Positions 1-62,377 of a stretch of DNA of 62,377 bases are shown one piece after another. The stretch is from Elusimicrobiota bacterium. Its GTDB lineage: Bacteria; Elusimicrobiota; Elusimicrobia; UBA1565; UBA9628. Within the stretch, counting starts at the first letter, position 1. Every line of letters starts with the position of its first letter. The stretch spans positions 1 to 62,377 of the forward strand of contig JAUYSH010000010.1 of the NCBI GenBank assembly GCA_030696455.1, read 5' to 3'. A program made the position numbers and the translations under genes. The notes under the pieces are model-generated. The model ran no database searches, was not told where the DNA came from, and saw only the letters and a list, made by a program, of their open reading frames with translations.

Positions 1-137
1 GGCGGCGGCGGCGCCTCCGGCTCGGGCTGCGGCGGGGGCGGCGGGGGCGCGGGCGCGCGCTCCGGCAGCGGCCCGATCAGGGCGTCGAGCTCGGCCAGCA
101 GGCGGGCGGGATCGACGCGGGTCTCATCATTGGTCAT
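1..137 (-). CDS. Partial N-terminus of an unknown Pro-rich protein
   Basis: The first 45 residues of a minus-strand gene run off the window edge. The start is the ATG at 135-137, giving MTNDETRVDPARLLAELDAL followed by a Pro/Ala/Glu-rich stretch with a run of six prolines. The opening looks like a short acidic helix before a flexible linker. Nothing identifies the family, and the main domain lies outside the window. It starts 35 nt after the stop of the HD-GYP gene and could be the next member of that operon. Confidence 0.5.
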   Translation of the reverse strand, partial: MTNDETRVDPARLLAELDALIGPLPERAPAPPPPPPQPEPEAPPP

Positions 138-172
138 AAGACATCCATCCGCCGGTCATGACCCAGTCGCAA

Positions 173-1348
173 CTAAGCAGCCATTCTCAGCCACCACGGT
201 GCCGATCGGGAGACGCCGACCGCGCCGATGAACACCCGGAACAGGAAAGGATCGAAGGCGGTCCCCGCGCCCTGGGCCATGCGCCGCAGAGCCTCGTCGG
301 GGCTCATCGCGCGCTTGGCGTACACCCGTCCCGAGGTCATCGCGTCGAACGCGTCGGCCAAGGCGCAGATCCGGGAAAAGAGCTCCTGGCGGCGGGGGGG
401 CTGCAGCCGGGGGTAGCCCGAGCCGTCGAAGGCGAGGTGATGCTCGAAGGCGATCGAGATCGCGCGCGCGAGCGAGGAGTCGAGCGGACGCCGCAGGGCC
501 AGGAGGGCCTCGGCGCCGAGGAGCGGGTGGCGGCGCATGAGGCGCCAGTCGTTCTCGTCGAGCTCGCCGGGCTTGTCGATGAGCTCCCGCGGCAGCGAGG
601 CCTTGCCCAGGTCGTGGAACAAGGCGCCGAAGCCCAGCTCGGCCAGAAGCGCCGGGCGCAGGCCCAGGCGGCAGCCGATGGCCAGCGAGTAGACGCTGAC
701 GTTGACCGAATGGGCGTAGGTGTATTCGTCGAATCGCTCCAGGATCGCCAGCTCGAGCATCGCCTGCGGATCCGCGGCGACCTGACGGGCCAGGTTCTCC
801 GCCGCCGCCTTGGCCTCGCTCAGGTCCGGCTCCTCTCCCGCCCGCGCCCGCGACATGAGGTGCTCGACCGTTTCGACGGCCCGATGGAAGACCTCCGCGG
901 GCCCGGCGGGAACTCCGGCGGCGGCTTCGCCGTCGGGCGGCGGCAGAGCGGTGATCAGGCTCACCCCGGCGTTCCGCAAGGTCCCGGCCGTCTCCTCGAG
1001 CGAGCGCGTGCGGCGCGCGGCGCGCGGCTTGAAGGCGAAGGCGAACGCGTCGAGCTGGCCTTCGGCGCCGTGGCGGAACTCGAGGCCGCCCGCGCCGCCG
1101 CGCCGGAGCTCGCCGCACAGGAACAGCGCGTCCGCCTCTCCCGGCGGCACGGGGATCGGCGCGCCGTTGAAGAAGAGCCGGTCCTCGCGCGCCTCCAGGC
1201 GGACCGCGCCCGAGCCCGCGAGCAGGCCGGCCAGGGCCTCGCGCGCCTCCCGGGAGCGCGTGCGATAGCCTTCGTTCTCCGGCCCGTAGACGGACGCGGC
1301 CTTGAGCAGGACGAAGAGGCGGCGCACCAGCTCGGCGGGCGCGCTCAC
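173..1348 (-). CDS. HD-GYP domain protein (putative c-di-GMP phosphodiesterase)
   Basis: The protein is 391 aa. Its C-terminal half carries HD-GYP hallmarks in order: a His in YAHSVNVSVYSLAIG, the HD pair in LFHDLGKASLP, the helix RHPLLGAEALL, EHHLAFDGSGYPR, and ADAFDAMTSGRVY. HD-GYP enzymes usually hydrolyse cyclic di-GMP. The N-terminal 170 residues are an uncharacterised, possibly sensory region, with no receiver domain or membrane segment visible. The GTG at 1346-1348 is chosen as start because it overlaps the upstream TGA as GTGA and the reading frame upstream of it has no protein-like composition. Activity is inferred from family membership. It may be functionally linked to the PilZ-fused glycosyltransferase at 53387. 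Confidence 0.85.
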   Translation of the reverse strand: MSAPAELVRRLFVLLKAASVYGPENEGYRTRSREAREALAGLLAGSGAVRLEAREDRLFFNGAPIPVPPGEADALFLCGELRRGGAGGLEFRHGAEGQLDAFAFAFKPRAARRTRSLEETAGTLRNAGVSLITALPPPDGEAAAGVPAGPAEVFHRAVETVEHLMSRARAGEEPDLSEAKAAAENLARQVAADPQAMLELAILERFDEYTYAHSVNVSVYSLAIGCRLGLRPALLAELGFGALFHDLGKASLPRELIDKPGELDENDWRLMRRHPLLGAEALLALRRPLDSSLARAISIAFEHHLAFDGSGYPRLQPPRRQELFSRICALADAFDAMTSGRVYAKRAMSPDEALRRMAQGAGTAFDPFLFRVFIGAVGVSRSAPWWLRMAA

Positions 1349-1533
1349 GGCGGCTTCCGTTCGGCGTTCAGGGCCAGCAGGGCGTGCTTGACGCTTTCGG
1401 CGGCGGCGGCGGGGTCGAAGGCCTCCGCTTCGAGGCGGCAGGCCTCGAGCGCGGCCTCCTCGCCCGAGAGGTCGGCGAGCGCGTCGAGCAGGCGCGCGAT
1501 CGCCGCGTCCTTGTCGTCGGGAGGGATGCTCAT
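1345..1533 (-). CDS. Small acidic helical protein, unknown function
   Basis: A 62-aa product beginning MSIPPDDKDAAIARLLDAL, predicted wholly helical and rich in Ala, Glu and Leu. It has no membrane segment or recognised motif. It overlaps the HD-GYP gene by 4 nt (GTGA), so the two are probably translationally coupled and the small protein may partner the HD-GYP protein. An in-frame ATG 12 nt upstream (1543-1545) is an alternative start. The gene is divergent from the P-type ATPase, across a gap of about 50 bp. Confidence 0.55.
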   Translation of the reverse strand: MSIPPDDKDAAIARLLDALADLSGEEAALEACRLEAEAFDPAAAAESVKHALLALNAERKPP

Positions 1534-1582
1534 GGCGCTCACCATCAACACACGCTCGCAACATTTAAGCCCGGAGACGGTC

Positions 1583-4180
1583 ATGGAAGGAGCGTTGCGT
1601 AAATGGGATGATTCCGCCATGAGTCCCGAAAAGCTCGCGCATCAACAGAGCGTCGACGAGGTCCTGGCCGCGCTGAAGACCTCGGCCGCCGGGCTTTCGC
1701 CGGAGGAGTCCGCCGCGCGCCTGGCGCGCCACGGACCCAACGAGCTGGTGGAGAAGGAGAAGCGCACGCTTTTCTCCATGTTCCTCGACCAGTTCAAGGA
1801 CTTCATGATCCTGGTGCTGATCGGGGCGGCGGTCGTCTCCGGGATCGTCGGCGACGCCGTCGACACCGTCGCCATCATCGTGATCGTCGTGCTCAACGCG
1901 GCGCTCGGCTTCAGCCAGGAGTACCGGGCCGAGAAGGCGATGGCGGCGCTCAAGAGGATGGCCGCCGCCTCGGCCTCGGTCCTGCGCGGCGGAGCGGCGG
2001 CGACGGTCCCCGCCTCCGGTCTGGTTCCCGGGGACGTGGTCCTCCTGCAGGCGGGAGACGTCGTGCCGGCCGACGTCCGGCTCATCGAGGCGGCGCGCTT
2101 CTCGGCGGAGGAGGCGGCGCTCACGGGCGAATCCGTCCCCGTGGAAAAAAGCACGGATGCCCTGGCCGGCGCCGACCGCTCCATCGGCGACCGCGTGAAC
2201 ATGGCGTTCAAGGGCACGGCCGTCGCCGCCGGCCGGGCGACCGCCGTGGTCACGGCCACGGGGATGAAGACCGAGCTGGGGCGCATCGCGGGGATGCTCC
2301 AGGACGAGGACGAGGTCAAGACCCCGCTGCAGAAGCGCCTGATCGCGTTCGGCAAGAGGCTCGCGCTGGCGATCCTGGGGATCTGCGCCGTCGTCTTCGT
2401 CGTCGGCGTCATACGCGGGGAGCCCGTGCTGCTGATGCTGCTGACCTCCATCTCCCTGGCGGTCGCGGCCATCCCGGAGGCGCTGCCGGCGGTCATCACG
2501 ATCTCGCTCGCCTTCGGCGCGCAGAAGCTGGTCAAGCAGAACGCCTTGATCCGCAAGCTGCCCGCCGTCGAGACCTTGGGCTCGGTGACCTACATCTGCT
2601 CGGACAAGACCGGGACCTTGACCCTCAATAAAATGACGGTCGAGGAGGTTTGGCCGCCGGAGCCGGAGGAGCGCTTCTATCAGGCTCTCGCCCTTTGCAA
2701 CGACGCCCGCGCCGGCGCGGACGGCGCGATCATAGGCGATCCGACCGAGGCCGCTTTGCTGCAGGCCGCCCTGAAGAACGGCTTCGACAAATCGGACCTC
2801 GAGAAGAAATTTCCGCGCGCCGCCGAGCTGCCCTTCGATTCCGAACGAAAGATGATGACGACGATCCACCGGCTGCCGGACGGGAAGTTCATCGCCTTCA
2901 CGAAGGGCGCGGTGGAGAACGTCCTGGAGCGCTCGAGCGCGCCTGACCCCGCGGCCGTCCTCGCGGAGACCGACCGGATCGCGGGCGAAGGGCTGCGCGC
3001 TTTGGGCGTCGCGTTCCGCCTGTGGGACGAGCTCCCCGGGGAGAAGCCGGCGGAGACGGGACTGACCTTCCTGGGCCTGGCCGGCATGATGGACCCGCCC
3101 CGGCCGGAGGCCCGCGAGGCGGTGGGCCTGTGCCGGGCCGCGGGGATCAAGGCGGTGATGATCACCGGCGATCACCCGCTGACGGCGAAGGCCATCGCCC
3201 GGCGCATCGGCATCCTCGACGAGGGCGACGGCGAGCGCGCGATCATGAACGGCGCGGAGCTGAGCAAGCTTCCGCTGGAGGAGTTCGAGGAGCGCGTGGA
3301 GCATATCCGGGTGTACTCCCGGGTCGCGCCGGAGCAGAAGCTCAAGATCGTCAAGGCGCTTCAGGACCGCGGCCAGTTCGTGGCGATGACGGGCGACGGG
3401 GTCAACGACGCGCCGGCGCTCAAGCGCGCCGACATCGGCGTCGCGATGGGGATCACCGGCACGGACGTTTCCAAGGAAGCCGCCCACCTCATATTGCTCG
3501 ACGACAGCTTCGGCACCATCGTGATGGCGGTCAAGGAGGGCCGGCGGATCTTCGACAACATCCGCAAGTTCATCAAGTACACGATGACGAGCAACTCCGG
3601 CGAGATCTGGACCATCTTCCTCGCACCCTTCTTCGGCCTGCCCATCCCGCTGCTGCCCATCCACATCCTCTGGATCAACCTCGTCACCGACGGCCTGCCC
3701 GGCCTTGCGCTCGCCGCGGAGCCGGCCGACAAGGACGTCATGAGCCGCCCGCCGCGCCATCCCCAGGAGAGCGTCTTCGCCCACGGCCTCGGCGCCCACA
3801 TCGTCTGGGTGGGCCTGCTCATGGGCGCGGTGTGCATCGTCACCCAGGCCTGGGCGCTCTCGACGGACCACGCACACTGGCAGACCATGGTCTTCACCGT
3901 GCTCTGCCTCAGCCAGATGGGGCATGTCCTGGCGATACGCTCGGACCGGGAGTCGCTCTTGACCCAGGGTCCGTTCTCCAACAAGCCGCTGCTGGGGGCG
4001 TTCCTGCTCACCTTCGGCCTGCAGATGGCGACGATCTACGTGCCGGCGCTCAACCCCGTCTTCAAGACCGAACCGCTGACGCCCGGCGAACTGGGCTTCA
4101 CGCTCGTCATGTCCTCGGCGGTCTTCGCCGCGGTGGAGCTCGAGAAGCTCTTCAAGCGGCGCCGGGAGGCGGGCGCATGA
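1583..4180 (+). CDS. Cation-transporting P-type ATPase (P2, calcium-type)
   Basis: An 865-aa pump that couples ATP hydrolysis to cation export through the inner membrane. Visible in order: N-terminal cation-ATPase domain, first membrane pair, actuator motif ALTGESVP (about residue 180), the M4 ion-site helix AAIPEALPAVI, the phosphorylated Asp in CSDKTGTLTLNK (about residue 340), the nucleotide-domain KGA motif, hinge MTGDGVNDAPALKRAD (about residue 600), and M6 NLVTDGLPGLALA. The NxxTD pattern of M6 resembles calcium pumps, but the substrate is not proven. The ATG at 1583 has GGAG six bases upstream. The ATG at 1619 is a possible alternative. The stop overlaps ldhA as ATGA, so the two genes are co-transcribed. 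Confidence 0.93.
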   Translation: MEGALRKWDDSAMSPEKLAHQQSVDEVLAALKTSAAGLSPEESAARLARHGPNELVEKEKRTLFSMFLDQFKDFMILVLIGAAVVSGIVGDAVDTVAIIVIVVLNAALGFSQEYRAEKAMAALKRMAAASASVLRGGAAATVPASGLVPGDVVLLQAGDVVPADVRLIEAARFSAEEAALTGESVPVEKSTDALAGADRSIGDRVNMAFKGTAVAAGRATAVVTATGMKTELGRIAGMLQDEDEVKTPLQKRLIAFGKRLALAILGICAVVFVVGVIRGEPVLLMLLTSISLAVAAIPEALPAVITISLAFGAQKLVKQNALIRKLPAVETLGSVTYICSDKTGTLTLNKMTVEEVWPPEPEERFYQALALCNDARAGADGAIIGDPTEAALLQAALKNGFDKSDLEKKFPRAAELPFDSERKMMTTIHRLPDGKFIAFTKGAVENVLERSSAPDPAAVLAETDRIAGEGLRALGVAFRLWDELPGEKPAETGLTFLGLAGMMDPPRPEAREAVGLCRAAGIKAVMITGDHPLTAKAIARRIGILDEGDGERAIMNGAELSKLPLEEFEERVEHIRVYSRVAPEQKLKIVKALQDRGQFVAMTGDGVNDAPALKRADIGVAMGITGTDVSKEAAHLILLDDSFGTIVMAVKEGRRIFDNIRKFIKYTMTSNSGEIWTIFLAPFFGLPIPLLPIHILWINLVTDGLPGLALAAEPADKDVMSRPPRHPQESVFAHGLGAHIVWVGLLMGAVCIVTQAWALSTDHAHWQTMVFTVLCLSQMGHVLAIRSDRESLLTQGPFSNKPLLGAFLLTFGLQMATIYVPALNPVFKTEPLTPGELGFTLVMSSAVFAAVELEKLFKRRREAGA

Positions 4181-5178
4181 CGATCGAAGCGGCCTTTTAC
4201 GACGTCAAGCCGTATGACCGGGAATACTTCGACAAGGCGGACGGCGCGGCGCGGCTCGCTCGTCATTTTCACGAGTTCCGGCTGAGCGCCGAAACGGCCG
4301 CCTCCGCCGAGGGCGCCCGGGCCGTGTGCGTTTTCGTCAACGACGCGCTCGACGCCGCGTGCCTGGAAAAGCTGTCGGCAAGCGGCGTGAAGCTCGTCGC
4401 GCTGCGCTGCGCCGGCCACAACAACGTCGATCTCGCGGCGGCGAAGCGCCTCGGCCTCGCCGTCGTGCGCGTCCCGGCCTATTCGCCTCACGCCGTCGCC
4501 GAGCACGCCGTCGCGCTTCTGCTCGCGCTCAACCGCCGGATCCATCGGGCCTACAACCGGGTGCGCGACCACAATTTCTCCCTGGACGGACTGGTGGGGT
4601 TCGACGTCGCCGGGAAAACCGTGGGCATCATCGGCACGGGGAAGATCGGGAAGATCGCCGCTCAGATCTTCCGCGGCTTTCAAGCCGAGGTTCTGGCCCA
4701 CGATCCCTATCCCGACCCGGAGTGGGCGCGGCGCCACGGCGTCGCTTATACGGACCTCGCCCGGCTGCTGGCCGCGAGCGACGTGGTGTCCCTGCACGCG
4801 CCGCTCCTGCCCGACACCTTCCACCTGCTCAAGGCCGATACGCTCGCCGGGATGAAGCCCGGCGCGTACCTCATCAACACCAGCCGCGGAAAGCTGATCG
4901 AGACCTCCGCCCTGATCGAGGCCTTGAAGACCGGACGGCTCGGGGGGGTGGCACTGGACGTCTACGAGGAGGAGGAGGGGATTTTCTTCGAGGACCTGTC
5001 CGGCCTGGTCCTGCAGGATGACGAGCTCTCCCGCCTGCTCACCTTTCCCAACGTCCTGGTCACCGCCCACCAGGCCTTCCTGACGCGCGAGGCGCTCGCC
5101 GAGATCGCCCGGGTCACGACGGAGAACCTCCTTCGCCTGGAGAAGGGGGAGCCGTTCCTCGAGGGGACCGCTCTCTGA
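4177..5178 (+). CDS. ldhA: D-lactate dehydrogenase (2-hydroxyacid dehydrogenase family)
   Basis: A 333-aa cytoplasmic enzyme interconverting pyruvate and D-lactate with NADH. The fermentative LdhA signature is strong along the whole length: LRCAGHNNVDL, VRVPAYSPHAVAEHA, LNRRIHRAYNRVRDHNFSL, Rossmann motif VGIIGTGKIGKIA, INTSRGKLIE (substrate Arg), a Glu in DVYEEEEGIFFED, and the catalytic His in TAHQAFLT. Length matches the family. It follows the P-type ATPase with a 4-nt ATGA overlap. Its 3' end overlaps the convergent minus-strand permease gene by 65 nt, which is unusually long. Confidence 0.93.
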   Translation: MTIEAAFYDVKPYDREYFDKADGAARLARHFHEFRLSAETAASAEGARAVCVFVNDALDAACLEKLSASGVKLVALRCAGHNNVDLAAAKRLGLAVVRVPAYSPHAVAEHAVALLLALNRRIHRAYNRVRDHNFSLDGLVGFDVAGKTVGIIGTGKIGKIAAQIFRGFQAEVLAHDPYPDPEWARRHGVAYTDLARLLAASDVVSLHAPLLPDTFHLLKADTLAGMKPGAYLINTSRGKLIETSALIEALKTGRLGGVALDVYEEEEGIFFEDLSGLVLQDDELSRLLTFPNVLVTAHQAFLTREALAEIARVTTENLLRLEKGEPFLEGTAL

Positions 5179-6220
5179 TGATGTCGAACAGGCCGAAGGC
5201 GAGCGCGATCACGAGCGGGCCGATGAACAGGCCCCCGAAGCCGAACTCCTTGAGCGCTCCGATGACGCCGATGAAGACCAGCGGGATGGGCAGCCGGGTC
5301 TGAGCGCCCAGGAGCACGGGGCGAACGAGGTTGTCGGAGAGGCCCACGACCACCGCGAACCAGACCGCCAGCCCCGCCGCCTTTCCCATGTCGCCCGAAG
5401 CGAACAGGTAGAGCACGACCGGTCCCCAGACGATGGCCGTGCCGACGAACGGGATGGGCGAGAAGAAGGCGCATAGCGCTCCGAGCAGGAGGGAGAAGGG
5501 GATGCCGAACAAGGCGAAGCCCGCCCAGGCGAGCAGGCCCTGCAGGAGGGCGACCACGAATATGCCGTTGACGACGGCGAGGAGCACGCCGCGCACGCGC
5601 GCGAGCAAGCGCTGCTTGGAGTCCTCGGGCAAGGGGATCATCTCGGTGCCCCGGCGGATCATGCGCGGCCCGTCCCGGAGGAACAGGAACAAGGACGCCG
5701 CGAACACGGCCAGATTGAGGACGACGAACGCCGCGTTGCGCACGAGGCCCCGGGCGAAGGAGCCCGCCCAGGAGCCTACGCGGTCGAGGTTCTCGCGCAG
5801 GGCGCGCCGGGGGTCGATGCCGAGATCCGAGGCGTAGCCCCGGGCCGCGTCGACGGCGCCGGCCCAGCGCTCCGGCATCTTGCGCGAAGGCCCGCCCGGC
5901 TCGGAGATCTCGCCCAGCCAGGCGCGCGCCGCCGGGTAGGCCTCTCCCGCCTCCCGCGCGACCGCCCAGCCCCCGAGCGCGAAAGGCACGAGCCCCAGGA
6001 CGATCACCAAGGTCGTGAGCCCCCCGGCGACCGCCGAAGGGTGGCGGGGCGCGCGGGCCGCCCACGATTTATAAACCGGAGCGAGCAGCAGAGCCGCCGA
6101 GGCGGCCCCGATCAGCGCGCTCAAAAACGGCGCGAAGACGCTCGCGCAGGCGAGCAGGACGACGAGGCCCGCCCCGAGGAGGAAGAGCCGGCGGGCCTCG
6201 CGGTCGGGCGGGCCGCTCAC
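5114..6220 (-). CDS. AI-2E family transporter-type membrane protein
   Basis: A 368-aa multi-spanning inner-membrane protein of the AI-2E transporter / YdiK-PerM superfamily. Two N-terminal helices (residues about 12-50) precede a soluble segment, then several helices. The conserved block LCAFFSPIPFVGTAIVWGP and the terminal FIGVIGALKEFGFGGLFIGP are typical. Family members include putative AI-2 exporters and sodium/proton antiporters, so the substrate is open. The GTG at 6218-6220 overlaps the upstream TGA as GTGA. It is the last gene of the sigma-TolC-RND operon. Its C-terminal 21 codons overlap the convergent ldhA gene. Confidence 0.85.
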   Translation of the reverse strand: MSGPPDREARRLFLLGAGLVVLLACASVFAPFLSALIGAASAALLLAPVYKSWAARAPRHPSAVAGGLTTLVIVLGLVPFALGGWAVAREAGEAYPAARAWLGEISEPGGPSRKMPERWAGAVDAARGYASDLGIDPRRALRENLDRVGSWAGSFARGLVRNAAFVVLNLAVFAASLFLFLRDGPRMIRRGTEMIPLPEDSKQRLLARVRGVLLAVVNGIFVVALLQGLLAWAGFALFGIPFSLLLGALCAFFSPIPFVGTAIVWGPVVLYLFASGDMGKAAGLAVWFAVVVGLSDNLVRPVLLGAQTRLPIPLVFIGVIGALKEFGFGGLFIGPLVIALAFGLFDIIRERSPRGTAPPSPGEGGSPS

Positions 6221-6405
6221 GGCGCGGTGCCGAGCCTGCGCAGGATGTCCTCCATCAGGCACCAGCGCGTGAAGGCGGACTGGAGCAGGTTCGCCCCGAC
6301 GAAGGCGGTGAGCCACAGGAACCGGGGGTCGACCCAATGAGCCAGCCCGAGGCTCGCGAGGACCATCGTTCCGGCGATGGCGCGGATCTGGTATTCAATC
6401 GGCAT
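6217..6405 (-). CDS. DUF2892 / YgaP-like small membrane protein
   Basis: A 62-aa protein with two membrane helices (GTMVLASLGLAHWV and FLWLTAFVGANLLQSAF) followed by TRWCLMEDILRRLG. This matches the DUF2892 pattern of the YgaP membrane tail, including the single conserved Cys after the second helix. The role is unknown; relatives are often beside rhodanese or redox genes. A strong AAGGAGGA lies upstream of the ATG. The gene overlaps the RND gene by 11 nt and the next gene by 4 nt, placing it inside the efflux operon. Confidence 0.82.
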   Translation of the reverse strand: MPIEYQIRAIAGTMVLASLGLAHWVDPRFLWLTAFVGANLLQSAFTRWCLMEDILRRLGTAP

Positions 6406-9400
6406 GGGAGTCCTCCTTCAGCATGAAGAACAGCACGGGCACGGCGATGCGCGACAGCACGGTCGAGGCGACCTCGCCCGCCATCAAGGCGATCGCGAGG
6501 CCCTGGAAGATCGGATCGAAGAGGATCACGCCCGCGCCCGCGACGACGGCCGCGGCGGTGAGCAGCATGGGCCTAAAGCGCACCGCGCCCGCGTCGATGA
6601 CGGCGTCGCGCAGGCTCATGCCCTCGCGGCGGCGCAGCTCGATGAAGTCCACGAGGATGATCGAGTTGCGCACGACGATGCCCGCGCCCGCGATGAAGCC
6701 GATCATCGAGGTCGCGGTGAAGAACGCGCCCATCGCCCAGTGCGCGGGCAGGATGCCGACGAGCGTGAGCGGAATCGGCGCCATGATGACCAGCGGGATG
6801 GTGAAGGACTCGAACCAGGCGACGACGAGGCCGTAGATCAGAAGAAGCACCAAGGCGAAGGCGATGCCCATGTCGCGGAACACCTCGTAGGTGATCTGCC
6901 ACTCGCCGTCCCATTTCAGCGCGAGCTTGGAGGGGTCGTCGGGCAGGCGGGTGTACCACGTCTCGAGCTCCAGGCCCGCGTCCTTGGCCAACGCCTCGAT
7001 GCGCGGTTTCAGGTCGAGCAAAGCGTAGACCGGGCTCTCCGTGCGCCCGCCGACCTCGGCGATGACGTAGGACACCGGGCGGAGGTTCTTGTGGTAGAGC
7101 GGCGCGTCCGCCTCGGTCTTCGACTCCCTCGTCAGCGCGCCGAGCCGCACCGGCGTGCCGCCGCGCGCGATCAGGGGCAGGGCGCGCACGGCGTCGAGCG
7201 AGCGCCGCTTGTCCGCGGGCAGGCGCAGGCCGATCTCGACGGGCTCGAGCTCGCCGTCCATGTGCGCCAGGTCCAAGGTCTCCCCGGCGAGGCCCATGCG
7301 CGCGGCCGCGGCGACCGAGGCGGGGGTGATGCCGTTGAGCGTCGCCTTCTCCCGGTCCACGACCAGGCGGCTCAAGGGCTCGAGGGAGGGAACATAGGTG
7401 TCCACGTCGGTGATGTCCGCGGTCTCCTCCAGCAGCGCCTTCAGCTTTCGCGCGAAATCGTCGCGCTTGGCGGCGTCGGGGCCGTACACCTCGAACACCA
7501 GAGTCGACAGCACGGGCGGGCCGGGAGGGACCTCGGCGACCTGGACCCGCGCGCCGTGCTTGCGCGCGATCGCCGTGACGTCGGGGCGCACCCCGCGGGC
7601 GATCGCGTGGCTTTGCCTCCGCTCGCCTCGCGGGGCCAACTGCACGACGAGGTCGGCCTGATCGGGATTCGTCCTCAGGAAGTAGTGACGCACGAGGCCG
7701 TTGAAGTTGTACGGAGCCCCGACGCCGAGGTAGGCGATGACCCGCTCGACCTCGGGAACGGCCCGCAGGGCGGCGGCCAGCTCCTCCGTCGCGGCGCGCG
7801 TCGCCGCCAGGGACGAGCCTTCGGGCATGTTCAGCACGACCTGGAAGTCGTCCTTGTCGTCGAAGGGGAGCATCTTGATGATGACGCCCTTGAACGGCAC
7901 GAACGCGACGGCGGCGGCGAGCATCAGCCCCGTCGCGGCCAGGTACCAGGCGCGGGCCCTGCGGTCGTCGAGCAGGCCCCCCATGACCCGGCGATACAGG
8001 CGGTCGAGCGCGCCTTCCTCGACGTGCCCGTGGGTCGCGGCCGGCTTCCAATAGGTCAGGATCTTCACGAACGCCCAGGGGGAGACCACGAAGGCGATGA
8101 AGGCGGAGAACACCATCGCGAAGGAGGCGCCGACGGGGATCGGGCGCATGTAGGGGCCCATCAGGCCGCCGACGAAGGCCATCGGCAGGATGGCGGCGAT
8201 GACGGCCCAGGTCGCGAGCAAGGTGGGGTTGCCGACCTCGTCCGTCGCGTCCACCGCGAGCTTCCACAGCGGCCGCCCGTCGCCCATCGCGAAATGGCGG
8301 TGGATGTTCTCCACGACGACGATCGCGTCGTCGACGAGTATGCCGATCGAGAAAATAAGCGCGAACAAGGTGATCCGGTTGAGCGTGTAGCCCATCAGCC
8401 AGTACACCAGCAAGGTGAGCGACAGCGTGACCGGTACGGCGATCAGCACGACGAGCGCCTCCCGCGGGCCGAGGGCGAGTGCGACGAGCAAGGTCACCGA
8501 GAGCGTGGCGAGCAGCATGTGGAACAGCAGCTCGTCGGACTTGTGCTTGGCGGTCTCGCCGTAGTCGCGCGTGACCGTGATCGTCAGCGCCGCCGGCAGG
8601 CCCTTGCGCGCCGTCTCGACGCGGGCGAGTGCCGCGCGGGTGACCGTGGTGGCGTTGGCGCCGCGGCGCTTGGACACCTGCAAGGTGACCGCGGGAACGG
8701 CCGCCGCGGAGGCTCCCTCATAGACGGTGACCTCGCGCTCGTCCTCGTCGGGGCCGTCGACGACGCGGGCGACGTCGGAAACGCGCACCGGGCGGCCGTC
8801 GGAGACGCCGAGCACGACGGCGCGCAGGTCGTCGGCGGTCCGGATGAACGCGTCGGTCTCCACCTTGACGGCGCGCTCGCCCCCGTCGACGGTCCCCGCC
8901 GGCAGGCGCCGGTTGGAGGCTCTTAAGAGGTTGGCCAGATCGAGGGGGGACAGGCGGCGGCGGGCCAGCGCCTCGGGGTCGAAGAACACCGACAGGCGGC
9001 GGCGGCGGCCGCCCAGTATTTCGACGTCGGCCACGTTCTCGACGGTGGTGACCACGCGCCTGAGCTCGGCGGCGGAGCGCCGCAGCTCGAGCGGGGTCAG
9101 GCCCGCGCCGGTCAAGGTGAGCGCGAGCACGGGGACGTCGTCGATGGAGCGGGGCTTGATCAGGGGCTGGCCCGCGCCGGGGGGGAGCATGTCGAGGTTG
9201 GCGAAGGTCTTGGTGTAGACGCGCGTCATCGCGTCGTCGGGGTCGGTGCCGACCTTGAAGCGCACGATGAAGAACGCGCCGTTGTTCTGCGCGGTCGCGT
9301 ACACGTACTCGACGCCCGGAATCTCCATGAGGCGGCGCTCGCCGACGGCGACGATCCTCTGCTCCACCTCGGCCGCGCTCGAGCCGGGCATGGGCACCAT

Positions 9401-9571
9401 GACGTCGAACATCGGCACGTTGATCTGCGGCTCCTCCTCGCGGGGAAGGCGCGCCGTCGCGAGCGCGCCGAGGGCGAGGGCGCCGAGTATGATCAGGGCC
9501 GTCAGCTTGGAGCGGATGAAGGAATTGGCCAGGCGGCCGGCGGGTCCGAGATGGGGCTGAGGGGGGGTCAT
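6395..9571 (-). CDS. RND efflux transporter permease
   Basis: A 1058-aa inner-membrane proton-driven pump of full RND length, with two repeats of six helices and large periplasmic loops. Seen: first helix at residues about 20-40, LPREEEPQINVPMFDV just after it, the porter region, and the TM4 proton relay FSIGILVDDAIVVVENIH with the paired Asp. The EEEPQI-type start is common in hydrophobe/amphiphile exporters of less studied phyla. It starts with a 4-nt ATGA overlap on the TolC gene. No membrane-fusion (adaptor) gene is in this operon, which is odd for a tripartite pump. Substrates cannot be read from sequence. Confidence 0.92.
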   Translation of the reverse strand: MTPPQPHLGPAGRLANSFIRSKLTALIILGALALGALATARLPREEEPQINVPMFDVMVPMPGSSAAEVEQRIVAVGERRLMEIPGVEYVYATAQNNGAFFIVRFKVGTDPDDAMTRVYTKTFANLDMLPPGAGQPLIKPRSIDDVPVLALTLTGAGLTPLELRRSAAELRRVVTTVENVADVEILGGRRRRLSVFFDPEALARRRLSPLDLANLLRASNRRLPAGTVDGGERAVKVETDAFIRTADDLRAVVLGVSDGRPVRVSDVARVVDGPDEDEREVTVYEGASAAAVPAVTLQVSKRRGANATTVTRAALARVETARKGLPAALTITVTRDYGETAKHKSDELLFHMLLATLSVTLLVALALGPREALVVLIAVPVTLSLTLLVYWLMGYTLNRITLFALIFSIGILVDDAIVVVENIHRHFAMGDGRPLWKLAVDATDEVGNPTLLATWAVIAAILPMAFVGGLMGPYMRPIPVGASFAMVFSAFIAFVVSPWAFVKILTYWKPAATHGHVEEGALDRLYRRVMGGLLDDRRARAWYLAATGLMLAAAVAFVPFKGVIIKMLPFDDKDDFQVVLNMPEGSSLAATRAATEELAAALRAVPEVERVIAYLGVGAPYNFNGLVRHYFLRTNPDQADLVVQLAPRGERRQSHAIARGVRPDVTAIARKHGARVQVAEVPPGPPVLSTLVFEVYGPDAAKRDDFARKLKALLEETADITDVDTYVPSLEPLSRLVVDREKATLNGITPASVAAAARMGLAGETLDLAHMDGELEPVEIGLRLPADKRRSLDAVRALPLIARGGTPVRLGALTRESKTEADAPLYHKNLRPVSYVIAEVGGRTESPVYALLDLKPRIEALAKDAGLELETWYTRLPDDPSKLALKWDGEWQITYEVFRDMGIAFALVLLLIYGLVVAWFESFTIPLVIMAPIPLTLVGILPAHWAMGAFFTATSMIGFIAGAGIVVRNSIILVDFIELRRREGMSLRDAVIDAGAVRFRPMLLTAAAVVAGAGVILFDPIFQGLAIALMAGEVASTVLSRIAVPVLFFMLKEDSHAD

Positions 9572-10905
9572 TGCGTTGCCTCCAGGCTGCGGCCGAGCGC
9601 CGCCGCCGCGTCCGCGTCATACAGGCCCTGCGCGGCGCGGAGGGACGCCCACTCGGCTCGCTGGCGGTAGACGGTCTCCAGGCGCGCCTCCTCGAGGCGC
9701 GCGACGGCTTCCTCCGCGCGCAGGACCTCGAGCACGCTTTGGCGGCCTTCCCGATAGAGCGGGCGAACCTGCTCGAGCGACGCGCGCGCCCGCGCCAGCG
9801 CCTCGCTGACCTCCGGGAGCGCGGCGGCCAGGCCACGCAGCCCGGCGGCCCGGGCCAGGACCTCGCCGCGAGCGGCGTCCTCGGCTCCCGCCCGGGCCGC
9901 GGCGGCGGCGTTCTCGTCGGCGGCGGCGCGCGCCCGGCGCGAGGCGTACGCGGGATCCCCGAAAAGGATGCTCGCGCGCACGCCCACGAGGCGGCTGGCC
10001 GCCCCCGAATGAAAGCCGTCGGCGGAGTTGTTCACCGCCGCGAAGGCGTCCACCGTCGGCAGGATGCTTTGCGACGCGCCGTCGCGCTTCACGCCCGCCG
10101 CCCGGGTCCTCAGACCGGCCGCGCGCAGTTCGGGCCGCGAGGCCAGGGCCGCGGCGACGAGGGCGGCGTCGTCCTCGACCGGCGGCGCCCAGTCGCGCAA
10201 GGTCCCGGTCGTGTCCGGCGAGAGTCCTCCGAGCAGAACCCCGAGCTCGGCGCGGTGCGCCTCCCGCTCCGCCGCGGCGCGGGCGCGCCAGGCCTTGAGC
10301 CCGGACAGCACGGCGAGCGCGGCCTGATGATCGGAGCCGAGCACGAGGCCCTGCTTCCTGAGGCGCTCCGCGCTGTCGACCGCGGCGCGCGCGGTGGCCA
10401 GGCGGGCGTCGAGCTCCGAGAGAAGGGCCCCCGCCTTCAGGTCGCGCAGGTAGGCGTCGGTCGTGCGCAGGCGCACGGCCTGGGCCGCGGCGCCGCCCAT
10501 GACCTCCGCCTCGTCGGCCGCGAGCCCCGCGAGCTTGCCCGCCCGCCTCAGCTCGAAGCCGGTGAACAGGGGAACGCCCAGCTCCAGGCTCCCGTGCACG
10601 CCGGTGCGGTAGCCGGGGCGGTTGAGCGTGCCCGGATCGAAGTCGGGCGCCGTCACGCGCCGCTGCATCATGAGCTCGCCGAAGGCGAACAGCGGGTCGT
10701 CGCTGCGCATGGCCGAGCCGCGCGCGCTCAGGCGCGGCCAGCGGGTCCAGAAAACCTCGCGCCCGGCGGCCTGAGCCTGCGTGCGGCGGGCCTTCGCCTC
10801 GGCGGCGTGCGGCGAGCGCGCGACCGCCGCCTCGGCGGCGGCGGCCAGGTCGAGCGCCGCGGCGGGCGTCGCGAGATGAATCAGGAGAAGCGGAATTATA
10901 CCCAT
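9568..10905 (-). CDS. TolC-type outer-membrane efflux protein (RND operon)
   Basis: A 445-aa protein with a short hydrophobic N-terminus and cleavable-looking site around TPAAALD, then two helical repeats typical of TolC/OEP channels. Supporting signs are VPLFTGFELRRAGKLA, the long Ala-rich coiled-coil stretches and REGRQSVLEVLRAEEAV near the end. It should form the outer-membrane trimer for the RND pump encoded directly downstream. The start ATG lies 31 nt after the anti-sigma stop, and the gap contains a 28-nt repeat also found upstream of trxA. A TATAAT lies just inside the gene but is not placed for this start. Confidence 0.88.
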   Translation of the reverse strand: MGIIPLLLIHLATPAAALDLAAAAEAAVARSPHAAEAKARRTQAQAAGREVFWTRWPRLSARGSAMRSDDPLFAFGELMMQRRVTAPDFDPGTLNRPGYRTGVHGSLELGVPLFTGFELRRAGKLAGLAADEAEVMGGAAAQAVRLRTTDAYLRDLKAGALLSELDARLATARAAVDSAERLRKQGLVLGSDHQAALAVLSGLKAWRARAAAEREAHRAELGVLLGGLSPDTTGTLRDWAPPVEDDAALVAAALASRPELRAAGLRTRAAGVKRDGASQSILPTVDAFAAVNNSADGFHSGAASRLVGVRASILFGDPAYASRRARAAADENAAAAARAGAEDAARGEVLARAAGLRGLAAALPEVSEALARARASLEQVRPLYREGRQSVLEVLRAEEAVARLEEARLETVYRQRAEWASLRAAQGLYDADAAAALGRSLEATQ

Positions 10906-10910
10906 GCCTG

Positions 10911-10938
10911 TTGGATGCGCGCCGTCCCAAAAGGATTC
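10911..10938 (-). repeat. 28-nt intergenic repeat, copy A
   Basis: A 28-nt block whose plus-strand ends are TTGGATGCGCG and AAAAGGATTC. It is nearly repeated at 13580-13607: 11 bases identical on the left, a variable 7-nt middle, 10 bases identical on the right. The outer parts form an imperfect inverted repeat (TTGGATG against CGTCCCAA). It fills the gap between the anti-sigma stop and tolC on the minus strand. Its role is unknown; it could be an operator, RNA hairpin or mobile repeat. Confidence 0.5.
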
Positions 10939-11188
10939 AGGGCGAGCGATACAGGACCCGCAACGATGCGGCCAGGGCGCGGCGGGCGGAGGCGGGGGGA
11001 GGGGAAGCCTTCTTGAGGGCCTTCAAGGTCCGGACGGTGTGCTCGACCGTTTTGAGCAAAGAGCCGCAGGAGCGGCAGGACGCGCGGTGGCGGGCGAGGA
11101 GCCTGCGCTCCTTAGCCGGCAGCTCGCGGTCGAGGTAATCGAGCAGCAAGGCCAGGCGGCGGCGGCAGGACAGGTTCTCGAGCTTCAT
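10937..11188 (-). CDS. Zinc-binding anti-sigma factor (ZAS-like)
   Basis: An 83-aa cytoplasmic protein beginning MKLENLSCRRRLALLLDYLD. The Cys at residue 8 and the HRASCRSCG cluster (His, three residues, Cys, two residues, Cys) form the zinc ligand pattern of ZAS anti-sigma factors. No membrane helix follows, so this is a soluble, possibly redox-responsive type. It overlaps the sigma-factor stop by 4 nt (ATGA), as expected for a sigma/anti-sigma pair, and should hold that sigma factor inactive until a signal ejects zinc. The signal is inferred, not seen. Confidence 0.78.
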   Translation of the reverse strand: MKLENLSCRRRLALLLDYLDRELPAKERRLLARHRASCRSCGSLLKTVEHTVRTLKALKKASPPPASARRALAASLRVLYRSP

Positions 11189-11754
11189 AAGGAACGCTCG
11201 AACTCGTCGCGCAGGAACAGGCGTCCGCGGTGCAGGCGCGACTTCACCGCGGGGATGCTCAGCTTGAGGATCTTCGCGGTCTCCTGCGCGGAGAGCCCCT
11301 CGACGTCGCGCAAAGTGAGCACCAGGCGATAATCCATGGGCAGCTTGGCGAGCGCGGCGGAGACCTTGCCGATGAGCTCCTTCTTGTTCGCCGCCTCCTC
11401 GGGGGTGGGGCTCCAGTCGCGGAACTGATGGGCGGGGCCGTCCTCGTGATCGTGCGGCCGGTCGAGCAGCGGCACGAAGGGCTCCCGGGTCTTCTTGCGG
11501 CGCTTCATCAGGCACAGGTTCGAGGCGATCCGGAACAGCCAGGTGCCGAGCTCCGAGTCGCCGCGGAAGTTCTTGAGCTTCTTGAACGCGGTCACGAAGG
11601 TGTCCTGGTAGACGTCGTCGGCCTCCGCCGAAAGCCCCGTGCAGACCGTCTTGGCCAGCCGGTAGATGCGGTCCTCGTAGCGGCCGACGAGGCTCGAGAA
11701 GGCCTCGGCATCTCCGTTGCGGCTGCGCGCGATAAGCTCTCGTTCCGCCTGCAT
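11185..11754 (-). CDS. ECF-family RNA polymerase sigma factor
   Basis: A 189-aa sigma-70 family protein with region 2 (DAEAFSSLVGRYEDRIYRLA, DDVYQDTFVTAFKKL, ELGTWLFRIASNLCL) and region 4 (LPMDYRLVLTLRDVEGLS, ETAKILKLSIPAVKSRLHRG helix-turn-helix). Length and architecture are those of RpoE-like ECF factors. The ATG at 11752-11754 sits 6 nt after a TATAAT and has no Shine-Dalgarno, suggesting a leaderless start. It heads the operon anti-sigma, TolC, RND, DUF2892, AI-2E permease and presumably governs efflux under envelope or redox stress. Confidence 0.92.
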   Translation of the reverse strand: MQAERELIARSRNGDAEAFSSLVGRYEDRIYRLAKTVCTGLSAEADDVYQDTFVTAFKKLKNFRGDSELGTWLFRIASNLCLMKRRKKTREPFVPLLDRPHDHEDGPAHQFRDWSPTPEEAANKKELIGKVSAALAKLPMDYRLVLTLRDVEGLSAQETAKILKLSIPAVKSRLHRGRLFLRDEFERSL

Positions 11755-11760
11755 GAACCG

Positions 11761-11768
11761 ATTATAAT
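11761..11768. promoter_or_regulatory. Palindromic bidirectional -10 element
   Basis: ATTATAAT is its own reverse complement, so it supplies TATAAT in both directions. It lies 6 nt before the sigma-factor ATG (minus, 11754) and 8 nt before the small membrane protein ATG (plus, 11777). Neither side has a clear TTGACA at 17 nt or a Shine-Dalgarno. Both transcripts would then start at or within about two bases of the start codon. Confidence 0.55.
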
Positions 11769-11776
11769 GAATCCGC

Positions 11777-12025
11777 ATGATGAACGGCGTTAAAGCTTTC
11801 GTCGCCTTCCTGGACTCCGTCCCGTGGCTCATCGCGCTCGCAGCGGCGCTGACCTTGGGGCTGGCCCCGTTCGCTCCGATGCCTCACATCGTGGAAAAGC
11901 TTCAGATGCTGTGGGCGGGCGCCCTGCGCCGGCCTCTCGATATCTTCGATTTTTGTCTTCACGGCGCGCCCTGGCTGCTCCTCGCGCTAAAAGGCGCCGC
12001 CCGCCTGATCGCGACCCGCCCCTGA
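11777..12025 (+). CDS. Small two-helix membrane protein next to the sigma/efflux operon
   Basis: An 82-aa protein with hydrophobic segments PWLIALAAALTLGLAPF and HGAPWLLLALKGAARL joined by PHIVEKLQMLWAGALRRPLD, a pattern I recall from short conserved proteins loosely labelled RND transporter. It does not contain an RND pump domain. It is divergent from the ECF sigma gene and shares the palindromic -10 with it, so the two may be co-regulated. A second Met at codon 2 is an equally possible start. Function unknown. Confidence 0.7.
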   Translation: MMNGVKAFVAFLDSVPWLIALAAALTLGLAPFAPMPHIVEKLQMLWAGALRRPLDIFDFCLHGAPWLLLALKGAARLIATRP

Positions 12026-12101
12026 CCGGTCGTCTTTATTATTCTTCATCCTCTCGACGATGATTTTGATCGGGAACTTGATCGAAACCCTGGAGGGAGA
12101 A

Positions 12102-12185
12102 ATGAAAGTTAAAAAAACGGAGGGTTCCGCCGGGGGCTCGGCGCTAACCGATGCAGCTTTTTGGGGGGCTCAATCGTATGTATAG
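12102..12185 (+). CDS. Possible 27-aa small ORF
   Basis: The sequence GGAGGGAG, four bases before an ATG, opens a 27-codon frame starting MKVKKTEGSAGGSALTDAAF and ending at TAG. The Shine-Dalgarno is strong for this window, but the peptide matches nothing I recognise. It could be a real small peptide, a leader, or the remains of a longer gene. The region 12026-12262 otherwise shows no gene. Confidence 0.25.
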   Translation: MKVKKTEGSAGGSALTDAAFWGAQSYV

Positions 12186-12250
12186 AGATGCGCTTTCGAA
12201 ATGACTTCCATGAATGGGACGGGAGTTCGAGCTCCGGCTGCCGAAAAAAC

Positions 12251-12256
12251 TATGAT
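12251..12256 (+). promoter_or_regulatory. -10 element 6 nt before the PIG-L gene
   Basis: TATGAT lies exactly 6 nt before the GTG at 12263, the same spacing as at several other genes in the window. It supports this GTG as the start and a leaderless transcript. No good -35 is visible. Confidence 0.4.
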
Positions 12257-12262
12257 TCCGGG

Positions 12263-13060
12263 GTGACCCAGCCCTACGCCGATTTCGTGCGCGAGTTCGA
12301 GGCGCTGCTCGCGCGGGCCGAGCGCCTGCCGCGCGGGGGCCCGGCCCCGGCGGCGCGTCCGGCGCCGAAGGCCGGCGCGCCGCTGGCGCTCATCCTCGCG
12401 CCGCATCCCGATGACGAGTGCATCGTCGGCGCCCTGCCGCTGAGGCTGCAGCGCGAGGCGGGCTGGCGGGTCGGCGTCGTCCCCATGACCTTGGGCTCGC
12501 TCGCGGAGCGTCATGCCGGGCGGCTCGAGGAGCTGCGGGGCGCGTGCGCCTTCCTCGGCTGGGACGTGCTCTCGATCGAGGAAGACGGCTTGGCCGAGGT
12601 CATGCGCCGCGAGCGTCCGGGCCTGGTCTTGTTTCCTCACGCCGAGGACGCGAACTCCACGCACCGGCGGGTCCACGGCCTCGCGCTCGAGGCGTTGGGA
12701 GCGCTCGGGCCGGACTTCCGCTGCGCCGTCGCGGAGACCGAGTACTGGGCGACTTTGCCCGACCCGAACCTGATGGTCGAGGCGCCGGCGGCGGCCGCGG
12801 GCGACCTCGTCGCCGCGCTCTCCTTTCACAAGGGGGAGATCGAGCGCAATCCTTACCACGTGCTCCTGCCCTGCTGGCTCGCCGACGGCGCGCGCCGAGG
12901 CGCGGAGCTCGTCGGCGGCCAGGGCTCGACCGCGCCCGCCTTCCGGCTCGCCTCGCTCTACCGCCTGTCGATCTGGAACGGCTCCGCGCTCGAGCGCGCG
13001 GCCGCGCCGGGCCGCGTCGCGGCCGCCGGGGCGGACCTCTCGGTCATCGTCGGGCCGTGA
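12263..13060 (+). CDS. PIG-L/LmbE family deacetylase
   Basis: A 265-aa protein of the LmbE-like zinc N-deacetylase family, which removes acetyl groups from N-acetylglucosaminyl conjugates. The zinc/catalytic motif is LILAPHPDDECIVGA near residue 50. A second His region, EDANSTHRRVHGLA, matches the later metal ligand. The GTG start was chosen because a TATGAT lies 6 nt upstream; the longer in-frame N-terminus is low complexity. Its last 17 nt overlap the convergent DUF6132 gene. No sugar-pathway neighbour is adjacent, so the substrate is unknown. Confidence 0.8.
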   Translation: MTQPYADFVREFEALLARAERLPRGGPAPAARPAPKAGAPLALILAPHPDDECIVGALPLRLQREAGWRVGVVPMTLGSLAERHAGRLEELRGACAFLGWDVLSIEEDGLAEVMRRERPGLVLFPHAEDANSTHRRVHGLALEALGALGPDFRCAVAETEYWATLPDPNLMVEAPAAAAGDLVAALSFHKGEIERNPYHVLLPCWLADGARRGAELVGGQGSTAPAFRLASLYRLSIWNGSALERAAAPGRVAAAGADLSVIVGP

Positions 13061-13226
13061 CGACGAAGCCCAACACGGCCCCGTAAAGTGTGCTGATGTA
13101 GGGGTTCGACGTCAGCGGGCAAGCCCCGGTGGCGCAGCCCACGAAACGGTAGTAGGCGTAGCCCGCCACGGCGCCGAGCATGGCGCCCCAGGCTTCCTGG
13201 GGCAGGACGGCCAGCAGAATTTTCAT
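13044..13226 (-). CDS. DUF6132-like small membrane protein
   Basis: A 60-aa protein with two hydrophobic stretches (AWGAMLGAVAGYAYYRFVG and ISTLYGAVLGFVV) around GCATGACPLTSNPY. The paired Cys motif followed by TSNPYISTLYGA is the signature I associate with DUF6132 proteins. The two Cys and the position 9 nt after trxA suggest a redox link, such as a thioredoxin-reduced membrane partner, but this is inference. Its end overlaps the convergent PIG-L gene. Confidence 0.72.
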   Translation of the reverse strand: MKILLAVLPQEAWGAMLGAVAGYAYYRFVGCATGACPLTSNPYISTLYGAVLGFVVTARR

Positions 13227-13235
13227 GGGGCCTCT

Positions 13236-13556
13236 CTAAAGGATCCGGTCGATGTGAGACTTCAGCGCCGACTTCGGCAGCACGCCGGTCGTGCGGTCCA
13301 CCAAAGCGCCGCCTTTGAAGAACATGATCGTCGGGATGGCCGAGATGCCGAGCGCCTCGGACGCGGCCGGGTTCTCGTCGGTGTTCAGCTTTCCGATCTT
13401 GACCCGGCCCTCGTATTCGGCGGCGAGTTCTTCGACGATGGGGCCGAGCATGCGGCACGGCCCGCACCAGGGCGCCCAGAAGTCGACGACGACGGGAACG
13501 GGGCTGTCGAGCACCTCGTTCTTGAAGTTCGCATCCGTGATGTCTATGTGATTCAT
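13236..13556 (-). CDS. trxA: Thioredoxin
   Basis: A 106-aa standard-length thioredoxin with VVVDFWAPWCGPCRMLGPIV (WCGPC active site) and the cis-Pro loop AIPTIMFFKGG. It reduces protein disulfides in the cytoplasm. An AGGAGG Shine-Dalgarno is present. The 5' region carries copy B of the 28-nt repeat. The next gene 9 nt downstream is the DUF6132 membrane protein. Confidence 0.95.
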   Translation of the reverse strand: MNHIDITDANFKNEVLDSPVPVVVDFWAPWCGPCRMLGPIVEELAAEYEGRVKIGKLNTDENPAASEALGISAIPTIMFFKGGALVDRTTGVLPKSALKSHIDRIL

Positions 13557-13579
13557 CGGTGTGCCTCCTCTTACCCTAT

Positions 13580-13607
13580 TTGGATGCGCGGGCGTCCAAA
13601 AGGATTC
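13580..13607 (-). repeat. 28-nt intergenic repeat, copy B
   Basis: The second copy of the repeat seen at 10911-10938. Here the flanks make a better inverted repeat: TTTGGATG on the left and CGTCCAAAA on the right (plus strand). It lies between the broken amidase and trxA, again directly upstream of a minus-strand gene. No T-run follows, so it does not look like an intrinsic terminator. Confidence 0.5.
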
Positions 13608-13612
13608 GAGGC

Positions 13613-14212
13613 TCAGGGAACGGCGATCGGGGCCGTCGGGCCGTCCGGGAGCGGGAGGCCCGGCGCGACGGCGGGCTCCAGCCCGTCCCGCGCCTCATTG
13701 ACCCAGAACAGGAACTGACCGTCGCTCATGTAGCGCCGGAAGTCCTTCCCCGGGCAATTCGTCTGTCCCGGCGTCGCGTCCTGGTGGGTGCGTACGCGCG
13801 CCGGCGCGATGCCGTGCGCCGCGCTGGGCCACGCGACGAGCTTGGCGGCCGAGCGCAGCTGCGCGACGCTGGGCCGCTGGAGATCGAAGTCGCCCATGAG
13901 CTCCACGCCGATGTTGCCGCTGAGCGCGTATCACGTGGTGCTCTCCGGCTCGTACTCGACGGAGCGTCCCTCGAAGATGCGCCCGTCCGGTGCGATCAGG
14001 TAGTGGTACGGGAGGTCGGGCCAGTAGGTATCGAAGGGCGGCTTCTCGATCGTCGGGCGGTTCTGGCCCCACCGCTGCATCCTCCTGACAAAATCCGCCG
14101 GATCGCCGCCCCGCCAGAGCACGCCGGCATGATGGGTGGTCACCCAGGCGGGCGTCCGCCGCCGGGAGGCGGGGATGGGCCCGGGCTTGGAGCCCCACTC
14201 CTCGCGCGTCAC
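13613..14212 (-). pseudogene. N-acetylmuramoyl-L-alanine amidase / PGRP domain, interrupted by TGA
   Basis: Two same-frame halves form one amidase_2/PGRP domain: REEWGSKPGPI, VTTHHAGVLW (zinc His), LPYHYLIAPDGRIFEGR, then after the break SGNIGVELMGDFD, VRTHQDATPGQTNCPG (zinc His and Cys). A TGA at 13931-13933 interrupts the conserved strand between ESTT and YALSG, where relatives often have Arg, so a CGA to TGA transition fits. TGA is an ordinary stop elsewhere in the window. Either this is a recent pseudogene, a read-through gene or a sequence error. The start is a GTG; no signal peptide is visible and the true N-terminus may lie upstream. Confidence 0.75.
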
Positions 14213-14262
14213 GATCGAAGGCCGGAGCGCCTCGACAAAGTCCGCTGATCGGGCCGGATTCG

Positions 14263-14802
14263 TCAGCGAGGCGTCTTCTTCTCGAGCACGGCGATTTTGG
14301 CCGCGATTTCCCGGGCGGCGGCCTTGACGCGCGTCAATTCGCCGTTTTGAAGAAGTTCCTGGCGGCGAAGGTCGGCCAGCTCGCGTTCACAGGACCACAG
14401 TCCGCTGAAGAAGACGTAGTGGCTCAGCAGGTTCGCGTTCTTGACTTTCTCGGTGATCTGCTCGTCGCTGAGGGCGCGCGGATCGGGATTGCAGGACTCC
14501 GCGCCGCACTCCTTGTTCGCCCGGTCGCGCAGCAGACGGGTTCGGACCCCGACGTCCTGGCGGATTTTATCGACGGCGATTTCAATCCGGCGCTGCTCGT
14601 CCCTCAGTTGCCACAGCCGCTGATAGTGCAGCCCGAGGAGATAGGTCGTCCGGTCGAGCGCGGCGGTTCGAACCGCTCTTTGCGCGGATCCGAAGGCCTC
14701 GCTCAAGGCGGCCTCCTCACCGGCGGAGGCGCGGTCGAAGGCGCACAGCGCCAGCAGGGTCAGGGCGATCTTGGCCAGGGAATTATTCGTCATGTTTTTC
14801 AT
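14263..14802 (-). CDS. Secreted coiled-coil protein, unknown
   Basis: A 179-aa protein with a signal peptide ending near FDRASA, then an all-helical, charged mature part (RLWQLRDEQRRIEIAVDKI, ELADLRRQELLQNGEL) and three Cys (KECGAESCN and SCERE). The ATG at 14802 has GGAGG five bases upstream; an earlier in-frame ATG at 14820 overlaps the preceding stop but lacks a ribosome site. Probably periplasmic. It belongs to a minus-strand run of four lineage-specific envelope proteins ahead of the amidase. No family recognised. Confidence 0.6.
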   Translation of the reverse strand: MKNMTNNSLAKIALTLLALCAFDRASAGEEAALSEAFGSAQRAVRTAALDRTTYLLGLHYQRLWQLRDEQRRIEIAVDKIRQDVGVRTRLLRDRANKECGAESCNPDPRALSDEQITEKVKNANLLSHYVFFSGLWSCERELADLRRQELLQNGELTRVKAAAREIAAKIAVLEKKTPR

Positions 14803-14816
14803 GAGGACCTCCGTCG

Positions 14817-15227
14817 TCATTTCCGGAACGGAAAAGAAAAGAGCACTCCTAGAATGCCGGCGATTACCACGATGGGAGCGAGCACCCAGGCGATGATGTC
14901 GAGCGCGAGCATGCCGATGCTCTCGCCCGTGCTGTGCGCGTAATCGTTGTACTGCCAGTAGCTCGATTTCTTCTCCGGCGACGGGACCTTCTTTTCCGCA
15001 GCTTCATTCCCGGTCTTCGGAGCGTTGTCCATCGCGGCCAGCCCGGCGAGGGCCGGACCGCCGGCCAGATTCCCGGCGACGGCCGGGGCGGCGGGCCGCC
15101 CGGAGAGGCCGTCGAAATCCCGGCCGCCGCGGGCCCACGCGTCTTCGCCGCCGTCGCACCGGGCGCGCAACGGCGCCGCGCAGGCCCAGGCGGCCAACAG
15201 GAGGGCGGCGGCTTTCTGGGTCGTCAT
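14817..15227 (-). CDS. Small secreted/membrane protein, unknown
   Basis: A 136-aa protein with an N-terminal signal segment (AALLLAAWACAAPLRA), a Gly/Ala/Pro-rich middle, a charged stretch and one C-terminal membrane helix (IIAWVLAPIVVIAGILGVLF) ending FRK. The topology suggests a periplasmic loop anchored by its C-terminus. It overlaps the upstream gene by 4 nt (ATGA). No homologous family is recognised. Confidence 0.6.
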   Translation of the reverse strand: MTTQKAAALLLAAWACAAPLRARCDGGEDAWARGGRDFDGLSGRPAAPAVAGNLAGGPALAGLAAMDNAPKTGNEAAEKKVPSPEKKSSYWQYNDYAHSTGESIGMLALDIIAWVLAPIVVIAGILGVLFSFPFRK

Positions 15228-16063
15228 GGTTTAGCCCCGCAATACGCCGCGACCTCGGGAGAGGCGGGGTCCAAGGGCACTCTCGAAGGCGCCGCGGCGC
15301 TCTCGACGAGAGGAAGGCCGTCGCAGGACAGAGCGACGATCTCCAGGCCCCAGGGGCACCAGGCGCCGTTGCGGGCGCCGAGCCAGGAGTCCAGGTTCTC
15401 CGTCAGCGACAGTTCCTCGACCGAGGCGTCGCAGATCTCGGGCTGCATGCGGTTCTCCATGAACTCAAAGCCGACCGTCGCGCGCCAGTCCTGGAGACGG
15501 TTGGTGCCCGCCCCCTTCGTGACGGTGCCGAAGGCCGTCATGGGCACGAGAGGCGCGCGCAACTCGTTGATGCGCCGGATCAGCTTATAGTCGGCCAAAG
15601 TGAAGTCCTGCCTCCAGGAGTTTCGCACGGGCCGCACGATGCCGGCCCGGCAGTCGATGACGCGCGCGGCGGGGTCTTTCCTGCGCCAACGCGCTTCGAT
15701 CTCCGGAAGATGGCCGAGGTGCGCGATTCTCCCGGCGGCCTGCGCGGTCTGCACGGTCACCTCGCAGGTGATGAGGCGCCGCCGGTCCGCCTCGTCGAAC
15801 GGGCATTTTTCGAAGGTGATCTCCCGGGTAATGCCGCGGGTATCCCGGTGAGAGACCCGGATCGTCTCGCCTTCGAGCCGGACGCGCTCGATGTCGATCA
15901 GAGCCGCGCCCTTGAAGTCTCGCGCCACGAGGCTCCTCAGCGCGTCCTGCGGCGCTATGGCGTAGCAGTTCTGCCAGGGCTTGGCGTCGTCGCGCTGGAA
16001 ATAAATCCCGGCCGCGAGGGCGTTTTGCCCGAAGAGGAGGGACGCCAGGAGGAGGAGCCTCAT
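15224..16063 (-). CDS. Cys-rich secreted protein, unknown
   Basis: A 279-aa protein with signal peptide MRLLLLASLLFGQNALAAG and eight Cys spread through the mature part (for example FEKCPFDEADRRRLITCEV and AWCPWGLEIVALSCDG), suggesting disulfides in the periplasm or outside the cell. The ATG at 16063 overlaps the upstream TGA as ATGA. No known domain is evident. The nearby thioredoxin, in the same direction, is cytoplasmic and would need a membrane relay to act on it. Confidence 0.65.
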   Translation of the reverse strand: MRLLLLASLLFGQNALAAGIYFQRDDAKPWQNCYAIAPQDALRSLVARDFKGAALIDIERVRLEGETIRVSHRDTRGITREITFEKCPFDEADRRRLITCEVTVQTAQAAGRIAHLGHLPEIEARWRRKDPAARVIDCRAGIVRPVRNSWRQDFTLADYKLIRRINELRAPLVPMTAFGTVTKGAGTNRLQDWRATVGFEFMENRMQPEICDASVEELSLTENLDSWLGARNGAWCPWGLEIVALSCDGLPLVESAAAPSRVPLDPASPEVAAYCGAKP

Positions 16064-17385
16064 GGCGCTGAGTTCCACCACTGTCCCTTCGGGGCGTAGG
16101 TCTTCGCCCACGCGTCGTTGCGGTTGAGGGGATTGTTCAACAGGACGCCGAGCACGGCGCCGATGAGGCCGAGCCCGCCGGCCCAGACGGCCATCAGGGC
16201 GATGTTCTGGGCTCCGCCCAAGGCGAGGGCGGCGAAGAAGGAGAGCGGGACGAGCAGTCCCAGCGCCCCGCCGAGCAGTCCTCCGGCGGCGTGTCCGCGC
16301 AGGCTCAGGCGCCGGCCCATGTCCATCCCGATCCCCGGGCCCATGAGGGGAATGGTCACGACCTGGACGAGGGGGATCATCAGAGACACCGCCACGGCCA
16401 GTCCCATTCCAAGTCCCTTGAGGGCGCCCTTCAGAAGCGTCTGCGGGACTGGCGCGGGCGCCGGGCGCGGGGTGCGCGCCGAGGCGTAGGCGTTGAGGTT
16501 CACGGCGCGCGGCTTACTCCCGACTTCAGCACTCTTGAAGATGAAGCGCAGGCTCTTGCCGTTGATATGGAGCTTTCCCGTCACCTCGTTGGAGGAGGGC
16601 TTGCCGCCCTCCAGCGTTCCGGCCGTCAGGCCGACGAGCCCGAGAACGGCGCCGAAGAAGCCGGAAAACAGAAGCAGGCTGGGCGCCCCCGAGGCCGTCA
16701 GGCCGCTGACGAGGCCGACGAACGGGCCCACGACCATGCCCAACGTCCACAGGAGCGCGCCGGCCGCGACGCCGATGAGGCCCGCCGAGGCGCCGACGGC
16801 GACGGCGTTGAAGCGGCGCTCCGCCGAGCTGACCGCGTTCTTGTGGCGGTAGTAATAGGTCGCCTCGCTGGATTTCCCCAGCCGCGGCAGGGCGCGCACG
16901 AGCTGGGCCGTGGAGTCATAGCGTCGTCCGCCGACCTCCCACCAGTCGACCGCGGGCTTGACCATCGGCTCGGAGCCGTCGTAGAAGGCGTTCAGCTTTT
17001 CGGAGCGGGAGGAATCCTGCTGCTCGCCGGGTTCTTTGAAGGCCTCCGTCAAGGCGTGCAGGGCCTGCGCAGGCGTCTCGGCTCGAACCTTCGATGTGCG
17101 TCCTGCCGGCGCCGACGCCGCCGCCAGCGGACGCGCCGCGATCAGCGCGACCGCGACGGGCGTGACCCCGAGCGACGGCGCGGGAGCCGCGAGGGTGAGC
17201 AGCGGCGAGGCGGATAGGGACGGCGCCGCCAGGATCGCGCCGAGCGCGGACGGCAGGCTCATGGCGCGCGCTCCGGCCGCCGCGGAAACGGGAGAGGAGG
17301 GGGCGGCCGCGGGAATTCGAACGACGGAGGCATGGGCTGTTCCCGGCGTTACTGTCATGGCGGCGGCCAAAGCGAGGTTCATCAT
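16060..17385 (-). CDS. Multi-helix membrane protein with Ala-rich N-terminus, unknown
   Basis: A 441-aa protein with a signal-like start (MMNLALAAAMTVTPGTAHA), a long Ala/Pro-rich segment to about residue 105, a soluble part with YYYRHKNAVSSAERRF, and several Gly-rich membrane stretches (GASAGLIGVAAGALLWTLGM, GFFGAVLGLVGLTAG, LAVAVSLMIPLVQVVTIPLM, NIALMAVWAGGLGLIGAVLG). This style of N-terminus is common among secreted proteins I associate with Elusimicrobiota. It is first in the operon reaching down to the amidase. Function unknown. Confidence 0.62.
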   Translation of the reverse strand: MMNLALAAAMTVTPGTAHASVVRIPAAAPSSPVSAAAGARAMSLPSALGAILAAPSLSASPLLTLAAPAPSLGVTPVAVALIAARPLAAASAPAGRTSKVRAETPAQALHALTEAFKEPGEQQDSSRSEKLNAFYDGSEPMVKPAVDWWEVGGRRYDSTAQLVRALPRLGKSSEATYYYRHKNAVSSAERRFNAVAVGASAGLIGVAAGALLWTLGMVVGPFVGLVSGLTASGAPSLLLFSGFFGAVLGLVGLTAGTLEGGKPSSNEVTGKLHINGKSLRFIFKSAEVGSKPRAVNLNAYASARTPRPAPAPVPQTLLKGALKGLGMGLAVAVSLMIPLVQVVTIPLMGPGIGMDMGRRLSLRGHAAGGLLGGALGLLVPLSFFAALALGGAQNIALMAVWAGGLGLIGAVLGVLLNNPLNRNDAWAKTYAPKGQWWNSAP

Positions 17386-17489
17386 GAGGACATTCTCCGG
17401 CGCCTAGATGGCGCGGACTCATTCTAAGGGCAAGGCGGCCCAAGTGGATACGGCCGTTTGTCCCAGCCTCGTCCGGTCTTTGGTCGGTC

Positions 17490-17531
17490 ACGCGGCGCGT
17501 CAGCGTGGCGCGCGAAATTGACGCGGCGCGT
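17490..17531. promoter_or_regulatory. Paired ACGCGGCGCGT palindromes (candidate operators)
   Basis: Two exact copies of the near-palindrome ACGCGGCGCGT occur at 17490-17500 and 17521-17531, 31 bp apart, or about three helical turns. They sit between the HTH gene and the start of the membrane-protein operon at 17385. A related half pattern is near 18658, upstream of the HTH gene. They could be binding sites of that regulator. Confidence 0.4.
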
Positions 17532-18427
17532 TAGCGCCCGGCTTTCGGGGTGAAGAGACGGGTCACCTTCCCCTCGACGAGGTAGAGCTCCGAGTCCGCG
17601 GCGGGCCCCACGTCTCCGTAGAGGGCCGACATGGCGACGACGTCGGAGAGGTGCGAGAGATAATCCCGAAATTTCGGTTCAGGCGCTCTTAAGATCAGGT
17701 AGGCCTGGTGAACCGACCGGCCCCGCCGGCGCGTCCACTCGTCGCGGTGCCTGCGCAGGCGGGAGGAGGCGAAGCCCGCGGCCGGGCCCGGCAGGGGAGG
17801 CATGACGTAGCTGCCGGCCAGGGGGCTTCGGACCTGCCTGCCCCTTACCTGGGCCAGCGCGGCTTTGTCCAGGAAGGTCAGGCGGCGTCTGAGGTCGGCG
17901 GGGGGCAGGCCCAGCATCCGCGACAATTCGCTCGTCTCGATCCAGCCGCGCGTGTTGGCGAGGATGACATGGCAGGCATAGAGCGATTCGTCGCGGGCCA
18001 GCAGCGCGTACTGCTCGGGCGTCAAGCGGACGCTGCGGGCGCCGAGGGCTTGGCGCGCGGCGTTCTCCGCGATCTGCCAGCCCGGCGGCGCGGGATCGGG
18101 GAGGGGGGGCGTCTCGAAGGACCGGATCAGCGCCGGCGAGCCGAGCGTGTCCCGCATGTAGGCCAGGACCAGCTCTCGCGCCGCGCGCGATACGGGGTCG
18201 AGGCCCAAAGCGGCGACCAGGCCCTCAACGCGCGGCCCCTTCGGGAGGCTCCGGCCGCGCTCCAGACCGAGGTAATTGGTGAACGCGACGCCGAACGCGC
18301 GCTTGCCGCCGCGCGCCTTGTAGAACGCGTGGGCCGTGGCGAAGCCCTGTTCCCGCCGCAGGCGCACCAGGACGCTTGAGAAGCGCGTCCTCTCGGGCGC
18401 GCCGTCGCTTTCCTTCATCACCAGCAT
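17531..18427 (-). CDS. HTH transcriptional regulator with C-terminal effector-like domain
   Basis: A 298-aa protein. Residues about 15-80 (FSSVLVRLRREQG through NYLGLERGRSLPKGPRVEGL) resemble an XRE-type helix-turn-helix. The rest includes a second winged-helix-like part (GWIETSELSRMLGLPPADLRRR) and a C-terminal region reminiscent of the TIGR02147/DUF4423 group. An internal ATG at 18418 is an alternative start. It is flanked on both sides by GC-rich palindromes and probably regulates the adjacent envelope-protein operon or itself. Target and ligand unknown. Confidence 0.65.
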   Translation of the reverse strand: MLVMKESDGAPERTRFSSVLVRLRREQGFATAHAFYKARGGKRAFGVAFTNYLGLERGRSLPKGPRVEGLVAALGLDPVSRAARELVLAYMRDTLGSPALIRSFETPPLPDPAPPGWQIAENAARQALGARSVRLTPEQYALLARDESLYACHVILANTRGWIETSELSRMLGLPPADLRRRLTFLDKAALAQVRGRQVRSPLAGSYVMPPLPGPAAGFASSRLRRHRDEWTRRRGRSVHQAYLILRAPEPKFRDYLSHLSDVVAMSALYGDVGPAADSELYLVEGKVTRLFTPKAGR

Positions 18428-18428
18428 C

Positions 18429-18542
18429 CTATGATATCGCCCGGCGGCGAGTCACGGCGCGCCCGCGCCTAAAAATAGAGGCTGGCCCGATCGGGGCAAG
18501 CGCGACGGTCAGGGCGAGGAACGGCTTGAGCATTCTGTTCAT
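18429..18542 (-). CDS. Possible 37-aa secreted peptide or gene remnant
   Basis: ACGGAGG followed by CCCC and an ATG opens a 37-codon frame beginning MNRMLKPFLALTVALAPIGP, which looks like a signal peptide, and ending in an Arg-rich tail. The strong ribosome site and the signal-like start suggest either a tiny exported peptide or the remains of a secreted protein. It ends just before the HTH gene start. Nothing else gene-like is seen in 18428-18726. Confidence 0.3.
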   Translation of the reverse strand: MNRMLKPFLALTVALAPIGPASIFRRGRAVTRRRAIS

Positions 18543-18644
18543 GGGGCCTCCGTAAGGTCGCTCGAACCCTGGCAGGCGCGCCGCTCCGGCATCCATCGCG
18601 CCTTCGTAACGGTTTGGTGCCGAGGCGCGGACGTCGCGAGATGT

Positions 18645-18669
18645 TGACCGCGGCGTCACGCGGCGGTCA
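18645..18669. promoter_or_regulatory. Inverted repeat TGACCGC/GCGGTCA
   Basis: Perfect 7-bp arms (18645-18651 and 18663-18669) flank an 11-nt centre that contains GTCACGCG, related to the palindromes at 17490-17531. It lies just upstream of a TAGAAT hexamer (18681-18686) that could be the -10 for the gene at 18727. A candidate operator. Confidence 0.35.
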
Positions 18670-18726
18670 TTGACGCGGAGTAGAATGAGCGCGTGGCCGG
18701 CTTGCGCCGGTCCGGAGGACGGTCCC

Positions 18727-19188
18727 ATGAGCCAGACGAGGGCAATCGCGGCGGCGGCGGTCTTAGCGGTCGTGACGGCGCTGGCGGCGGCGCCGGCCGA
18801 GGCGCAGTGGCGGCGGCGCGACGGAGGAGGCTGGGGCATGAGCGGCGCCTACGCCCGCTCCTTCAACCCGAAGACCGTGGAGACGCTCGAGGGCGAGGTC
18901 GCCAAGGTCGAGCCGGTTTCTCCCCGGCGGGGAATGTCCCCGGGTCTTCATCTCACCCTCAAGACCGCCAAGGAGGAGGTGCCGGTCCACCTCGGGCCGC
19001 AATGGTTCCTGGAGCGTCAGGAATTCTCGGTCGAGCCGAAGGAGCGGCTGAGCGTCACCGGGTCCCGGGTCATGATCGACGGCAAGGCCGCCGTCATCGC
19101 CTCCGAGCTGCGCAAGGACGGCATGACCTTGGTGCTGCGGGACGCGCAGGGCTACCCCGTCTGGTCGGGCTGGAGACGGAACCCTTAG
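18727..19188 (+). CDS. Periplasmic OB-fold-like conserved protein
   Basis: A 153-aa protein with signal peptide (AIAAAAVLAVVTALAAAPAEA), then WRRRDGGGWGMSGAYARSFN and a compact beta-rich domain (KTVETLEGEVAKVEPVSPR, LHLTLKTAKEEVPVHLGPQW, ERLSVTGSRVMIDGKAAVIA) ending VWSGWRR. I recall similar short exported proteins in other Gram-negatives, with DUF/OB-fold labels and no proven role. GGAGGA precedes the ATG at 18727, so the longer upstream frame is not used. Its stop overlaps the convergent ABC ATPase stop by 4 nt. Confidence 0.72.
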   Translation: MSQTRAIAAAAVLAVVTALAAAPAEAQWRRRDGGGWGMSGAYARSFNPKTVETLEGEVAKVEPVSPRRGMSPGLHLTLKTAKEEVPVHLGPQWFLERQEFSVEPKERLSVTGSRVMIDGKAAVIASELRKDGMTLVLRDAQGYPVWSGWRRNP

Positions 19189-19871
19189 ACGCCGCCGGCG
19201 ATGCGCCCGTCGTGCACCTCGAAGATGCGGTCGAATCCCTCGACCATGCGCCGGTCGTGGGTGACGACGAGGATCGCCGAATGGTTCTCCACGGCCAGCG
19301 TCTTGAGCAGGGCCATGACGTTGCGGCCGTTCTCGGTGTCGAGCGCGGCCGTGGGCTCGTCGGCGAGGATCACCTTGGGCCGGTTGGCGAGCGCCCGGGC
19401 GATGGCCACCCGCTGGCGTTCGCCGCCGGACAGGGCGGAGGGGTAGTTTCCCAGGCGATGGCCCAGGTTCAGGGCGCGCAGGAGCTCGGTCGCGCGCTCC
19501 TCGGCGGCCGCCTGGGGCGCCCCGTTGATCTGAAGGGCGATCATGACGTTCTCGAGCGCGGTGAGAAAGGGGATGAGGTTGTGCGCCTGGAAGATGAAGC
19601 CGAGCTTCTCGCGGCGGATCTTCCTCAGGTCGAGGCCCGGCTTCCAGCCCTCGTCGGCCACGGTGACGCCGTCGATGATCACCTTGCCGTGAGTCGGTTC
19701 GTTGATCAGGCCGACGGCGGTCAACAAAGTCGTCTTTCCCGACCCTGAAGGTCCGAGGATGGCGACGAGCTCGCCGGGCTTGACGCGCAAGGTCGCGCCC
19801 TCGATGGCGCGCACCGCGGTGTCGCCCCGGCCGTAGATCTTCGTGAGCTTCTCGACTTCGACCGCGAACAT
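19185..19871 (-). CDS. ABC transporter ATP-binding protein (DevA/MacB-type)
   Basis: A 228-aa ATPase with Walker A GPSGSGKTTLL, Q-loop FIFQAHNLIPFLTALENV, signature LSGGERQRVAIARAL, Walker B VILADEPTAALD and switch His VVTHDRRM. The sequence is that of the MacB/LolD/DevA group, which power FtsX-type permeases in export or lipoprotein transfer. It is the last gene of the tetR, tolC, adaptor, permease, ATPase operon, 9 nt after the permease. Confidence 0.93.
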   Translation of the reverse strand: MFAVEVEKLTKIYGRGDTAVRAIEGATLRVKPGELVAILGPSGSGKTTLLTAVGLINEPTHGKVIIDGVTVADEGWKPGLDLRKIRREKLGFIFQAHNLIPFLTALENVMIALQINGAPQAAAEERATELLRALNLGHRLGNYPSALSGGERQRVAIARALANRPKVILADEPTAALDTENGRNVMALLKTLAVENHSAILVVTHDRRMVEGFDRIFEVHDGRIAGGV

Positions 19872-19880
19872 GGATCCTCC

Positions 19881-21032
19881 TCAGCCCCCGAGGGCTTCCG
19901 CCGGCTCGACCTTGAGCGCCTTGCGGATGCCCGCGAAGCTCGCCAGGACGCAGATGGCCATGATGATGGCGAAAAGGACCTGAAGATCGAAAGCCTCCAG
20001 AATGATGCGGCGCGGGAACTTTTCGTAGGTGAGGAGCAACATGGTCCAGCCGATGCCGTAGGCGATGAATCCCATCATCAATGATTGCTGCAGAATCATG
20101 CCGACGATCAGCGAGCTGGGCGAGCCGATCAGTTTGAGCGTGGCGATGGTCCGGATCTTGTCGAGGGTGGAGGTGTAGATGATCAGCGAGATGATCACTC
20201 CCGAGATCACGACGAGGATGACGCGGAACAGGCCGAGCTGCATGCGCGCCTTCTCGATCATCCCCTTGGTGATGATCCGGCCCTGCTCCTCGTCGGTGAT
20301 GGCGCGGAAATGGTTCCAGCGGCCGATGCGCGCCGCGACCTCCCCGGGATCGGCGCCGGGGGCGAGGCGCGCGACCACGGCGTTGACGATGTGCGTCGAG
20401 GGGACGCCGGCGCCGCCCCGCCCGGCGGCCTGGCGGCGGCGCTCGTTGCGGATGGCGTCGTTGTCGCTCTTGAATTGTATGTCCTGGGCGTCGGGGAGGC
20501 TCACGTACGCGGCGGGATCGCCGCCGGAGGAGACGATCTTGCCGGTGATGCCGACGACGGTATAGTCGTGGAGCCCGAGGCGCAGGCGCTCGCCGAGCGC
20601 GAGCTTCATGCCCTCGCCCGCCACCAGCTCATAGCGCTTGCGGCGTATGGGGCGGCCGGCGATGATCTCCGGCGGCCCGCCGAAGGAGCCCAGGTCGTAG
20701 CCGACGAGGAAGAACCGGAACGGCTTGCCGCGGCGGTCGATCTGGATGGTTTGAAACGAGAGCGGCGCGGCCTCGAGGACCCCGGGCACGGCGGCGATGC
20801 GGTAGCGGATGTCCTCCGGGATGCGGGACACCGCGGCGAAGGGGCCGTTGGTGTCCTGCTGCACGATCCAGAGATCCGCGCGCGCGGCGCGGCTGAAGGA
20901 GAGGGCGTCGGCCACCAGGCCGCGGTAGATGCCGCCCATGCTCATCACCACGCCGACGAGCAGGCCCAGGCCGACCGACGTGAGGATGAAGCGCCCCCGG
21001 TGGTAGCTGACGTCGCGGATGGCGAGGTTCAT
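19881..21032 (-). CDS. ABC transporter permease, FtsX/DevC-like
   Basis: A 383-aa inner-membrane protein with one N-terminal helix (RFILTSVGLGLLVGVVMSMG), a periplasmic domain of about 220 residues and three C-terminal helices, the MacB/FtsX layout. The sequence LKVEPAEALGG at the end is typical of the family. It overlaps the adaptor gene by 4 nt (ATGA). With the ATPase, adaptor and TolC it should form a tripartite exporter across both membranes. Substrate unknown. Confidence 0.88.
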   Translation of the reverse strand: MNLAIRDVSYHRGRFILTSVGLGLLVGVVMSMGGIYRGLVADALSFSRAARADLWIVQQDTNGPFAAVSRIPEDIRYRIAAVPGVLEAAPLSFQTIQIDRRGKPFRFFLVGYDLGSFGGPPEIIAGRPIRRKRYELVAGEGMKLALGERLRLGLHDYTVVGITGKIVSSGGDPAAYVSLPDAQDIQFKSDNDAIRNERRRQAAGRGGAGVPSTHIVNAVVARLAPGADPGEVAARIGRWNHFRAITDEEQGRIITKGMIEKARMQLGLFRVILVVISGVIISLIIYTSTLDKIRTIATLKLIGSPSSLIVGMILQQSLMMGFIAYGIGWTMLLLTYEKFPRRIILEAFDLQVLFAIIMAICVLASFAGIRKALKVEPAEALGG

Positions 21033-22012
21033 CGCGCGGGCCCGGGGAGGGCGACGCGCGCCCCGTCCTCGAGGCCGGAGAGTATCTCGGTGAAGCGGTC
21101 GTCCTCGGCGCCCGCGACGATGGGACGGAACTCGAGCTTTCTTCCGGCGACGACCCAGACCCCGCGGGTCTTCTCCCGGAAGACGACCGCGGCCGAGGGC
21201 AAGGAGGGCGCGGCGGTCCGGGTCTCGGCGATGATGTGCACGTCCGCCTGCTCTCCGAGATGGAAGTCCTTGAGCGGGGGGGTGAACGCGACGTCGACGA
21301 CGAGCTCCTCGGTCACGCGGTCGCTTTCATGACCGACGCGGACGACCTCGCCGGGGAATTCCACTCCGGGCGCGGAGCGCAGCCCGATGAGCGCCTTGCG
21401 CCGGGCCGCGACCCCGCGCAGCTGGGATTCGTCCACATGCGCCTTCACCCAGACGGTCCGCGGGTCGACGAGGCTGAAGATGGCCTGACCGGGCGTGACG
21501 ATCGCGCCTTTTTCGAGATGACGCGAGATGATCAGCCCGTCTCCCGGGGCCGCGATGCGCGTATCGTCGAGGCGCGCGCGCGCGGCCGCCTCCTCCGCCT
21601 CCGCGACCCGGGCCGCGGTCTCGTACTGCTCGGCTTCCAGGGGCGAGACCAGATTCTTGTCGGCGAGGTTGCGGTAGCGCCGGGCGTTGCGGCTCGCCAG
21701 CTCGAGGGTCGCCTGGGCCTTGCGCAGCTGGCCGGCTAAGTCCTGATTCTCGAGCAGGGCCAGGAGCCGGCCGCGCTTGACCTCGTCGCCCTGGTCGGCG
21801 TACAGCTCGACGATGCGCCCGGTGATCTTGCTCGACACGCCCACGACCACCTTGGCCTCCACGGTGCCGTTGCCGTACACCCGGGCCGTCAGGTCGCGCC
21901 GCTCGACGCGGACCTCCTTCACCTTCGGAGCGGAGAAGAAGGCCGTCTTGAGGCCGACGGCCAGGACGAGGACTCCCGCCGACACGATCGCGAGCTTTCG
22001 TTTCGATTCCAT
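21029..22012 (-). CDS. HlyD/DevB-type membrane-fusion protein
   Basis: A 327-aa periplasmic adaptor with an N-terminal anchor (LAIVSAGVLVLAVGLKTAFF), the lipoyl half VEAKVVVGVSSKITGRIVEL, a short helical hairpin, the second half ARLDDTRIAAPGDGLII and a beta-barrel part. It bridges permease and TolC. The ATG at 22012 is chosen because GGGAG lies five bases upstream; a GTG at 22018 overlaps the TolC stop as GTGA and is the alternative. It is one of only two adaptor-type contexts sought here; the RND operon at 6-11 kb has none. Confidence 0.87.
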   Translation of the reverse strand: MESKRKLAIVSAGVLVLAVGLKTAFFSAPKVKEVRVERRDLTARVYGNGTVEAKVVVGVSSKITGRIVELYADQGDEVKRGRLLALLENQDLAGQLRKAQATLELASRNARRYRNLADKNLVSPLEAEQYETAARVAEAEEAAARARLDDTRIAAPGDGLIISRHLEKGAIVTPGQAIFSLVDPRTVWVKAHVDESQLRGVAARRKALIGLRSAPGVEFPGEVVRVGHESDRVTEELVVDVAFTPPLKDFHLGEQADVHIIAETRTAAPSLPSAAVVFREKTRGVWVVAGRKLEFRPIVAGAEDDRFTEILSGLEDGARVALPGPAR

Positions 22013-22014
22013 AT

Positions 22015-23271
22015 TCACTCCCTTCCGAGCGCGCGTTCGAGGCGGGCCCGGGCGATGCGCGCGTCATAAGCCGCCTGTATGCGGGCCGATTCGGCGGCGA
22101 TGGCCGAGGACTGGGCGTCGGTCACCTCGATGATGCTCCCGACGCCCTCCCGGTAGCGTTCGCTCGCCAAGGTCCGGCTCTCCCGGGCGGCCTCCTCCTG
22201 CTTCCCGGTCGACTCCAGGCGCGCGTCCGCCTCGCGGACGGCGAGCCACGCGGCGTCGGCTTGCTTGCCGACGGCGAGCTCCATGTCGGCGCGCTCGGCC
22301 GCGACGGACCGCAGCGCCGCGTCGGCCTCGCGCGCTTTTGCCCGCGTGGAGAAGCCGCTGAAAATAGGAACGGAGAGCCCGACGCCGGCGCTCCACACGC
22401 TCCCTCGAGGGGGGAACGAGCCGTCCGCGCGCCCCGCGCTCGCCGCGCCGGAGAGGACGGGGAGATAATCGCTGCGCGCCGCCCGCGCGCCGGCCTGGGC
22501 GGCGCCGAGCAGGGAATCGAGACGCCGGATCTCCGGGCTGCCGGCCAGCGCGAGCCGCCGCGCCTCGTCCCGGTCCGCAAGCGCCGGGAGGGCCGCCGCG
22601 GGCTCGGCCAGGGGGCGAGCCTCGGCGCCGGGGCCGCCCATCGCGCTCGCGAGCTCCACGCGTGCGAGCTCGCGGTTGTTCTCCGCCCGGATCAGTGCGG
22701 TCTTCGCGGCGTGGAGATCGGCCTCGGCCCGGGTCACGTCGAGCTTCGAGCGGACTCCTTCCTCGTGGAATCCCCGGGCCTGACGGAAAACCTCTTCGCG
22801 GGCCGCCGCCGTCTCGCGCTCGGCGGCGACCTGCCTCTCGGCCGCGAGGACGAGATAGTACGCCTCCTTGACCCTGAGCACGACGTCCTGGCGCGCGCCG
22901 GCGTGAGCCTGTTCGGCCGCGGCGCGATCGAGCCGGGCGGTCTTCGCCGCGCCCGAGGTCCGGCCGAAATCGTAGAGGGTCTGCCTCAACTGCACCGAAG
23001 CGGAGTTGACCTCGGTTTCCCGCGCCAGGCCGGCGCCCAGGATCGGATAGAAGGCGCGGCTTCGAGTCCAGTCGGCGGCGATGGAGACCTGCGGATAGTA
23101 GGCGGCGTGGGCTTGCCCGGCTCGCGCCCGCGCGGCGTCGGCCCGCGCCCGCGCGGCGGCCGCCCGCGGCTGGTTCTCGAGAGCGGCGGCGACCGCCGCC
23201 TCCAGCGTGAGCGCCTCCGCCGCGTTCGCCGGCGCGGCGCAGAGCGCCAGGAGCAGAAGCAGCGCGTTCAT
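22015..23271 (-). CDS. TolC-type outer-membrane protein (ABC operon)
   Basis: A 418-aa protein with signal peptide (MNALLLLLALCAAPANAAEA) and two OEP repeats: YPQVSIAADWTRSRAF, LRQTLYDFGRTSGAAKTARL and later VPIFSGFSTRAKAREADAAL. It should be the outer-membrane channel of the ABC exporter. It overlaps tetR by 4 nt (ATGA), so the repressor and exporter are one transcript. It is distinct in sequence from the RND-linked TolC at 9568. Confidence 0.9.
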   Translation of the reverse strand: MNALLLLLALCAAPANAAEALTLEAAVAAALENQPRAAAARARADAARARAGQAHAAYYPQVSIAADWTRSRAFYPILGAGLARETEVNSASVQLRQTLYDFGRTSGAAKTARLDRAAAEQAHAGARQDVVLRVKEAYYLVLAAERQVAAERETAAAREEVFRQARGFHEEGVRSKLDVTRAEADLHAAKTALIRAENNRELARVELASAMGGPGAEARPLAEPAAALPALADRDEARRLALAGSPEIRRLDSLLGAAQAGARAARSDYLPVLSGAASAGRADGSFPPRGSVWSAGVGLSVPIFSGFSTRAKAREADAALRSVAAERADMELAVGKQADAAWLAVREADARLESTGKQEEAARESRTLASERYREGVGSIIEVTDAQSSAIAAESARIQAAYDARIARARLERALGRE

Positions 23272-23906
23272 GGCGCCCTTGCCGCCAGGGCGTCGAGGGC
23301 CAGATCGACCCGCAGCCCGATGGACTTGTCCGAGCTGAAGAGGGGGAGGAGCGCCGACGGCGCCAGGCCGAACGGCTTCCTGGCGCCGGACCTCTCGATG
23401 ACGCCCATGGCCACGTTGGGCATGGCGGCCGCGCCCAGCAGGAACGACATGACGAGGGGTATGGGCATCTCCTTGAGGTCGCCCCGCCGCTGGCAGTCCC
23501 GGACCAGGCCGGCGATGATCTCCATGTGGCGCGGGATGTTGGCCTTGGCGAACTCCACGGCCTCCTTGTCCTCCTCCAGCACGTCCCGGACGATGGCGAG
23601 GATGAACTTCCTATTATCCCTCGCGAAGCGCGCCAGGGCATTGAGGGCCCGGCGCAGGCGCTCCAAGGGAGGGGCGTCCGCGCCCGTTTCCATGCTGAAG
23701 TCCTGGAAGAATTCCTCGTAGATATCACGCAGGACCCGGCGCGTGAACTCGCGCTTGCTCCCGAAGTGATAGTGGAACATGCCGAGGTTGACCTTGGCCG
23801 AGCGGGCGACCCGGCGCAGCGTCAGGCCGGAAACGCCGGTCTCCGGGAGAAGCTTGCGGCCGGCGCTGATGAGGAGCTTGTCGGTGCTTCGTGACGGCCT
23901 CGGCAT
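23268..23906 (-). CDS. TetR-family repressor of the ABC exporter operon
   Basis: A 212-aa regulator with the N-terminal TetR helix-turn-helix (KLLISAGRKLLPETGVSGLT, VARSAKVNLGMFHYHFGSKR) and a C-terminal ligand-binding helical domain. It is first in its operon. GGAGGG precedes the ATG. A near-consensus promoter directly upstream is overlapped by two copies of TATAC-N4-GTATA, a strong case for autorepression together with the exporter genes. Inducer unknown. Confidence 0.9.
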   Translation of the reverse strand: MPRPSRSTDKLLISAGRKLLPETGVSGLTLRRVARSAKVNLGMFHYHFGSKREFTRRVLRDIYEEFFQDFSMETGADAPPLERLRRALNALARFARDNRKFILAIVRDVLEEDKEAVEFAKANIPRHMEIIAGLVRDCQRRGDLKEMPIPLVMSFLLGAAAMPNVAMGVIERSGARKPFGLAPSALLPLFSSDKSIGLRVDLALDALAARAP

Positions 23907-23920
23907 GAACCCTCCATAAC

Positions 23921-23950
23921 TATACTGATGTATAACTATACAGCAGTATA
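23921..23950. promoter_or_regulatory. Double TetR operator TATAC-N4-GTATA
   Basis: Two sites, 23921-23934 and 23937-23950, share the arms TATAC and GTATA and are 16 bp apart within a tandem ACTATAC repeat. The second overlaps the -10 hexamer, and the first covers the likely transcription start and leader. The position explains how the TetR protein would block the promoter. Confidence 0.72.
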
Positions 23951-23963
23951 ATCACGATGTCAA
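23935..23963 (-). promoter_or_regulatory. Near-consensus sigma-70 promoter of the tetR-exporter operon
   Basis: On the minus strand a perfect TTGACA (23963-23958) is followed by a 17-nt spacer and TATAGT (23940-23935). This is the best housekeeping promoter in the window. The start site would be near 23928, leaving a leader of about 22 nt before the tetR ATG. Confidence 0.78.
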
Positions 23964-23973
23964 GGCCCGGGGA

Positions 23974-25161
23974 TCAGGACGCGGCCTCGCGGAGGCCGCT
24001 GGCGGAGGACGCCGCGGCGCGGGGGGCGGGGCCAGGCGTCAGCTCCAAGGTGATCCAGTAGAGCAGGACCCAGCTCACCGTCTTGCGGTAATCCTGATCG
24101 TAAACCGGGCTGTAGGGGTCCTCGCCGTAGAAGAACATCCACGAGTCGTTGAGGTAGTACAGGACCCGGTGGAGCACGTGGGGATCGAGCAGGAGGAGCA
24201 GCGCGGCGTAGGCGAGCTTGCGCGGGGTCAGCCGGAAGGACACGGCTTGGAAATGCCGGCGGTCTCGCACGCCGGTGAGGCGGTAGTCCTCGGTCTTGTC
24301 CTCCACGCTCACCACCCCGAACCACCGCCGGCACGCCGCGAGGGGGCCTTCGTCCACGAACGGGTAATGGCCGGAGTACATCTTGTCCATGAAGTAGGCG
24401 TGCCAATAGAACTTCCAATCCCTCGGACGGCGCGTCTGGTGCAGGCAGGAGAGGAACACGCGCCGGGAAGGCGAGCGCTCGTCGAGGAGGCGGGCGGCGA
24501 GGAGGCACATGTCCTCGTAGATGCGGCGCTGCTTCTCGAGGTCGTCGCGGTCCTCCATGCTCACGTAGTGCTCCACGGTGTCCATGAAGGTGACCGCGTC
24601 GAAGCGGCCGAACAGGCGCGCCTGAAGGTCCGGAGAGACGAGGATGTCCTTCCAGTTCGCCGTGTGCACCTCGAGGCCGTACTCGCGGCGGGCGTAGTCG
24701 GCCTGCTCCGGCGTCAGGTTGATGCCCACGGCCTCGCAGCCGAGCTCGTCGCGGCAGTACTTGAGCCAGTCGCCGTAGCCGCAGCCGACGTCGCAGACCG
24801 CCATGCCCTTTCGCAGGCCGAGCTTGCGGGCCATGTGCTCGTATTTCGCGCGCTGGGACAGGCCGGCGTCGGTGACGAGGTTGAAGCCGAGGTCCCGGCC
24901 GCTGCCGGCGGTGCCGTCGTACATGTTGTGGATCCATTGATAGTTGCGGCGCACGCGCAGCTCGGAGTCGAACAGCCAGGAGCGGCCGAAGACCCAGAAG
25001 AGGACGTCGTCGCCGGCCAGGGCCGCCAGCCAGAACAGCCCGCCCCAGGGGCTGAGGGTCGCGGCGAGCGCGGCCGACGCGAGGAGCAGGGCCCACCAGA
25101 CGACGGTGTTCCGGTCGACGGCGTTGAGCAGGACGGCGGACGAAGTGTTGTCTTTCGCCAT
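23974..25161 (-). CDS. Membrane-anchored SAM-dependent methyltransferase (CFA-synthase-like)
   Basis: A 395-aa protein. Two N-terminal helices (TVVWWALLLASAALAATL and GLFWLAALAGDDVLFWVFG) precede a class I methyltransferase with SAM motif VCDVGCGYGDWLKYC (about residue 145), GINLTPEQADYARREYG and FDAVTFMDTVEHYVSM. This order and the CFA-synthase-like motifs suggest a lipid or isoprenoid substrate at the membrane. A hydrophobic hairpin-like segment near the C-terminus (AYAALLLLLDPHVLHRVLYY) supports membrane contact. The ATG at 25161 is preceded by GAGG; the longer frame upstream is not needed. Confidence 0.75.
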   Translation of the reverse strand: MAKDNTSSAVLLNAVDRNTVVWWALLLASAALAATLSPWGGLFWLAALAGDDVLFWVFGRSWLFDSELRVRRNYQWIHNMYDGTAGSGRDLGFNLVTDAGLSQRAKYEHMARKLGLRKGMAVCDVGCGYGDWLKYCRDELGCEAVGINLTPEQADYARREYGLEVHTANWKDILVSPDLQARLFGRFDAVTFMDTVEHYVSMEDRDDLEKQRRIYEDMCLLAARLLDERSPSRRVFLSCLHQTRRPRDWKFYWHAYFMDKMYSGHYPFVDEGPLAACRRWFGVVSVEDKTEDYRLTGVRDRRHFQAVSFRLTPRKLAYAALLLLLDPHVLHRVLYYLNDSWMFFYGEDPYSPVYDQDYRKTVSWVLLYWITLELTPGPAPRAAASSASGLREAAS

Positions 25162-25265
25162 GAGGCCTCGCGGCGCAACGATGCGACCAAGAGCGGCGGC
25201 GCGTGGCAGAATTGATGCAATCGTCAACAAATGAATACCGGATCATGACGCGGGGGGAAGCGAAC

Positions 25266-25958
25266 ATGGCGAAGATGATGACGAGGCCGGCGCCCGTGAC
25301 GATTTCCGCGGGGCGGGCGCGCTTGAAGGGCGACCTGGCCGTGCCGCCGGGCGCCCGGGGCGTCGTCCTGTTCGCCCACGGAAGCGGCAGCGGCCGCCTG
25401 AGCCCGCGCAACCGCTTCGTCGCCGAGGCGCTGAACGCTCGCGGGCTGGGGACCTTGCTGCTCGACCTGCTGACGGAGGAGGAGGCCGCGCGCGACGAGC
25501 GGACGGCCGAGCTGCGCTTCGACATCCCGCTGCTGGCGCGGCGCCTGGCCGCGGTGTCGGGCTGGCTGCGGCGGCGTCCGGAGACGGCCAAGCTGCCGCT
25601 CGCGTATTTCGGGGCGAGCACCGGAGCCGCCGCCGCGCTCGTCGCCGCGGCCGCCTGCCCGGAGTTCGTCTACGCCGTTGTCTCCCGCGGGGGCCGCCCC
25701 GACCTGGCCTTGGAGTTCCTGGCGCGCGTCAAGGCGCCGACCCTGCTGATCGTGGGCGAGCGCGACCCCGAGGTCATCGGCATGAACGAGGCGGCCGCGA
25801 GCCTGATGAAGGCGGAGCGGCGTCTGGAGATCGTGCCCGAGGCCACGCATCTCTTCGAGGAACCCGGCGCGCTGGAATCGGTGGCGCGCCTGGGGGGCGA
25901 TTGGCTCCTGTCCCACCTTCCCCGGAGGGTTGTTTCGTTGCGTCCCGAGGAAGCATGA
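25266..25958 (+). CDS. Alpha/beta hydrolase (dienelactone-hydrolase-like)
   Basis: A 230-aa soluble hydrolase with oxyanion region VVLFAHGSGSGRLSPRN, nucleophile elbow YFGASTGAAAAL, acidic residue in LIVGERDPEV and the catalytic His in EATHLFEEPG. The triad order matches the dienelactone hydrolase group. An in-frame ATG at 25245 is an alternative start; the one at 25266 follows GGGGGAAG. It overlaps the universal stress protein gene by 4 nt (ATGA), heading the run hydrolase, USP, Ig-like protein, ppsA. Substrate unknown. Confidence 0.8.
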   Translation: MAKMMTRPAPVTISAGRARLKGDLAVPPGARGVVLFAHGSGSGRLSPRNRFVAEALNARGLGTLLLDLLTEEEAARDERTAELRFDIPLLARRLAAVSGWLRRRPETAKLPLAYFGASTGAAAALVAAAACPEFVYAVVSRGGRPDLALEFLARVKAPTLLIVGERDPEVIGMNEAAASLMKAERRLEIVPEATHLFEEPGALESVARLGGDWLLSHLPRRVVSLRPEEA

Positions 25959-26851
25959 ACCGCTTCCCTCCTCGACGCATCCTCGTCGCCGCCGACCTGT
26001 CCGGGCCCTCCTTGTCGGCGCTGGCCGCCGCCAAGGCGCTGGCGCTGCGTTGGGGCGCCGCGCTCGAGATCGTGCACGTCCAGCACCCGCCCGTGCTGAC
26101 CGCGTGGGCCGGGCCCGAGGGCCTTCCCGCGGCCGTTCCGCCCGCCGCGCAGGAGCCGCGGGTGAAGGTCGAGGAGCGTCTGCGCCGCGCGGCGGCGGGC
26201 TTTCCGGCCGGCCGGCTCAAGCTTCGCACGCTGCACGGCTGGCCCCCGGCGGCGCTGGCCGACCTCGCGCGCCCGGAGCGCGCGGACCTGCTGGTGATGG
26301 GCACTCACGGCTTCTGCGGGCTGGACCGGCTGCTCGCGGGCTCGGCCTCGGAAACGATCATCCGGCGCGCGGGCATTCCCGTGCTCGTGGTCCCCGAGAA
26401 GAGAAGCGTCTCGGGCGGAGGACGCGTGCTCGCGCCGTGGAACGGGAAGCCTTACGCGACGCGCGCGCTGCGCTGGGCGCGTGAGCTCGCTCGCGGCCTG
26501 GGCTCGACGCTCGACGTGCTCTACGTCGACGAGGGCGGCAAGCCCGTCGAGAGCGACGCGGCGCTGTGCCGCCGGCTCCTCGCGGCGCTGGGCACGGGGC
26601 CGGATTGGACCTTCCTGCGGCGCAAGGGCGACGCCCGGGCGCGCATCGTCGCGGAGGCGAACTCCGGGCGCTACGAGCTGGCGGTGCTGTCCGCGCACCG
26701 GCGCCGCTTCGCCGCCGACTACGTGCTCGGCTCGACCGCGGAGCGCGTGCTGCGGCACGCGGCGCTGCCGCTGCTCGCCGTGCCCTCGGGACGCGCGCGG
26801 GCGCGCCTCGTGCCGCGCCTGCGCCGCCTCGCCTCCGCCCGCCTCTACTAG
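25955..26851 (+). CDS. Tandem universal stress protein (UspA family)
   Basis: A 298-aa protein with two Usp domains. The first begins RRILVAADLSGPSLSALAAA and has the ATP-binding signature VMGTHGFCGLDRLLAGSASE. The second begins RVLAPWNGKPYATRALRWAR and ends STAERVLRHAALPLLAVP, with a less perfect nucleotide motif. Tandem USPs usually act in stress adaptation and may bind ATP. It is coupled to the upstream hydrolase by an ATGA overlap. Confidence 0.88.
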   Translation: MNRFPPRRILVAADLSGPSLSALAAAKALALRWGAALEIVHVQHPPVLTAWAGPEGLPAAVPPAAQEPRVKVEERLRRAAAGFPAGRLKLRTLHGWPPAALADLARPERADLLVMGTHGFCGLDRLLAGSASETIIRRAGIPVLVVPEKRSVSGGGRVLAPWNGKPYATRALRWARELARGLGSTLDVLYVDEGGKPVESDAALCRRLLAALGTGPDWTFLRRKGDARARIVAEANSGRYELAVLSAHRRRFAADYVLGSTAERVLRHAALPLLAVPSGRARARLVPRLRRLASARLY

Positions 26852-26915
26852 GGGGCCATTCCGTTGCAACAATCATAATTAATCCGGTTTGAGTCGGCCG
26901 CAAGGAGAGACATTC

Positions 26916-27245
26916 ATGGCGATCACGATGAGACGCAAGCACACCAAGCCCGCGACGGGGATGCTGGCCGTCGAATTCCCCCGGCAGGGCGAGACGATCA
27001 CGTCTTCCGATTATACCGTCCGGGTCTTCGCGCCGGAGACGGCGCAGAAGGTCGGCATCTCGATCGATCAGGGGCCCTGGAAGTCCTGCCGCTGCGCGGT
27101 GGGCTACTGGTGGTACGACTGGTCCGGCTTCCAGGACGGGCCGCATCAGATCGTCGTTTCCATGGGCTTGCCCGACGGTTCACGGATCATCTCCGAGCCG
27201 CATGAGTTCAGCGTCGAGCTGTCTTCCCGGCTGATAACTCCGTAG
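26916..27245 (+). CDS. Small Ig-like domain protein, paralog 1
   Basis: A 109-aa protein without signal peptide. Residues about 25-105 form one beta-sandwich-like domain with the conserved core VGISIDQGPWKSCR and GYWWYDWSGFQDGPHQIVVS. Two related genes lie at 40016 and 41770. The ISID..W..CR...G.W.Y.W pattern recalls the Ig-like dimerisation domain of sulfite-oxidase-type enzymes, so I infer an Ig fold. AAGGAGAG precedes the ATG at 26916. It sits 9 nt before ppsA, so it is made with PEP synthase. Function unknown. Confidence 0.7.
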   Translation: MAITMRRKHTKPATGMLAVEFPRQGETITSSDYTVRVFAPETAQKVGISIDQGPWKSCRCAVGYWWYDWSGFQDGPHQIVVSMGLPDGSRIISEPHEFSVELSSRLITP

Positions 27246-27254
27246 GAGGGCCTC

Positions 27255-29630
<2,376 letters not shown>

Positions 29631-29647
29631 GCTTCACCTCCCCGCAA

Positions 29648-29676
29648 TTGTGACGCGGGACATAACCTCCTAAACT
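29648..29676 (+). promoter_or_regulatory. Putative promoter of the ligase-AsnB-NadE-ACP-LpxD operon
   Basis: TTGTGA (29648-29653), a 17-nt spacer and TAAACT (29671-29676) lie in the 79-bp gap after ppsA. The expected start near 29683 leaves a leader of about 27 nt that contains AGGAGAGG before the ATG at 29710. Confidence 0.45.
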
Positions 29677-29709
29677 GGCGCCAGACGCTACCGGTTCAGG
29701 AGAGGTGAT

Positions 29710-31239
29710 ATGCTGGTCCAGGAATTTCTGCGGAGAAGCGCCGCGCTGCGGCCTCAGGCGACCGCCTTGGTCTGCGGGGAGCGGCGGTTCACCTATGAGC
29801 GCCTGGAGGCGTCGGCCAACCGCCTGGCCGGCGCCCTGGCCGGGAAGGGCGTGCGCCGCGGCGACCGCGTCGCGCTGTACCTCGACAACTCCCCGGAGTG
29901 CGTGATCGGCATCTTCGCCGCGCTGAAGGCCGGCGCGGCGTTCGTCGCGATCAGCCGCGGCGCCAAGCCCGATAAGCTGCTCGCCATCCTCAACGATTGC
30001 TCCGCCTCCGCCGTCATCCTCGACGTCGCCGCGCTGGGCCAGGGTCTGCTCGAGCGCCTTCCGGAGGAGGCTCCTTCGCTGCGGACGGTCGTCGCCTGCG
30101 GCGGCGCGCCCCGTCCGAGCGATCCGCTGCTGCTCGATTTCGCCGCGGTCCAGGCCTCGTTCCCGGACCAGGTTCCCGCCGTCCGCGCCATCGACCTGGA
30201 CCTCGCCTGCCTGATCTACACGTCCGGCACGACCGGAGAATCGAAGGGCGTCATGTGCGATCACGGCAATATGGTCTTCGCCGCGGAGACGATCGCGCGC
30301 TACCTGAAGCACTCGGAGCGCGACGTGGTGCTGAGCGTCCTGCCGCTCGCGTTCAGCTACGGCCTCTACCAGCTCCTCGCCACGTTCGCCGCCGGCGGGA
30401 CCTTGGTGCTCGAGGAGTCCTTCGCCTTCCCCGAGCTGGTCCTCGAGAGGATGGCCCGCGAGGGGGCGACCGGCTTCGCCGCGGTGCCCTCGATCTTCGC
30501 GCGGCTGCTGAGCATGGACCTCAACGGCGTGGACCTCTCCGCGCTGCGCTACCTGACCAACGCCGCGGCGGGCCTGCCCGTCGAGCAGGTCCGCAGCGTG
30601 CGCCTCCTCTTCCCGGGCGCGGAGCTCTACCTGATGCACGGCCTCACCGAGGTCGCGCGGACGATGTATCTTCCGCCGGACCAGGTCGACGCGCGGCCCG
30701 CCTCCTCCGGCCTGCCGCTCGACGGGACCGAACTGTGGCTCGAGGACGAGGAAGGCCGGCGCCTCGGGCCCGGCGAGGCCGGCGAGCTCATCGTGCGCGG
30801 GCGGCACGTGATGCGCGGCTACTGGGGGGCGCCCGAGCTCAGCGCCCGGCGCTTCCGTCCCGGCGCGCTGCCGGGGGAGCGGGTCTGCTGCAGCGGGGAC
30901 CTGTTCTACACGGACGCGCAGGGCTATTACTACTTCGTCAGCCGCAAGGACGACATGATCAAGAGCCGCGGACGGAAGGTCGCGCCCCGCGAGGCCGAGG
31001 ATATCCTTTACCGCATTCCCGGGGTGCTGGAGGCGGCCGTCATCGGCATACCGCATCCGGAGCTGGGGCAGGCCGTCAAGGCGTTCATCGTCGCTCCGGG
31101 CGCGGGCCTCATCGAGGCCGCGGTGATCGCGCACTGCCGCAAGCACATGGAGGAGTTCATGGTGCCGCGCGCGGTGGAGTTCGTCACCGAACTGCCCAAG
31201 ACCGCCTCCGGCAAGCTGCGCCGTATGGACCTGCGCTGA
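29710..31239 (+). CDS. AMP-forming acyl-CoA/acyl-ACP ligase
   Basis: A 509-aa adenylate-forming enzyme with the A3 loop LIYTSGTTGESKGVM (about residue 170), the A5-like MHGLTEVARTMYL, SGDLFYTDAQGYYYFVSRKD, MIKSRGRKVAPREAE and the catalytic Lys in LPKTASGKLRR. It activates a carboxylic acid with ATP and transfers it to CoA or, given the ACP gene in the same operon, probably to ACP. It overlaps asnB by 1 nt (TGATG). The acid substrate is unknown. Confidence 0.9.
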   Translation: MLVQEFLRRSAALRPQATALVCGERRFTYERLEASANRLAGALAGKGVRRGDRVALYLDNSPECVIGIFAALKAGAAFVAISRGAKPDKLLAILNDCSASAVILDVAALGQGLLERLPEEAPSLRTVVACGGAPRPSDPLLLDFAAVQASFPDQVPAVRAIDLDLACLIYTSGTTGESKGVMCDHGNMVFAAETIARYLKHSERDVVLSVLPLAFSYGLYQLLATFAAGGTLVLEESFAFPELVLERMAREGATGFAAVPSIFARLLSMDLNGVDLSALRYLTNAAAGLPVEQVRSVRLLFPGAELYLMHGLTEVARTMYLPPDQVDARPASSGLPLDGTELWLEDEEGRRLGPGEAGELIVRGRHVMRGYWGAPELSARRFRPGALPGERVCCSGDLFYTDAQGYYYFVSRKDDMIKSRGRKVAPREAEDILYRIPGVLEAAVIGIPHPELGQAVKAFIVAPGAGLIEAAVIAHCRKHMEEFMVPRAVEFVTELPKTASGKLRRMDLR

Positions 31240-33227
31240 TGTGCGGCATCGCGGGGGTCTTCGACCGGACCCGGCGGACGGCGGCCGACGAATCGGACCT
31301 GCGTCGGATGCTCGCCGCCCTGCGCCACCGGGGCCCCGACGAGTTCGGCGTCCTTCTGGACCGTGAGGCGGGGCTCGGCAGCGCGCGCCTGAGCATCATC
31401 GACCTCAGCGGGGGCGGGCAGCCCATCGCCAATGAGGACGAGACCCTGTGGATCGTCTTCAACGGCGAGATCTTCAACTACATCGAGCTGCGCGCGGAGC
31501 TCGAGGCGCAAGGGCACACGTTCCGCACGCGGACGGATACGGAGGTCGTCCTTCACCTCTACCAGCGCCACGGCCCGCGCTGCCTGGAGCGCCTCAACGG
31601 CCAGTTCGCCATCGCGATCTGGGATACGCGGCGCCGTCGCCTGTTCCTCGGGCGCGACCGGCTCGGCGTGCGGCCGCTGTTCTACACCGAGACGCCCGGC
31701 GGCGCGCTCCTGTTCGCCTCGGAGATCAAGTCCATCCTTAGCGACCGCCGCGCGCGGGCGGAGATCGACCCGGAGGTCGTCCGGCAGATTTTCCTCTTCT
31801 GGGCTCCGACCTCGCCTCACACCGCCTTTCGCGGCATCGTCGAGCTCCCGCCCGGGCACTTCCTGCTCTCGGACGAGGGCGGCACGCGCATCGAGCGGTA
31901 TTGGGAGAACAGCTTTCCCGACGCGTCCCGTCCCGCGGCCCCGCGCCGCTTCGAGGAGGTCGTCGAGGAGTTCCGGGCCCTCCTGACCGACGCCTGCCGT
32001 ATCCGGCTGCGGGCCGACGTGCCGGTGGGGGCCTACCTGAGCGGCGGCCTCGACTCCTCGGCCATCGCCGCCGTGGTGCGGCGCGGCGCGGCGAACCGAC
32101 TTTCGACCTTCTCGATCGCCTTCGACGACGCGCAGTTCGACGAGAGCTCCTTCCAGCGCGAGATGGCCGCCCACCTGGGCACCGAGCACCACGTCGTCAA
32201 GGCGACGCACGCGGACATCGGCCGGGTGTTTCCCGAAGTGGTCTGGCACGCCGAAGCGCCGATGATGCGCACGGCTCCCGCGCCGATGTTCCTGCTGTCC
32301 CGCCTGGTGCGCGAGAAGGGCTTCAAGGTGGTCCTCACCGGGGAAGGCGCCGACGAATTCCTGGCGGGCTACGATATCTTCAAGGAGGACAAGGTCCGCC
32401 GCTTCTGGGCGCGGGCGCCCCTCGCGACGGGCCGCTCCGCGCTCCTCAAGCGCCTTTATCCGGACATCGGGGCTCTGGGGCAGAGCCATCACGAGACCCT
32501 CGCGGCCTTCTTCGGGGAGGGGCTTTCCGACACCGGCTCGCCCCTGTACTCTCACGCGGTGCGGTGGCGAAACAACCTTCGCACCTGGCGCTTCCTCAGC
32601 GGCGAGGCGGCGCCGGCCCCCCATTTCGACCGGCTCGCCGCCTCCCTGCCGGCCGGGTTCGGCGGCTGGGGTCCGCTCGCGCGCGCCCAGCATCTCGAGA
32701 TCAGCATCTTCCTCTCGCATTACCTGCTGTCCTCTCAGGGCGACCGCATGGGGATGGCCAACTCCATCGAGGGGCGCTTTCCCTTCCTCGACGTGCGCCT
32801 GACCGAGTTCTGCAACCGCCTCGATCCCCGCATGAAGCTGCACGGGCTGCGGGAAAAGCGCCTGCTGAAGGCCGCCGCCGGCCCCTGGCTGCCGGACATC
32901 ATCAGCCGCCGGCCCAAGCGGCCGTATCGCGCGCCGATCCACCGCAGCTTCTTCCATGCCGGCGCGCCGGAGTACGTGCGCGAGCTTTTAGGCCCGCGCG
33001 CGCTCGGCGACGCCGGCCTGTTCCGTCCCGGCGCGGTCGCGCAGCTGGCGCGCAAGATCGAAGGCGGCGCGCGCCTCGGGGAGACGGACGACATGGCGGT
33101 GGCGGGGATCGTCTCGACGCAGCTCCTGAATCATCTGTTCGTGAAGAACGCCCAGCGGCCGCTGACGCTCGGGCCGAAGGACCCGGTGAAGGTGTTCCGG
33201 CTGAACGTCCATCACAAGAGAGGATAA
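31239..33227 (+). CDS. Asparagine synthetase-type amidotransferase (AsnB family)
   Basis: A 662-aa protein with an N-terminal class II glutaminase (MCGIAGVFD, Cys2 nucleophile; LRHRGPDEFG; IVFNGEIFNYIELR) and a C-terminal synthetase (AYLSGGLDSSAIAAVV, VVLTGEGADEFLAGYDIF). It uses glutamine ammonia and ATP to amidate a carboxylate. In biosynthetic operons such paralogs often amidate sugars or other acids and not aspartate. Its place between an acyl ligase and a NadE-like gene favours such a dedicated role. That is inference. Confidence 0.9.
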   Translation: MCGIAGVFDRTRRTAADESDLRRMLAALRHRGPDEFGVLLDREAGLGSARLSIIDLSGGGQPIANEDETLWIVFNGEIFNYIELRAELEAQGHTFRTRTDTEVVLHLYQRHGPRCLERLNGQFAIAIWDTRRRRLFLGRDRLGVRPLFYTETPGGALLFASEIKSILSDRRARAEIDPEVVRQIFLFWAPTSPHTAFRGIVELPPGHFLLSDEGGTRIERYWENSFPDASRPAAPRRFEEVVEEFRALLTDACRIRLRADVPVGAYLSGGLDSSAIAAVVRRGAANRLSTFSIAFDDAQFDESSFQREMAAHLGTEHHVVKATHADIGRVFPEVVWHAEAPMMRTAPAPMFLLSRLVREKGFKVVLTGEGADEFLAGYDIFKEDKVRRFWARAPLATGRSALLKRLYPDIGALGQSHHETLAAFFGEGLSDTGSPLYSHAVRWRNNLRTWRFLSGEAAPAPHFDRLAASLPAGFGGWGPLARAQHLEISIFLSHYLLSSQGDRMGMANSIEGRFPFLDVRLTEFCNRLDPRMKLHGLREKRLLKAAAGPWLPDIISRRPKRPYRAPIHRSFFHAGAPEYVRELLGPRALGDAGLFRPGAVAQLARKIEGGARLGETDDMAVAGIVSTQLLNHLFVKNAQRPLTLGPKDPVKVFRLNVHHKRG

Positions 33228-33230
33228 ATC

Positions 33231-34226
33231 ATGACGCGCTTCAATCAGAGCCTCGTCGATATCGATCCGGCGGCGGAGACGGCCCGGATCGTGGAGTTCC
33301 TGCGCCGCAACGTCCGCCGCGAGATGAAGCGCCGGGGGGCGGTCGTCGGCATCAGCGGCGGCATCGATTCCGCCGTCGTGCTCGCCTTGGCGGTGCGCGC
33401 CTTCGGCGCCGGCAACGTCGTCGCCGTGATGATGCCGGACCGGGACTCCGATCCCATCAGCGAGACGCTCGCCCGCGAGCTCGCGTCCGTCTTCGGCGTC
33501 GAGCCGGTCCTGGAGGACATCACCCAGGCGCTCGAGGGCTTCGACTGCTACCGCCGCCGCGACGACGCCATCCGGCGGGTCTACCCCGGCTACGACGCCG
33601 CGAAGGGCTACAAGGCCAAGATCGTGCTGCCGGCGGATCTCCTCGAGGCGGGCACCTTCAACATCTATTCCGTCACGGTCGTCACGCCCGACGGCCGCGA
33701 GGAGACCCGTCCCCTGGGCGCGCGAGAGATGCTCGAGATCGTGGCCGCCTCGAACCTCAAGCAGCGCTCGCGCATGAGCACGCTCTATTTCCACGCGGAG
33801 GCACGCCAGTTCGCCGTCGTCGGCACCTCGAATAAGAACGAGCACGCCCAGGGCTTCTTCGTCAAGCACGGCGACGGGGGGGTGGACATCCAGACCATCG
33901 CGCACCTGTTCAAGACCCAGGTGTATCAGCTGTCCCGCCATCTCGGCGTGCCGGAGAGCATCCAACGCCGCACCCCGACGACCGACACCTACAGCGCCCC
34001 ATGCGATCAGCAGGAGTTCTTCTTCCGGCTCCCGTTCTCGATGCTCGACCCGATCTGGTTCGCCGCGGAGAACCGCATACCGGCCGGCGAGGTCGCCCGG
34101 GGGATGGGCATGCCGGAGGTCCAGGTGCAGCGGGTGTTCGACGACATCGAGGGCAAGAGGCGGACCACCGAGTATCTGCGGCTGAGCCCGCCGATCCTCG
34201 AGCCGGCCAAGCCGGCCTACGCGTGA
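33231..34226 (+). CDS. NAD synthetase-like ATP pyrophosphatase (NadE family)
   Basis: A 331-aa protein with the P-loop VVGISGGIDSAVVLALA and the NadE-like block VVGTSNKNEHAQGFFVKHGD, GGVDIQTIAHLFKTQVYQLS. The usual NadE segment PSADLxxGQTDE is replaced here by TPTTDTYSAPCDQQEFFF, so it is a divergent member. It has no glutaminase domain and would use ammonia. It may make NAD, but its position in this operon suggests a second amide-forming or adenylating step. AGAGGATAAATC precedes the ATG. Confidence 0.82.
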   Translation: MTRFNQSLVDIDPAAETARIVEFLRRNVRREMKRRGAVVGISGGIDSAVVLALAVRAFGAGNVVAVMMPDRDSDPISETLARELASVFGVEPVLEDITQALEGFDCYRRRDDAIRRVYPGYDAAKGYKAKIVLPADLLEAGTFNIYSVTVVTPDGREETRPLGAREMLEIVAASNLKQRSRMSTLYFHAEARQFAVVGTSNKNEHAQGFFVKHGDGGVDIQTIAHLFKTQVYQLSRHLGVPESIQRRTPTTDTYSAPCDQQEFFFRLPFSMLDPIWFAAENRIPAGEVARGMGMPEVQVQRVFDDIEGKRRTTEYLRLSPPILEPAKPAYA

Positions 34227-34240
34227 ACGGGAGGCAGACC

Positions 34241-34549
34241 ATGGAAAACACGAACGATCACCTCATCGAGACCGCCATCCGGGGCTTCATCGCGACCGAT
34301 CTTCTGTACAGCGAGGAGGGCTTCACGCACGGCGACGACGTCTCGCTGCTGCGCGAGCGGATCATCGACTCGCTCGGCGTCGTCGAGCTGGCGGCCTTCC
34401 TGGTCCGGCGCTTCGGCGTGCGCGTGGAGCAAAGCGAGGTCCGGCCGGAGAACTTCGACTCGGTGGCCCGGCTCGCCGCCTTCGTGCGGCGCAAGCAGGG
34501 TGCGGCGCGCCCCGAGTCGGCGCGGCCCGAGGCCGTCCCTCAGGCCTGA
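34241..34549 (+). CDS. Acyl carrier protein-like
   Basis: A 102-aa small acidic protein with the phosphopantetheine site IIDSLGVVELAAFL (Ser about residue 44) and helices typical of ACP, plus a Pro/Ala-rich tail. It should carry the acid activated by the ligase three genes upstream. The presence of a dedicated ACP beside a ligase and an LpxD-like acyltransferase argues for ACP-bound chemistry. Confidence 0.85.
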   Translation: MENTNDHLIETAIRGFIATDLLYSEEGFTHGDDVSLLRERIIDSLGVVELAAFLVRRFGVRVEQSEVRPENFDSVARLAAFVRRKQGAARPESARPEAVPQA

Positions 34550-34556
34550 GCGCGGC

Positions 34557-35423
34557 ATGGGCAAGAACCTCCTGCGGCCGGTACTCGCCTCGCGGCTCGG
34601 ACGGGACCTGGGGCTCGAGCTCTGGGGCGCGGACCGGGAGATCCGCGAGCTGTGCGGCCTGGACGCGCTCACCGGGCACGGCCTATCGTTCGCGCGCGAT
34701 CTTCGTCCCGGGGAGGACTGCGCCGGCACGGTGTTCGCCTCCGAGCCGCCCGCCGGCGAGGCCTTGAGCGTGCTGCGCGCGGAGAAGCCCCGGCTGGCGT
34801 TCATCCTCGCCCAGCATCTGCTGCAGGCCGCCCCGGGCTTCGAGGAGGACGACTCGCCGCCGCAGGTGCATCCGTCGGCGCTCGTCTCCCCGCACGCCGT
34901 CGTCGAGAACGGCGTGACGATCGGGGAGGGAACGCGGATCGGGAGCCTGGCGGTGATCAAGAGCGGCACCCGCATCGGCCGGCACTGCGACATCCGGTCG
35001 GGCGCGGTGATCGGCGAGTCCGGCTTCGGCTTCGAGCGCGACGAGCAGAACCGGCCGCTGCGGATGATCCACATGGGCCGCGTGCTCATCGGGGATCACG
35101 TGGAGATCGGCAGCCTGAGCACCGTGTGCCGCGGCGCCCTCGGCGACACGGTGCTCGAGGACCACGTCAAGATCGACGACCACTGCCACGTCTCCCACAA
35201 TTGCCGCATCGGGCGGGGGGCGATGCTCACGGCCTGCGTCGAGGTCAGCGGGTCGGTCCGCGTCGGGGCGAACTCCTGGCTCGCGCCCGGCTGCTCCTTG
35301 GTCCAGAAGATCTCCGTCGGCGAGGACGCCTTCATCGGCATCGGCGCGGCGGTGACGCGCAGCGTCCCCGCCAAGGCCCGCGTCTTCGGCAACCCCGCCC
35401 GCCCCCTGCCCCGCCTGCCCTAG
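34557..35423 (+). CDS. LpxD-like hexapeptide-repeat acyltransferase
   Basis: A 288-aa left-handed beta-helix enzyme: hexad repeats from about residue 100 (VHPSALVSPHAVVENGVTIG, TRIGSLAVIKSGTRIG), the LpxD-type loop VIGESGFGFERDEQN and the catalytic His in HVSHNCRIG. LpxD moves an acyl chain from ACP to a UDP-amino sugar. The N-terminal domain differs from classic LpxD, so the acceptor may differ. It is last in the operon and shares four bases (CTAG) with the convergent regulator gene. Confidence 0.85.
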   Translation: MGKNLLRPVLASRLGRDLGLELWGADREIRELCGLDALTGHGLSFARDLRPGEDCAGTVFASEPPAGEALSVLRAEKPRLAFILAQHLLQAAPGFEEDDSPPQVHPSALVSPHAVVENGVTIGEGTRIGSLAVIKSGTRIGRHCDIRSGAVIGESGFGFERDEQNRPLRMIHMGRVLIGDHVEIGSLSTVCRGALGDTVLEDHVKIDDHCHVSHNCRIGRGAMLTACVEVSGSVRVGANSWLAPGCSLVQKISVGEDAFIGIGAAVTRSVPAKARVFGNPARPLPRLP

Positions 35424-35899
35424 CGGTGGCGGCGGCGGGCGTCGCCGCGGCGCCGCTGGTTTTTGCGCCGCTCCGGCCCCCGGACGCCGCCGGAGGCGAC
35501 GGCTTCGGGCGGGCGGACCGTCCCCGCCGCGGAGCGCAGGACGCTGAGCAGTTCGTCGTCATCGGCGGGCTTGAGCAGCACCTTGGTCACGCCCTCCTCC
35601 AAAGCGTGCCGGTGGAGATCGTCGGTCGACCAGGCCGTCATGATCACGATCGGAATGAAGCGGGTCTCCGGGTCGTCCCGCAGGCGGCGGCACATCTCCC
35701 AGCCGTCGACGTGCGGCATCGCGATGTCGAGCAGGATCATGTCCGGCCGAAAGGCCGCGGCCTTGCGCAGGCCTTCCTCGCCGTCGTGGGCGACGGCGAC
35801 GGTGAAGCCCCAACCGGAGGAAAGTCGGATCGCGAGCGCCTCGGTCAGGTCGCTTTCGTCGTCGACGATGAGCACGCGCCTATTTTGAAGATGCGTCAT
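35420..35899 (-). CDS. Single-domain response regulator with basic tail
   Basis: A 159-aa protein: a CheY-like receiver (RRVLIVDDESDLTEAL, phospho-Asp in MILLDIAMPHVDG, VIMTAW, LLKPADDDEL) plus a basic C-terminal tail of about 35 residues (GPERRKNQRRRGDARRRHR) that could bind nucleic acid or membrane. It starts within the end of the REC-PAS-kinase gene (20-nt overlap), so it is probably that kinase's partner. Confidence 0.88.
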   Translation of the reverse strand: MTHLQNRRVLIVDDESDLTEALAIRLSSGWGFTVAVAHDGEEGLRKAAAFRPDMILLDIAMPHVDGWEMCRRLRDDPETRFIPIVIMTAWSTDDLHRHALEEGVTKVLLKPADDDELLSVLRSAAGTVRPPEAVASGGVRGPERRKNQRRRGDARRRHR

Positions 35900-37340
35900 G
35901 TTTGCCTCCGGCGGCGGACGCCTCGGCCCGCGCGGCGGCCGGCAGCGCGATGAAGAACCCCGCCCCCCAGCCCTTGACGTTCTCCGCCCAGATGCGGCCC
36001 GCGTTGAGCGTCATGATTTCCCGGCAGATGGCCAGGCCGAGGCCCGTGCCCTTGTAGCCCTCGCCGCCCTTGGGCCGGTCGAGCTGAACGAACTTGTTGA
36101 AGAGATCCGAGCCTTTGCCCTCGGGAATGCCCGAGCCGTCGTCGATCACGCCGACGACGACCTCCTCCCCTTCGCGGCGCAGGCGGATCTCCACGCGCTC
36201 GCGCGCATAGCGCAGGGCGTTGTCGAGCAGGTTCGCGAGGACCTGGGTGATCATGTCCCGGTCGGCGCGCACGCTCGGCAGCCCCTTCGCCGCGGAGACG
36301 ATCAGGGAGATGTTCCGGCTCTTGTAGGTCATGCGCAGGTCGTCGGCGATCTCCCGGACCAGCTCGCCGGGGTCCAGCGGGGCGAGGTCGACGAAGGCGC
36401 TGCCGGACTCGAGGCGGGAGAGGTCGAGGAAGTTCGACAGGATTCGGGCCAGGCGCGAGATGTTGCGGTCGGCCGTGCGGATCATCTTCTCCTGGTCCGG
36501 GGTGAGCGGGCCGGCCAGGCGGTCGCGGATCGTGCCGACGGCCATCTTGATGATGCTCAAAGGCGTGCGCAGCTCGTGGGACACGGTGCTCAGGAGCTTG
36601 TCCTTGAGCTGATCCATCCGCCGCCGCTCCTTGATCTCCGCGCGTATCTGCTCGAGCTTTCGCAGCTCCGTGATGTCGCGGACCGCGACCAGGCGCGCGG
36701 GGGCGCCCCGCCATTCCAGCGGAGCCAGCCTCAGCTCGGCCGTGAGCTCCTCCTTGGGGCCGGGGAGCTTGACCTCGGTCGAGCCCTCCTCGGGAAGGGG
36801 AAAGTCGAAGAGCCGGCCCTGCATCTGCTCCGGCCGGCGGTTGAACATGGCCAGCGCCGCGGGATTGGCGAAGCGGACCATGCGCTCGGCGTCGACGATC
36901 ACGATGCCGTCGGGCGAGGCGCTGACGAGGCTCTCCATCTGGCGGTAAAGCCGGCTTCGCTCGAGCGCGAAGCCGACCGCCCTGCTGAGCTGCTGCTGGT
37001 CGACCTTGCTCTTGATCAGGAAGTCCTGCGCGCCGGCGCCGATCGCCTTCAGGCCCGTCTCCTCGAGGGCCATGTTGGTGAGCACGACGACGGGCACGCC
37101 CGGCGCGCGCCGCCGCAGCTCGGCCAAGGTGTCCAGCCCCTGGCTGTCGGGAAGCATGAGATCGAGGAGGACTATGTCGAACTCCCTGCGCGCGAGGTGG
37201 TCGAGCCCCTGGGCCAGGCTCGCGGCGTTGACGACCTCGTGCTGCATCGACGCGCCGCAGGCCTCGTCGATGTAGAGGTTCATCAGCAAGGTGTAATCGG
37301 GGTCGTCCTCGATCAGGAGGATCCTTATATTCTTGTCCAT
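35880..37340 (-). CDS. REC-PAS histidine kinase
   Basis: A 486-aa cytoplasmic hybrid: N-terminal receiver (IRILLIEDDPDYTLLMNLY, IVLLDLMLPDSQG), PAS (LVSASPDGIVIVDAERMVRF), HisKA with phospho-His in STVSHELRTPLSIIKM, and HATPase (NLLDNALRYARE, DDGSGIPEG, GTGLGLAICREIM). The receiver at the front suggests that it is phosphorylated by another kinase, most likely the one upstream, and then relays to the regulator downstream. It overlaps neighbours by 16 and 20 nt. Confidence 0.9.
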   Translation of the reverse strand: MDKNIRILLIEDDPDYTLLMNLYIDEACGASMQHEVVNAASLAQGLDHLARREFDIVLLDLMLPDSQGLDTLAELRRRAPGVPVVVLTNMALEETGLKAIGAGAQDFLIKSKVDQQQLSRAVGFALERSRLYRQMESLVSASPDGIVIVDAERMVRFANPAALAMFNRRPEQMQGRLFDFPLPEEGSTEVKLPGPKEELTAELRLAPLEWRGAPARLVAVRDITELRKLEQIRAEIKERRRMDQLKDKLLSTVSHELRTPLSIIKMAVGTIRDRLAGPLTPDQEKMIRTADRNISRLARILSNFLDLSRLESGSAFVDLAPLDPGELVREIADDLRMTYKSRNISLIVSAAKGLPSVRADRDMITQVLANLLDNALRYARERVEIRLRREGEEVVVGVIDDGSGIPEGKGSDLFNKFVQLDRPKGGEGYKGTGLGLAICREIMTLNAGRIWAENVKGWGAGFFIALPAAARAEASAAGGKHDASSK

Positions 37341-37771
37341 GTCACGCCTCCCGCGTCCGGCAGCTCGACCACCTCGAGCCAATAGCGCTTCAGAGTATCG
37401 GCCGCCGCGACGAAATCCGCGAAGGTCACCGGCTTGTGGATATACGAGCAGGCGCCGAGATCGTATGAGCGCGCGATGTCCTCCTCCGCGTTCGAGGTCG
37501 TCATGACGATGATCGGGATCCGGCGCAGCTCCGGATCGCCCTTGATGCGCGCGAGGGCCTCGCGTCCGTCCATGCGCGGCATGTTCAGGTCCAGGATCAC
37601 GAGGCGCGCGCCCGCGCCGCGCCGCAGGCGGTCGAGAAGCTCCTCGCCGTTGCGGACCCAGACGAGCTCCTCGCGCAGGCCGGCCTTCTGGAACGCGCTC
37701 TTCGTGAGGAAGTAGTCGTCCTCGTCGTCCTCGGCGATGATCAGCTGCACGCTTTTTCTTGGGGCTGGCAT
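37325..37771 (-). CDS. CheY-like response regulator (Rcp1-type)
   Basis: A 148-aa single receiver (LIIAEDDEDDYFLTKSAFQK, LVILDLNMPRMDG, IPIIVMTTSNAEEDI, SYIHKPVTFADF). The acidic cluster EDDEDD and length match the Rcp1-type regulators paired with phytochrome-like kinases. The ATG at 37771 lies inside the end of the upstream kinase gene (31-nt overlap). Confidence 0.9.
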   Translation of the reverse strand: MPAPRKSVQLIIAEDDEDDYFLTKSAFQKAGLREELVWVRNGEELLDRLRRGAGARLVILDLNMPRMDGREALARIKGDPELRRIPIIVMTTSNAEEDIARSYDLGACSYIHKPVTFADFVAAADTLKRYWLEVVELPDAGGVTWTRI

Positions 37772-39162
37772 TCCATCCTCCCTTCCTGAGAAATCGGCAG
37801 CACGACCTTGAACTCGGCTCCCCGGCCCGGCGCGCCGCTCGCCGCGATCGTGCCGCCGTGGCGCTCCGCGATCTTCCGGCAGATCGCCAGCCCCATGCCG
37901 GTGCCCTCGTACTCGTAGGGCGCCTGCAGGCGCTGAAACGGCTGGAATATCCTCTCCGCGAATTTCATGTCGAAGCCGATGCCGTCGTCGGCCACGACGA
38001 GCTCGCAACGCCCGTCGCCGACGGCCCTCCCGCGGATGCTCACCTTGGGCGCGGCGCCGGGCTTGTGGAACTTGAGGGCGTTGGAGACGAGGTTCTGCAG
38101 AAGCTGGCGCATTTGAAGCGGGTCGGCGTGGATCCGGGGAAGGTCTCCGATCTCCACGGCCGCCCGGCCTCGCGGATTCATGTGCTCGAGGCTCTCCACG
38201 ACGTCCTTGGCGAGCGCGCGGAGGTCCACCTCCTCCGCGGCGGCGCCGCGCGTCGAGACGCGCGCGAGCTCCAGCAGGGCGTCGATGAGGCTCTGCATGC
38301 CGTCCACGGCGCGCAGCATCCGCCGGAGGTAATCCCGGCCCTCGTCGTCGAGGCCGCTTTCGACCTTGTCCTTGAGGCGCTCGGCGAAGGCCTTGACCTT
38401 GTGCAGGGGGGCGCTGAGGTCGTGCGAGGCCACGTAGGCGAACTGGCTGAGCTCGAGGTTGGAGCGGCCCAGGTCGGCGGCGCGCTTCTCGAGCAGCTGA
38501 GCGCCGGCGCGCCGCTTCGTGGCGTCGCGGACGATGGCCGCGAAGCCGAGCAGGGCCCCGGACTCCGCGCGCATCGACGTCAGCACGATGTCGCCCCAGA
38601 ACCGGCCGGCGTCCTTGCGCACGCACCAGCCTTCGCCTTGAAACCTCCCGCCGCGGGAGGCCTCCTCGAGCTGCGCCCGCCCCTCGTCCGCGGAGGCGAG
38701 CAGGAGCCCGTACGGCCGTCCGAGCGTCTCCTCGGGGGCGCGGCCGAAGATGAGCTCCGCGCCGCGGCTCCAGCCGCTCACGCGGCCCGCCGGATCGAGC
38801 CGGAAGATCGCGTATTCGCGCACGCTCTCGATCATCAGGATGAGCAGCTCGGCGCCGGGCGGCGGGCCGGGGCGCCCCCGCGCCCAGGGCCGCCGGAGCA
38901 GGGCCGCGCCCAGCAGGGCCTGCGCGGCGGCGAGAGCGGCGGCGAGAGCCGAGGCGGCCGGGGGGCGCTGATCGGCGAGGAAGGCGCCGAGGAAGACCCC
39001 GGCGGCGGCGGCCGGTCCCCAGAGCGCCCCCGCGGCGACGGCGAAGCCCGAGGCCGGCCAGCCCACGCGCGCGAGCGCGTAGTAGACGGCGGCCGCGCCG
39101 CACGCCCAGAGCCAGCTCTCGAGCGCCGACCGGCCGCGGAAATCCTCCCGAGGATCCTCCAT
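37741..39162 (-). CDS. Membrane PAS sensor histidine kinase
   Basis: A 473-aa kinase with an N-terminal membrane region of three to four helices (residues about 15-90, Ala/Gly-rich), a PAS domain (SVREYAIFRLDPAGRVSGWS), HisKA-like dimer domain with ASHDLSAPLHKVKAF and HATPase (NLVSNALKFHKPG, DDGIGFDMKFAERIFQPF, GTGMGLAICRKIAERHGG). The H-D-L-S-A-P motif is typical of phytochrome/light-type kinases, but no chromophore domain is seen. GGGAGG precedes the ATG. First gene of the four-gene relay. Confidence 0.88.
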   Translation of the reverse strand: MEDPREDFRGRSALESWLWACGAAAVYYALARVGWPASGFAVAAGALWGPAAAAGVFLGAFLADQRPPAASALAAALAAAQALLGAALLRRPWARGRPGPPPGAELLILMIESVREYAIFRLDPAGRVSGWSRGAELIFGRAPEETLGRPYGLLLASADEGRAQLEEASRGGRFQGEGWCVRKDAGRFWGDIVLTSMRAESGALLGFAAIVRDATKRRAGAQLLEKRAADLGRSNLELSQFAYVASHDLSAPLHKVKAFAERLKDKVESGLDDEGRDYLRRMLRAVDGMQSLIDALLELARVSTRGAAAEEVDLRALAKDVVESLEHMNPRGRAAVEIGDLPRIHADPLQMRQLLQNLVSNALKFHKPGAAPKVSIRGRAVGDGRCELVVADDGIGFDMKFAERIFQPFQRLQAPYEYEGTGMGLAICRKIAERHGGTIAASGAPGRGAEFKVVLPISQEGRMECQPQEKACS

Positions 39163-39243
39163 AGGCCATTCCTCCCCGTCGCAACGGCTATTAGGAGGTT
39201 ACTCGTAATGCGAGCGCGATCCCATGGATGAAAGGTAAAGCTA

Positions 39244-39843
39244 TTAGGACGCGCTCAAGGCCAGGCACACCCGCTCGCCGGTCGGCAGCTTGATGTCGAT
39301 GGGGGACTTGAGGGGGGACGGCGAGGGCGGGGCGGCGCAGTCGAAGCGGGTGAACACCAGCTGCAGGCTTTCGCTCGTTTCCGCGCCGAGGCGGGCGGGG
39401 TCGAGCATCTTGTCGACGATCGTACGATACTCCCGCAAAACGGGGACCCGCTCCGCCTGGAACCAGCGCCAGTAGGCGGTGTCCGGGAACTCGCGCCGCT
39501 CGTAGGCGTCGGCGTTCTCGATGCCGCCCCGGTCCACCCATTGGATCCAGTTGCGCGCGGAGGCATCCAGGTAGCCGAAATCGCTGCCCGGCGGCTCGTC
39601 CTTGGCCAGCTCCTGGGTATGGTAGAGGATGGCCACCGGGGCCTTGGAGCCCGGCGCGTAGAGGACGTGGCCGTGGTCGAAATCGCGCTCGTCTCCGAGG
39701 TGCCGGAACGCCTTCAGGTAGAGCTTGTCGACGAACCCCTGCAGCAGGCTCTGCATCCGGGCCGGCTCGATGCCTCCCGCCGGAGAGGAGGCGCGCGCGG
39801 GCGCGGCCAGCCCCAAGCCGAGCAGAAGAAGGAGGAAACGCAT
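39244..39843 (-). CDS. Secreted protein, unknown
   Basis: A 199-aa protein with signal peptide MRFLLLLLGLGLAAPARASS and a soluble mature part rich in aromatic residues (HTQELAKDEPPGSDFGYLDA, NWIQWVDRGGIENADAYERR, TAYWRWFQAERVPVLREY). One internal Cys. No family is recognised. It stands alone between the kinase relay and the Ig-like gene. A TATATC lies 8 nt before the ATG with no Shine-Dalgarno, so the transcript may be nearly leaderless. Confidence 0.6.
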   Translation of the reverse strand: MRFLLLLLGLGLAAPARASSPAGGIEPARMQSLLQGFVDKLYLKAFRHLGDERDFDHGHVLYAPGSKAPVAILYHTQELAKDEPPGSDFGYLDASARNWIQWVDRGGIENADAYERREFPDTAYWRWFQAERVPVLREYRTIVDKMLDPARLGAETSESLQLVFTRFDCAAPPSPSPLKSPIDIKLPTGERVCLALSAS

Positions 39844-39975
39844 GTGTTGAGGATATATTTCGCATGTTACGGATGTGTTGCTTCATGGGGCCGCCATGAA
39901 ACCGTCACCTGGCGGTCACCGGTCCGCGGCGGGGGCTGCGCGGGGGGAAGGGGCTTGGGGGGAGGAGAGGCGGCG

Positions 39976-40004
39976 GGCGGCCCGGGAGCCGTCCCCGGGC
40001 CGCC
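39976..40004. terminator. GC-rich hairpin after the Ig-like/AhpD pair
   Basis: Eleven-bp perfect arms (GGCGGCCCGGG and CCCGGGCCGCC) with a 7-nt loop lie 11 nt past the stop of the minus-strand gene at 40016. No T-run follows, so it may be a stabilising 3' hairpin or Rho-assisted terminator and not a classic intrinsic one. The rest of 39844-40015 shows no gene. Confidence 0.45.
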
Positions 40005-40015
40005 GCGCCGGTCGA

Positions 40016-40303
40016 TCAGGGCCGGACTTTGAACACGATCGGCTGGGTGACGAGCATCGAGCCGTCGGACTCGATCACCCGGGACACGGCGATATGCTCG
40101 CCCTCGGCCTGCGCCGACCAGTCGAACCACCAGTGGCCGTCGTCCTTGCGGCAGGGCTTCCAGTCCCCGTCATCGATCGAGAGGCGCACCTCCTTCGCGT
40201 CGGCCGGGGCGCTGACGCGGAAGCTGTACGGCTGCCCGGGCGCGATCGCGTCGCCGGAGCGGGGGTAATCGATTCCGACCGTCTTCAACGGTGCTTCTAT
40301 CAT
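40016..40303 (-). CDS. Small Ig-like domain protein, paralog 2
   Basis: A 95-aa protein that is nearly all one beta-sandwich-like domain: VGIDYPRSGDAIAPGQPYSF, then EVRLSIDDGDWKPCRKDDG and HWWFDWSAQAEGEHIAVSR. Clearly related to the proteins at 26916 and 41770. No signal peptide. It lies 32 nt after the AhpD-like gene. GGAG precedes the ATG. Function unknown; the conserved Cys-Arg pair and two Trp suggest a ligand or partner surface. Confidence 0.7.
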   Translation of the reverse strand: MIEAPLKTVGIDYPRSGDAIAPGQPYSFRVSAPADAKEVRLSIDDGDWKPCRKDDGHWWFDWSAQAEGEHIAVSRVIESDGSMLVTQPIVFKVRP

Positions 40304-40335
40304 GGGGGTCTCCTCTGCGGATGGGGATACACGAG

Positions 40336-40881
40336 CTAAAGAGGTTCCGGGACGCGCGCCGGCGGAAAATCCACCTTCGTTCCGGCGACGTGGTTGCAGT
40401 AGTTGGTGAAGATGTTCATGGCCGTCGAGGCGACGATCTCGAGCACCGCGGCGTTGCCGTAGCCCGCCGCCTTCAGGGCGGCGACCTCCTCGTCGCCGAC
40501 CCGGCCTTGCTTGCGCACCAGCGCCTTGGCGAAGCGGAGCGCGGCCAACGTCTTCGCGTCGGTGGACTCGCCCTCCTGGGCGTGAAGCAGCTCGGCCTCG
40601 TCGACCCGGAGGTTGCGGCCGATCTCGGTGTGCGCGGCCAGGCAGTACTCGCTGTCGTTGGCCGCGGCGACGGCCACGGCCAGCAGCTCGCGCAGGCGCG
40701 TGTCGAGCGAGGTCTGGGAGAGCGCGTCGTGCAGGCGCAGGTAGGCGTTGAGCACGGCCGGGGAGTGGGCCATCGTCGCGTGGAGGTTCGGGATCCGGCC
40801 CATCTTCCTTTGGACCGTCTCGAGCTGCTCCTTCGTCCTGCGCGACGCCTTCGACAAGTCCGCCGTCGGAATCCTCTGCAT
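40336..40881 (-). CDS. AhpD/carboxymuconolactone-decarboxylase-like protein
   Basis: A 181-aa helical protein of the CMD/AhpD superfamily. The active-site region is NDSEYCLAAHTEIGRNL. The classic AhpD motif is CxxC; here the second Cys is Ala, leaving one Cys plus His, as in many peroxidase-related members. A conserved LRELLAVAVAAAN precedes it. It likely acts in peroxide or thiol defence, though many homologs have no proven role. AGGAGG precedes the ATG. It forms a two-gene unit with Ig-like paralog 2. Confidence 0.82.
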   Translation of the reverse strand: MQRIPTADLSKASRRTKEQLETVQRKMGRIPNLHATMAHSPAVLNAYLRLHDALSQTSLDTRLRELLAVAVAAANDSEYCLAAHTEIGRNLRVDEAELLHAQEGESTDAKTLAALRFAKALVRKQGRVGDEEVAALKAAGYGNAAVLEIVASTAMNIFTNYCNHVAGTKVDFPPARVPEPL

Positions 40882-41042
40882 GTCCGCCTCCTGAGTGTGG
40901 GGTCCGCCTTCGCCTCATGGTAGCGCAGGCGCCGTTGACCGTTCCTTACCAATTGCATGACGGAATTGGGAACCGGCCGCCGTGCATGCCCGGCAGACGA
41001 AACGGTTACACTCGCTCCATGGCCGCGCCCCCCGGCGGCGCC

Positions 41043-41048
41043 TATAAT
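41043..41048 (+). promoter_or_regulatory. -10 element 6 nt before the short kinase gene
   Basis: TATAAT, then CGGCTC, then ATG at 41055. Seventeen bases upstream of the -10 is TGGCCG, also found in this position at two other genes. No Shine-Dalgarno, so a leaderless transcript is likely. Confidence 0.5.
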
Positions 41049-41054
41049 CGGCTC

Positions 41055-41756
41055 ATGCGGCATAAACGAGCGCGGGGGAGCACGGTGAATTTCGACGCGG
41101 CCACCCGCATGGGCTTCCTCGTCCATGAGCTGCGCAACGCCCTGGCCTGCGTCTTCGTCGCCCAGGCCATGATCCGCAAGTCCCCCGGGGACCACGCCGC
41201 CGGCGCGCTGCTCGACCGCAATCTCCAGCATATGAAGAACATGCTCGATCGGGCCGACAACAAGGTGCGCTTCCATAAGGAGCCGCACGCCCGGCGGCGG
41301 CTGGTCCATATCGCGGAGACGGTCCGGGAGGTCGCCGCCTCGGCCGCCGAGGCGGCGCGCCTCAAGTACGTGAGGCTCTCCGTCCGCGTGGAGCCGCGGC
41401 TGGCGGTCATCGCGGATCCCGAGTACCTCGTCTCCGCCCTGGCGAATCTGGTGGGCAACGCCGTCAAGTTCACGCCGCCCGGCGGGACCGTGCGCGTGCG
41501 GGGGCTGGAGAAGGGGCAAACCGCGGTCCTCGAGGTGGAGGATCAGTGCGGCGGGCTGCCGCCCGGAATGATTTCGGAGCTCTTCGAGCCCTTCACCCAG
41601 AAGGGGACCGACCGGTCGGGGCTGGGCCTCGGCCTGGCGATCAGCCGCCGCGCCGTGGCGCTCAACAGCGGGACGCTCGCGGCCCGCGATATTCCGGGCA
41701 AAGGCTGCGTGTTCACGATCACCTTGCCCCTGGCCGTCGCGGCGCGGGCGCATTAG
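41055..41756 (+). CDS. Short histidine kinase lacking a sensor domain
   Basis: A 233-aa protein made only of a dimer/phospho-His part (MGFLVHELRNALACVFVAQA) and an ATPase domain (NLVGNAVKFTPPGG, VEDQCGGLPPGMISELFEPF, SGLGLGLAISRRAVAL). With no sensory or membrane part it probably receives input from a partner protein. The start is set by a TATAAT 6 nt before the ATG. It is followed 13 nt later by Ig-like paralog 3, which may be that partner. Confidence 0.85.
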   Translation: MRHKRARGSTVNFDAATRMGFLVHELRNALACVFVAQAMIRKSPGDHAAGALLDRNLQHMKNMLDRADNKVRFHKEPHARRRLVHIAETVREVAASAAEAARLKYVRLSVRVEPRLAVIADPEYLVSALANLVGNAVKFTPPGGTVRVRGLEKGQTAVLEVEDQCGGLPPGMISELFEPFTQKGTDRSGLGLGLAISRRAVALNSGTLAARDIPGKGCVFTITLPLAVAARAH

Positions 41757-41769
41757 CAGGGAGGATGAC

Positions 41770-42153
41770 ATGAGACGAGCGGTGAAATCACGAGAGGGAG
41801 GCGCGGCGGTCCTGGACGTTGCGAGGCGCGAGCCCGCGCCCATGAGCTTCAAGCTGTGGGATACCTTCGGCGCGGCCGACGTCGCTCCGGAGATATCCGT
41901 CGAGCATCCGCGGATCGGCCAGCGCAGCTACTTCCCGGAGAGCGAGTACCAGGTCCTGGACTCCTCGATCGAAGGGCTGGAGATCTCCATCGATGAGGAC
42001 GCGTGGCGCCCCTGCCGGCGCGGCGACGGGTGCTGGTCGTACGAGTGGACCGGCTATCAGGCGGGCCGCCGGCAGGCGGTCGTCCGCGTCCGCCCGCGCC
42101 GCCCGGAGTCCGAGCCCCGCCAGACCTGCCTGTTCGTGGTGGACCTCCCGTGA
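41770..42153 (+). CDS. Small Ig-like domain protein, paralog 3
   Basis: A 127-aa protein with a variable N-terminus of about 40 residues and then the shared domain: ISVEHPRIGQRSYFPESEYQ, LEISIDEDAWRPCRRGDGCW and SYEWTGYQAGRRQAVVRV. It is the most diverged of the three in the window. GGAGGATG precedes the ATG. It is probably co-transcribed with the short kinase upstream. No signal peptide or known function. Confidence 0.65.
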   Translation: MRRAVKSREGGAAVLDVARREPAPMSFKLWDTFGAADVAPEISVEHPRIGQRSYFPESEYQVLDSSIEGLEISIDEDAWRPCRRGDGCWSYEWTGYQAGRRQAVVRVRPRRPESEPRQTCLFVVDLP

Positions 42154-42171
42154 GCCTCGCCGCCTGAGCGC

Positions 42172-45100
42172 TCAGCGCCTCGTGGCGAGTGGCAGCGTGA
42201 AGTGGAACGCGGCGCCGCGCCGCCGGCGTTCGTCGGCCCAGATGCGTCCGCCGTGGGCGGCGACGATCTGCTGGGCGATCGACAGGCCGAGCCCGGAGCC
42301 CGGCAAGCCCCTGGCGTTGCGGCCGCGGTGGAAGCGCTCGAAGAGATGCGGGAAGTCCCGCTCCGGGACTCCGATGCCCCGGTCCTCGACGGTGACGACG
42401 GCCTCGCCGCCGGCCGGGCGGGCCTTGACGAGCACCGGCGAGCCCGGGCGGCCGAACTTGACGGCGTTGCCGATGAGGCTGCCCAGGACCTCCCGGATCT
42501 GGCCGCGTTCGGCCGACACCTCGAGCGCGGCGGGCACGTCGACGCGCACGGACGCGCCGGCGGACGCCGCGCACCTGCGGACCAGCGCGCGCAGCGGGAC
42601 CTTGCCGCGGCGAGGAAGAGGCCGTTCGTCGAGCTCCGAGATGCGCAGTAGGGCGTCGATCAGGCCTTTGAGGCGGTCGGCGTTGCGCTCGATGGCGTCG
42701 ACGAAGCTTCGGCGGTGCTTATTGTCGTCCAAGCCGCCGTGCTTGAGGGTCTGGGCGAATCCCTTGATCGCCGTCACCGGGGTGCGAAGCTCGTGGGACA
42801 CGTTGGCGATGAACTCCCTTTGGGTCCTTTCGCGCTCCGCCAGGCGCTTCGCGGTCTCCGCCCGCCAAACGTCGGTGATGTCCTTGACGCCGACGTAGAG
42901 GGCGGCGCGCCCCGCGTCGGGGACGCGCACCGCGCCCAGGCGCAGGACGCGCTGGCCCAGGTGGCGCAAGCGTCGGTCCAGCTCGAAGCCGCGAAACGGC
43001 GTCCCGTCGACGAGGGCGGCGCGCAGGCGCTTGAGCAAGGCGGGGCCGGCGCCTTTCCCGCCGGCCAGCTCGATGAACGGCCGTCCCTGGGCCCGCCGCG
43101 GAGTCAGGCGGAACAGCTCGTAGAAGCGCCTGTTGGCCGACTGCACGCGCAGCTCTGAATCGAGGATCGCCATCGACTGCTCCATGACGTCCTGCAGCTC
43201 GAGCAGGCCGCGCTTGGCCACGTCGGCGTCGAGCAGCGCCAGGACGATGCCCTCGATCCTGCCCTGGGCGGTTTTGTAGGGCCGCATGCGCAGCTTGTAC
43301 CAGCGGCCGTCCTGGCCGGTGAGCTCGAGGTCCTGGCCGCGCGAGGTCTTCAGCGTCCGCAGCGCCTTCTCCTCGAGACCGGCGACGCCGAGCCTCTTTT
43401 GGATGTCGAGGATCGAGCGCCCGGCGTCCGCCTGGGCGAGGGCGAGCGGGGTGTCGTCGAGCAAAGTGACGCGGCGGATGCGCAGGTCGAGGCCGAGCAA
43501 AGCGACGGGGATGGCGAGGCTCTCGAGGACGTTGTCGAGGTCGCCGCCGAGCTGGATCAAGGCGGCGTTCTGCTTGCGCAGCTCGTCGTTGAGCGTGTTG
43601 AGTTCCTCATTGGCGGTCTGCAGCTCCTCGCGGGAGCTCTCCAGCTCCTCGTTCGCGCTCTGCAGCTCCTCATTGCTGGAGATGACCTCCTCATTGTCGA
43701 TGTTCAGCGAGGCGTTCCGGCTCTCCGACTCCTCGATGCGGGTCTGGAGATAGGCCTTGGTCTCGTTGAGCTCCCGCTTGAGCTTAAGAAACAGCGAGTT
43801 CCGCGGCTCCTTCGCCGGCTTCGCTCCCGCGTCGGGAACGGGAGCGGCGGGCAGGAAGGACAGCAGGCAGTAGCGTTCCTTTCCGGGGGGGACGTCGAAC
43901 GCCGCCGCCTCGAGGTTGACCAGGCGGCTGCGGCGGTCCAGACGGACCCATACGTTGTTCTTCCGCACGGGCTGGCGGGCCTTGAAGGCCTTCTTGACGA
44001 GGAGCTGCAGGTCCAGGCGCAGGCCTTCGGGGGCCATGCGCAGAAGGTTCAGGCTCGCCTTGCCGGGAGCGGTCTTCAGGTAGCGGCCGGTGTCGCCGCG
44101 GAACTGGAGGATCTCCAGGTCGCCGTCGAGCAGCACTCCGGCCGGAGCGAAGCGGCCCAGGATCAGGCGGTCGGCGACGGCGAGCGCGTCGCCCGGCGGC
44201 GGCTTGAGCGCGCGCGCAGGGGAAGGTCCGGCCGCGGCTTGAAGCCGGGAGGCGCCGATCCGGCCCGAGACGAGGTCGAGATGCGAGGCGCGGACGGGCT
44301 TTTTCCCGAAGATCTTGACCTTCTTGTCGATGTCGACGAAAAGGTCCGCGGAGGGGCCCAAGGTCTCGGCTCCGCCCAGCAGGAGGCAGCCCTCCGGCCG
44401 CAGGGCGTAATGGAAGGTGGACAGCACGGTCTTCTGCAGGACCGGCTCCAGGTAGATGAGCAGGTTGCGGCAGCTGATCACGTCCTGGTTGGCGAAGGGC
44501 GGATCGGAGGTGACGTCATGATGGGCGAAGATGCACATGTCCCGCAGCTGCTTGACGACCTGATAGCCCTGCGCGGACTTGACGAAGTACCGGCGCAGGA
44601 GATCCGCGCTCATCGCGGACGCGATGCTCTCCGGGTACAGCCCCTTGCGGGCCTTGGCGGCGGCCTCGTCGCTGATGTCGGTCGCGAAGATGTGGACCGG
44701 GATGCTCGCGCCCCGTTCGCGCATGAACTCCTGATAGGCGATGGCGATGGAGTAGGCCTCCTCGCCCGACGCGCAGCCGGCCACCCAGACGCGCACCGGC
44801 GCGTTGGCGTGGTGCCCCTTGACGATGCGGGGAAAGACCCTTTTCTTCAGGACCTCGAACGCCTTGGGATCGCGGAAGAAGGAGGTGACGTTGATGAGGA
44901 GGTCGTTGCAAAGGGCGTGCACCTCGGCCGGCCTCGTCCTGAGGAAGGCCAGGTAGTCCTTGAGGCGGGCGAGGTTGAGCAGGAACATCCGGCGCGAGAT
45001 GCGGCGGCGCAGCGTGGAGGGCTTGTACAGGGAGAAATCCACGCCCCCCGTCGAGCGAAGCAAAGAGAAGATGCCGCCGAGCGCGGCGGCGTCGGCGAAG

Positions 45101-45708
45101 ATCGCGGCGTCGCCGTCGGCCTCGACCCGGGTCAGCGGGTGCCGCCCGAGGCGGATCAGCTCGCGGGCGAGGCCCTTGGGCGGGCGGACGATGTCGGCGA
45201 AGCCGGCGGCGACGGCGGCGCGGGGCATGCCGGGATAGGCCGCGGACTTGACGTCCTGGACGCAGGTGATGCCGCCCGCGGCCTTGATCTCCTCGAGGCC
45301 GGCCGTGCCGTCGGACGCCATGCCGGAGAGCACGACGCCGATCGCGCGGGCCTTCTGGTCCCGCGCGAGCGAGCGGAAGAAGAGGTCGATCGGATTGCGA
45401 GCGCTCGCGGGCAAGGGGTCGAGCTTGAGACGGCCGTTGCGCAAGGTCATCGCGGCGTCGGGAGGCATCACGTAGACGCGGTTCGCCTCCAGGCGGACGC
45501 CGTCGCGCGCCTCCCGCACCGGCATCTTCGACGCCCGGCCCAGAATCTCGCTCAGGTGGCTCTTGTGCGCCGGGCTCATGTGAAGCAGGAAGAGGTAGGC
45601 GAGGCCGGTGTCGCCGGGAAGCTGCCGCAGCAGCTCGACGAAGGCGTCGACGCCTCCGGCGGAGGCGCCGATGCCGACGACCAAAGCGGGGGTCTTGGAT
45701 TCCCTCAT
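42172..45708 (-). CDS. CheB-CheR-PAS histidine kinase fusion
   Basis: A 1178-aa multidomain signalling protein. CheB methylesterase: GIGASAGGVDAFVELL (Ser), HMSPAHKSHLSEIL (His), VVLSGMASDGTAG (Asp). CheR methyltransferase: SLYKPSTLRRRISRRM, VWVAGCASGEEAYSIA, PFANQDVISCRNLLIYL. A coiled coil at about residues 640-720 repeats EEL-type heptads (SSNEELQSANEELESSREEL), then PAS domains, then a kinase core (IANVSHELRTPVTAIKGFAQ, GSGLGLSIAQQIV). Such fusions are orphan sensors, not flagellar chemotaxis parts; no che or fla genes are near. A perfect palindrome covers its promoter. Confidence 0.92.
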   Translation of the reverse strand: MRESKTPALVVGIGASAGGVDAFVELLRQLPGDTGLAYLFLLHMSPAHKSHLSEILGRASKMPVREARDGVRLEANRVYVMPPDAAMTLRNGRLKLDPLPASARNPIDLFFRSLARDQKARAIGVVLSGMASDGTAGLEEIKAAGGITCVQDVKSAAYPGMPRAAVAAGFADIVRPPKGLARELIRLGRHPLTRVEADGDAAIFADAAALGGIFSLLRSTGGVDFSLYKPSTLRRRISRRMFLLNLARLKDYLAFLRTRPAEVHALCNDLLINVTSFFRDPKAFEVLKKRVFPRIVKGHHANAPVRVWVAGCASGEEAYSIAIAYQEFMRERGASIPVHIFATDISDEAAAKARKGLYPESIASAMSADLLRRYFVKSAQGYQVVKQLRDMCIFAHHDVTSDPPFANQDVISCRNLLIYLEPVLQKTVLSTFHYALRPEGCLLLGGAETLGPSADLFVDIDKKVKIFGKKPVRASHLDLVSGRIGASRLQAAAGPSPARALKPPPGDALAVADRLILGRFAPAGVLLDGDLEILQFRGDTGRYLKTAPGKASLNLLRMAPEGLRLDLQLLVKKAFKARQPVRKNNVWVRLDRRSRLVNLEAAAFDVPPGKERYCLLSFLPAAPVPDAGAKPAKEPRNSLFLKLKRELNETKAYLQTRIEESESRNASLNIDNEEVISSNEELQSANEELESSREELQTANEELNTLNDELRKQNAALIQLGGDLDNVLESLAIPVALLGLDLRIRRVTLLDDTPLALAQADAGRSILDIQKRLGVAGLEEKALRTLKTSRGQDLELTGQDGRWYKLRMRPYKTAQGRIEGIVLALLDADVAKRGLLELQDVMEQSMAILDSELRVQSANRRFYELFRLTPRRAQGRPFIELAGGKGAGPALLKRLRAALVDGTPFRGFELDRRLRHLGQRVLRLGAVRVPDAGRAALYVGVKDITDVWRAETAKRLAERERTQREFIANVSHELRTPVTAIKGFAQTLKHGGLDDNKHRRSFVDAIERNADRLKGLIDALLRISELDERPLPRRGKVPLRALVRRCAASAGASVRVDVPAALEVSAERGQIREVLGSLIGNAVKFGRPGSPVLVKARPAGGEAVVTVEDRGIGVPERDFPHLFERFHRGRNARGLPGSGLGLSIAQQIVAAHGGRIWADERRRRGAAFHFTLPLATRR

Positions 45709-45712
45709 GAGA

Positions 45713-45736
45713 ACCGGAAATTATCAAATTTCCGGT
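45713..45736. promoter_or_regulatory. Perfect 10-bp inverted repeat over the CheB-CheR-kinase promoter
   Basis: The arms ACCGGAAATT and AATTTCCGGT are perfectly complementary and separated by four bases. The centre holds GATAAT on the minus strand, a likely -10, and the whole element ends 5 nt before the ATG. A dimeric repressor or activator site is the simplest reading; a hairpin at the 5' end of the message is the alternative. Confidence 0.6.
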
Positions 45737-45786
45737 CCGAATGTCCTCCGTCACGTTGCGGACGCAAAGGCGTTACCCGCAGGCAG

Positions 45787-45815
45787 TGGCCGGAAGCCGG
45801 CGCCCCGCTTAGAAT
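45787..45815 (+). promoter_or_regulatory. Putative promoter of the Spy-like gene
   Basis: TGGCCG (45787-45792), 17-nt spacer, TAGAAT (45810-45815). The -35 variant TGGCC is the same as at the kinase gene 41055 and glmS. The leader of about 25 nt includes a GGAGGA ribosome site before the ATG at 45848. Confidence 0.4.
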
Positions 45816-45847
45816 AGGGGCGACGCCCTCGCGGCGAGGAGGATTCG

Positions 45848-46324
45848 ATGAACATCATGCTCGGTTTTCTGCTGGCCGCGGCCGTCCCCTCGGCGCTCGC
45901 GGCCGTCCCCGATCCCGTCCTGGAATTTCCGCTGGAGCGCGGCGTCGAGCCCGGCCGGCAATGGAAGGACAAGCTGGGGCTCAGCGAGGAGCAGTCCCGC
46001 CGGTTCACGGCGCTGGAGAACGAAAGGGCGGCGCGGCTGAAGCCCCTGCGCGAGCTGCTGCGCAGCGAGATGGTGAAGCTCCAGGCCCAGGTGTCCGACA
46101 ACGCCTCCGAGCGCGAGGTGGAGGAAACCTTGGAGCAGGTGCTGCAGATCCACCGCGCCATCGCGGAGAGCACCGAGCATTTCGACGCCGGCTTCGCCGC
46201 CTTCCTCTCGCCCTCGCAGAGGGCCCGCCTGCTGGTGTGGAAGTCCCTGGGCGGCTTGAACGGCTACGCCGCCCGCCGCCTGGAGACCGCGGCCCTTCGC
46301 GACGAGGAGTACGAGCGCGATTAG
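45848..46324 (+). CDS. Spy/CpxP-like periplasmic LTxxQ protein
   Basis: A 158-aa protein with signal peptide (MLGFLLAAAVPSALA) and an all-helical mature part with two LTxxQ-type motifs, LGLSEEQSRRFTALENERAA and FLSPSQRARLLVWKSLGG. This repeat is the mark of Spy/CpxP periplasmic chaperones and metal/stress sensors. It ends 6 nt before the convergent glmS stop. Confidence 0.75.
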   Translation: MNIMLGFLLAAAVPSALAAVPDPVLEFPLERGVEPGRQWKDKLGLSEEQSRRFTALENERAARLKPLRELLRSEMVKLQAQVSDNASEREVEETLEQVLQIHRAIAESTEHFDAGFAAFLSPSQRARLLVWKSLGGLNGYAARRLETAALRDEEYERD

Positions 46325-46330
46325 CGCCCG

Positions 46331-48187
46331 CTATTCGACGGTCACGCTCTTGGCCAGGTTGCGGGGCTGATCGACGTCGCAGCCGCGCAGGTCGGCGGCG
46401 TGATACGCGAGCAGCTGCAGCGGGAGGATGTTGAGGATCGGCGAGAGGTGCTCTCCCACCGGCGGCAGCTCGAGGATGTGGTCCGCCATGCCCCGGAGCC
46501 GGCGATCGCCCTCCGTGCAGAGCGCGATCAGGCGCGCGCCTCTCGCCTTGGCCTCCTCGATGTTCGACAGGGTCTTCTCGAGCACGTCCGAGCGCGTGGC
46601 GATCGCGACGACCGGCATTCCCGGGTCGATCAGGGCCAGCGGCCCGTGCTTCATCTCCCCGGCGGCGAAGCCTTCGGCGTGGATATAGGAGATCTCCTTG
46701 AGCTTCAGCGCTCCCTCCAGGGCCGTCGCGTAGTTGACGCCGCGTCCGATGAAGAGGACGTGCCGGGCCGCGCGCAGCTCGGCGGCGACGGCGCGGATCT
46801 TGTCCTCGAGAGCCAGGGTCCGCCGCAGGAGGCCGGGAAGGCGCTGAAGCTCCGCGGCCCAATCCCGCGCCTGCGCCTCGGGCATGAAGCCCCGGGCCGT
46901 TCCCGCGTGCAGCGCGACGAGGCTCAGCGCGACGAGCTGACCCGCGAAGGCCTTGGTCGACGCGACGCCGCACTCCGGGCCGCAGAACGTGTGGAAGTTG
47001 AAGTCCGCCTGGCGCGGTATCGCCGCGCCGACGGTGTTGCCGATCGAGAGCACCTTGAGCCCCTCCTCCCGGGCGAGGCGCACGGCGGCCAAAGTGTCGG
47101 CCGTCTCCCCGGATTGGCTGATGGCGATCACGAGCGTATCCGGCTCGAGTACCGGGCGGCGGTAACGGAACTCGGAAGCGGTCTCGACCGCGGTGGAGAC
47201 GCCCGCGTGGCGCTCCAGCAGGTATTTCCCGACGATGCCGGCGTGCCAGGACGTGCCGCAGGCGACGATCTGGACGCGCTTGACGCCCCGGAGCAGCTCC
47301 GGGGTCAGGCCGGTCTCCTCGCCCAGGCCGCCGAGGCGGCCGCGCAAGGTGTTCTCCACGGAGCGCGGCTGCTCGTGAATCTCCTTGAGCATGAAGTGAC
47401 GGTAGCCGCCCTTCTCGGCCGCCGAGCTGTCCCACGAGATTTCCGACGGGACCTTCTTGATCTCGAGGCCCAGGGCGTCGAAGAACGCGCAGCGGTCGCC
47501 GCGCATGACGGCCGACTCCCCGTCCTCGAGGTACACCACCCGCCGGGTGTGCTTGAGAAGGGCCGGGACATCCGAGGCGATGAAATTCTCCCGGTCGCCG
47601 AGACCGACGACGAGCGGAGAGTCCTTCTTGGCGGCGACGATCACCCCCGGGGCCTGCGACCAGATCGCGGCGAGGGCGTAGGCGCCGCGCACCTGCTTGA
47701 GGACGGCGCGCACGGCATCCGCGAGCGCGGCCTCGGCGAGGGCCGCCGCCGCGGGCGCCGAAACGCCGCTTTCCGCCAGCGCCTCCTCAATGAGGTGGGG
47801 CAGCACCTCGGTGTCGGTCGCGGAGGCGAAGACATGGCCGCGCGCCGACAGGGCCTCCTTGAGCGCCATATAGTTCTCGATGATCCCGTTGTGGATCACC
47901 GCGATCCGCCCGGCGCAGTCGACATGCGGGTGCGCGTTGGCCTCCGAGGGGCCCCCGTGGGTCGCCCAGCGCGTGTGGCCGAGCCCCATCTGGCCGTCCA
48001 GCGGCCGGCGCGCCAGCAGGTCGTGCAGGCTCGACAGCTTGCCCACGCTTCGCGCGACGGCGAGCGCGCCGCCGGAGACGACGGCGACGCCCGCGGAGTC
48101 GTAGCCGCGATACTCGAGCCGCCTCAATCCCTCGAGAAGGATCGGCACGGCCTGCTGCGAACCGGCATAGCCCACTATTCCGCACAT
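46331..48187 (-). CDS. glmS: Glutamine-fructose-6-phosphate aminotransferase
   Basis: A 618-aa enzyme making glucosamine-6-phosphate from fructose-6-phosphate and glutamine, the entry to UDP-GlcNAc. N-terminal glutaminase (MCGIVGYAGSQQAV, Cys2; RLEYRGYDSAGVAV), then two SIS isomerase domains (VACGTSWHAGIVGKYLLE, ISQSGETADTLAAVRLA, IGRGVNYATALEGALKLKEI) and the standard end NLAKSVTVE. The ATG at 48187 is 6 nt after TATAAT without a Shine-Dalgarno. The long upstream frame is not coding. Supplies precursor for the amino-sugar genes nearby. Confidence 0.97.
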   Translation of the reverse strand: MCGIVGYAGSQQAVPILLEGLRRLEYRGYDSAGVAVVSGGALAVARSVGKLSSLHDLLARRPLDGQMGLGHTRWATHGGPSEANAHPHVDCAGRIAVIHNGIIENYMALKEALSARGHVFASATDTEVLPHLIEEALAESGVSAPAAAALAEAALADAVRAVLKQVRGAYALAAIWSQAPGVIVAAKKDSPLVVGLGDRENFIASDVPALLKHTRRVVYLEDGESAVMRGDRCAFFDALGLEIKKVPSEISWDSSAAEKGGYRHFMLKEIHEQPRSVENTLRGRLGGLGEETGLTPELLRGVKRVQIVACGTSWHAGIVGKYLLERHAGVSTAVETASEFRYRRPVLEPDTLVIAISQSGETADTLAAVRLAREEGLKVLSIGNTVGAAIPRQADFNFHTFCGPECGVASTKAFAGQLVALSLVALHAGTARGFMPEAQARDWAAELQRLPGLLRRTLALEDKIRAVAAELRAARHVLFIGRGVNYATALEGALKLKEISYIHAEGFAAGEMKHGPLALIDPGMPVVAIATRSDVLEKTLSNIEEAKARGARLIALCTEGDRRLRGMADHILELPPVGEHLSPILNILPLQLLAYHAADLRGCDVDQPRNLAKSVTVE

Positions 48188-48193
48188 GGGCGG

Positions 48194-48199
48194 ATTATA
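48194..48199 (-). promoter_or_regulatory. -10 element 6 nt before glmS
   Basis: On the minus strand TATAAT, then CCGCCC, then the glmS ATG. TGGCCC lies 17 nt upstream. The absence of a leader means no room for a glmS ribozyme here. Confidence 0.5.
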
Positions 48200-48357
48200 A
48201 CGGCGCCGACGCAGCGGGGCCATCGCGCGGCCGTAAAGGCTGGGCGTGAATCCTGTGACGCCCGGCGGTCGCAAGATCGTTACGCGGCCGTCCCAAGGCG
48301 GAGATACCGGCGTGGTACGATGGCGTGCGAAGACCGCAGAGGGGAGACAAAAGAGAT

Positions 48358-49746
48358 ATGGCACCGAAAAACACGACGTTGACGAGGGATCCCGCCGCCG
48401 CGAGCGGGGCCGCACACGCCGCGTCCGCGCTCGAGGGGCTGCTCGCCAAGCTCCCGGCCCGCGAGGCGCGCGTCGCCGTCATGGGGCTGGGCTACGTCGG
48501 CCTGCCGCTGCTGCGGCTGTTCGCGTCCAAGGGATTCCGCGTCATCGGCTGCGACGTCGACCGGTCGAAGATCGACTCGCTCAACAAGGGCCGGTCCTAT
48601 ATACGGTCGGTGCCGTCCGCCGACATCGCCAAGCACCTCGCCAACAAGCAGCTGCTCGCGACGACGGATTTCCGCAGCCTCGCCTCGGCGGACGCGATCT
48701 TCGTCTGCGTGCCGACCCCGCTCACCGTGGAGGGCAAGCCGGACGTGTCGGCCATCCGCCAGACCGCGAAGGCGATCGGCGCGACGCTGCGCCGCGGGCA
48801 GGTCGTCATCCTGGAAAGCACGAGCTATCCCGGCACGACGCGCGAGATCATGAAGCCGGAGCTCGAGCGGCGCGGCTTGAAGTGCGGGACGGATTTCTTC
48901 CTCGCCTTCTCGCCGGAGCGCGAGGACCCGGGCAACAAGGACTTCTCGATCGAGCAGATCCCCAAGATCGTCGGGGGCATCGACGCGCCCTCCCTGCGGG
49001 CCGCGGCGGCTCTCTACGGCGAGGCGGTGAACCGGGTGGTCGAGGTCTCCTCCTGCGAGGCCGCCGAGGCCGCCAAGCTGCTCGAGAACATCTACCGCTG
49101 CGTCAACATCGCCCTCGTCAACGAGCTGAAGATGTGCCTCGACCGCATGCGCATCGACGTGTGGGAGGTCATCGGCGCCGCGGCGACCAAGCCCTTCGGG
49201 TTCCAGGCGTTCTACCCGGGGCCGGGGCTCGGCGGGCACTGCATTCCGATCGATCCGTTCTACCTGTCTTGGAAGGCCCGCGAGTTCCAGTTCAATACCC
49301 GCTTCATCGACCTGGCCGGCGAGATCAACATCCAGATGCCGTACTACGTGCTGGCCAAGCTCGAGGAGGGCCTGCGCGGACAGGGCAAGAAGCTGGAGGG
49401 CGCGCGCATCCTCATGCTGGGCCTGGCCTACAAGAAGGACATCGACGACCCGCGCGAATCTCCCGCCTTCAAGCTTCTCGAGCTGCTGGGCCAGAAGGGC
49501 GCCTCGGTCGTCTACAACGATCCGAACATCCCCCGGTTCCCCGAGACGGAGCACACCCGGCACCTGAAGGTGGCCTCCGTGCGCGTGACGAGCGAGACGC
49601 TGGCCTCCGTCGACGCGGCGCTGATCGTGACGAACCACAGCGGCTACGACTACGACATGATCGCCCGGCACGCGCCGCTGGTCGTGGATACGCGCAACGC
49701 CTGCGCCGGGCAAAAGGCCTGGGGGGGCAAGATCGTCCGGGCCTGA
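48358..49746 (+). CDS. UDP-N-acetylglucosamine-type 6-dehydrogenase
   Basis: A 462-aa nucleotide-sugar dehydrogenase with NAD site VAVMGLGYVGLPLLRLFA, VPTPLTVEGKPDVS, LESTSYPGTT, FSPEREDPGN and the catalytic Cys in GPGLGGHCIPIDPFYLSWKA. The last motif is that of the WbpA/WbpO/WecC group, which oxidise UDP-GlcNAc or UDP-GalNAc (or ManNAc) to uronic acids, more than of UDP-glucose dehydrogenase. An extra 35-residue N-terminus is present. GGGAGA precedes the ATG. Divergent from glmS, so precursor and product genes are neighbours. Confidence 0.88.
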   Translation: MAPKNTTLTRDPAAASGAAHAASALEGLLAKLPAREARVAVMGLGYVGLPLLRLFASKGFRVIGCDVDRSKIDSLNKGRSYIRSVPSADIAKHLANKQLLATTDFRSLASADAIFVCVPTPLTVEGKPDVSAIRQTAKAIGATLRRGQVVILESTSYPGTTREIMKPELERRGLKCGTDFFLAFSPEREDPGNKDFSIEQIPKIVGGIDAPSLRAAAALYGEAVNRVVEVSSCEAAEAAKLLENIYRCVNIALVNELKMCLDRMRIDVWEVIGAAATKPFGFQAFYPGPGLGGHCIPIDPFYLSWKAREFQFNTRFIDLAGEINIQMPYYVLAKLEEGLRGQGKKLEGARILMLGLAYKKDIDDPRESPAFKLLELLGQKGASVVYNDPNIPRFPETEHTRHLKVASVRVTSETLASVDAALIVTNHSGYDYDMIARHAPLVVDTRNACAGQKAWGGKIVRA

Positions 49747-49750
49747 GGCG

Positions 49751-49963
49751 CTAGAGCCCGGACCGGCCGGCCTTGCGAAGGCCGTGCTTGCGCCCGGGCT
49801 CGCGCGGGGCCGCGAACTGGATGGAGGATTTGTCGCCCAGGTTCGCGATCCGCAGGCCGCTGACGTTGAGCCCCGCGTCCGACAGGAGCTTGGTCAGCTT
49901 GGCCAGCTCTCCGGGGCGGTTCTTCACCACGATGTTGTAGCGCGCCGTCTGTGTCCGCTGCAT
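49751..49963 (-). CDS. Single ACT-domain protein
   Basis: A 70-aa protein with one ACT fold: RYNIVVKNRPGELAKLTKLL, SDAGLNVSGLRIANL, SSIQFAAPREPG, then a basic tail. ACT domains bind amino acids or nucleotides as allosteric sensors. It lies 27 nt after a larger ACT gene, apparently in one operon, suggesting a two-part regulatory module. Partner enzyme unknown. Confidence 0.75.
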   Translation of the reverse strand: MQRTQTARYNIVVKNRPGELAKLTKLLSDAGLNVSGLRIANLGDKSSIQFAAPREPGRKHGLRKAGRSGL

Positions 49964-49990
49964 AGGGCCTCCTCCGTCCTGAAGTGAACG

Positions 49991-50416
49991 TCAGTCGTAA
50001 ACCGTGTAGTCCGGCTCGAAGCCGAGCTTCTCGATGAGGGCCATCGCGTTCGCGGGCTGATCCACGGCGAGCACGACGCGCATCTGCTCGCCTTCGACGC
50101 TGCTGTAGAGCGAGAGGATGTTGATCCCCTCGGCGGCGAGCGTCGTGGCGAGCTTGTGCAGCTCCCAATGATGGTTCGGCATCTCGAACTGGAAGATGAG
50201 CTCCTCGCGCACGGACACTCCGAGGTCCTTGACGGCGTCCCGCAAATCGTCGTTCTTCGGCGCCAGGAACTGGAGCAAGGTCCGGTCGCCCACCCGCGTG
50301 GTGACGACAGAATTCTTATCCACCTTCACCTTCGCCAGCAGGCGCTCCAGGCGCTCCTGCACGGCGGGATCGGTCGGGAACTCGACGTTGTACTGGGTTT
50401 TGCTCGGCACGCGCAT
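49991..50416 (-). CDS. Tandem ACT-domain protein
   Basis: A 141-aa protein; the second half (REELIFQFEMPNHHWELHKL, ATTLAAEGINILSLYSSVEG, MRVVLAVDQPANAMALIEKL) is a clear ACT domain, and the first half (KTQYNVEFPTDPAVQERLER, SVVTTRVGDRTLLQFLAP) looks like a diverged related fold. AAGGAGGA precedes the ATG. Probably a stand-alone sensor of amino acids. Paired with the small ACT gene downstream. Confidence 0.72.
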   Translation of the reverse strand: MRVPSKTQYNVEFPTDPAVQERLERLLAKVKVDKNSVVTTRVGDRTLLQFLAPKNDDLRDAVKDLGVSVREELIFQFEMPNHHWELHKLATTLAAEGINILSLYSSVEGEQMRVVLAVDQPANAMALIEKLGFEPDYTVYD

Positions 50417-50567
50417 CGAATCCTCCTTGACGATGATTCATTGTAGGTCCCCCGCGGCCGCGCGCCCATAGCGCCGCGGTAACGGAAATTTGCCGTTTCG
50501 GTTCGCGTGCGCACACCCCGCCATCAAATTACTGTCTCACCTCGTCAATGGTTTTGAGGAGGGCGCT

Positions 50568-50594
50568 GGATTAAACTTGAGCAGCGCCCGGGGC
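50568..50594. other. Inverted repeat in the wbqC leader
   Basis: Arms GGCGCTG and CAGCGCC flank 13 nt that include TTAAACT, about 30 nt before the wbqC start. It could be an RNA hairpin in the leader or an operator. The gap 50417-50619 shows no gene. Confidence 0.3.
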
Positions 50595-50619
50595 CTCGAG
50601 GGCGCGGGGGGGAAGGCCA

Positions 50620-51345
50620 ATGATCGTCGCGGCGCATCAGCCCAACTTCATACCGTGGCTCGGCTACTTCGACAAGATGCTCAAGGCCGACCTCTTCATC
50701 ATCGTGGACCACGTCCAGATGGAAAGGCAGAGCTATCAGAACCGCGCGCGCATCAAGACGGGGGCGGGGGAGCGCTGGATCACGGTGCCGGTCGTCCAGG
50801 AGTCGCGGTCCGAGCGCATCATCGACAAACGCGTCGACAACAGCCGCGTCGGCCGCTTTCAATGGAGCCGCAAGATGTTCCTGACCCTCAAGTACGCCTA
50901 TCAGTCGGCGCCTTACTTCCGCGACTACGAGCCCGAGCTGAGCGGGATATTCTCGACGCGTTGGGACCGCCTCGCCGACCTCAACGTCCGGCTCATCGAA
51001 TTATGCCGCGCCGCCCTCGCCATCCGCACGCCGCTGCGGGCCAGCTCGAGTCTGAACGTATCGGGCACGAAATCCGAGATGATCCTTAATATGTGCCGCG
51101 CGGCGGGGGCCGACGTCTACCTGTCCGGGGCCGGCGCCTCCCGGGCGTACCTGGACGTGCCCGCGTTGGAGCAGGCGGGAATTCGCGTGGCCTGGCAGGA
51201 CTTCCGGCACCCGCGCTACCGGCAGTATCCGTGCTGCGACTCCTTCGCGCCGAATCTGTCGTCCTTTGATTTGATCTTCAACTGCGGGCCGAGAAGCCCC
51301 GAGATACTGCGCGGAGCGCGGGCCCGGGCGGGAGCGTCCATATGA
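50620..51345 (+). CDS. WbqC-like family protein
   Basis: A 241-aa protein with the WbqC signature near its N-terminus, AAHQPNFIPWLGYFDKMLKA, then VDHVQMERQSYQNRARIKT and WSRKMFLTLKYAYQSAPYF. WbqC-like proteins occur in O-antigen and capsule clusters and in nonribosomal pathways; their reaction is not settled, but an amide or thioester-linked step is often suggested. It is first in a three-gene operon, overlapping the deacetylase by 4 nt. Confidence 0.87.
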   Translation: MIVAAHQPNFIPWLGYFDKMLKADLFIIVDHVQMERQSYQNRARIKTGAGERWITVPVVQESRSERIIDKRVDNSRVGRFQWSRKMFLTLKYAYQSAPYFRDYEPELSGIFSTRWDRLADLNVRLIELCRAALAIRTPLRASSSLNVSGTKSEMILNMCRAAGADVYLSGAGASRAYLDVPALEQAGIRVAWQDFRHPRYRQYPCCDSFAPNLSSFDLIFNCGPRSPEILRGARARAGASI

Positions 51346-52019
51346 ACGGCAAGGTCCTCGAGCGCAAGGCGTCGCCGCGCGCCGACATCCTGTCGAACTA
51401 CGCCGGCGCGACGGTCATGGCGGTGGGGGCGCATCCCGACGATCTAGAGCTCGGCTGCGGCGGAACCTTGGCGCGCCTGAGCCGGGCGGGGGCCCGCGTC
51501 GTCATGGTCGTGGTCAGCATCCCCAGCCGCCTTCGCTCGCGCCGCGCCGAGGCGATGGAGGCCGCGGCGATCCTGGGCTGCGAGATCCGCTTCCTGACGC
51601 CGAACCGCTGTTCCCGGGTCGAGGACCTCAAGACCCATCAGCTCGTCGCCATGATCGACGGCCTCGTCAAGGAGCTGCGGCCGGCGGCGATGTTCTCCCA
51701 TTGCCTGCCCAACCTGCACCTCGACCATAAGCTCGTCTACGACGCGTGCATGGCGAGCCAGCGCCTGAGCTACTTCGACATCTTCTGCTATTCGCCGACG
51801 AGCTGCCATGCCGTGAACATCCCGTTCTTTCCCCACGCGTACATCGACATCACCGAGACGATCGACGCCAAGATGAAGGCGATCCGCGTGCACTCGAGCC
51901 AGTTCGACTCGCGCGGGCTGAACACCGAGCGATACAAGGAAGCGGACGCCGTCGTCGGGCAGATCGTCGGCGTCGGTTACGCCGAGGGCATGGAGATCGT
52001 CCGGATGAAGGTCAATTGA
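51342..52019 (+). CDS. LmbE/PIG-L deacetylase
   Basis: A 225-aa zinc N-deacetylase: MAVGAHPDDLELGCGGTLAR (zinc ligands His, Asp, Asp), PNLHLDHKLVYDACMASQRL (second metal His pair) and FPHAYIDITETIDAKMKAIR. It probably removes an acetyl from an N-acetyl sugar intermediate, leaving a free amine. The stop TGA overlaps the TTG start of the glutamine-synthetase-like gene, and the ATG overlaps wbqC, so the three proteins are made together. Confidence 0.88.
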   Translation: MNGKVLERKASPRADILSNYAGATVMAVGAHPDDLELGCGGTLARLSRAGARVVMVVVSIPSRLRSRRAEAMEAAAILGCEIRFLTPNRCSRVEDLKTHQLVAMIDGLVKELRPAAMFSHCLPNLHLDHKLVYDACMASQRLSYFDIFCYSPTSCHAVNIPFFPHAYIDITETIDAKMKAIRVHSSQFDSRGLNTERYKEADAVVGQIVGVGYAEGMEIVRMKVN

Positions 52020-53314
52020 GCGAGCAGGCGGCGTCCTTCGACGCCCTGAGCAGGCTGATCTCCTCGCGCGGCTTGAGGTTCGCGCAGCTGTGGTTTACCG
52101 ACCTCGAGGGCCGTCCGTGGCGCATCATGATGCCGACGGACTCGGTCGGCGAAAGCCTCTTTGCCGAAGGCCTGCCGCTGGACGGGCAGCCCATCGGCGG
52201 CAGCTGGGACGGCGTGATGAGGCTGCTGCCGCGGCTCGACGCGGCGTACGTGGACTCGACGGCCTCCGTCGCGAGCCTCGTGATGTTCTGCGATATTCTA
52301 GAGCCCGGCGGCGTCGAGCCGCTGGCGCTCGAGCCGCGCCACGTCCTCGCGAAGGCGGCCGGGCTCGCCGAGGAGCGCTTCGACGGCGCGATCGTGCTCG
52401 GCGTGGAGCCGGAGTTCATCCTCCTGGAGGCGGACGGCCGTCCCGCCGCGGAGAACGTCGTCTGGGACTTTCTTTCCCGCCTCACCCTGTCGCTCGGGGA
52501 CGCGGGGATAAGGGTGGACTGGTTTCGCGGCGGCCCCGCCTCGGGGCAGGGCCGGGCCCAGATGCGCGCCGGGCCGCCGCTGCAGATGGCCGACAGGGTG
52601 ATGCTTTACCGCCACCTGGCGGCCGGCCTCGCCCGGGAGCGAGGGCTCACGGCATCCTTCCTGCCGCGGCCGCTCGCCGGCGGCGGCTCGCCGGGCATGC
52701 CCGTGCACGCGGCGGTGTGGAGGCGGGGGGAGAACCTATTTCACGACGAGGCCGGCTGGGCCCTGACGAGCGCGCTGTGCCGTTCCTTCGCGGGAGGGCT
52801 GCTGGCGCACCTGCCGGCGCTGGCGGCGCTGTGCGCGCCGACGACCAACTCGTACCGCCGGCTGATCGCGGGCCACTCGGGGCCGGTCAACCCTGTCGTC
52901 TCGACCTCCGATCGGACGGCGGCGTGCCGCATTCCCGCTCGCACGGCGGCTCCTGGCGCGCGCCGCGTCAAGTTCTGCCTGCCCGACTCGACGGCCAACC
53001 CATACCTCGCGCTCGCGGCGGTGATCCTGGCCGGGCTCGACGGGGTCGAGCGCGGGCTCGCGCCTTCGATCGACGGCGCCCGGCCGGCGGGAGCGGGAGT
53101 GCCGCCGTGCCTGGAAGCCGCGCTCGACTGCCTCGCCGCGGACCGGGGCTTCCTGACGTCCGGCGGGGCGTTCTCGGACCGGCTCGTCGACTCGTGGATC
53201 AAGGACCGCTGGACGCGCCACGTGCTTCCCGTGCGACTGCGGCCGCATCCCTGGGAGCAGGCCCAGACCGAGCAGTTCGGCAGCGCTCGCGGCGTCGAGG
53301 AGCACCGGCCTTAG
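52016..53314 (+). CDS. Glutamine-synthetase-like protein with degenerate active site
   Basis: A 432-aa protein homologous to GS over its length: LWFTDLEGRPWRIMMPTDS, GVEPEFILLE, ADRVMLYRHLAAGLAR, SPGMPVHAAVWRRGENLFHD, PTTNSYRRLIAGHSGPVNPV, LPDSTANPYLALAAVILAGL. Normal GS has DGSSI, GQxE, RSACVRIP and RxEFRxPD; here these read DGQPI, GQGRAQM, RTAACRIP and RRVKFCLPD, so several metal and substrate Glu/Arg are lost. It cannot be assumed to make glutamine and may ligate another acid and amine or be non-catalytic. The TTG start overlaps the upstream stop (TTGA). Confidence 0.8.
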   Translation: MSEQAASFDALSRLISSRGLRFAQLWFTDLEGRPWRIMMPTDSVGESLFAEGLPLDGQPIGGSWDGVMRLLPRLDAAYVDSTASVASLVMFCDILEPGGVEPLALEPRHVLAKAAGLAEERFDGAIVLGVEPEFILLEADGRPAAENVVWDFLSRLTLSLGDAGIRVDWFRGGPASGQGRAQMRAGPPLQMADRVMLYRHLAAGLARERGLTASFLPRPLAGGGSPGMPVHAAVWRRGENLFHDEAGWALTSALCRSFAGGLLAHLPALAALCAPTTNSYRRLIAGHSGPVNPVVSTSDRTAACRIPARTAAPGARRVKFCLPDSTANPYLALAAVILAGLDGVERGLAPSIDGARPAGAGVPPCLEAALDCLAADRGFLTSGGAFSDRLVDSWIKDRWTRHVLPVRLRPHPWEQAQTEQFGSARGVEEHRP

Positions 53315-53374
53315 TCATGCGAGCGACAAAATGAATTCACTCGTGAGCCATGGCTACGCGTGTCGCACGCCGAA

Positions 53375-53380
53375 TATACT
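53375..53380 (+). promoter_or_regulatory. -10 element 6 nt before the PilZ-glycosyltransferase gene
   Basis: TATACT, then ACGCCC, then the ATG at 53387. TGGCTA lies 18 nt upstream of the -10. The spacing matches the other leaderless-type starts and places the promoter of the exopolysaccharide operon here. Confidence 0.48.
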
Positions 53381-53386
53381 ACGCCC

Positions 53387-55021
53387 ATGAATCCGCAGAC
53401 CCAGGAGCACAACGAGCCCGAGATCGTCAGGCCGAGCCGCTCCGAGGGATTCAGCGAACGCCGCCGGAGGTCGCGGACATCGGAGCGCTTCCCCGTGACC
53501 GTCGTCGCCCCGGGCGGGCTCCTGCGCGCCGTCACCTTGACCGGCGACGCGAAGGATTACGATCCGGCCGGGATCTGCGTTCTGGCCGCCCGACCGCTCG
53601 CGGTCGGGACCGTGGTCCGCGTCCGCCTTCACCTCCCCAAATCGATCTCGCTGCCTTCCCGCGGCCTGCCGTGCGAGTTCCGCGCCCTCGTGGCGGCCGT
53701 GCGCAAGACGAAGCCCAAGGGCGCGCAATCCTGCGAGCTCGTGCTGGAGTGGGAGAAGCCTCTGCCCGAGTTGGTCTCGGGTGCCGTGACCTCCTATAAA
53801 CGCAAGATCGCCGCCTTGGTCGCCCTGGTGCTGGCGCTGCTCGTCTGGACCAAGTATCAAAGCCTCGATTTCTTCTGGTTCGCGCCGGTGTTCTACGTCT
53901 ACAGCCTGGCTCTGGCCCTGTACCTCCTTTCCCGGTTCTACATCTCCTGGCGCCACCGCGCCCCGCCGCTGGGCAACTACACGCCGAGCGTGAGCATCGT
54001 CATCTCCGTGCGCAACGAGGAGCACGCCATCACCCGCACCGTCGAGACCTGCTTCGAGACGGACTACCCGTCGGATAAGCGCGAGGTGCTGGTCGTCAAC
54101 GACGGGTCCACCGACGGCACCTTGCGGGTCCTGAAGGACCTCCAAAAGAGATTCCCGGAGCTTCAGGTCTTCAGCCAGCCGCCCACCGGCAAGCGCGCGG
54201 CGATGGCCCAGGGGGTCAAGAGCGCGAAGGGGGAGATCATCACCTTCGTGGACTCGGACACCTTCCTGTTCCGCGACGCCCTGCGCCACATCGTCTGCGG
54301 CTTCGAGGACCCCACCTTGGGGGCCTCGGCGGGGTACACCGAGGTGGAGAACTGCAACACGAACGCCCTGACGGGCCTGCAGGAGATACGTTATTACGTT
54401 TCCTTCCGCCTGCTCAAGGCTTCGGAGGGATTCTACGCCGCCGTGACGTGCTGCCCGGGCTGCCTGTCGGCGTACCGCCGCAAATACGTTCTCGAGATCC
54501 TGGACCCTTGGCGCAACCAGCGCTTCCTCGGGGCCGAGGCGACCTTCGGCGACGACCGCAGCCTGACGAACTTCATCCTGCGCAAGTACCGCGTGATCTA
54601 CAACGACCTGGCCGTCGCGTCCACCCTGGTCCCCGACACGTGGGGCCAATACCTGCGCCAGCAGCTGCGCTGGAAGAAATCGTGGCTGCGCGAGACCCTG
54701 ATCGCCGCGTCCTTCATGTACAAGAAGCATCCCGTCGCGGCGATCTCGTTCTACGCCTCCTCGATCATCAGCGTCGCGTCGCCGGCGATGGCCGGACGCG
54801 TGGCCTACCTGGCCGCGCAAGGCGAGGCTTCGATGCTCCTCCCCTATTTGCTGGGCCTGCTCCTGATCGGCTTCCTCCAGTCCCTCTATTTCCTCCACCG
54901 GCGCCCCAGCCCGCACTGGCTGCTCGGCATGCTGTGGATGGGCAGCGCGCTGTTCATCACGGGGCCCCAGACCTACTACGCCGTCCTGACCATGCGCAAG
55001 AACCATTGGGGCACGCGGTGA
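53387..55021 (+). CDS. PilZ-fused processive family 2 glycosyltransferase (polysaccharide synthase)
   Basis: A 544-aa inner-membrane protein. Residues about 20-130 are PilZ-like: an Arg cluster (SERRRRSRTSERFPVTV) and DYDPAGICVLAARPL, where the usual Ser of the DxSxxG motif is Asp. Two helices follow, then a GT-A catalytic domain with VVNDGSTDGT (about 235), FVDSDT (about 287), FGDDRSL (about 386) and QQLRWKKSW (about 425), and C-terminal helices ending NHWGTR. These are the D,D,D,QxxRW and WGTR marks of hyaluronan/poly-GlcNAc synthases. PilZ suggests control by c-di-GMP. It overlaps the next gene as GTGA. Confidence 0.9.
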   Translation: MNPQTQEHNEPEIVRPSRSEGFSERRRRSRTSERFPVTVVAPGGLLRAVTLTGDAKDYDPAGICVLAARPLAVGTVVRVRLHLPKSISLPSRGLPCEFRALVAAVRKTKPKGAQSCELVLEWEKPLPELVSGAVTSYKRKIAALVALVLALLVWTKYQSLDFFWFAPVFYVYSLALALYLLSRFYISWRHRAPPLGNYTPSVSIVISVRNEEHAITRTVETCFETDYPSDKREVLVVNDGSTDGTLRVLKDLQKRFPELQVFSQPPTGKRAAMAQGVKSAKGEIITFVDSDTFLFRDALRHIVCGFEDPTLGASAGYTEVENCNTNALTGLQEIRYYVSFRLLKASEGFYAAVTCCPGCLSAYRRKYVLEILDPWRNQRFLGAEATFGDDRSLTNFILRKYRVIYNDLAVASTLVPDTWGQYLRQQLRWKKSWLRETLIAASFMYKKHPVAAISFYASSIISVASPAMAGRVAYLAAQGEASMLLPYLLGLLLIGFLQSLYFLHRRPSPHWLLGMLWMGSALFITGPQTYYAVLTMRKNHWGTR

Positions 55022-56826
55022 GGAAGGACTACGCCGCCGCGTGGCTCGGAATCTTCTCCTGCCTGGGGCTCTGGTTTTTTTGGAGCCTGTACGGCTCCGC
55101 CTACGTGCGCCGGACCTATCTCGCGGCGGCGTCGTTCGCCGAGTCCTCGAGGACGCAGTCGCAGTTCGTCGCGGTCCTGCTCCCGCGCATCCGGCGCAAG
55201 CCGGAGAGGTTCGTGATGTCCGAGGCGGAATTGACCGCGCTTCTGCGGGGCCTCAAGGACGCCGGCCACGTCACGATCGGCCTCGACGACGTCGAGGGCC
55301 TGTACGCCCGGGGACGCAAGCTGCCGCCGAAGGCCTTGCTGCTCGCCTTCTCCGAGAACGATCAGCGCGGCTTCCAGCTGTCGGACCGCGCGCTCAAGCG
55401 CCTCGGCATGCGCGGCGTCGCGTTCATCCAGATGACCGCCGAGGACGCCGGGCAGGAGCACCGCCAGCACCTGACCCGGCACGCGATTTCGCAGATGCGC
55501 CTCGGGCGGGCCTGGGAGTTCGGCTGGACGGCCAAGGACGCGCCGCCTTCCGCTTCGCCCTGGGGCGGCCGCGCCGTGCTCGAAGTCGAGATCTCGAAGG
55601 CGCCGCCGACGGACCCGAAGCTCTATCCCCTGCGCTTCGTCGCCGCGGAACTGGGCCTCAACGACGGGCGCGACGATCCCCGCGCCCTGCGCGCGCTCGC
55701 GCTGCGCACCGACCGCTCGCCGTCCGACAACCTCCAGATCGTGACGAAGACCTGGCCGCGCGCGTCGGAGCACAGCGATGATTTCCGGGGCGACGGCGTG
55801 GGAACCGACTGGATCGAGGGCTGGGGGGTCGTCTCGATGGGGCAGCGCCGCCTGGCCCTGCTGTCCACGCCCCGGCACACCAGCGCGGGCGTCTTCCTGA
55901 GAGGGACGGAGAAATGGCGGGACGCGGCCGTGGAATTCGTCCTGAAGAAATACCAGAAGGAGTTCTGGGCCTACGCGCGTCTGCGCGAGGCGGGCGGGTT
56001 CGTGCGGGTCGGGGCGCGCGACGGCTTCTGGTACGTGGAGCAGAAGGCGGGGCCTGAGGCGCCCGTCAACATGCTCGCCCGGACGCAGATCGCCGAGGGC
56101 GGCCTGCCGGCGCGGGTGCGGTTCGTGGTCAAGGGAGGGTCCGTGCTCGTCTACATCAACGGACGCATGCAGTTCGGCCGGGCCCTGCGCCTTCATCCCG
56201 GCGTGGATCACGGTCAGGTGTTTCTCGGGGTGTACGACGCTCAATCCCGGACCTCTCTGGCGGTGCTGACGTCGGTACGCGCCGCTCCCTTGGGCGACGT
56301 CTGGATCACGACGCAGGACGACCGTCGCGGAGAGTTCGACGAGGACCGGCTTGAGGCCCTGCGCGACGAGGCGGTCTACGCCCGGGCGCTGTCGCCGCGG
56401 TGGATCACCGTCGAGCCCGAGGGCGGCGTGGTGCTCGACGAGAGGCAGAGCGTGTTGATCCGCTCGATGGCGGGCTTTTACGCCTGCCGCCTCGTGGCGA
56501 CGGCGGACCTCACCGGGGTCAGGGCCTCCGTGCTGGGGAGGACGGCGGCCGCCGACCGTCTGGCGGGCGGCCTCGCCTCCGCCGCGCGCGAGCTGGGCTC
56601 GTCCGGCCTCAATATTCGCCTGCGGGGGGACCAGGCCTCGCGCCCCGAGACGCTCGCCTTTCTGGGCAAGGTTCGCGAGGGCCTGCGCTCGCGCGGCGAA
56701 CTGCTCGTGACCGTGCAGGGCGAGGAGCCGCTGGAGCGGGCGCTGGCGCTGGTGACCGACGGCGTGCTCCGCCGGTCGGCCAGAACGAGGCAGTCCCTCG
56801 AGCTATTGGAGGCGGTCTATCCATGA
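55018..56826 (+). CDS. Membrane-anchored protein with degenerate NodB-like and lectin-like domains
   Basis: A 602-aa protein with one N-terminal helix (AAAWLGIFSCLGLWFFWSLY). Residues about 45-160 follow a polysaccharide-deacetylase pattern (MSEAELTALLRGLKDAGHVT, LPPKALLLAFSENDQRGF), but the metal motif TFDDG reads AFSEND, so catalysis is doubtful. Residues about 300-425 look like a concanavalin/LamG beta-sandwich (FWAYARLREAGGFVRVGARD, VLVYINGRMQFGRALRLHPG). The C-terminal part has helical repeats reminiscent of a worn GH18-type barrel. Likely periplasmic, guiding or binding the polymer. The GTG start overlaps the synthase stop. Confidence 0.7.
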   Translation: MRKDYAAAWLGIFSCLGLWFFWSLYGSAYVRRTYLAAASFAESSRTQSQFVAVLLPRIRRKPERFVMSEAELTALLRGLKDAGHVTIGLDDVEGLYARGRKLPPKALLLAFSENDQRGFQLSDRALKRLGMRGVAFIQMTAEDAGQEHRQHLTRHAISQMRLGRAWEFGWTAKDAPPSASPWGGRAVLEVEISKAPPTDPKLYPLRFVAAELGLNDGRDDPRALRALALRTDRSPSDNLQIVTKTWPRASEHSDDFRGDGVGTDWIEGWGVVSMGQRRLALLSTPRHTSAGVFLRGTEKWRDAAVEFVLKKYQKEFWAYARLREAGGFVRVGARDGFWYVEQKAGPEAPVNMLARTQIAEGGLPARVRFVVKGGSVLVYINGRMQFGRALRLHPGVDHGQVFLGVYDAQSRTSLAVLTSVRAAPLGDVWITTQDDRRGEFDEDRLEALRDEAVYARALSPRWITVEPEGGVVLDERQSVLIRSMAGFYACRLVATADLTGVRASVLGRTAAADRLAGGLASAARELGSSGLNIRLRGDQASRPETLAFLGKVREGLRSRGELLVTVQGEEPLERALALVTDGVLRRSARTRQSLELLEAVYP

Positions 56827-59800
56827 TGAACCTTATCCTTGCCGCGGCCCTGGCCGCGGCGCCGGCGCCTTCATCCGCCGCCCCGGCCGCTCCGGCCGCC
56901 GCGCCCCTCAGCCCCGGCGCGCGGCTGATGGCGGAGGAGCGCTACCGCGAGGCGATCCCCGCGCTGGAGCGGGAGCTGCGCGCCGATCCGGGGGCGCCCG
57001 GCGTCCTCCTCAACCTGGGCTGGGCCTACTGGCATTCCCGCCGCCTCGACGACGCCTGGCGCGTGGCGACCACGCTCGTCAAGCTGGACCCGGCCAACCG
57101 CACCTTCCTGATCTTCATGGCGAACACGAGCATAGAAAGGCGCGACTACGCCCGCGCGATCGCGCTGATGAAGCGGGCGCTGACGTTGACGCCGGACGAT
57201 CACGACGCGATGATGGTGCTGGCCCGGGCGCTGTTCCTCGAGGGCCGCGAGGCGGAGGCGCTGAAGCTCGTCGAGCGGCTGCTCGCGGCCCGCCCCGGCG
57301 ACGCGACGGCGGCCTATCGACGCGCGGTTTTCCTGTCCGGGATGGGGCGCAAGCGCGAGGCCCTGGAGGGGCTCGAGGAACTGCTCAAGAGCGATCCGGA
57401 GAACGTCTCCTACCGCCGCAACCGCGCCCGGATCTTGGCCGATCTCGGCCGCCAGGAGGAGGCCAAGAGCGAGTGGAGCAGCCTGACGCGAGGCCGGCTG
57501 GACGCGCAGTCCTTGATGAACCTCGGCTGGGCGCATTGGCGCGAGCGGAACCTGGACGCCGCCTGGGAGATCGCGCTGACCTTGGTGAAGCTCGACGACA
57601 AGAACCCGGCTTTCCTGCGCTTCATGGCCAATCTGGAATTGGACCGGCGCAACTACGACAACGCGCTGACGATCGCGGAAAAAGCCGTGCGCCTCGCTCC
57701 GGCGGACCTCGACGCGTCGCTGACCTTGGCGGCGGCCAATTACCACCTTCATCGCGTGACGGACGCGATGAGCATACTGAGCCGGCTCATCGCCGCGCAT
57801 CCCGACAACATCTCCGTGCAATACCGCTGGGCGGAGGTGCTCGCGGGTCGACGGCGCTACAAGGAAGCCTTGAGCTACTTCGACCGCCTCGTCAAGGCCG
57901 ACCCGAACAACGAGGTCTACCGGATGAACCGCGCGACGGTCCTTTATGAGATGGGCCGCTTCGACGACGGCCTCGCCGAGTGGGAGGCGCGGGCCTCCCT
58001 CGAGGTGCCCGACGCGCGCGCCGTGAGGCAGCTGCGCGACGACGCCATGCACCGCCGGAGCTGGGAGGACGCCGTCGAATGGCAGATGAAGCTCATCGCC
58101 GCCGACCCGCGCGATCCGGCGGGCTGGGAGCAGCTGTCCGCGATCTACGTCCAGATGAAGATGCCGTCCAAGGCCCTGTGGGCGGCCGAGCGCGCGATCA
58201 CGGTCGATCCCATGTCCTTCGGCGGGTATTTCCTGCGCGCCGAGATCCTCGAGGGCCTGGGCGACTGGGACGAGGCCATCGCCGCCTACAAGGAGTTGCT
58301 TCGCCTCAATCCCAACAGCGCGCAGGCGCTCAACGGGCTGTCGTACGTGCTGGAGGGGAAAGGGGATTTCGACGGGGCGCTCAGGCAGCTGAGTCGAATC
58401 GAAGAGGTCACCGCGCCCTCCGTTTCGCCCTACCTGGAGGTGCACCGGGCGAGGCTCCTGGTCGACTCCGGACGCTACGCGCAGGCGCAGCAGGTTCTGG
58501 ACCGGCTGACGTCGCGGCGGCAGCCTGTGATCCCCGCCCTTCTCTACCACGGCATCTCGCCGATCCATCGCGGCGAATCCATCCCCATCGAGAACTTCCG
58601 CGCCCAGATGCGCGCTCTTAAGGCGAAGGGCTACCAAGCCATCACCGCCTCCGAGCTCGCCCGCGTCATGGCGGGGAAAGCGGACCTTCCCGAGAAGCCC
58701 ATTCTCATCACCTTCGACGACGCCCGCACGGACTCCTTCGACAATGCCGACCCGGTGCTTAAGGAAGTGGGGTTCCGCGCGACGATGTTCGTGCACGTGT
58801 CCAGGCTGCGCCGGCCGTATTTCCACGCGTCGAGCGAGGAGATCGCGCGCTGGTCGCGGACGGGACGCTGGGAGATCCAGTCCCACGGCACGCAGGCCCA
58901 CGACCCCATGCTGATCGATCCTTTCGGGCGCCGCGGCCATTTCCTGCCCAACCGCCGGTGGCTTCCGGCGGCGAACCGCCTGGAGACGCTGGCCGAGTTC
59001 CACCTGAGGATCGAGGAGGATTTCGTCCAGGCCAAGCGCGGCGTGGAGGCCATGGTGCCCGGCCACCGGGTGCTCGCCTTCGCCTTCCCGTTCGGCGACT
59101 ACGGCCAGAACGATTACTCGAACACGCCGGAGGCGGCCGGGCTCAATCAGGCGCTGGTCAAGAAGACCTTCCAGCTGGCCTTCGTCCAGGCGCCCCATGG
59201 AGTCAACACTCTGGACTCCAATCCGACCGATCTCAAGCGCTTCTCGGTGCCGCGGCATATGAAGGCCGACGCGCTCGTGTCCCATCTCGTCATGGGCGAG
59301 CCGTGGGTGCAGGCCAAGCTGGTTCACGCGCAGCTGTGGATGCGGGCGGGCCAGTTGGGACGCGCGAACGAGGTCTTCGAGGAGCTCGAGGCGGCCGGCA
59401 TCGAGGACCCGCGCCTCCAGATGGAGAGGGCCGTCCTGTTCCAGCGCGGAGGAGACATCTCCTACGCGCGCAGCCTGTTCTCCCAGGTGGCGGCGGCGGA
59501 GGCGGAGGCCGAGGGCGCCCCGGCCGAGCGCACCCAGCGGCGCCTCGCCCAGGCGTCGCGCGCGGCCGCGCCGACGGCCTCGGCGGAGGTGCAGCACTTC
59601 CGGGACAGCGACCGCAACGAGATCTCCCGTGCGCTCCTGCGCGGCGGGGGCGTGGTCAAGGCGGTCCGGCTCGAGGGTTGGGTGGGCCAAGGGGAATACA
59701 CCGAGGAGCCCGAATTCGGCCCGCCGGCGCCGCTGGTGCGAAGCCGTGAGGGCGGCGTTCAGGCCCGCTGGTTCGTCCTGCCCGCGCTCGAGCTCAGCGG

Positions 59801-60437
59801 CTTCTACGCCCGGCGCGAATTCTCCCTGGGAGGCACGGGCTTCGCCGACAACTACGCCCTCGCCGCGGCCTGGCAGGCGCGGCCCTCCCTCGGCGTGACG
59901 CTGCGCGACGGCCTCGGCAACGTCGAGACGGCGGCCGCGATCCGCTCGTCCCGAAAATTCCACACGAACGGCGGGGGGCTCATCTGGGACCCGGTGCTGA
60001 CCTGGAGGCTCAACGCGGACTACGATCAAACCCGCTACAATGATTCGAACCGGGCCCAGGACGTGCGTCTGCGCGCGACGAAGCGCTTCTCCCATCGCGT
60101 GGCCGTCGGCGCGGCTTATTACCACGGTGAATCGACGACCCGCAATCCCGACTACTACACGCCGCGCAGGGTCAACCAGTACTCCGGCCTGCTCACCCTC
60201 AACGACGGCTACGGCGAAATCAACCCGCGCACGGGCCGCACGCGGGTGGACGCCATGCTTCAGTACGAAGGCGGCAGGGGCTATGAGGAGCGGGGCGCGC
60301 GCACCGTGCATTCGCTCAGAGGAGAGCTGGGCCTGAACCTCCTCGACAACATCTCGGTGCGGGCCGGCGGCCAATACTCGGAGTCGCCGACCTACATCAG
60401 CCGGCGCGCCGACGGCGCGCTCGTCGTTACTTTTTAG
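56823..60437 (+). CDS. TPR / NodB polysaccharide deacetylase / outer-membrane beta-barrel fusion
   Basis: A 1204-aa protein with signal-like start. Residues about 30-560 are TPR repeats (LLNLGWAYWHSRRLDDAWRV and similar). About 565-790 is a NodB deacetylase: LLYHGISPIHRGES, ILITFDDARTDSFD (base and metal Asp), EIQSHGTQAHDP (metal His pair spaced as in PgaB) and FAFPFGDYGQND. After a second short TPR part, residues about 940-1204 alternate as beta-strands (KAVRLEGWVGQGEYTEE, WRLNADYDQTRYNDSNRAQD) and end in VVTF, a terminal Phe as in BAM substrates. It thus joins PgaA-like export and PgaB-like deacetylation in one chain. ATGA overlap with the previous gene. Confidence 0.85.
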   Translation: MMNLILAAALAAAPAPSSAAPAAPAAAPLSPGARLMAEERYREAIPALERELRADPGAPGVLLNLGWAYWHSRRLDDAWRVATTLVKLDPANRTFLIFMANTSIERRDYARAIALMKRALTLTPDDHDAMMVLARALFLEGREAEALKLVERLLAARPGDATAAYRRAVFLSGMGRKREALEGLEELLKSDPENVSYRRNRARILADLGRQEEAKSEWSSLTRGRLDAQSLMNLGWAHWRERNLDAAWEIALTLVKLDDKNPAFLRFMANLELDRRNYDNALTIAEKAVRLAPADLDASLTLAAANYHLHRVTDAMSILSRLIAAHPDNISVQYRWAEVLAGRRRYKEALSYFDRLVKADPNNEVYRMNRATVLYEMGRFDDGLAEWEARASLEVPDARAVRQLRDDAMHRRSWEDAVEWQMKLIAADPRDPAGWEQLSAIYVQMKMPSKALWAAERAITVDPMSFGGYFLRAEILEGLGDWDEAIAAYKELLRLNPNSAQALNGLSYVLEGKGDFDGALRQLSRIEEVTAPSVSPYLEVHRARLLVDSGRYAQAQQVLDRLTSRRQPVIPALLYHGISPIHRGESIPIENFRAQMRALKAKGYQAITASELARVMAGKADLPEKPILITFDDARTDSFDNADPVLKEVGFRATMFVHVSRLRRPYFHASSEEIARWSRTGRWEIQSHGTQAHDPMLIDPFGRRGHFLPNRRWLPAANRLETLAEFHLRIEEDFVQAKRGVEAMVPGHRVLAFAFPFGDYGQNDYSNTPEAAGLNQALVKKTFQLAFVQAPHGVNTLDSNPTDLKRFSVPRHMKADALVSHLVMGEPWVQAKLVHAQLWMRAGQLGRANEVFEELEAAGIEDPRLQMERAVLFQRGGDISYARSLFSQVAAAEAEAEGAPAERTQRRLAQASRAAAPTASAEVQHFRDSDRNEISRALLRGGGVVKAVRLEGWVGQGEYTEEPEFGPPAPLVRSREGGVQARWFVLPALELSGFYARREFSLGGTGFADNYALAAAWQARPSLGVTLRDGLGNVETAAAIRSSRKFHTNGGGLIWDPVLTWRLNADYDQTRYNDSNRAQDVRLRATKRFSHRVAVGAAYYHGESTTRNPDYYTPRRVNQYSGLLTLNDGYGEINPRTGRTRVDAMLQYEGGRGYEERGARTVHSLRGELGLNLLDNISVRAGGQYSESPTYISRRADGALVVTF

Positions 60438-60447
60438 GGGGGAGATC

Positions 60448-61497
60448 ATGGGCAGCGACACGTTGCGGACGCGGGGAGTCCCCGCGCGGGCGTATTCAAG
60501 GGCCGAGTTCTCGGCCCTGCACGCGCCGCCGGAGAAGGCGCCGTCCGGCGACAAGCTGCGGCGCCAGCTCCGCCGGAGGTTCCAGCTCCGCGCGCAGCGG
60601 CCCGAGCGGTCCTTTCTGCTCGCCGCGGGGGCGCACGACGCGATGACCGCCGGAATCCTCGCCGACCTCGGCTACGAGGCCGTTTACGCCAGCGGCGAAC
60701 AGTTGGCCGCGGCGCGAGGCCCGCTCCCGGACGCCGGCCTGGCGCCGTCGCATCAGCTCCCGGAGCTGGTCCGGGAGCTCGGGCGCGGCATCGAGGCCGT
60801 GCGCGACCGCCGGTTCTTCGAATCCGGCGGGGAGGTTGCGGATGCCCCGCCGATCTTCGCCGACGTGCCCGGAGCGGACGGCCCGCTGCGGGCCTTCGCG
60901 CTCGCGCGCGAGCTGATCCGGGCCGGCGCGGCGGGCGCGCGCGTCGAGCGAAGCCCCTCGTGGCTCGAGACCTTGGTCGCCGTGAAGGCCGCCGCCCAGG
61001 CCGAGGAAAGCCCGCTGGTCGTCATCGCGTGCGCGGACCGCGCCGAGAGCGCTCTCGAGGCGGCGGCCTTGGGCGTCGACGTGCTCTGCGCCGAGTTCAG
61101 CGGCACGGACCTCGAAGGCCCCCGGCGGTTCGCGCGGGACGTGCACGCGGCCTTCCCGGAGCAGGTGCTCGGGTTCGATCTGTCGGCCTCGCTTCCTTGG
61201 GGCGAAACCAAGAAGCGGGGCGCCCTTCCGGGGGCTGGCGAGCTGGGAGCCCTGGGCTTCTCGCTGCAGTTCTCCGCGATGTTCGCCTTTCACGCGGCGG
61301 GGATGGCGCTCGAGAGCTGGCTGCGCGGATTTCGCGGCCGGGGCCTGGACGCGCTCGCCGACCTGCAGCTGGTGGAGTCCGGCTCCCTCGGCGACGAGCC
61401 GCGCACGCGGCGCCCCCGGAGGTTCGCCGGGGCGGACCGCTGGCTGGCGTTGGACCGCAAGATCAAGGCGGCGGCGCGGCGGCCCGGGCCGGGCTGA
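60448..61497 (+). CDS. Isocitrate-lyase/PEP-mutase-like protein, catalytically degenerate
   Basis: A 349-aa protein resembling isocitrate lyase: FLLAAGAHDAMTAGILADLG, ASGEQLAAARGPLPDAGLAP, HQLPELVRELGRGIEAVRDR, LIRAGAAGARVE, then GFSLQFSAMFAFHAAGMALE and GLDALADLQLVESG. The catalytic Cys motif KKCGH and neighbouring metal Asp are missing; the region reads ERSPSWLETLVAVK. It is also shorter than isocitrate lyase. It starts 10 nt after the beta-barrel fusion with a GGGGGGAG ribosome site, so it is probably co-transcribed. A binding or regulatory role is more likely than lyase activity. Confidence 0.75.
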   Translation: MGSDTLRTRGVPARAYSRAEFSALHAPPEKAPSGDKLRRQLRRRFQLRAQRPERSFLLAAGAHDAMTAGILADLGYEAVYASGEQLAAARGPLPDAGLAPSHQLPELVRELGRGIEAVRDRRFFESGGEVADAPPIFADVPGADGPLRAFALARELIRAGAAGARVERSPSWLETLVAVKAAAQAEESPLVVIACADRAESALEAAALGVDVLCAEFSGTDLEGPRRFARDVHAAFPEQVLGFDLSASLPWGETKKRGALPGAGELGALGFSLQFSAMFAFHAAGMALESWLRGFRGRGLDALADLQLVESGSLGDEPRTRRPRRFAGADRWLALDRKIKAAARRPGPG

Positions 61498-61536
61498 AGC
61501 CGCATTTGACCGTGGCAAGACGGACGGCGATATACT

Positions 61537-61542
61537 TATAAT
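61537..61542 (+). promoter_or_regulatory. -10 element before the OmpR-type regulator
   Basis: TATAAT lies 9 nt before the GTG at 61552, with TGGCAA 18 nt further upstream and no Shine-Dalgarno. It suggests a separate, nearly leaderless transcript for the regulator. Confidence 0.45.
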
Positions 61543-61551
61543 AGCCGTCGC

Positions 61552-62223
61552 GTGGCCACCATCCTCGTGATCGACGACGAGAAGGACCTGGTCCGCCTTC
61601 TGAGGCACAACCTCGAGAAGAGCGGCTACCGGGTCGTCTCCGCGCCCAGCGCCGAGGCCGGTCTCAAGAAGCTGCGCGCGGACGCGCCGGATCTTCTGCT
61701 TCTGGACATCATGCTGCCCGGGATGGACGGCCTCGAGTTCCTGCGCGCCCTGCGCCGCGAGAGCGACGTCCCCGTCATCCTGCTGAGCGCGAAGGGCGGC
61801 GAGCTCGACCGCGTCCTCGGCCTCAAGCTCGGGGCCGACGATTACGTCGTCAAGCCGTTCAGCCTCGTCGAGCTGCAGGCGCGCGTCGCCGCGCGTCTGC
61901 GCATGCCGGCCGCCGCGAAAGTCGGAAGGACGGCGGCCGTCGGCGCCCTGCGCGTGGATTTCGCGCGGCACGAGGTCAAGGTCAAGGGACGTCCGGTCCG
62001 CCTGGCCACCAAGGAGTTCCGCGTCCTGGAGCTCCTGCTCGAGGCCGACGGGAAGGTCCTCTCCCGGGACGCCCTGCTCGAGCGCGTCTGGGAGCACGAC
62101 GCGGGCCTCGACCTCGATACCCGGACCGTCGATCAGCACATCGCGCGCCTGCGCCGGAAGCTCGGCGAGGCGGGAGCTGTGATCGTGACGGTGCCGAACT
62201 TCGGCTACAAGCTCGCGCGCTGA
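61552..62223 (+). CDS. OmpR/PhoB-family response regulator
   Basis: A 223-aa protein: receiver (ATILVIDDEKDLVRLLRHNL, phospho-Asp in LLLLDIMLPGMDG, VILLSAKGGELDRVLGLK, DDYVVKPFS) and a winged-helix DNA-binding domain (LATKEFRVLELLLEADGKVL, RTVDQHIARLRRKLGE, VPNFGYKLAR). The GTG start follows a TATAAT. A cognate kinase is not in the window and may lie downstream. Its position suggests, but does not prove, control of the polysaccharide genes. Confidence 0.92.
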   Translation: MATILVIDDEKDLVRLLRHNLEKSGYRVVSAPSAEAGLKKLRADAPDLLLLDIMLPGMDGLEFLRALRRESDVPVILLSAKGGELDRVLGLKLGADDYVVKPFSLVELQARVAARLRMPAAAKVGRTAAVGALRVDFARHEVKVKGRPVRLATKEFRVLELLLEADGKVLSRDALLERVWEHDAGLDLDTRTVDQHIARLRRKLGEAGAVIVTVPNFGYKLAR

Positions 62224-62279
62224 CGCGGGCCGCGGACTCCCAGTTCATGGGGTTTTGAACAACGGCCCTTGAACGGCAT

Positions 62280-62318
62280 GGCGCCTTCGGCGCCAGGGTT
62301 TTCGCTTCGCGAAAACCT
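62280..62318. repeat. Two tandem hairpins with TTC loops
   Basis: GGCGCC-TTC-GGCGCC (62280-62294) is followed by GTTTTCGC-TTC-GCGAAAAC (62298-62316, extendable by one or two pairs on each side). They lie in the 154-nt non-coding tail after the regulator and before the window edge. They may end the regulator transcript or form an intergenic repeat unit. A TAGAAT hexamer at 62332 could be a promoter for a gene beyond the window. Confidence 0.45.
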
Positions 62319-62377
62319 GAATGATAAGCGGTAGAATCTTCGGCCGAGAACCGGCCTGGGTTTCCGAGCGGAAGGGG

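Follow-up and report, generated by a model that had tools for sequence, protein, structure and literature searches.

A probable PgaABC-like exopolysaccharide secretion locus with a predicted TPR-deacetylase-porin fusion in Elusimicrobiota

Four closely spaced genes in the genome of an Elusimicrobiota bacterium raise the question of whether they form one polysaccharide secretion system and, if so, whether that system is a variant of the poly-GlcNAc (pga) machinery or something assembled differently from similar parts. In the 62,377-nucleotide stretch of DNA analysed here (the window), the genes lie on the forward strand in the order synthase (a PilZ-GT2 protein of 544 aa, 53387-55021), a membrane-anchored, PgaB-like second gene (602 aa, 55018-56826), a third gene encoding a TPR-deacetylase-porin protein (1204 aa, 56823-60437) and an isocitrate-lyase-like gene with a match to that family (60448-61497). 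The junctions, read directly, are a 4-nt overlap GTGA (55018-55021), a 4-nt overlap ATGA (56823-56826) and a 10-nt gap (60438-60447), in agreement with the coordinates and with the tight coupling described in the first-pass annotation. The core consists of the first three genes, referred to below as the trio.

Distribution of the trio and its surroundings

The gene arrangement is not due to chance, because both the order and the 4-nt overlaps recur in further genomes. The search for the same gene order that the first-pass annotation had proposed found it in relatives, with stop/start overlaps, mostly of 4 nt, in most copies. A first search for the second gene turned up 8 additional genomes and, wherever contigs were long enough, the synthase-second-third order, G010 excepted. 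Of the 341 genomes of the phylum, 11 have a full-length match to the second protein, in three families of one order; a profile of the barrel domain of the third protein detected 14 genomes, of which G050, G058 and G216 are new and belong to two other families. Altogether, trio members span five families within a single class, and among them is a second type that is divergent (type II). G050 carries the full trio, and G058 and G216 carry the second and third genes, the remainder being cut by contig edges. The core proteins of the window are 68-85% identical to those of the congeners G016 and G001, and G016 also has a second, divergent trio of synthase, pseudo-NodB-lectin and TPR-deacetylase-barrel genes (L043, 1862-7490). 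In G010 (L034, 6291-9244; L041, 7212-9619) no synthase lies between wecB and the second gene; a synthase homologue followed by a lectin-like lipoprotein is found about 285 kb away, and the second and third genes have frame breaks.

The fourth gene is probably a decayed accessory. The HLEDQ...CGH loop (RTCGH) that characterises lyases of this family is preserved in the orthologues of G036 and G010; in the window, 25 residues are missing at the catalytic CGH loop and 16 more elsewhere, and G016, G001 and others have no such gene after the trio. Its description as a degenerate isocitrate-lyase-like gene is therefore retained, and a place in the pathway is rejected in view of its sporadic occurrence and the deletion of the catalytic loop.

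Further upstream, glmS (about 46331-48190, reverse strand) and a nucleotide-sugar dehydrogenase (48325-49746, forward strand) lie at the 4-7 kb distance reported earlier. The assignment of the latter to a UDP-GlcNAc type is not established, as a generic NDP-sugar dehydrogenase model fits it and UDP-ManNAc dehydrogenase comes next. A glmS gene is also near the locus in G025 and G043. As proof of the polymer sugar these two genes are weak, and shared ancestral synteny within one order could account for the recurrence of glmS. The region 50620-53314, upstream of the trio, holds WbqC-like, PIG-L deacetylase and divergent glutamine-synthetase-like genes, of which WbqC and PIG-L also adjoin the cluster in G232 (L057, 12129-13584). 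On the reverse strand, 42172-45708 encodes a 1178-aa protein which, judged by eye from its translation, resembles a CheB-CheR-PAS-histidine-kinase fusion. GH18 proteins with an intact IDYE/VDYE motif adjoin the trio in G025, G021 and G050; none was found in the window's genome.

Between the glutamine-synthetase-like gene and the synthase, six codons and a stop (VMRATK*, 53314-53334, forward strand) are in frame with the wecB ends VTRATK*, VTGKTK*, VTRAAK* and VMEGSK* of G016, G001, G008 and G036, and directly upstream of them identity to the relatives falls to about background. By sequence comparison this relic of the 3' end of wecB is the scar of an nfrA-nfrB-wecB deletion in the window lineage. 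In G016, G001 (where the contig starts inside nfrB), G010, G036 and G232 these genes directly precede the trio and share its strand; in G050 nfrA-nfrB is divergent upstream of the trio, and in G008 the end of wecB lies upstream of the synthase. NfrB was not found in the window's genome, which gave a single-domain match only. Among the 341 genomes of the phylum, 10 encode NfrB, and 7 of these 10 also have the trio (Fisher 4e-9, with no correction for kinship); the trio occurs without NfrB in G000, G025, G234, G043 and G021. Between the wecB relic and the synthase lies a candidate promoter (53348-53380, forward strand), with CCATGG at 53348-53353 and TATACT at 53375-53380, both of which are shared by four genomes of the genus and kept in part elsewhere. 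Only six bases separate TATACT from the synthase ATG, a spacing which suggests a leaderless transcript.

Domain content of the three core proteins

From Pfam, NCBIfam and PDB matches and hydrophobic segments, the synthase consists of a PilZ-like domain (53456-53710), two transmembrane helices, a GT2 catalytic domain (53993-54676) and C-terminal transmembrane helices. It matches GT2, chitin-synthase and NodC/PgaC models, scoring 151.2 bits against the NodC model TIGR04242 (equivalog cut-off 550) and 103.9 bits against the PgaC model TIGR03937 (cut-off 422.3), below the cut-off in both cases. Identity to E. coli PgaC is 28% across 284 positions, the best PDB matches are hyaluronan synthases (E 7e-32), and the DxD, GDD and QQxRW catalytic motifs are invariant in 8 synthase orthologues. 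Judged by profile score, the synthase is nearer to NodC and hyaluronan synthase than to PgaC, so PgaC is no guide to the linkage of its product. The earlier description of a PilZ-fused synthase of the hyaluronan/poly-GlcNAc type stands as regards a PilZ-type GT2 enzyme. In a tree of synthases, those of the window type form one supported clade (98/100) and those of type II a separate clade (100/97), with the placement of both relative to NodC/HAS, PgaC and the Paenibacillus relative not resolved. A second PilZ-GT2-like synthase, without partner genes and beside a PorV-like gene, is present in G036 (L042, 7977-9572).

The PilZ match of the window synthase is sub-threshold (18.4 bits against a Pfam cut-off of 22.5); the domain is matched in 7 of the 8 orthologues, at best with 4e-7, and scores above the cut-off in G050, a type-II relative, as well as in a Paenibacillus relative. 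Its RxxxR motif is invariant. The second motif, canonically D/NxSxxG, reads DxDxxG in the window, as it does in the majority of the closest relatives, and DxSxxG in G050, the type-II copy of G232 and Paenibacillus. Binding of c-di-GMP by this domain is plausible because RxxxR is invariant, the PilZ assignment is supported across the family and DxSxxG is found in some relatives; the departure of the window's second motif from the canonical form speaks against it. Several GGDEF domains are encoded in the window's genome.

The third protein comprises a signal peptide, a TPR region (56940-58508), a PgaB-type CE4 deacetylase domain (58572-59291), a short TPR-like stretch (59304-59522) and a 16-strand barrel (59574-60434). 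The deacetylase domain (residues 584-823) matches TIGR03938 with E 4e-20, and its PDB sequence matches are BpsB/PgaB (BpsB E 1e-12); the whole protein is below the equivalog cut-offs of both PgaB (71.8 against 321.9 bits) and PgaA (TIGR03939, 62.7 against 366.65 bits). In every copy examined, apart from that of G043, the TFDD pair and the H-x4-H metal ligands align with those of E. coli PgaB, and a segment containing NR-x-W/Y is also shared with PgaB, so that the domain is apparently an intact PgaB-type CE4 deacetylase. In the G043 fusion copy (L033, 9185-13351) the metal-binding histidines are lost and the barrel is retained.

The C-terminal 305 residues are predicted to form a porin-type barrel of 16 strands (AlphaFold pLDDT 91.9). 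Its best PDB match by Foldseek is 4y25, the E. coli PgaA porin (TM 0.71/0.75), followed by PelB, with BcsC fifth; all three polysaccharide exporters have higher TM values than the general porins listed. The proposed kinship with PgaA comes from this fold and from one relative, which matches Pfam PgaA_barrel by sequence just under the cut-off (E=1.4e-5); when the third protein was compared with PgaA by hhalign, the hits were weak only. The first-pass annotation had proposed the TPR-deacetylase-porin fusion and had named the C-terminal part as the point on which it would fall if no beta-barrel were predicted; domain matches and a modelled 16-strand barrel whose best match is the PgaA porin now support it. 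A plasmid search with the deacetylase-porin part returned ordinary deacetylases only. Six exact peptides scanned against genome contigs hit an unrelated TPR protein only, a result uninformative on range outside the phylum.

The second protein has no match in Pfam. We read it as a transmembrane segment (55033-55092), a pseudo-NodB domain (about 55162-55533), a ConA-like lectin (55801-56310) and a pseudo-GH18 domain (56341-56817), in other words the layout of a dead PgaB into which a lectin has been inserted. Support for the NodB part is good: the four best PDB matches of a profile of 8 orthologues are PgaB/IcaB-type deacetylases, over residues 49-163 (E 1e-3 to 6e-3), and hhalign aligns the protein with E. 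coli PgaB at E 3e-5 and, transmembrane segment included, with a Paenibacillus NodB-lectin protein at a probability of 96.5 and E 8e-10. The profile also picks up deacetylase-like stretches elsewhere in the phylum. The deacetylase motifs are gone, with FSEND or similar replacing TFDDG and no H-x4-H. AlphaFold models a beta-sandwich (262-431) and an alpha/beta C-terminus (442-600) with confidence and the NodB region at low confidence, and Foldseek returns ConA-like lectins, laminin-G domains, GH16 enzymes and one GH18 enzyme (SleL). The pseudo-GH18 part is moderately supported, by fold and weak sequence similarity; in all 9 copies of the second protein GLNIRLR or similar stands where neighbouring GH18 proteins have GLEIDYE, and type-II second proteins are without this part. 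The membrane anchor and lectin named in the earlier description are both present, and the protein is more than a lectin. A plasmid search with the second protein gave no match.

A proposed route for the polymer

Domain content, the conservation or loss of active sites and the coupled gene order are supported by the sequences, and the barrel fold by the predicted model. We consider it likely that the trio is a synthase-dependent, PgaABC-like exopolysaccharide secretion system with its parts redistributed. The inner-membrane PilZ-GT2 synthase would polymerise and extrude an N-acetylhexosamine chain, most likely of GlcNAc, with ManNAc added as a candidate since nfrA-nfrB-wecB lies beside the trio in relatives; c-di-GMP would probably gate the synthase via the PilZ domain fused to it, which would stand in for PgaD. 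The dead PgaB-lectin scaffold, anchored in the membrane, may capture the emerging chain on the periplasmic side and pass it on to the superhelix formed by the TPRs of the third protein, whose fused deacetylase would strip some acetyl groups before the chain leaves via the fused PgaA-like 16-strand pore, possibly to serve in a biofilm. Given the dead deacetylase of G043 and the absence of a synthase from the locus in G010, not every copy would work in this way.

The first alternative concerns the polymer alone and leaves the machinery as described. A chitin-like or hyaluronan-like product (beta-1,4/1,3), exported in a chitosan-like form in place of beta-1,6 PNAG, is quite possible, though short of probable: the NodC and PgaC scores (151 against 104 bits) and the hyaluronan synthases among the PDB matches point that way, and the neighbouring GH18 proteins, whose motif is intact in relatives as well as in Paenibacillus, hint at a hydrolase acting on a GlcNAc polymer, whereas the deacetylase and barrel of the trio resemble PgaB and PgaA and the synthase tree does not settle where the family falls relative to NodC/HAS and PgaC. 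The trio might also be a part or partner of NfrA-NfrB-WecB, making or modifying a ManNAc-containing glycan or contributing one of two synthases to a mixed polymer. This we regard as unlikely. The adjacency in several relatives and the co-occurrence given above favour it, as does the dependence of the E. coli NGR glycan, a ManNAc-glycan pathway, on WecB and on c-di-GMP (PMC8669472), but the trio persists in the five genomes without NfrB, NfrA is a separate TPR-bearing protein which could itself serve NfrB, and in the window the nfr genes are deleted with just the wecB relic left. Distinctly improbable is a more elaborate, c-di-GMP-controlled machine in the relatives, in which NfrB/WecB and the PilZ synthase would share one export route and the PgaB-lectin adaptor would deliver a mixed GlcNAc/ManNAc chain to a single deacetylating and exporting protein. 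That the window locus is decaying and its system no longer works there is very unlikely; the wecB scar, the lyase loop deletion, the non-canonical PilZ motif and the lack of a GH18 gene in this genome would fit such decay, and against it the three core reading frames are intact, keep their catalytic motifs and retain high identity to those of G016 and G001.

If the trio is a PgaABC-like system with redistributed parts, its third protein allows deacetylation and export to be studied together in one chain. The live deacetylase in the pore protein and the dead PgaB-lectin scaffold at the inner membrane would separate the catalytic from the polymer-handling role of PgaB.

Comparison with known systems

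The trio shares with E. coli PgaABCD a PgaB-type deacetylase, TPRs with a 16-strand PgaA-like porin, a GT2 synthase and a coupled operon. It differs in that deacetylase and porin share one chain, a lectin-bearing PgaB-like protein persists as a dead scaffold, and the synthase is fused to PilZ; unlike PgaB, no single protein of the trio combines an active deacetylase with a C-terminal glycoside hydrolase domain. The window locus has no open reading frame for PgaD, as what comes after the three overlapping genes is the lyase-like gene and then a response regulator. The working principle is pga-like; by membership the trio is not pga, because it misses the NCBIfam equivalog cut-offs of PgaA, PgaB and PgaC, PgaD is absent and the PgaB layout is split. 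The first-pass view that PgaA and PgaB functions are compressed into fewer chains agrees with the presence of deacetylase and porin in one protein. In E. coli, the deacetylase domain of PgaB is bound and made more active by the C-terminal TPR of PgaA (PMC9384988); the fusion thus unites two established partners and offers natural evidence that the two act as a unit, as that biochemistry suggests.

A cluster on the Paenibacillus cellulositrophicus plasmid NZ_CP045296.1 (L059, 5404-10210) encodes a PilZ-GT2 synthase with 45% identity over 321 residues, then a TM-NodB-lectin protein, and a GH18 protein. It is apparently a Gram-positive counterpart, differing in having no TPR-porin and a separate GH18 protein with its catalytic motif, and it hints that a module of PilZ-synthase and deacetylase-lectin exists without an outer-membrane porin; no functional data on it were found. 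E. coli NfrA-NfrB-WecB resembles the trio, for which c-di-GMP control is inferred, in joining a c-di-GMP-controlled synthase to an outer-membrane exporter. The two systems, physically adjoining in the relatives, differ in synthase family and regulatory domain.

Fusions of comparable kind are already on record. The Bcs cellulose system, like the trio, exports through a TPR-porin and provides in BcsZC a precedent for joining a periplasmic enzyme to the pore (PMC7112194), although BcsZC carries a hydrolase and not a deacetylase, and the trio is without a BcsB gene. PgaB clades with N-terminal GT fusions likewise involve the PgaB-type deacetylase, and their operons are without a detectable PgaA pore (PMC7112194); there the fusion is to the synthase side, unlike that of the trio. 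A limited literature search found no report of TPR, deacetylase and porin in a single chain, and within that search it is this combination, joining the deacetylase to the exporting pore, which appears to be new.
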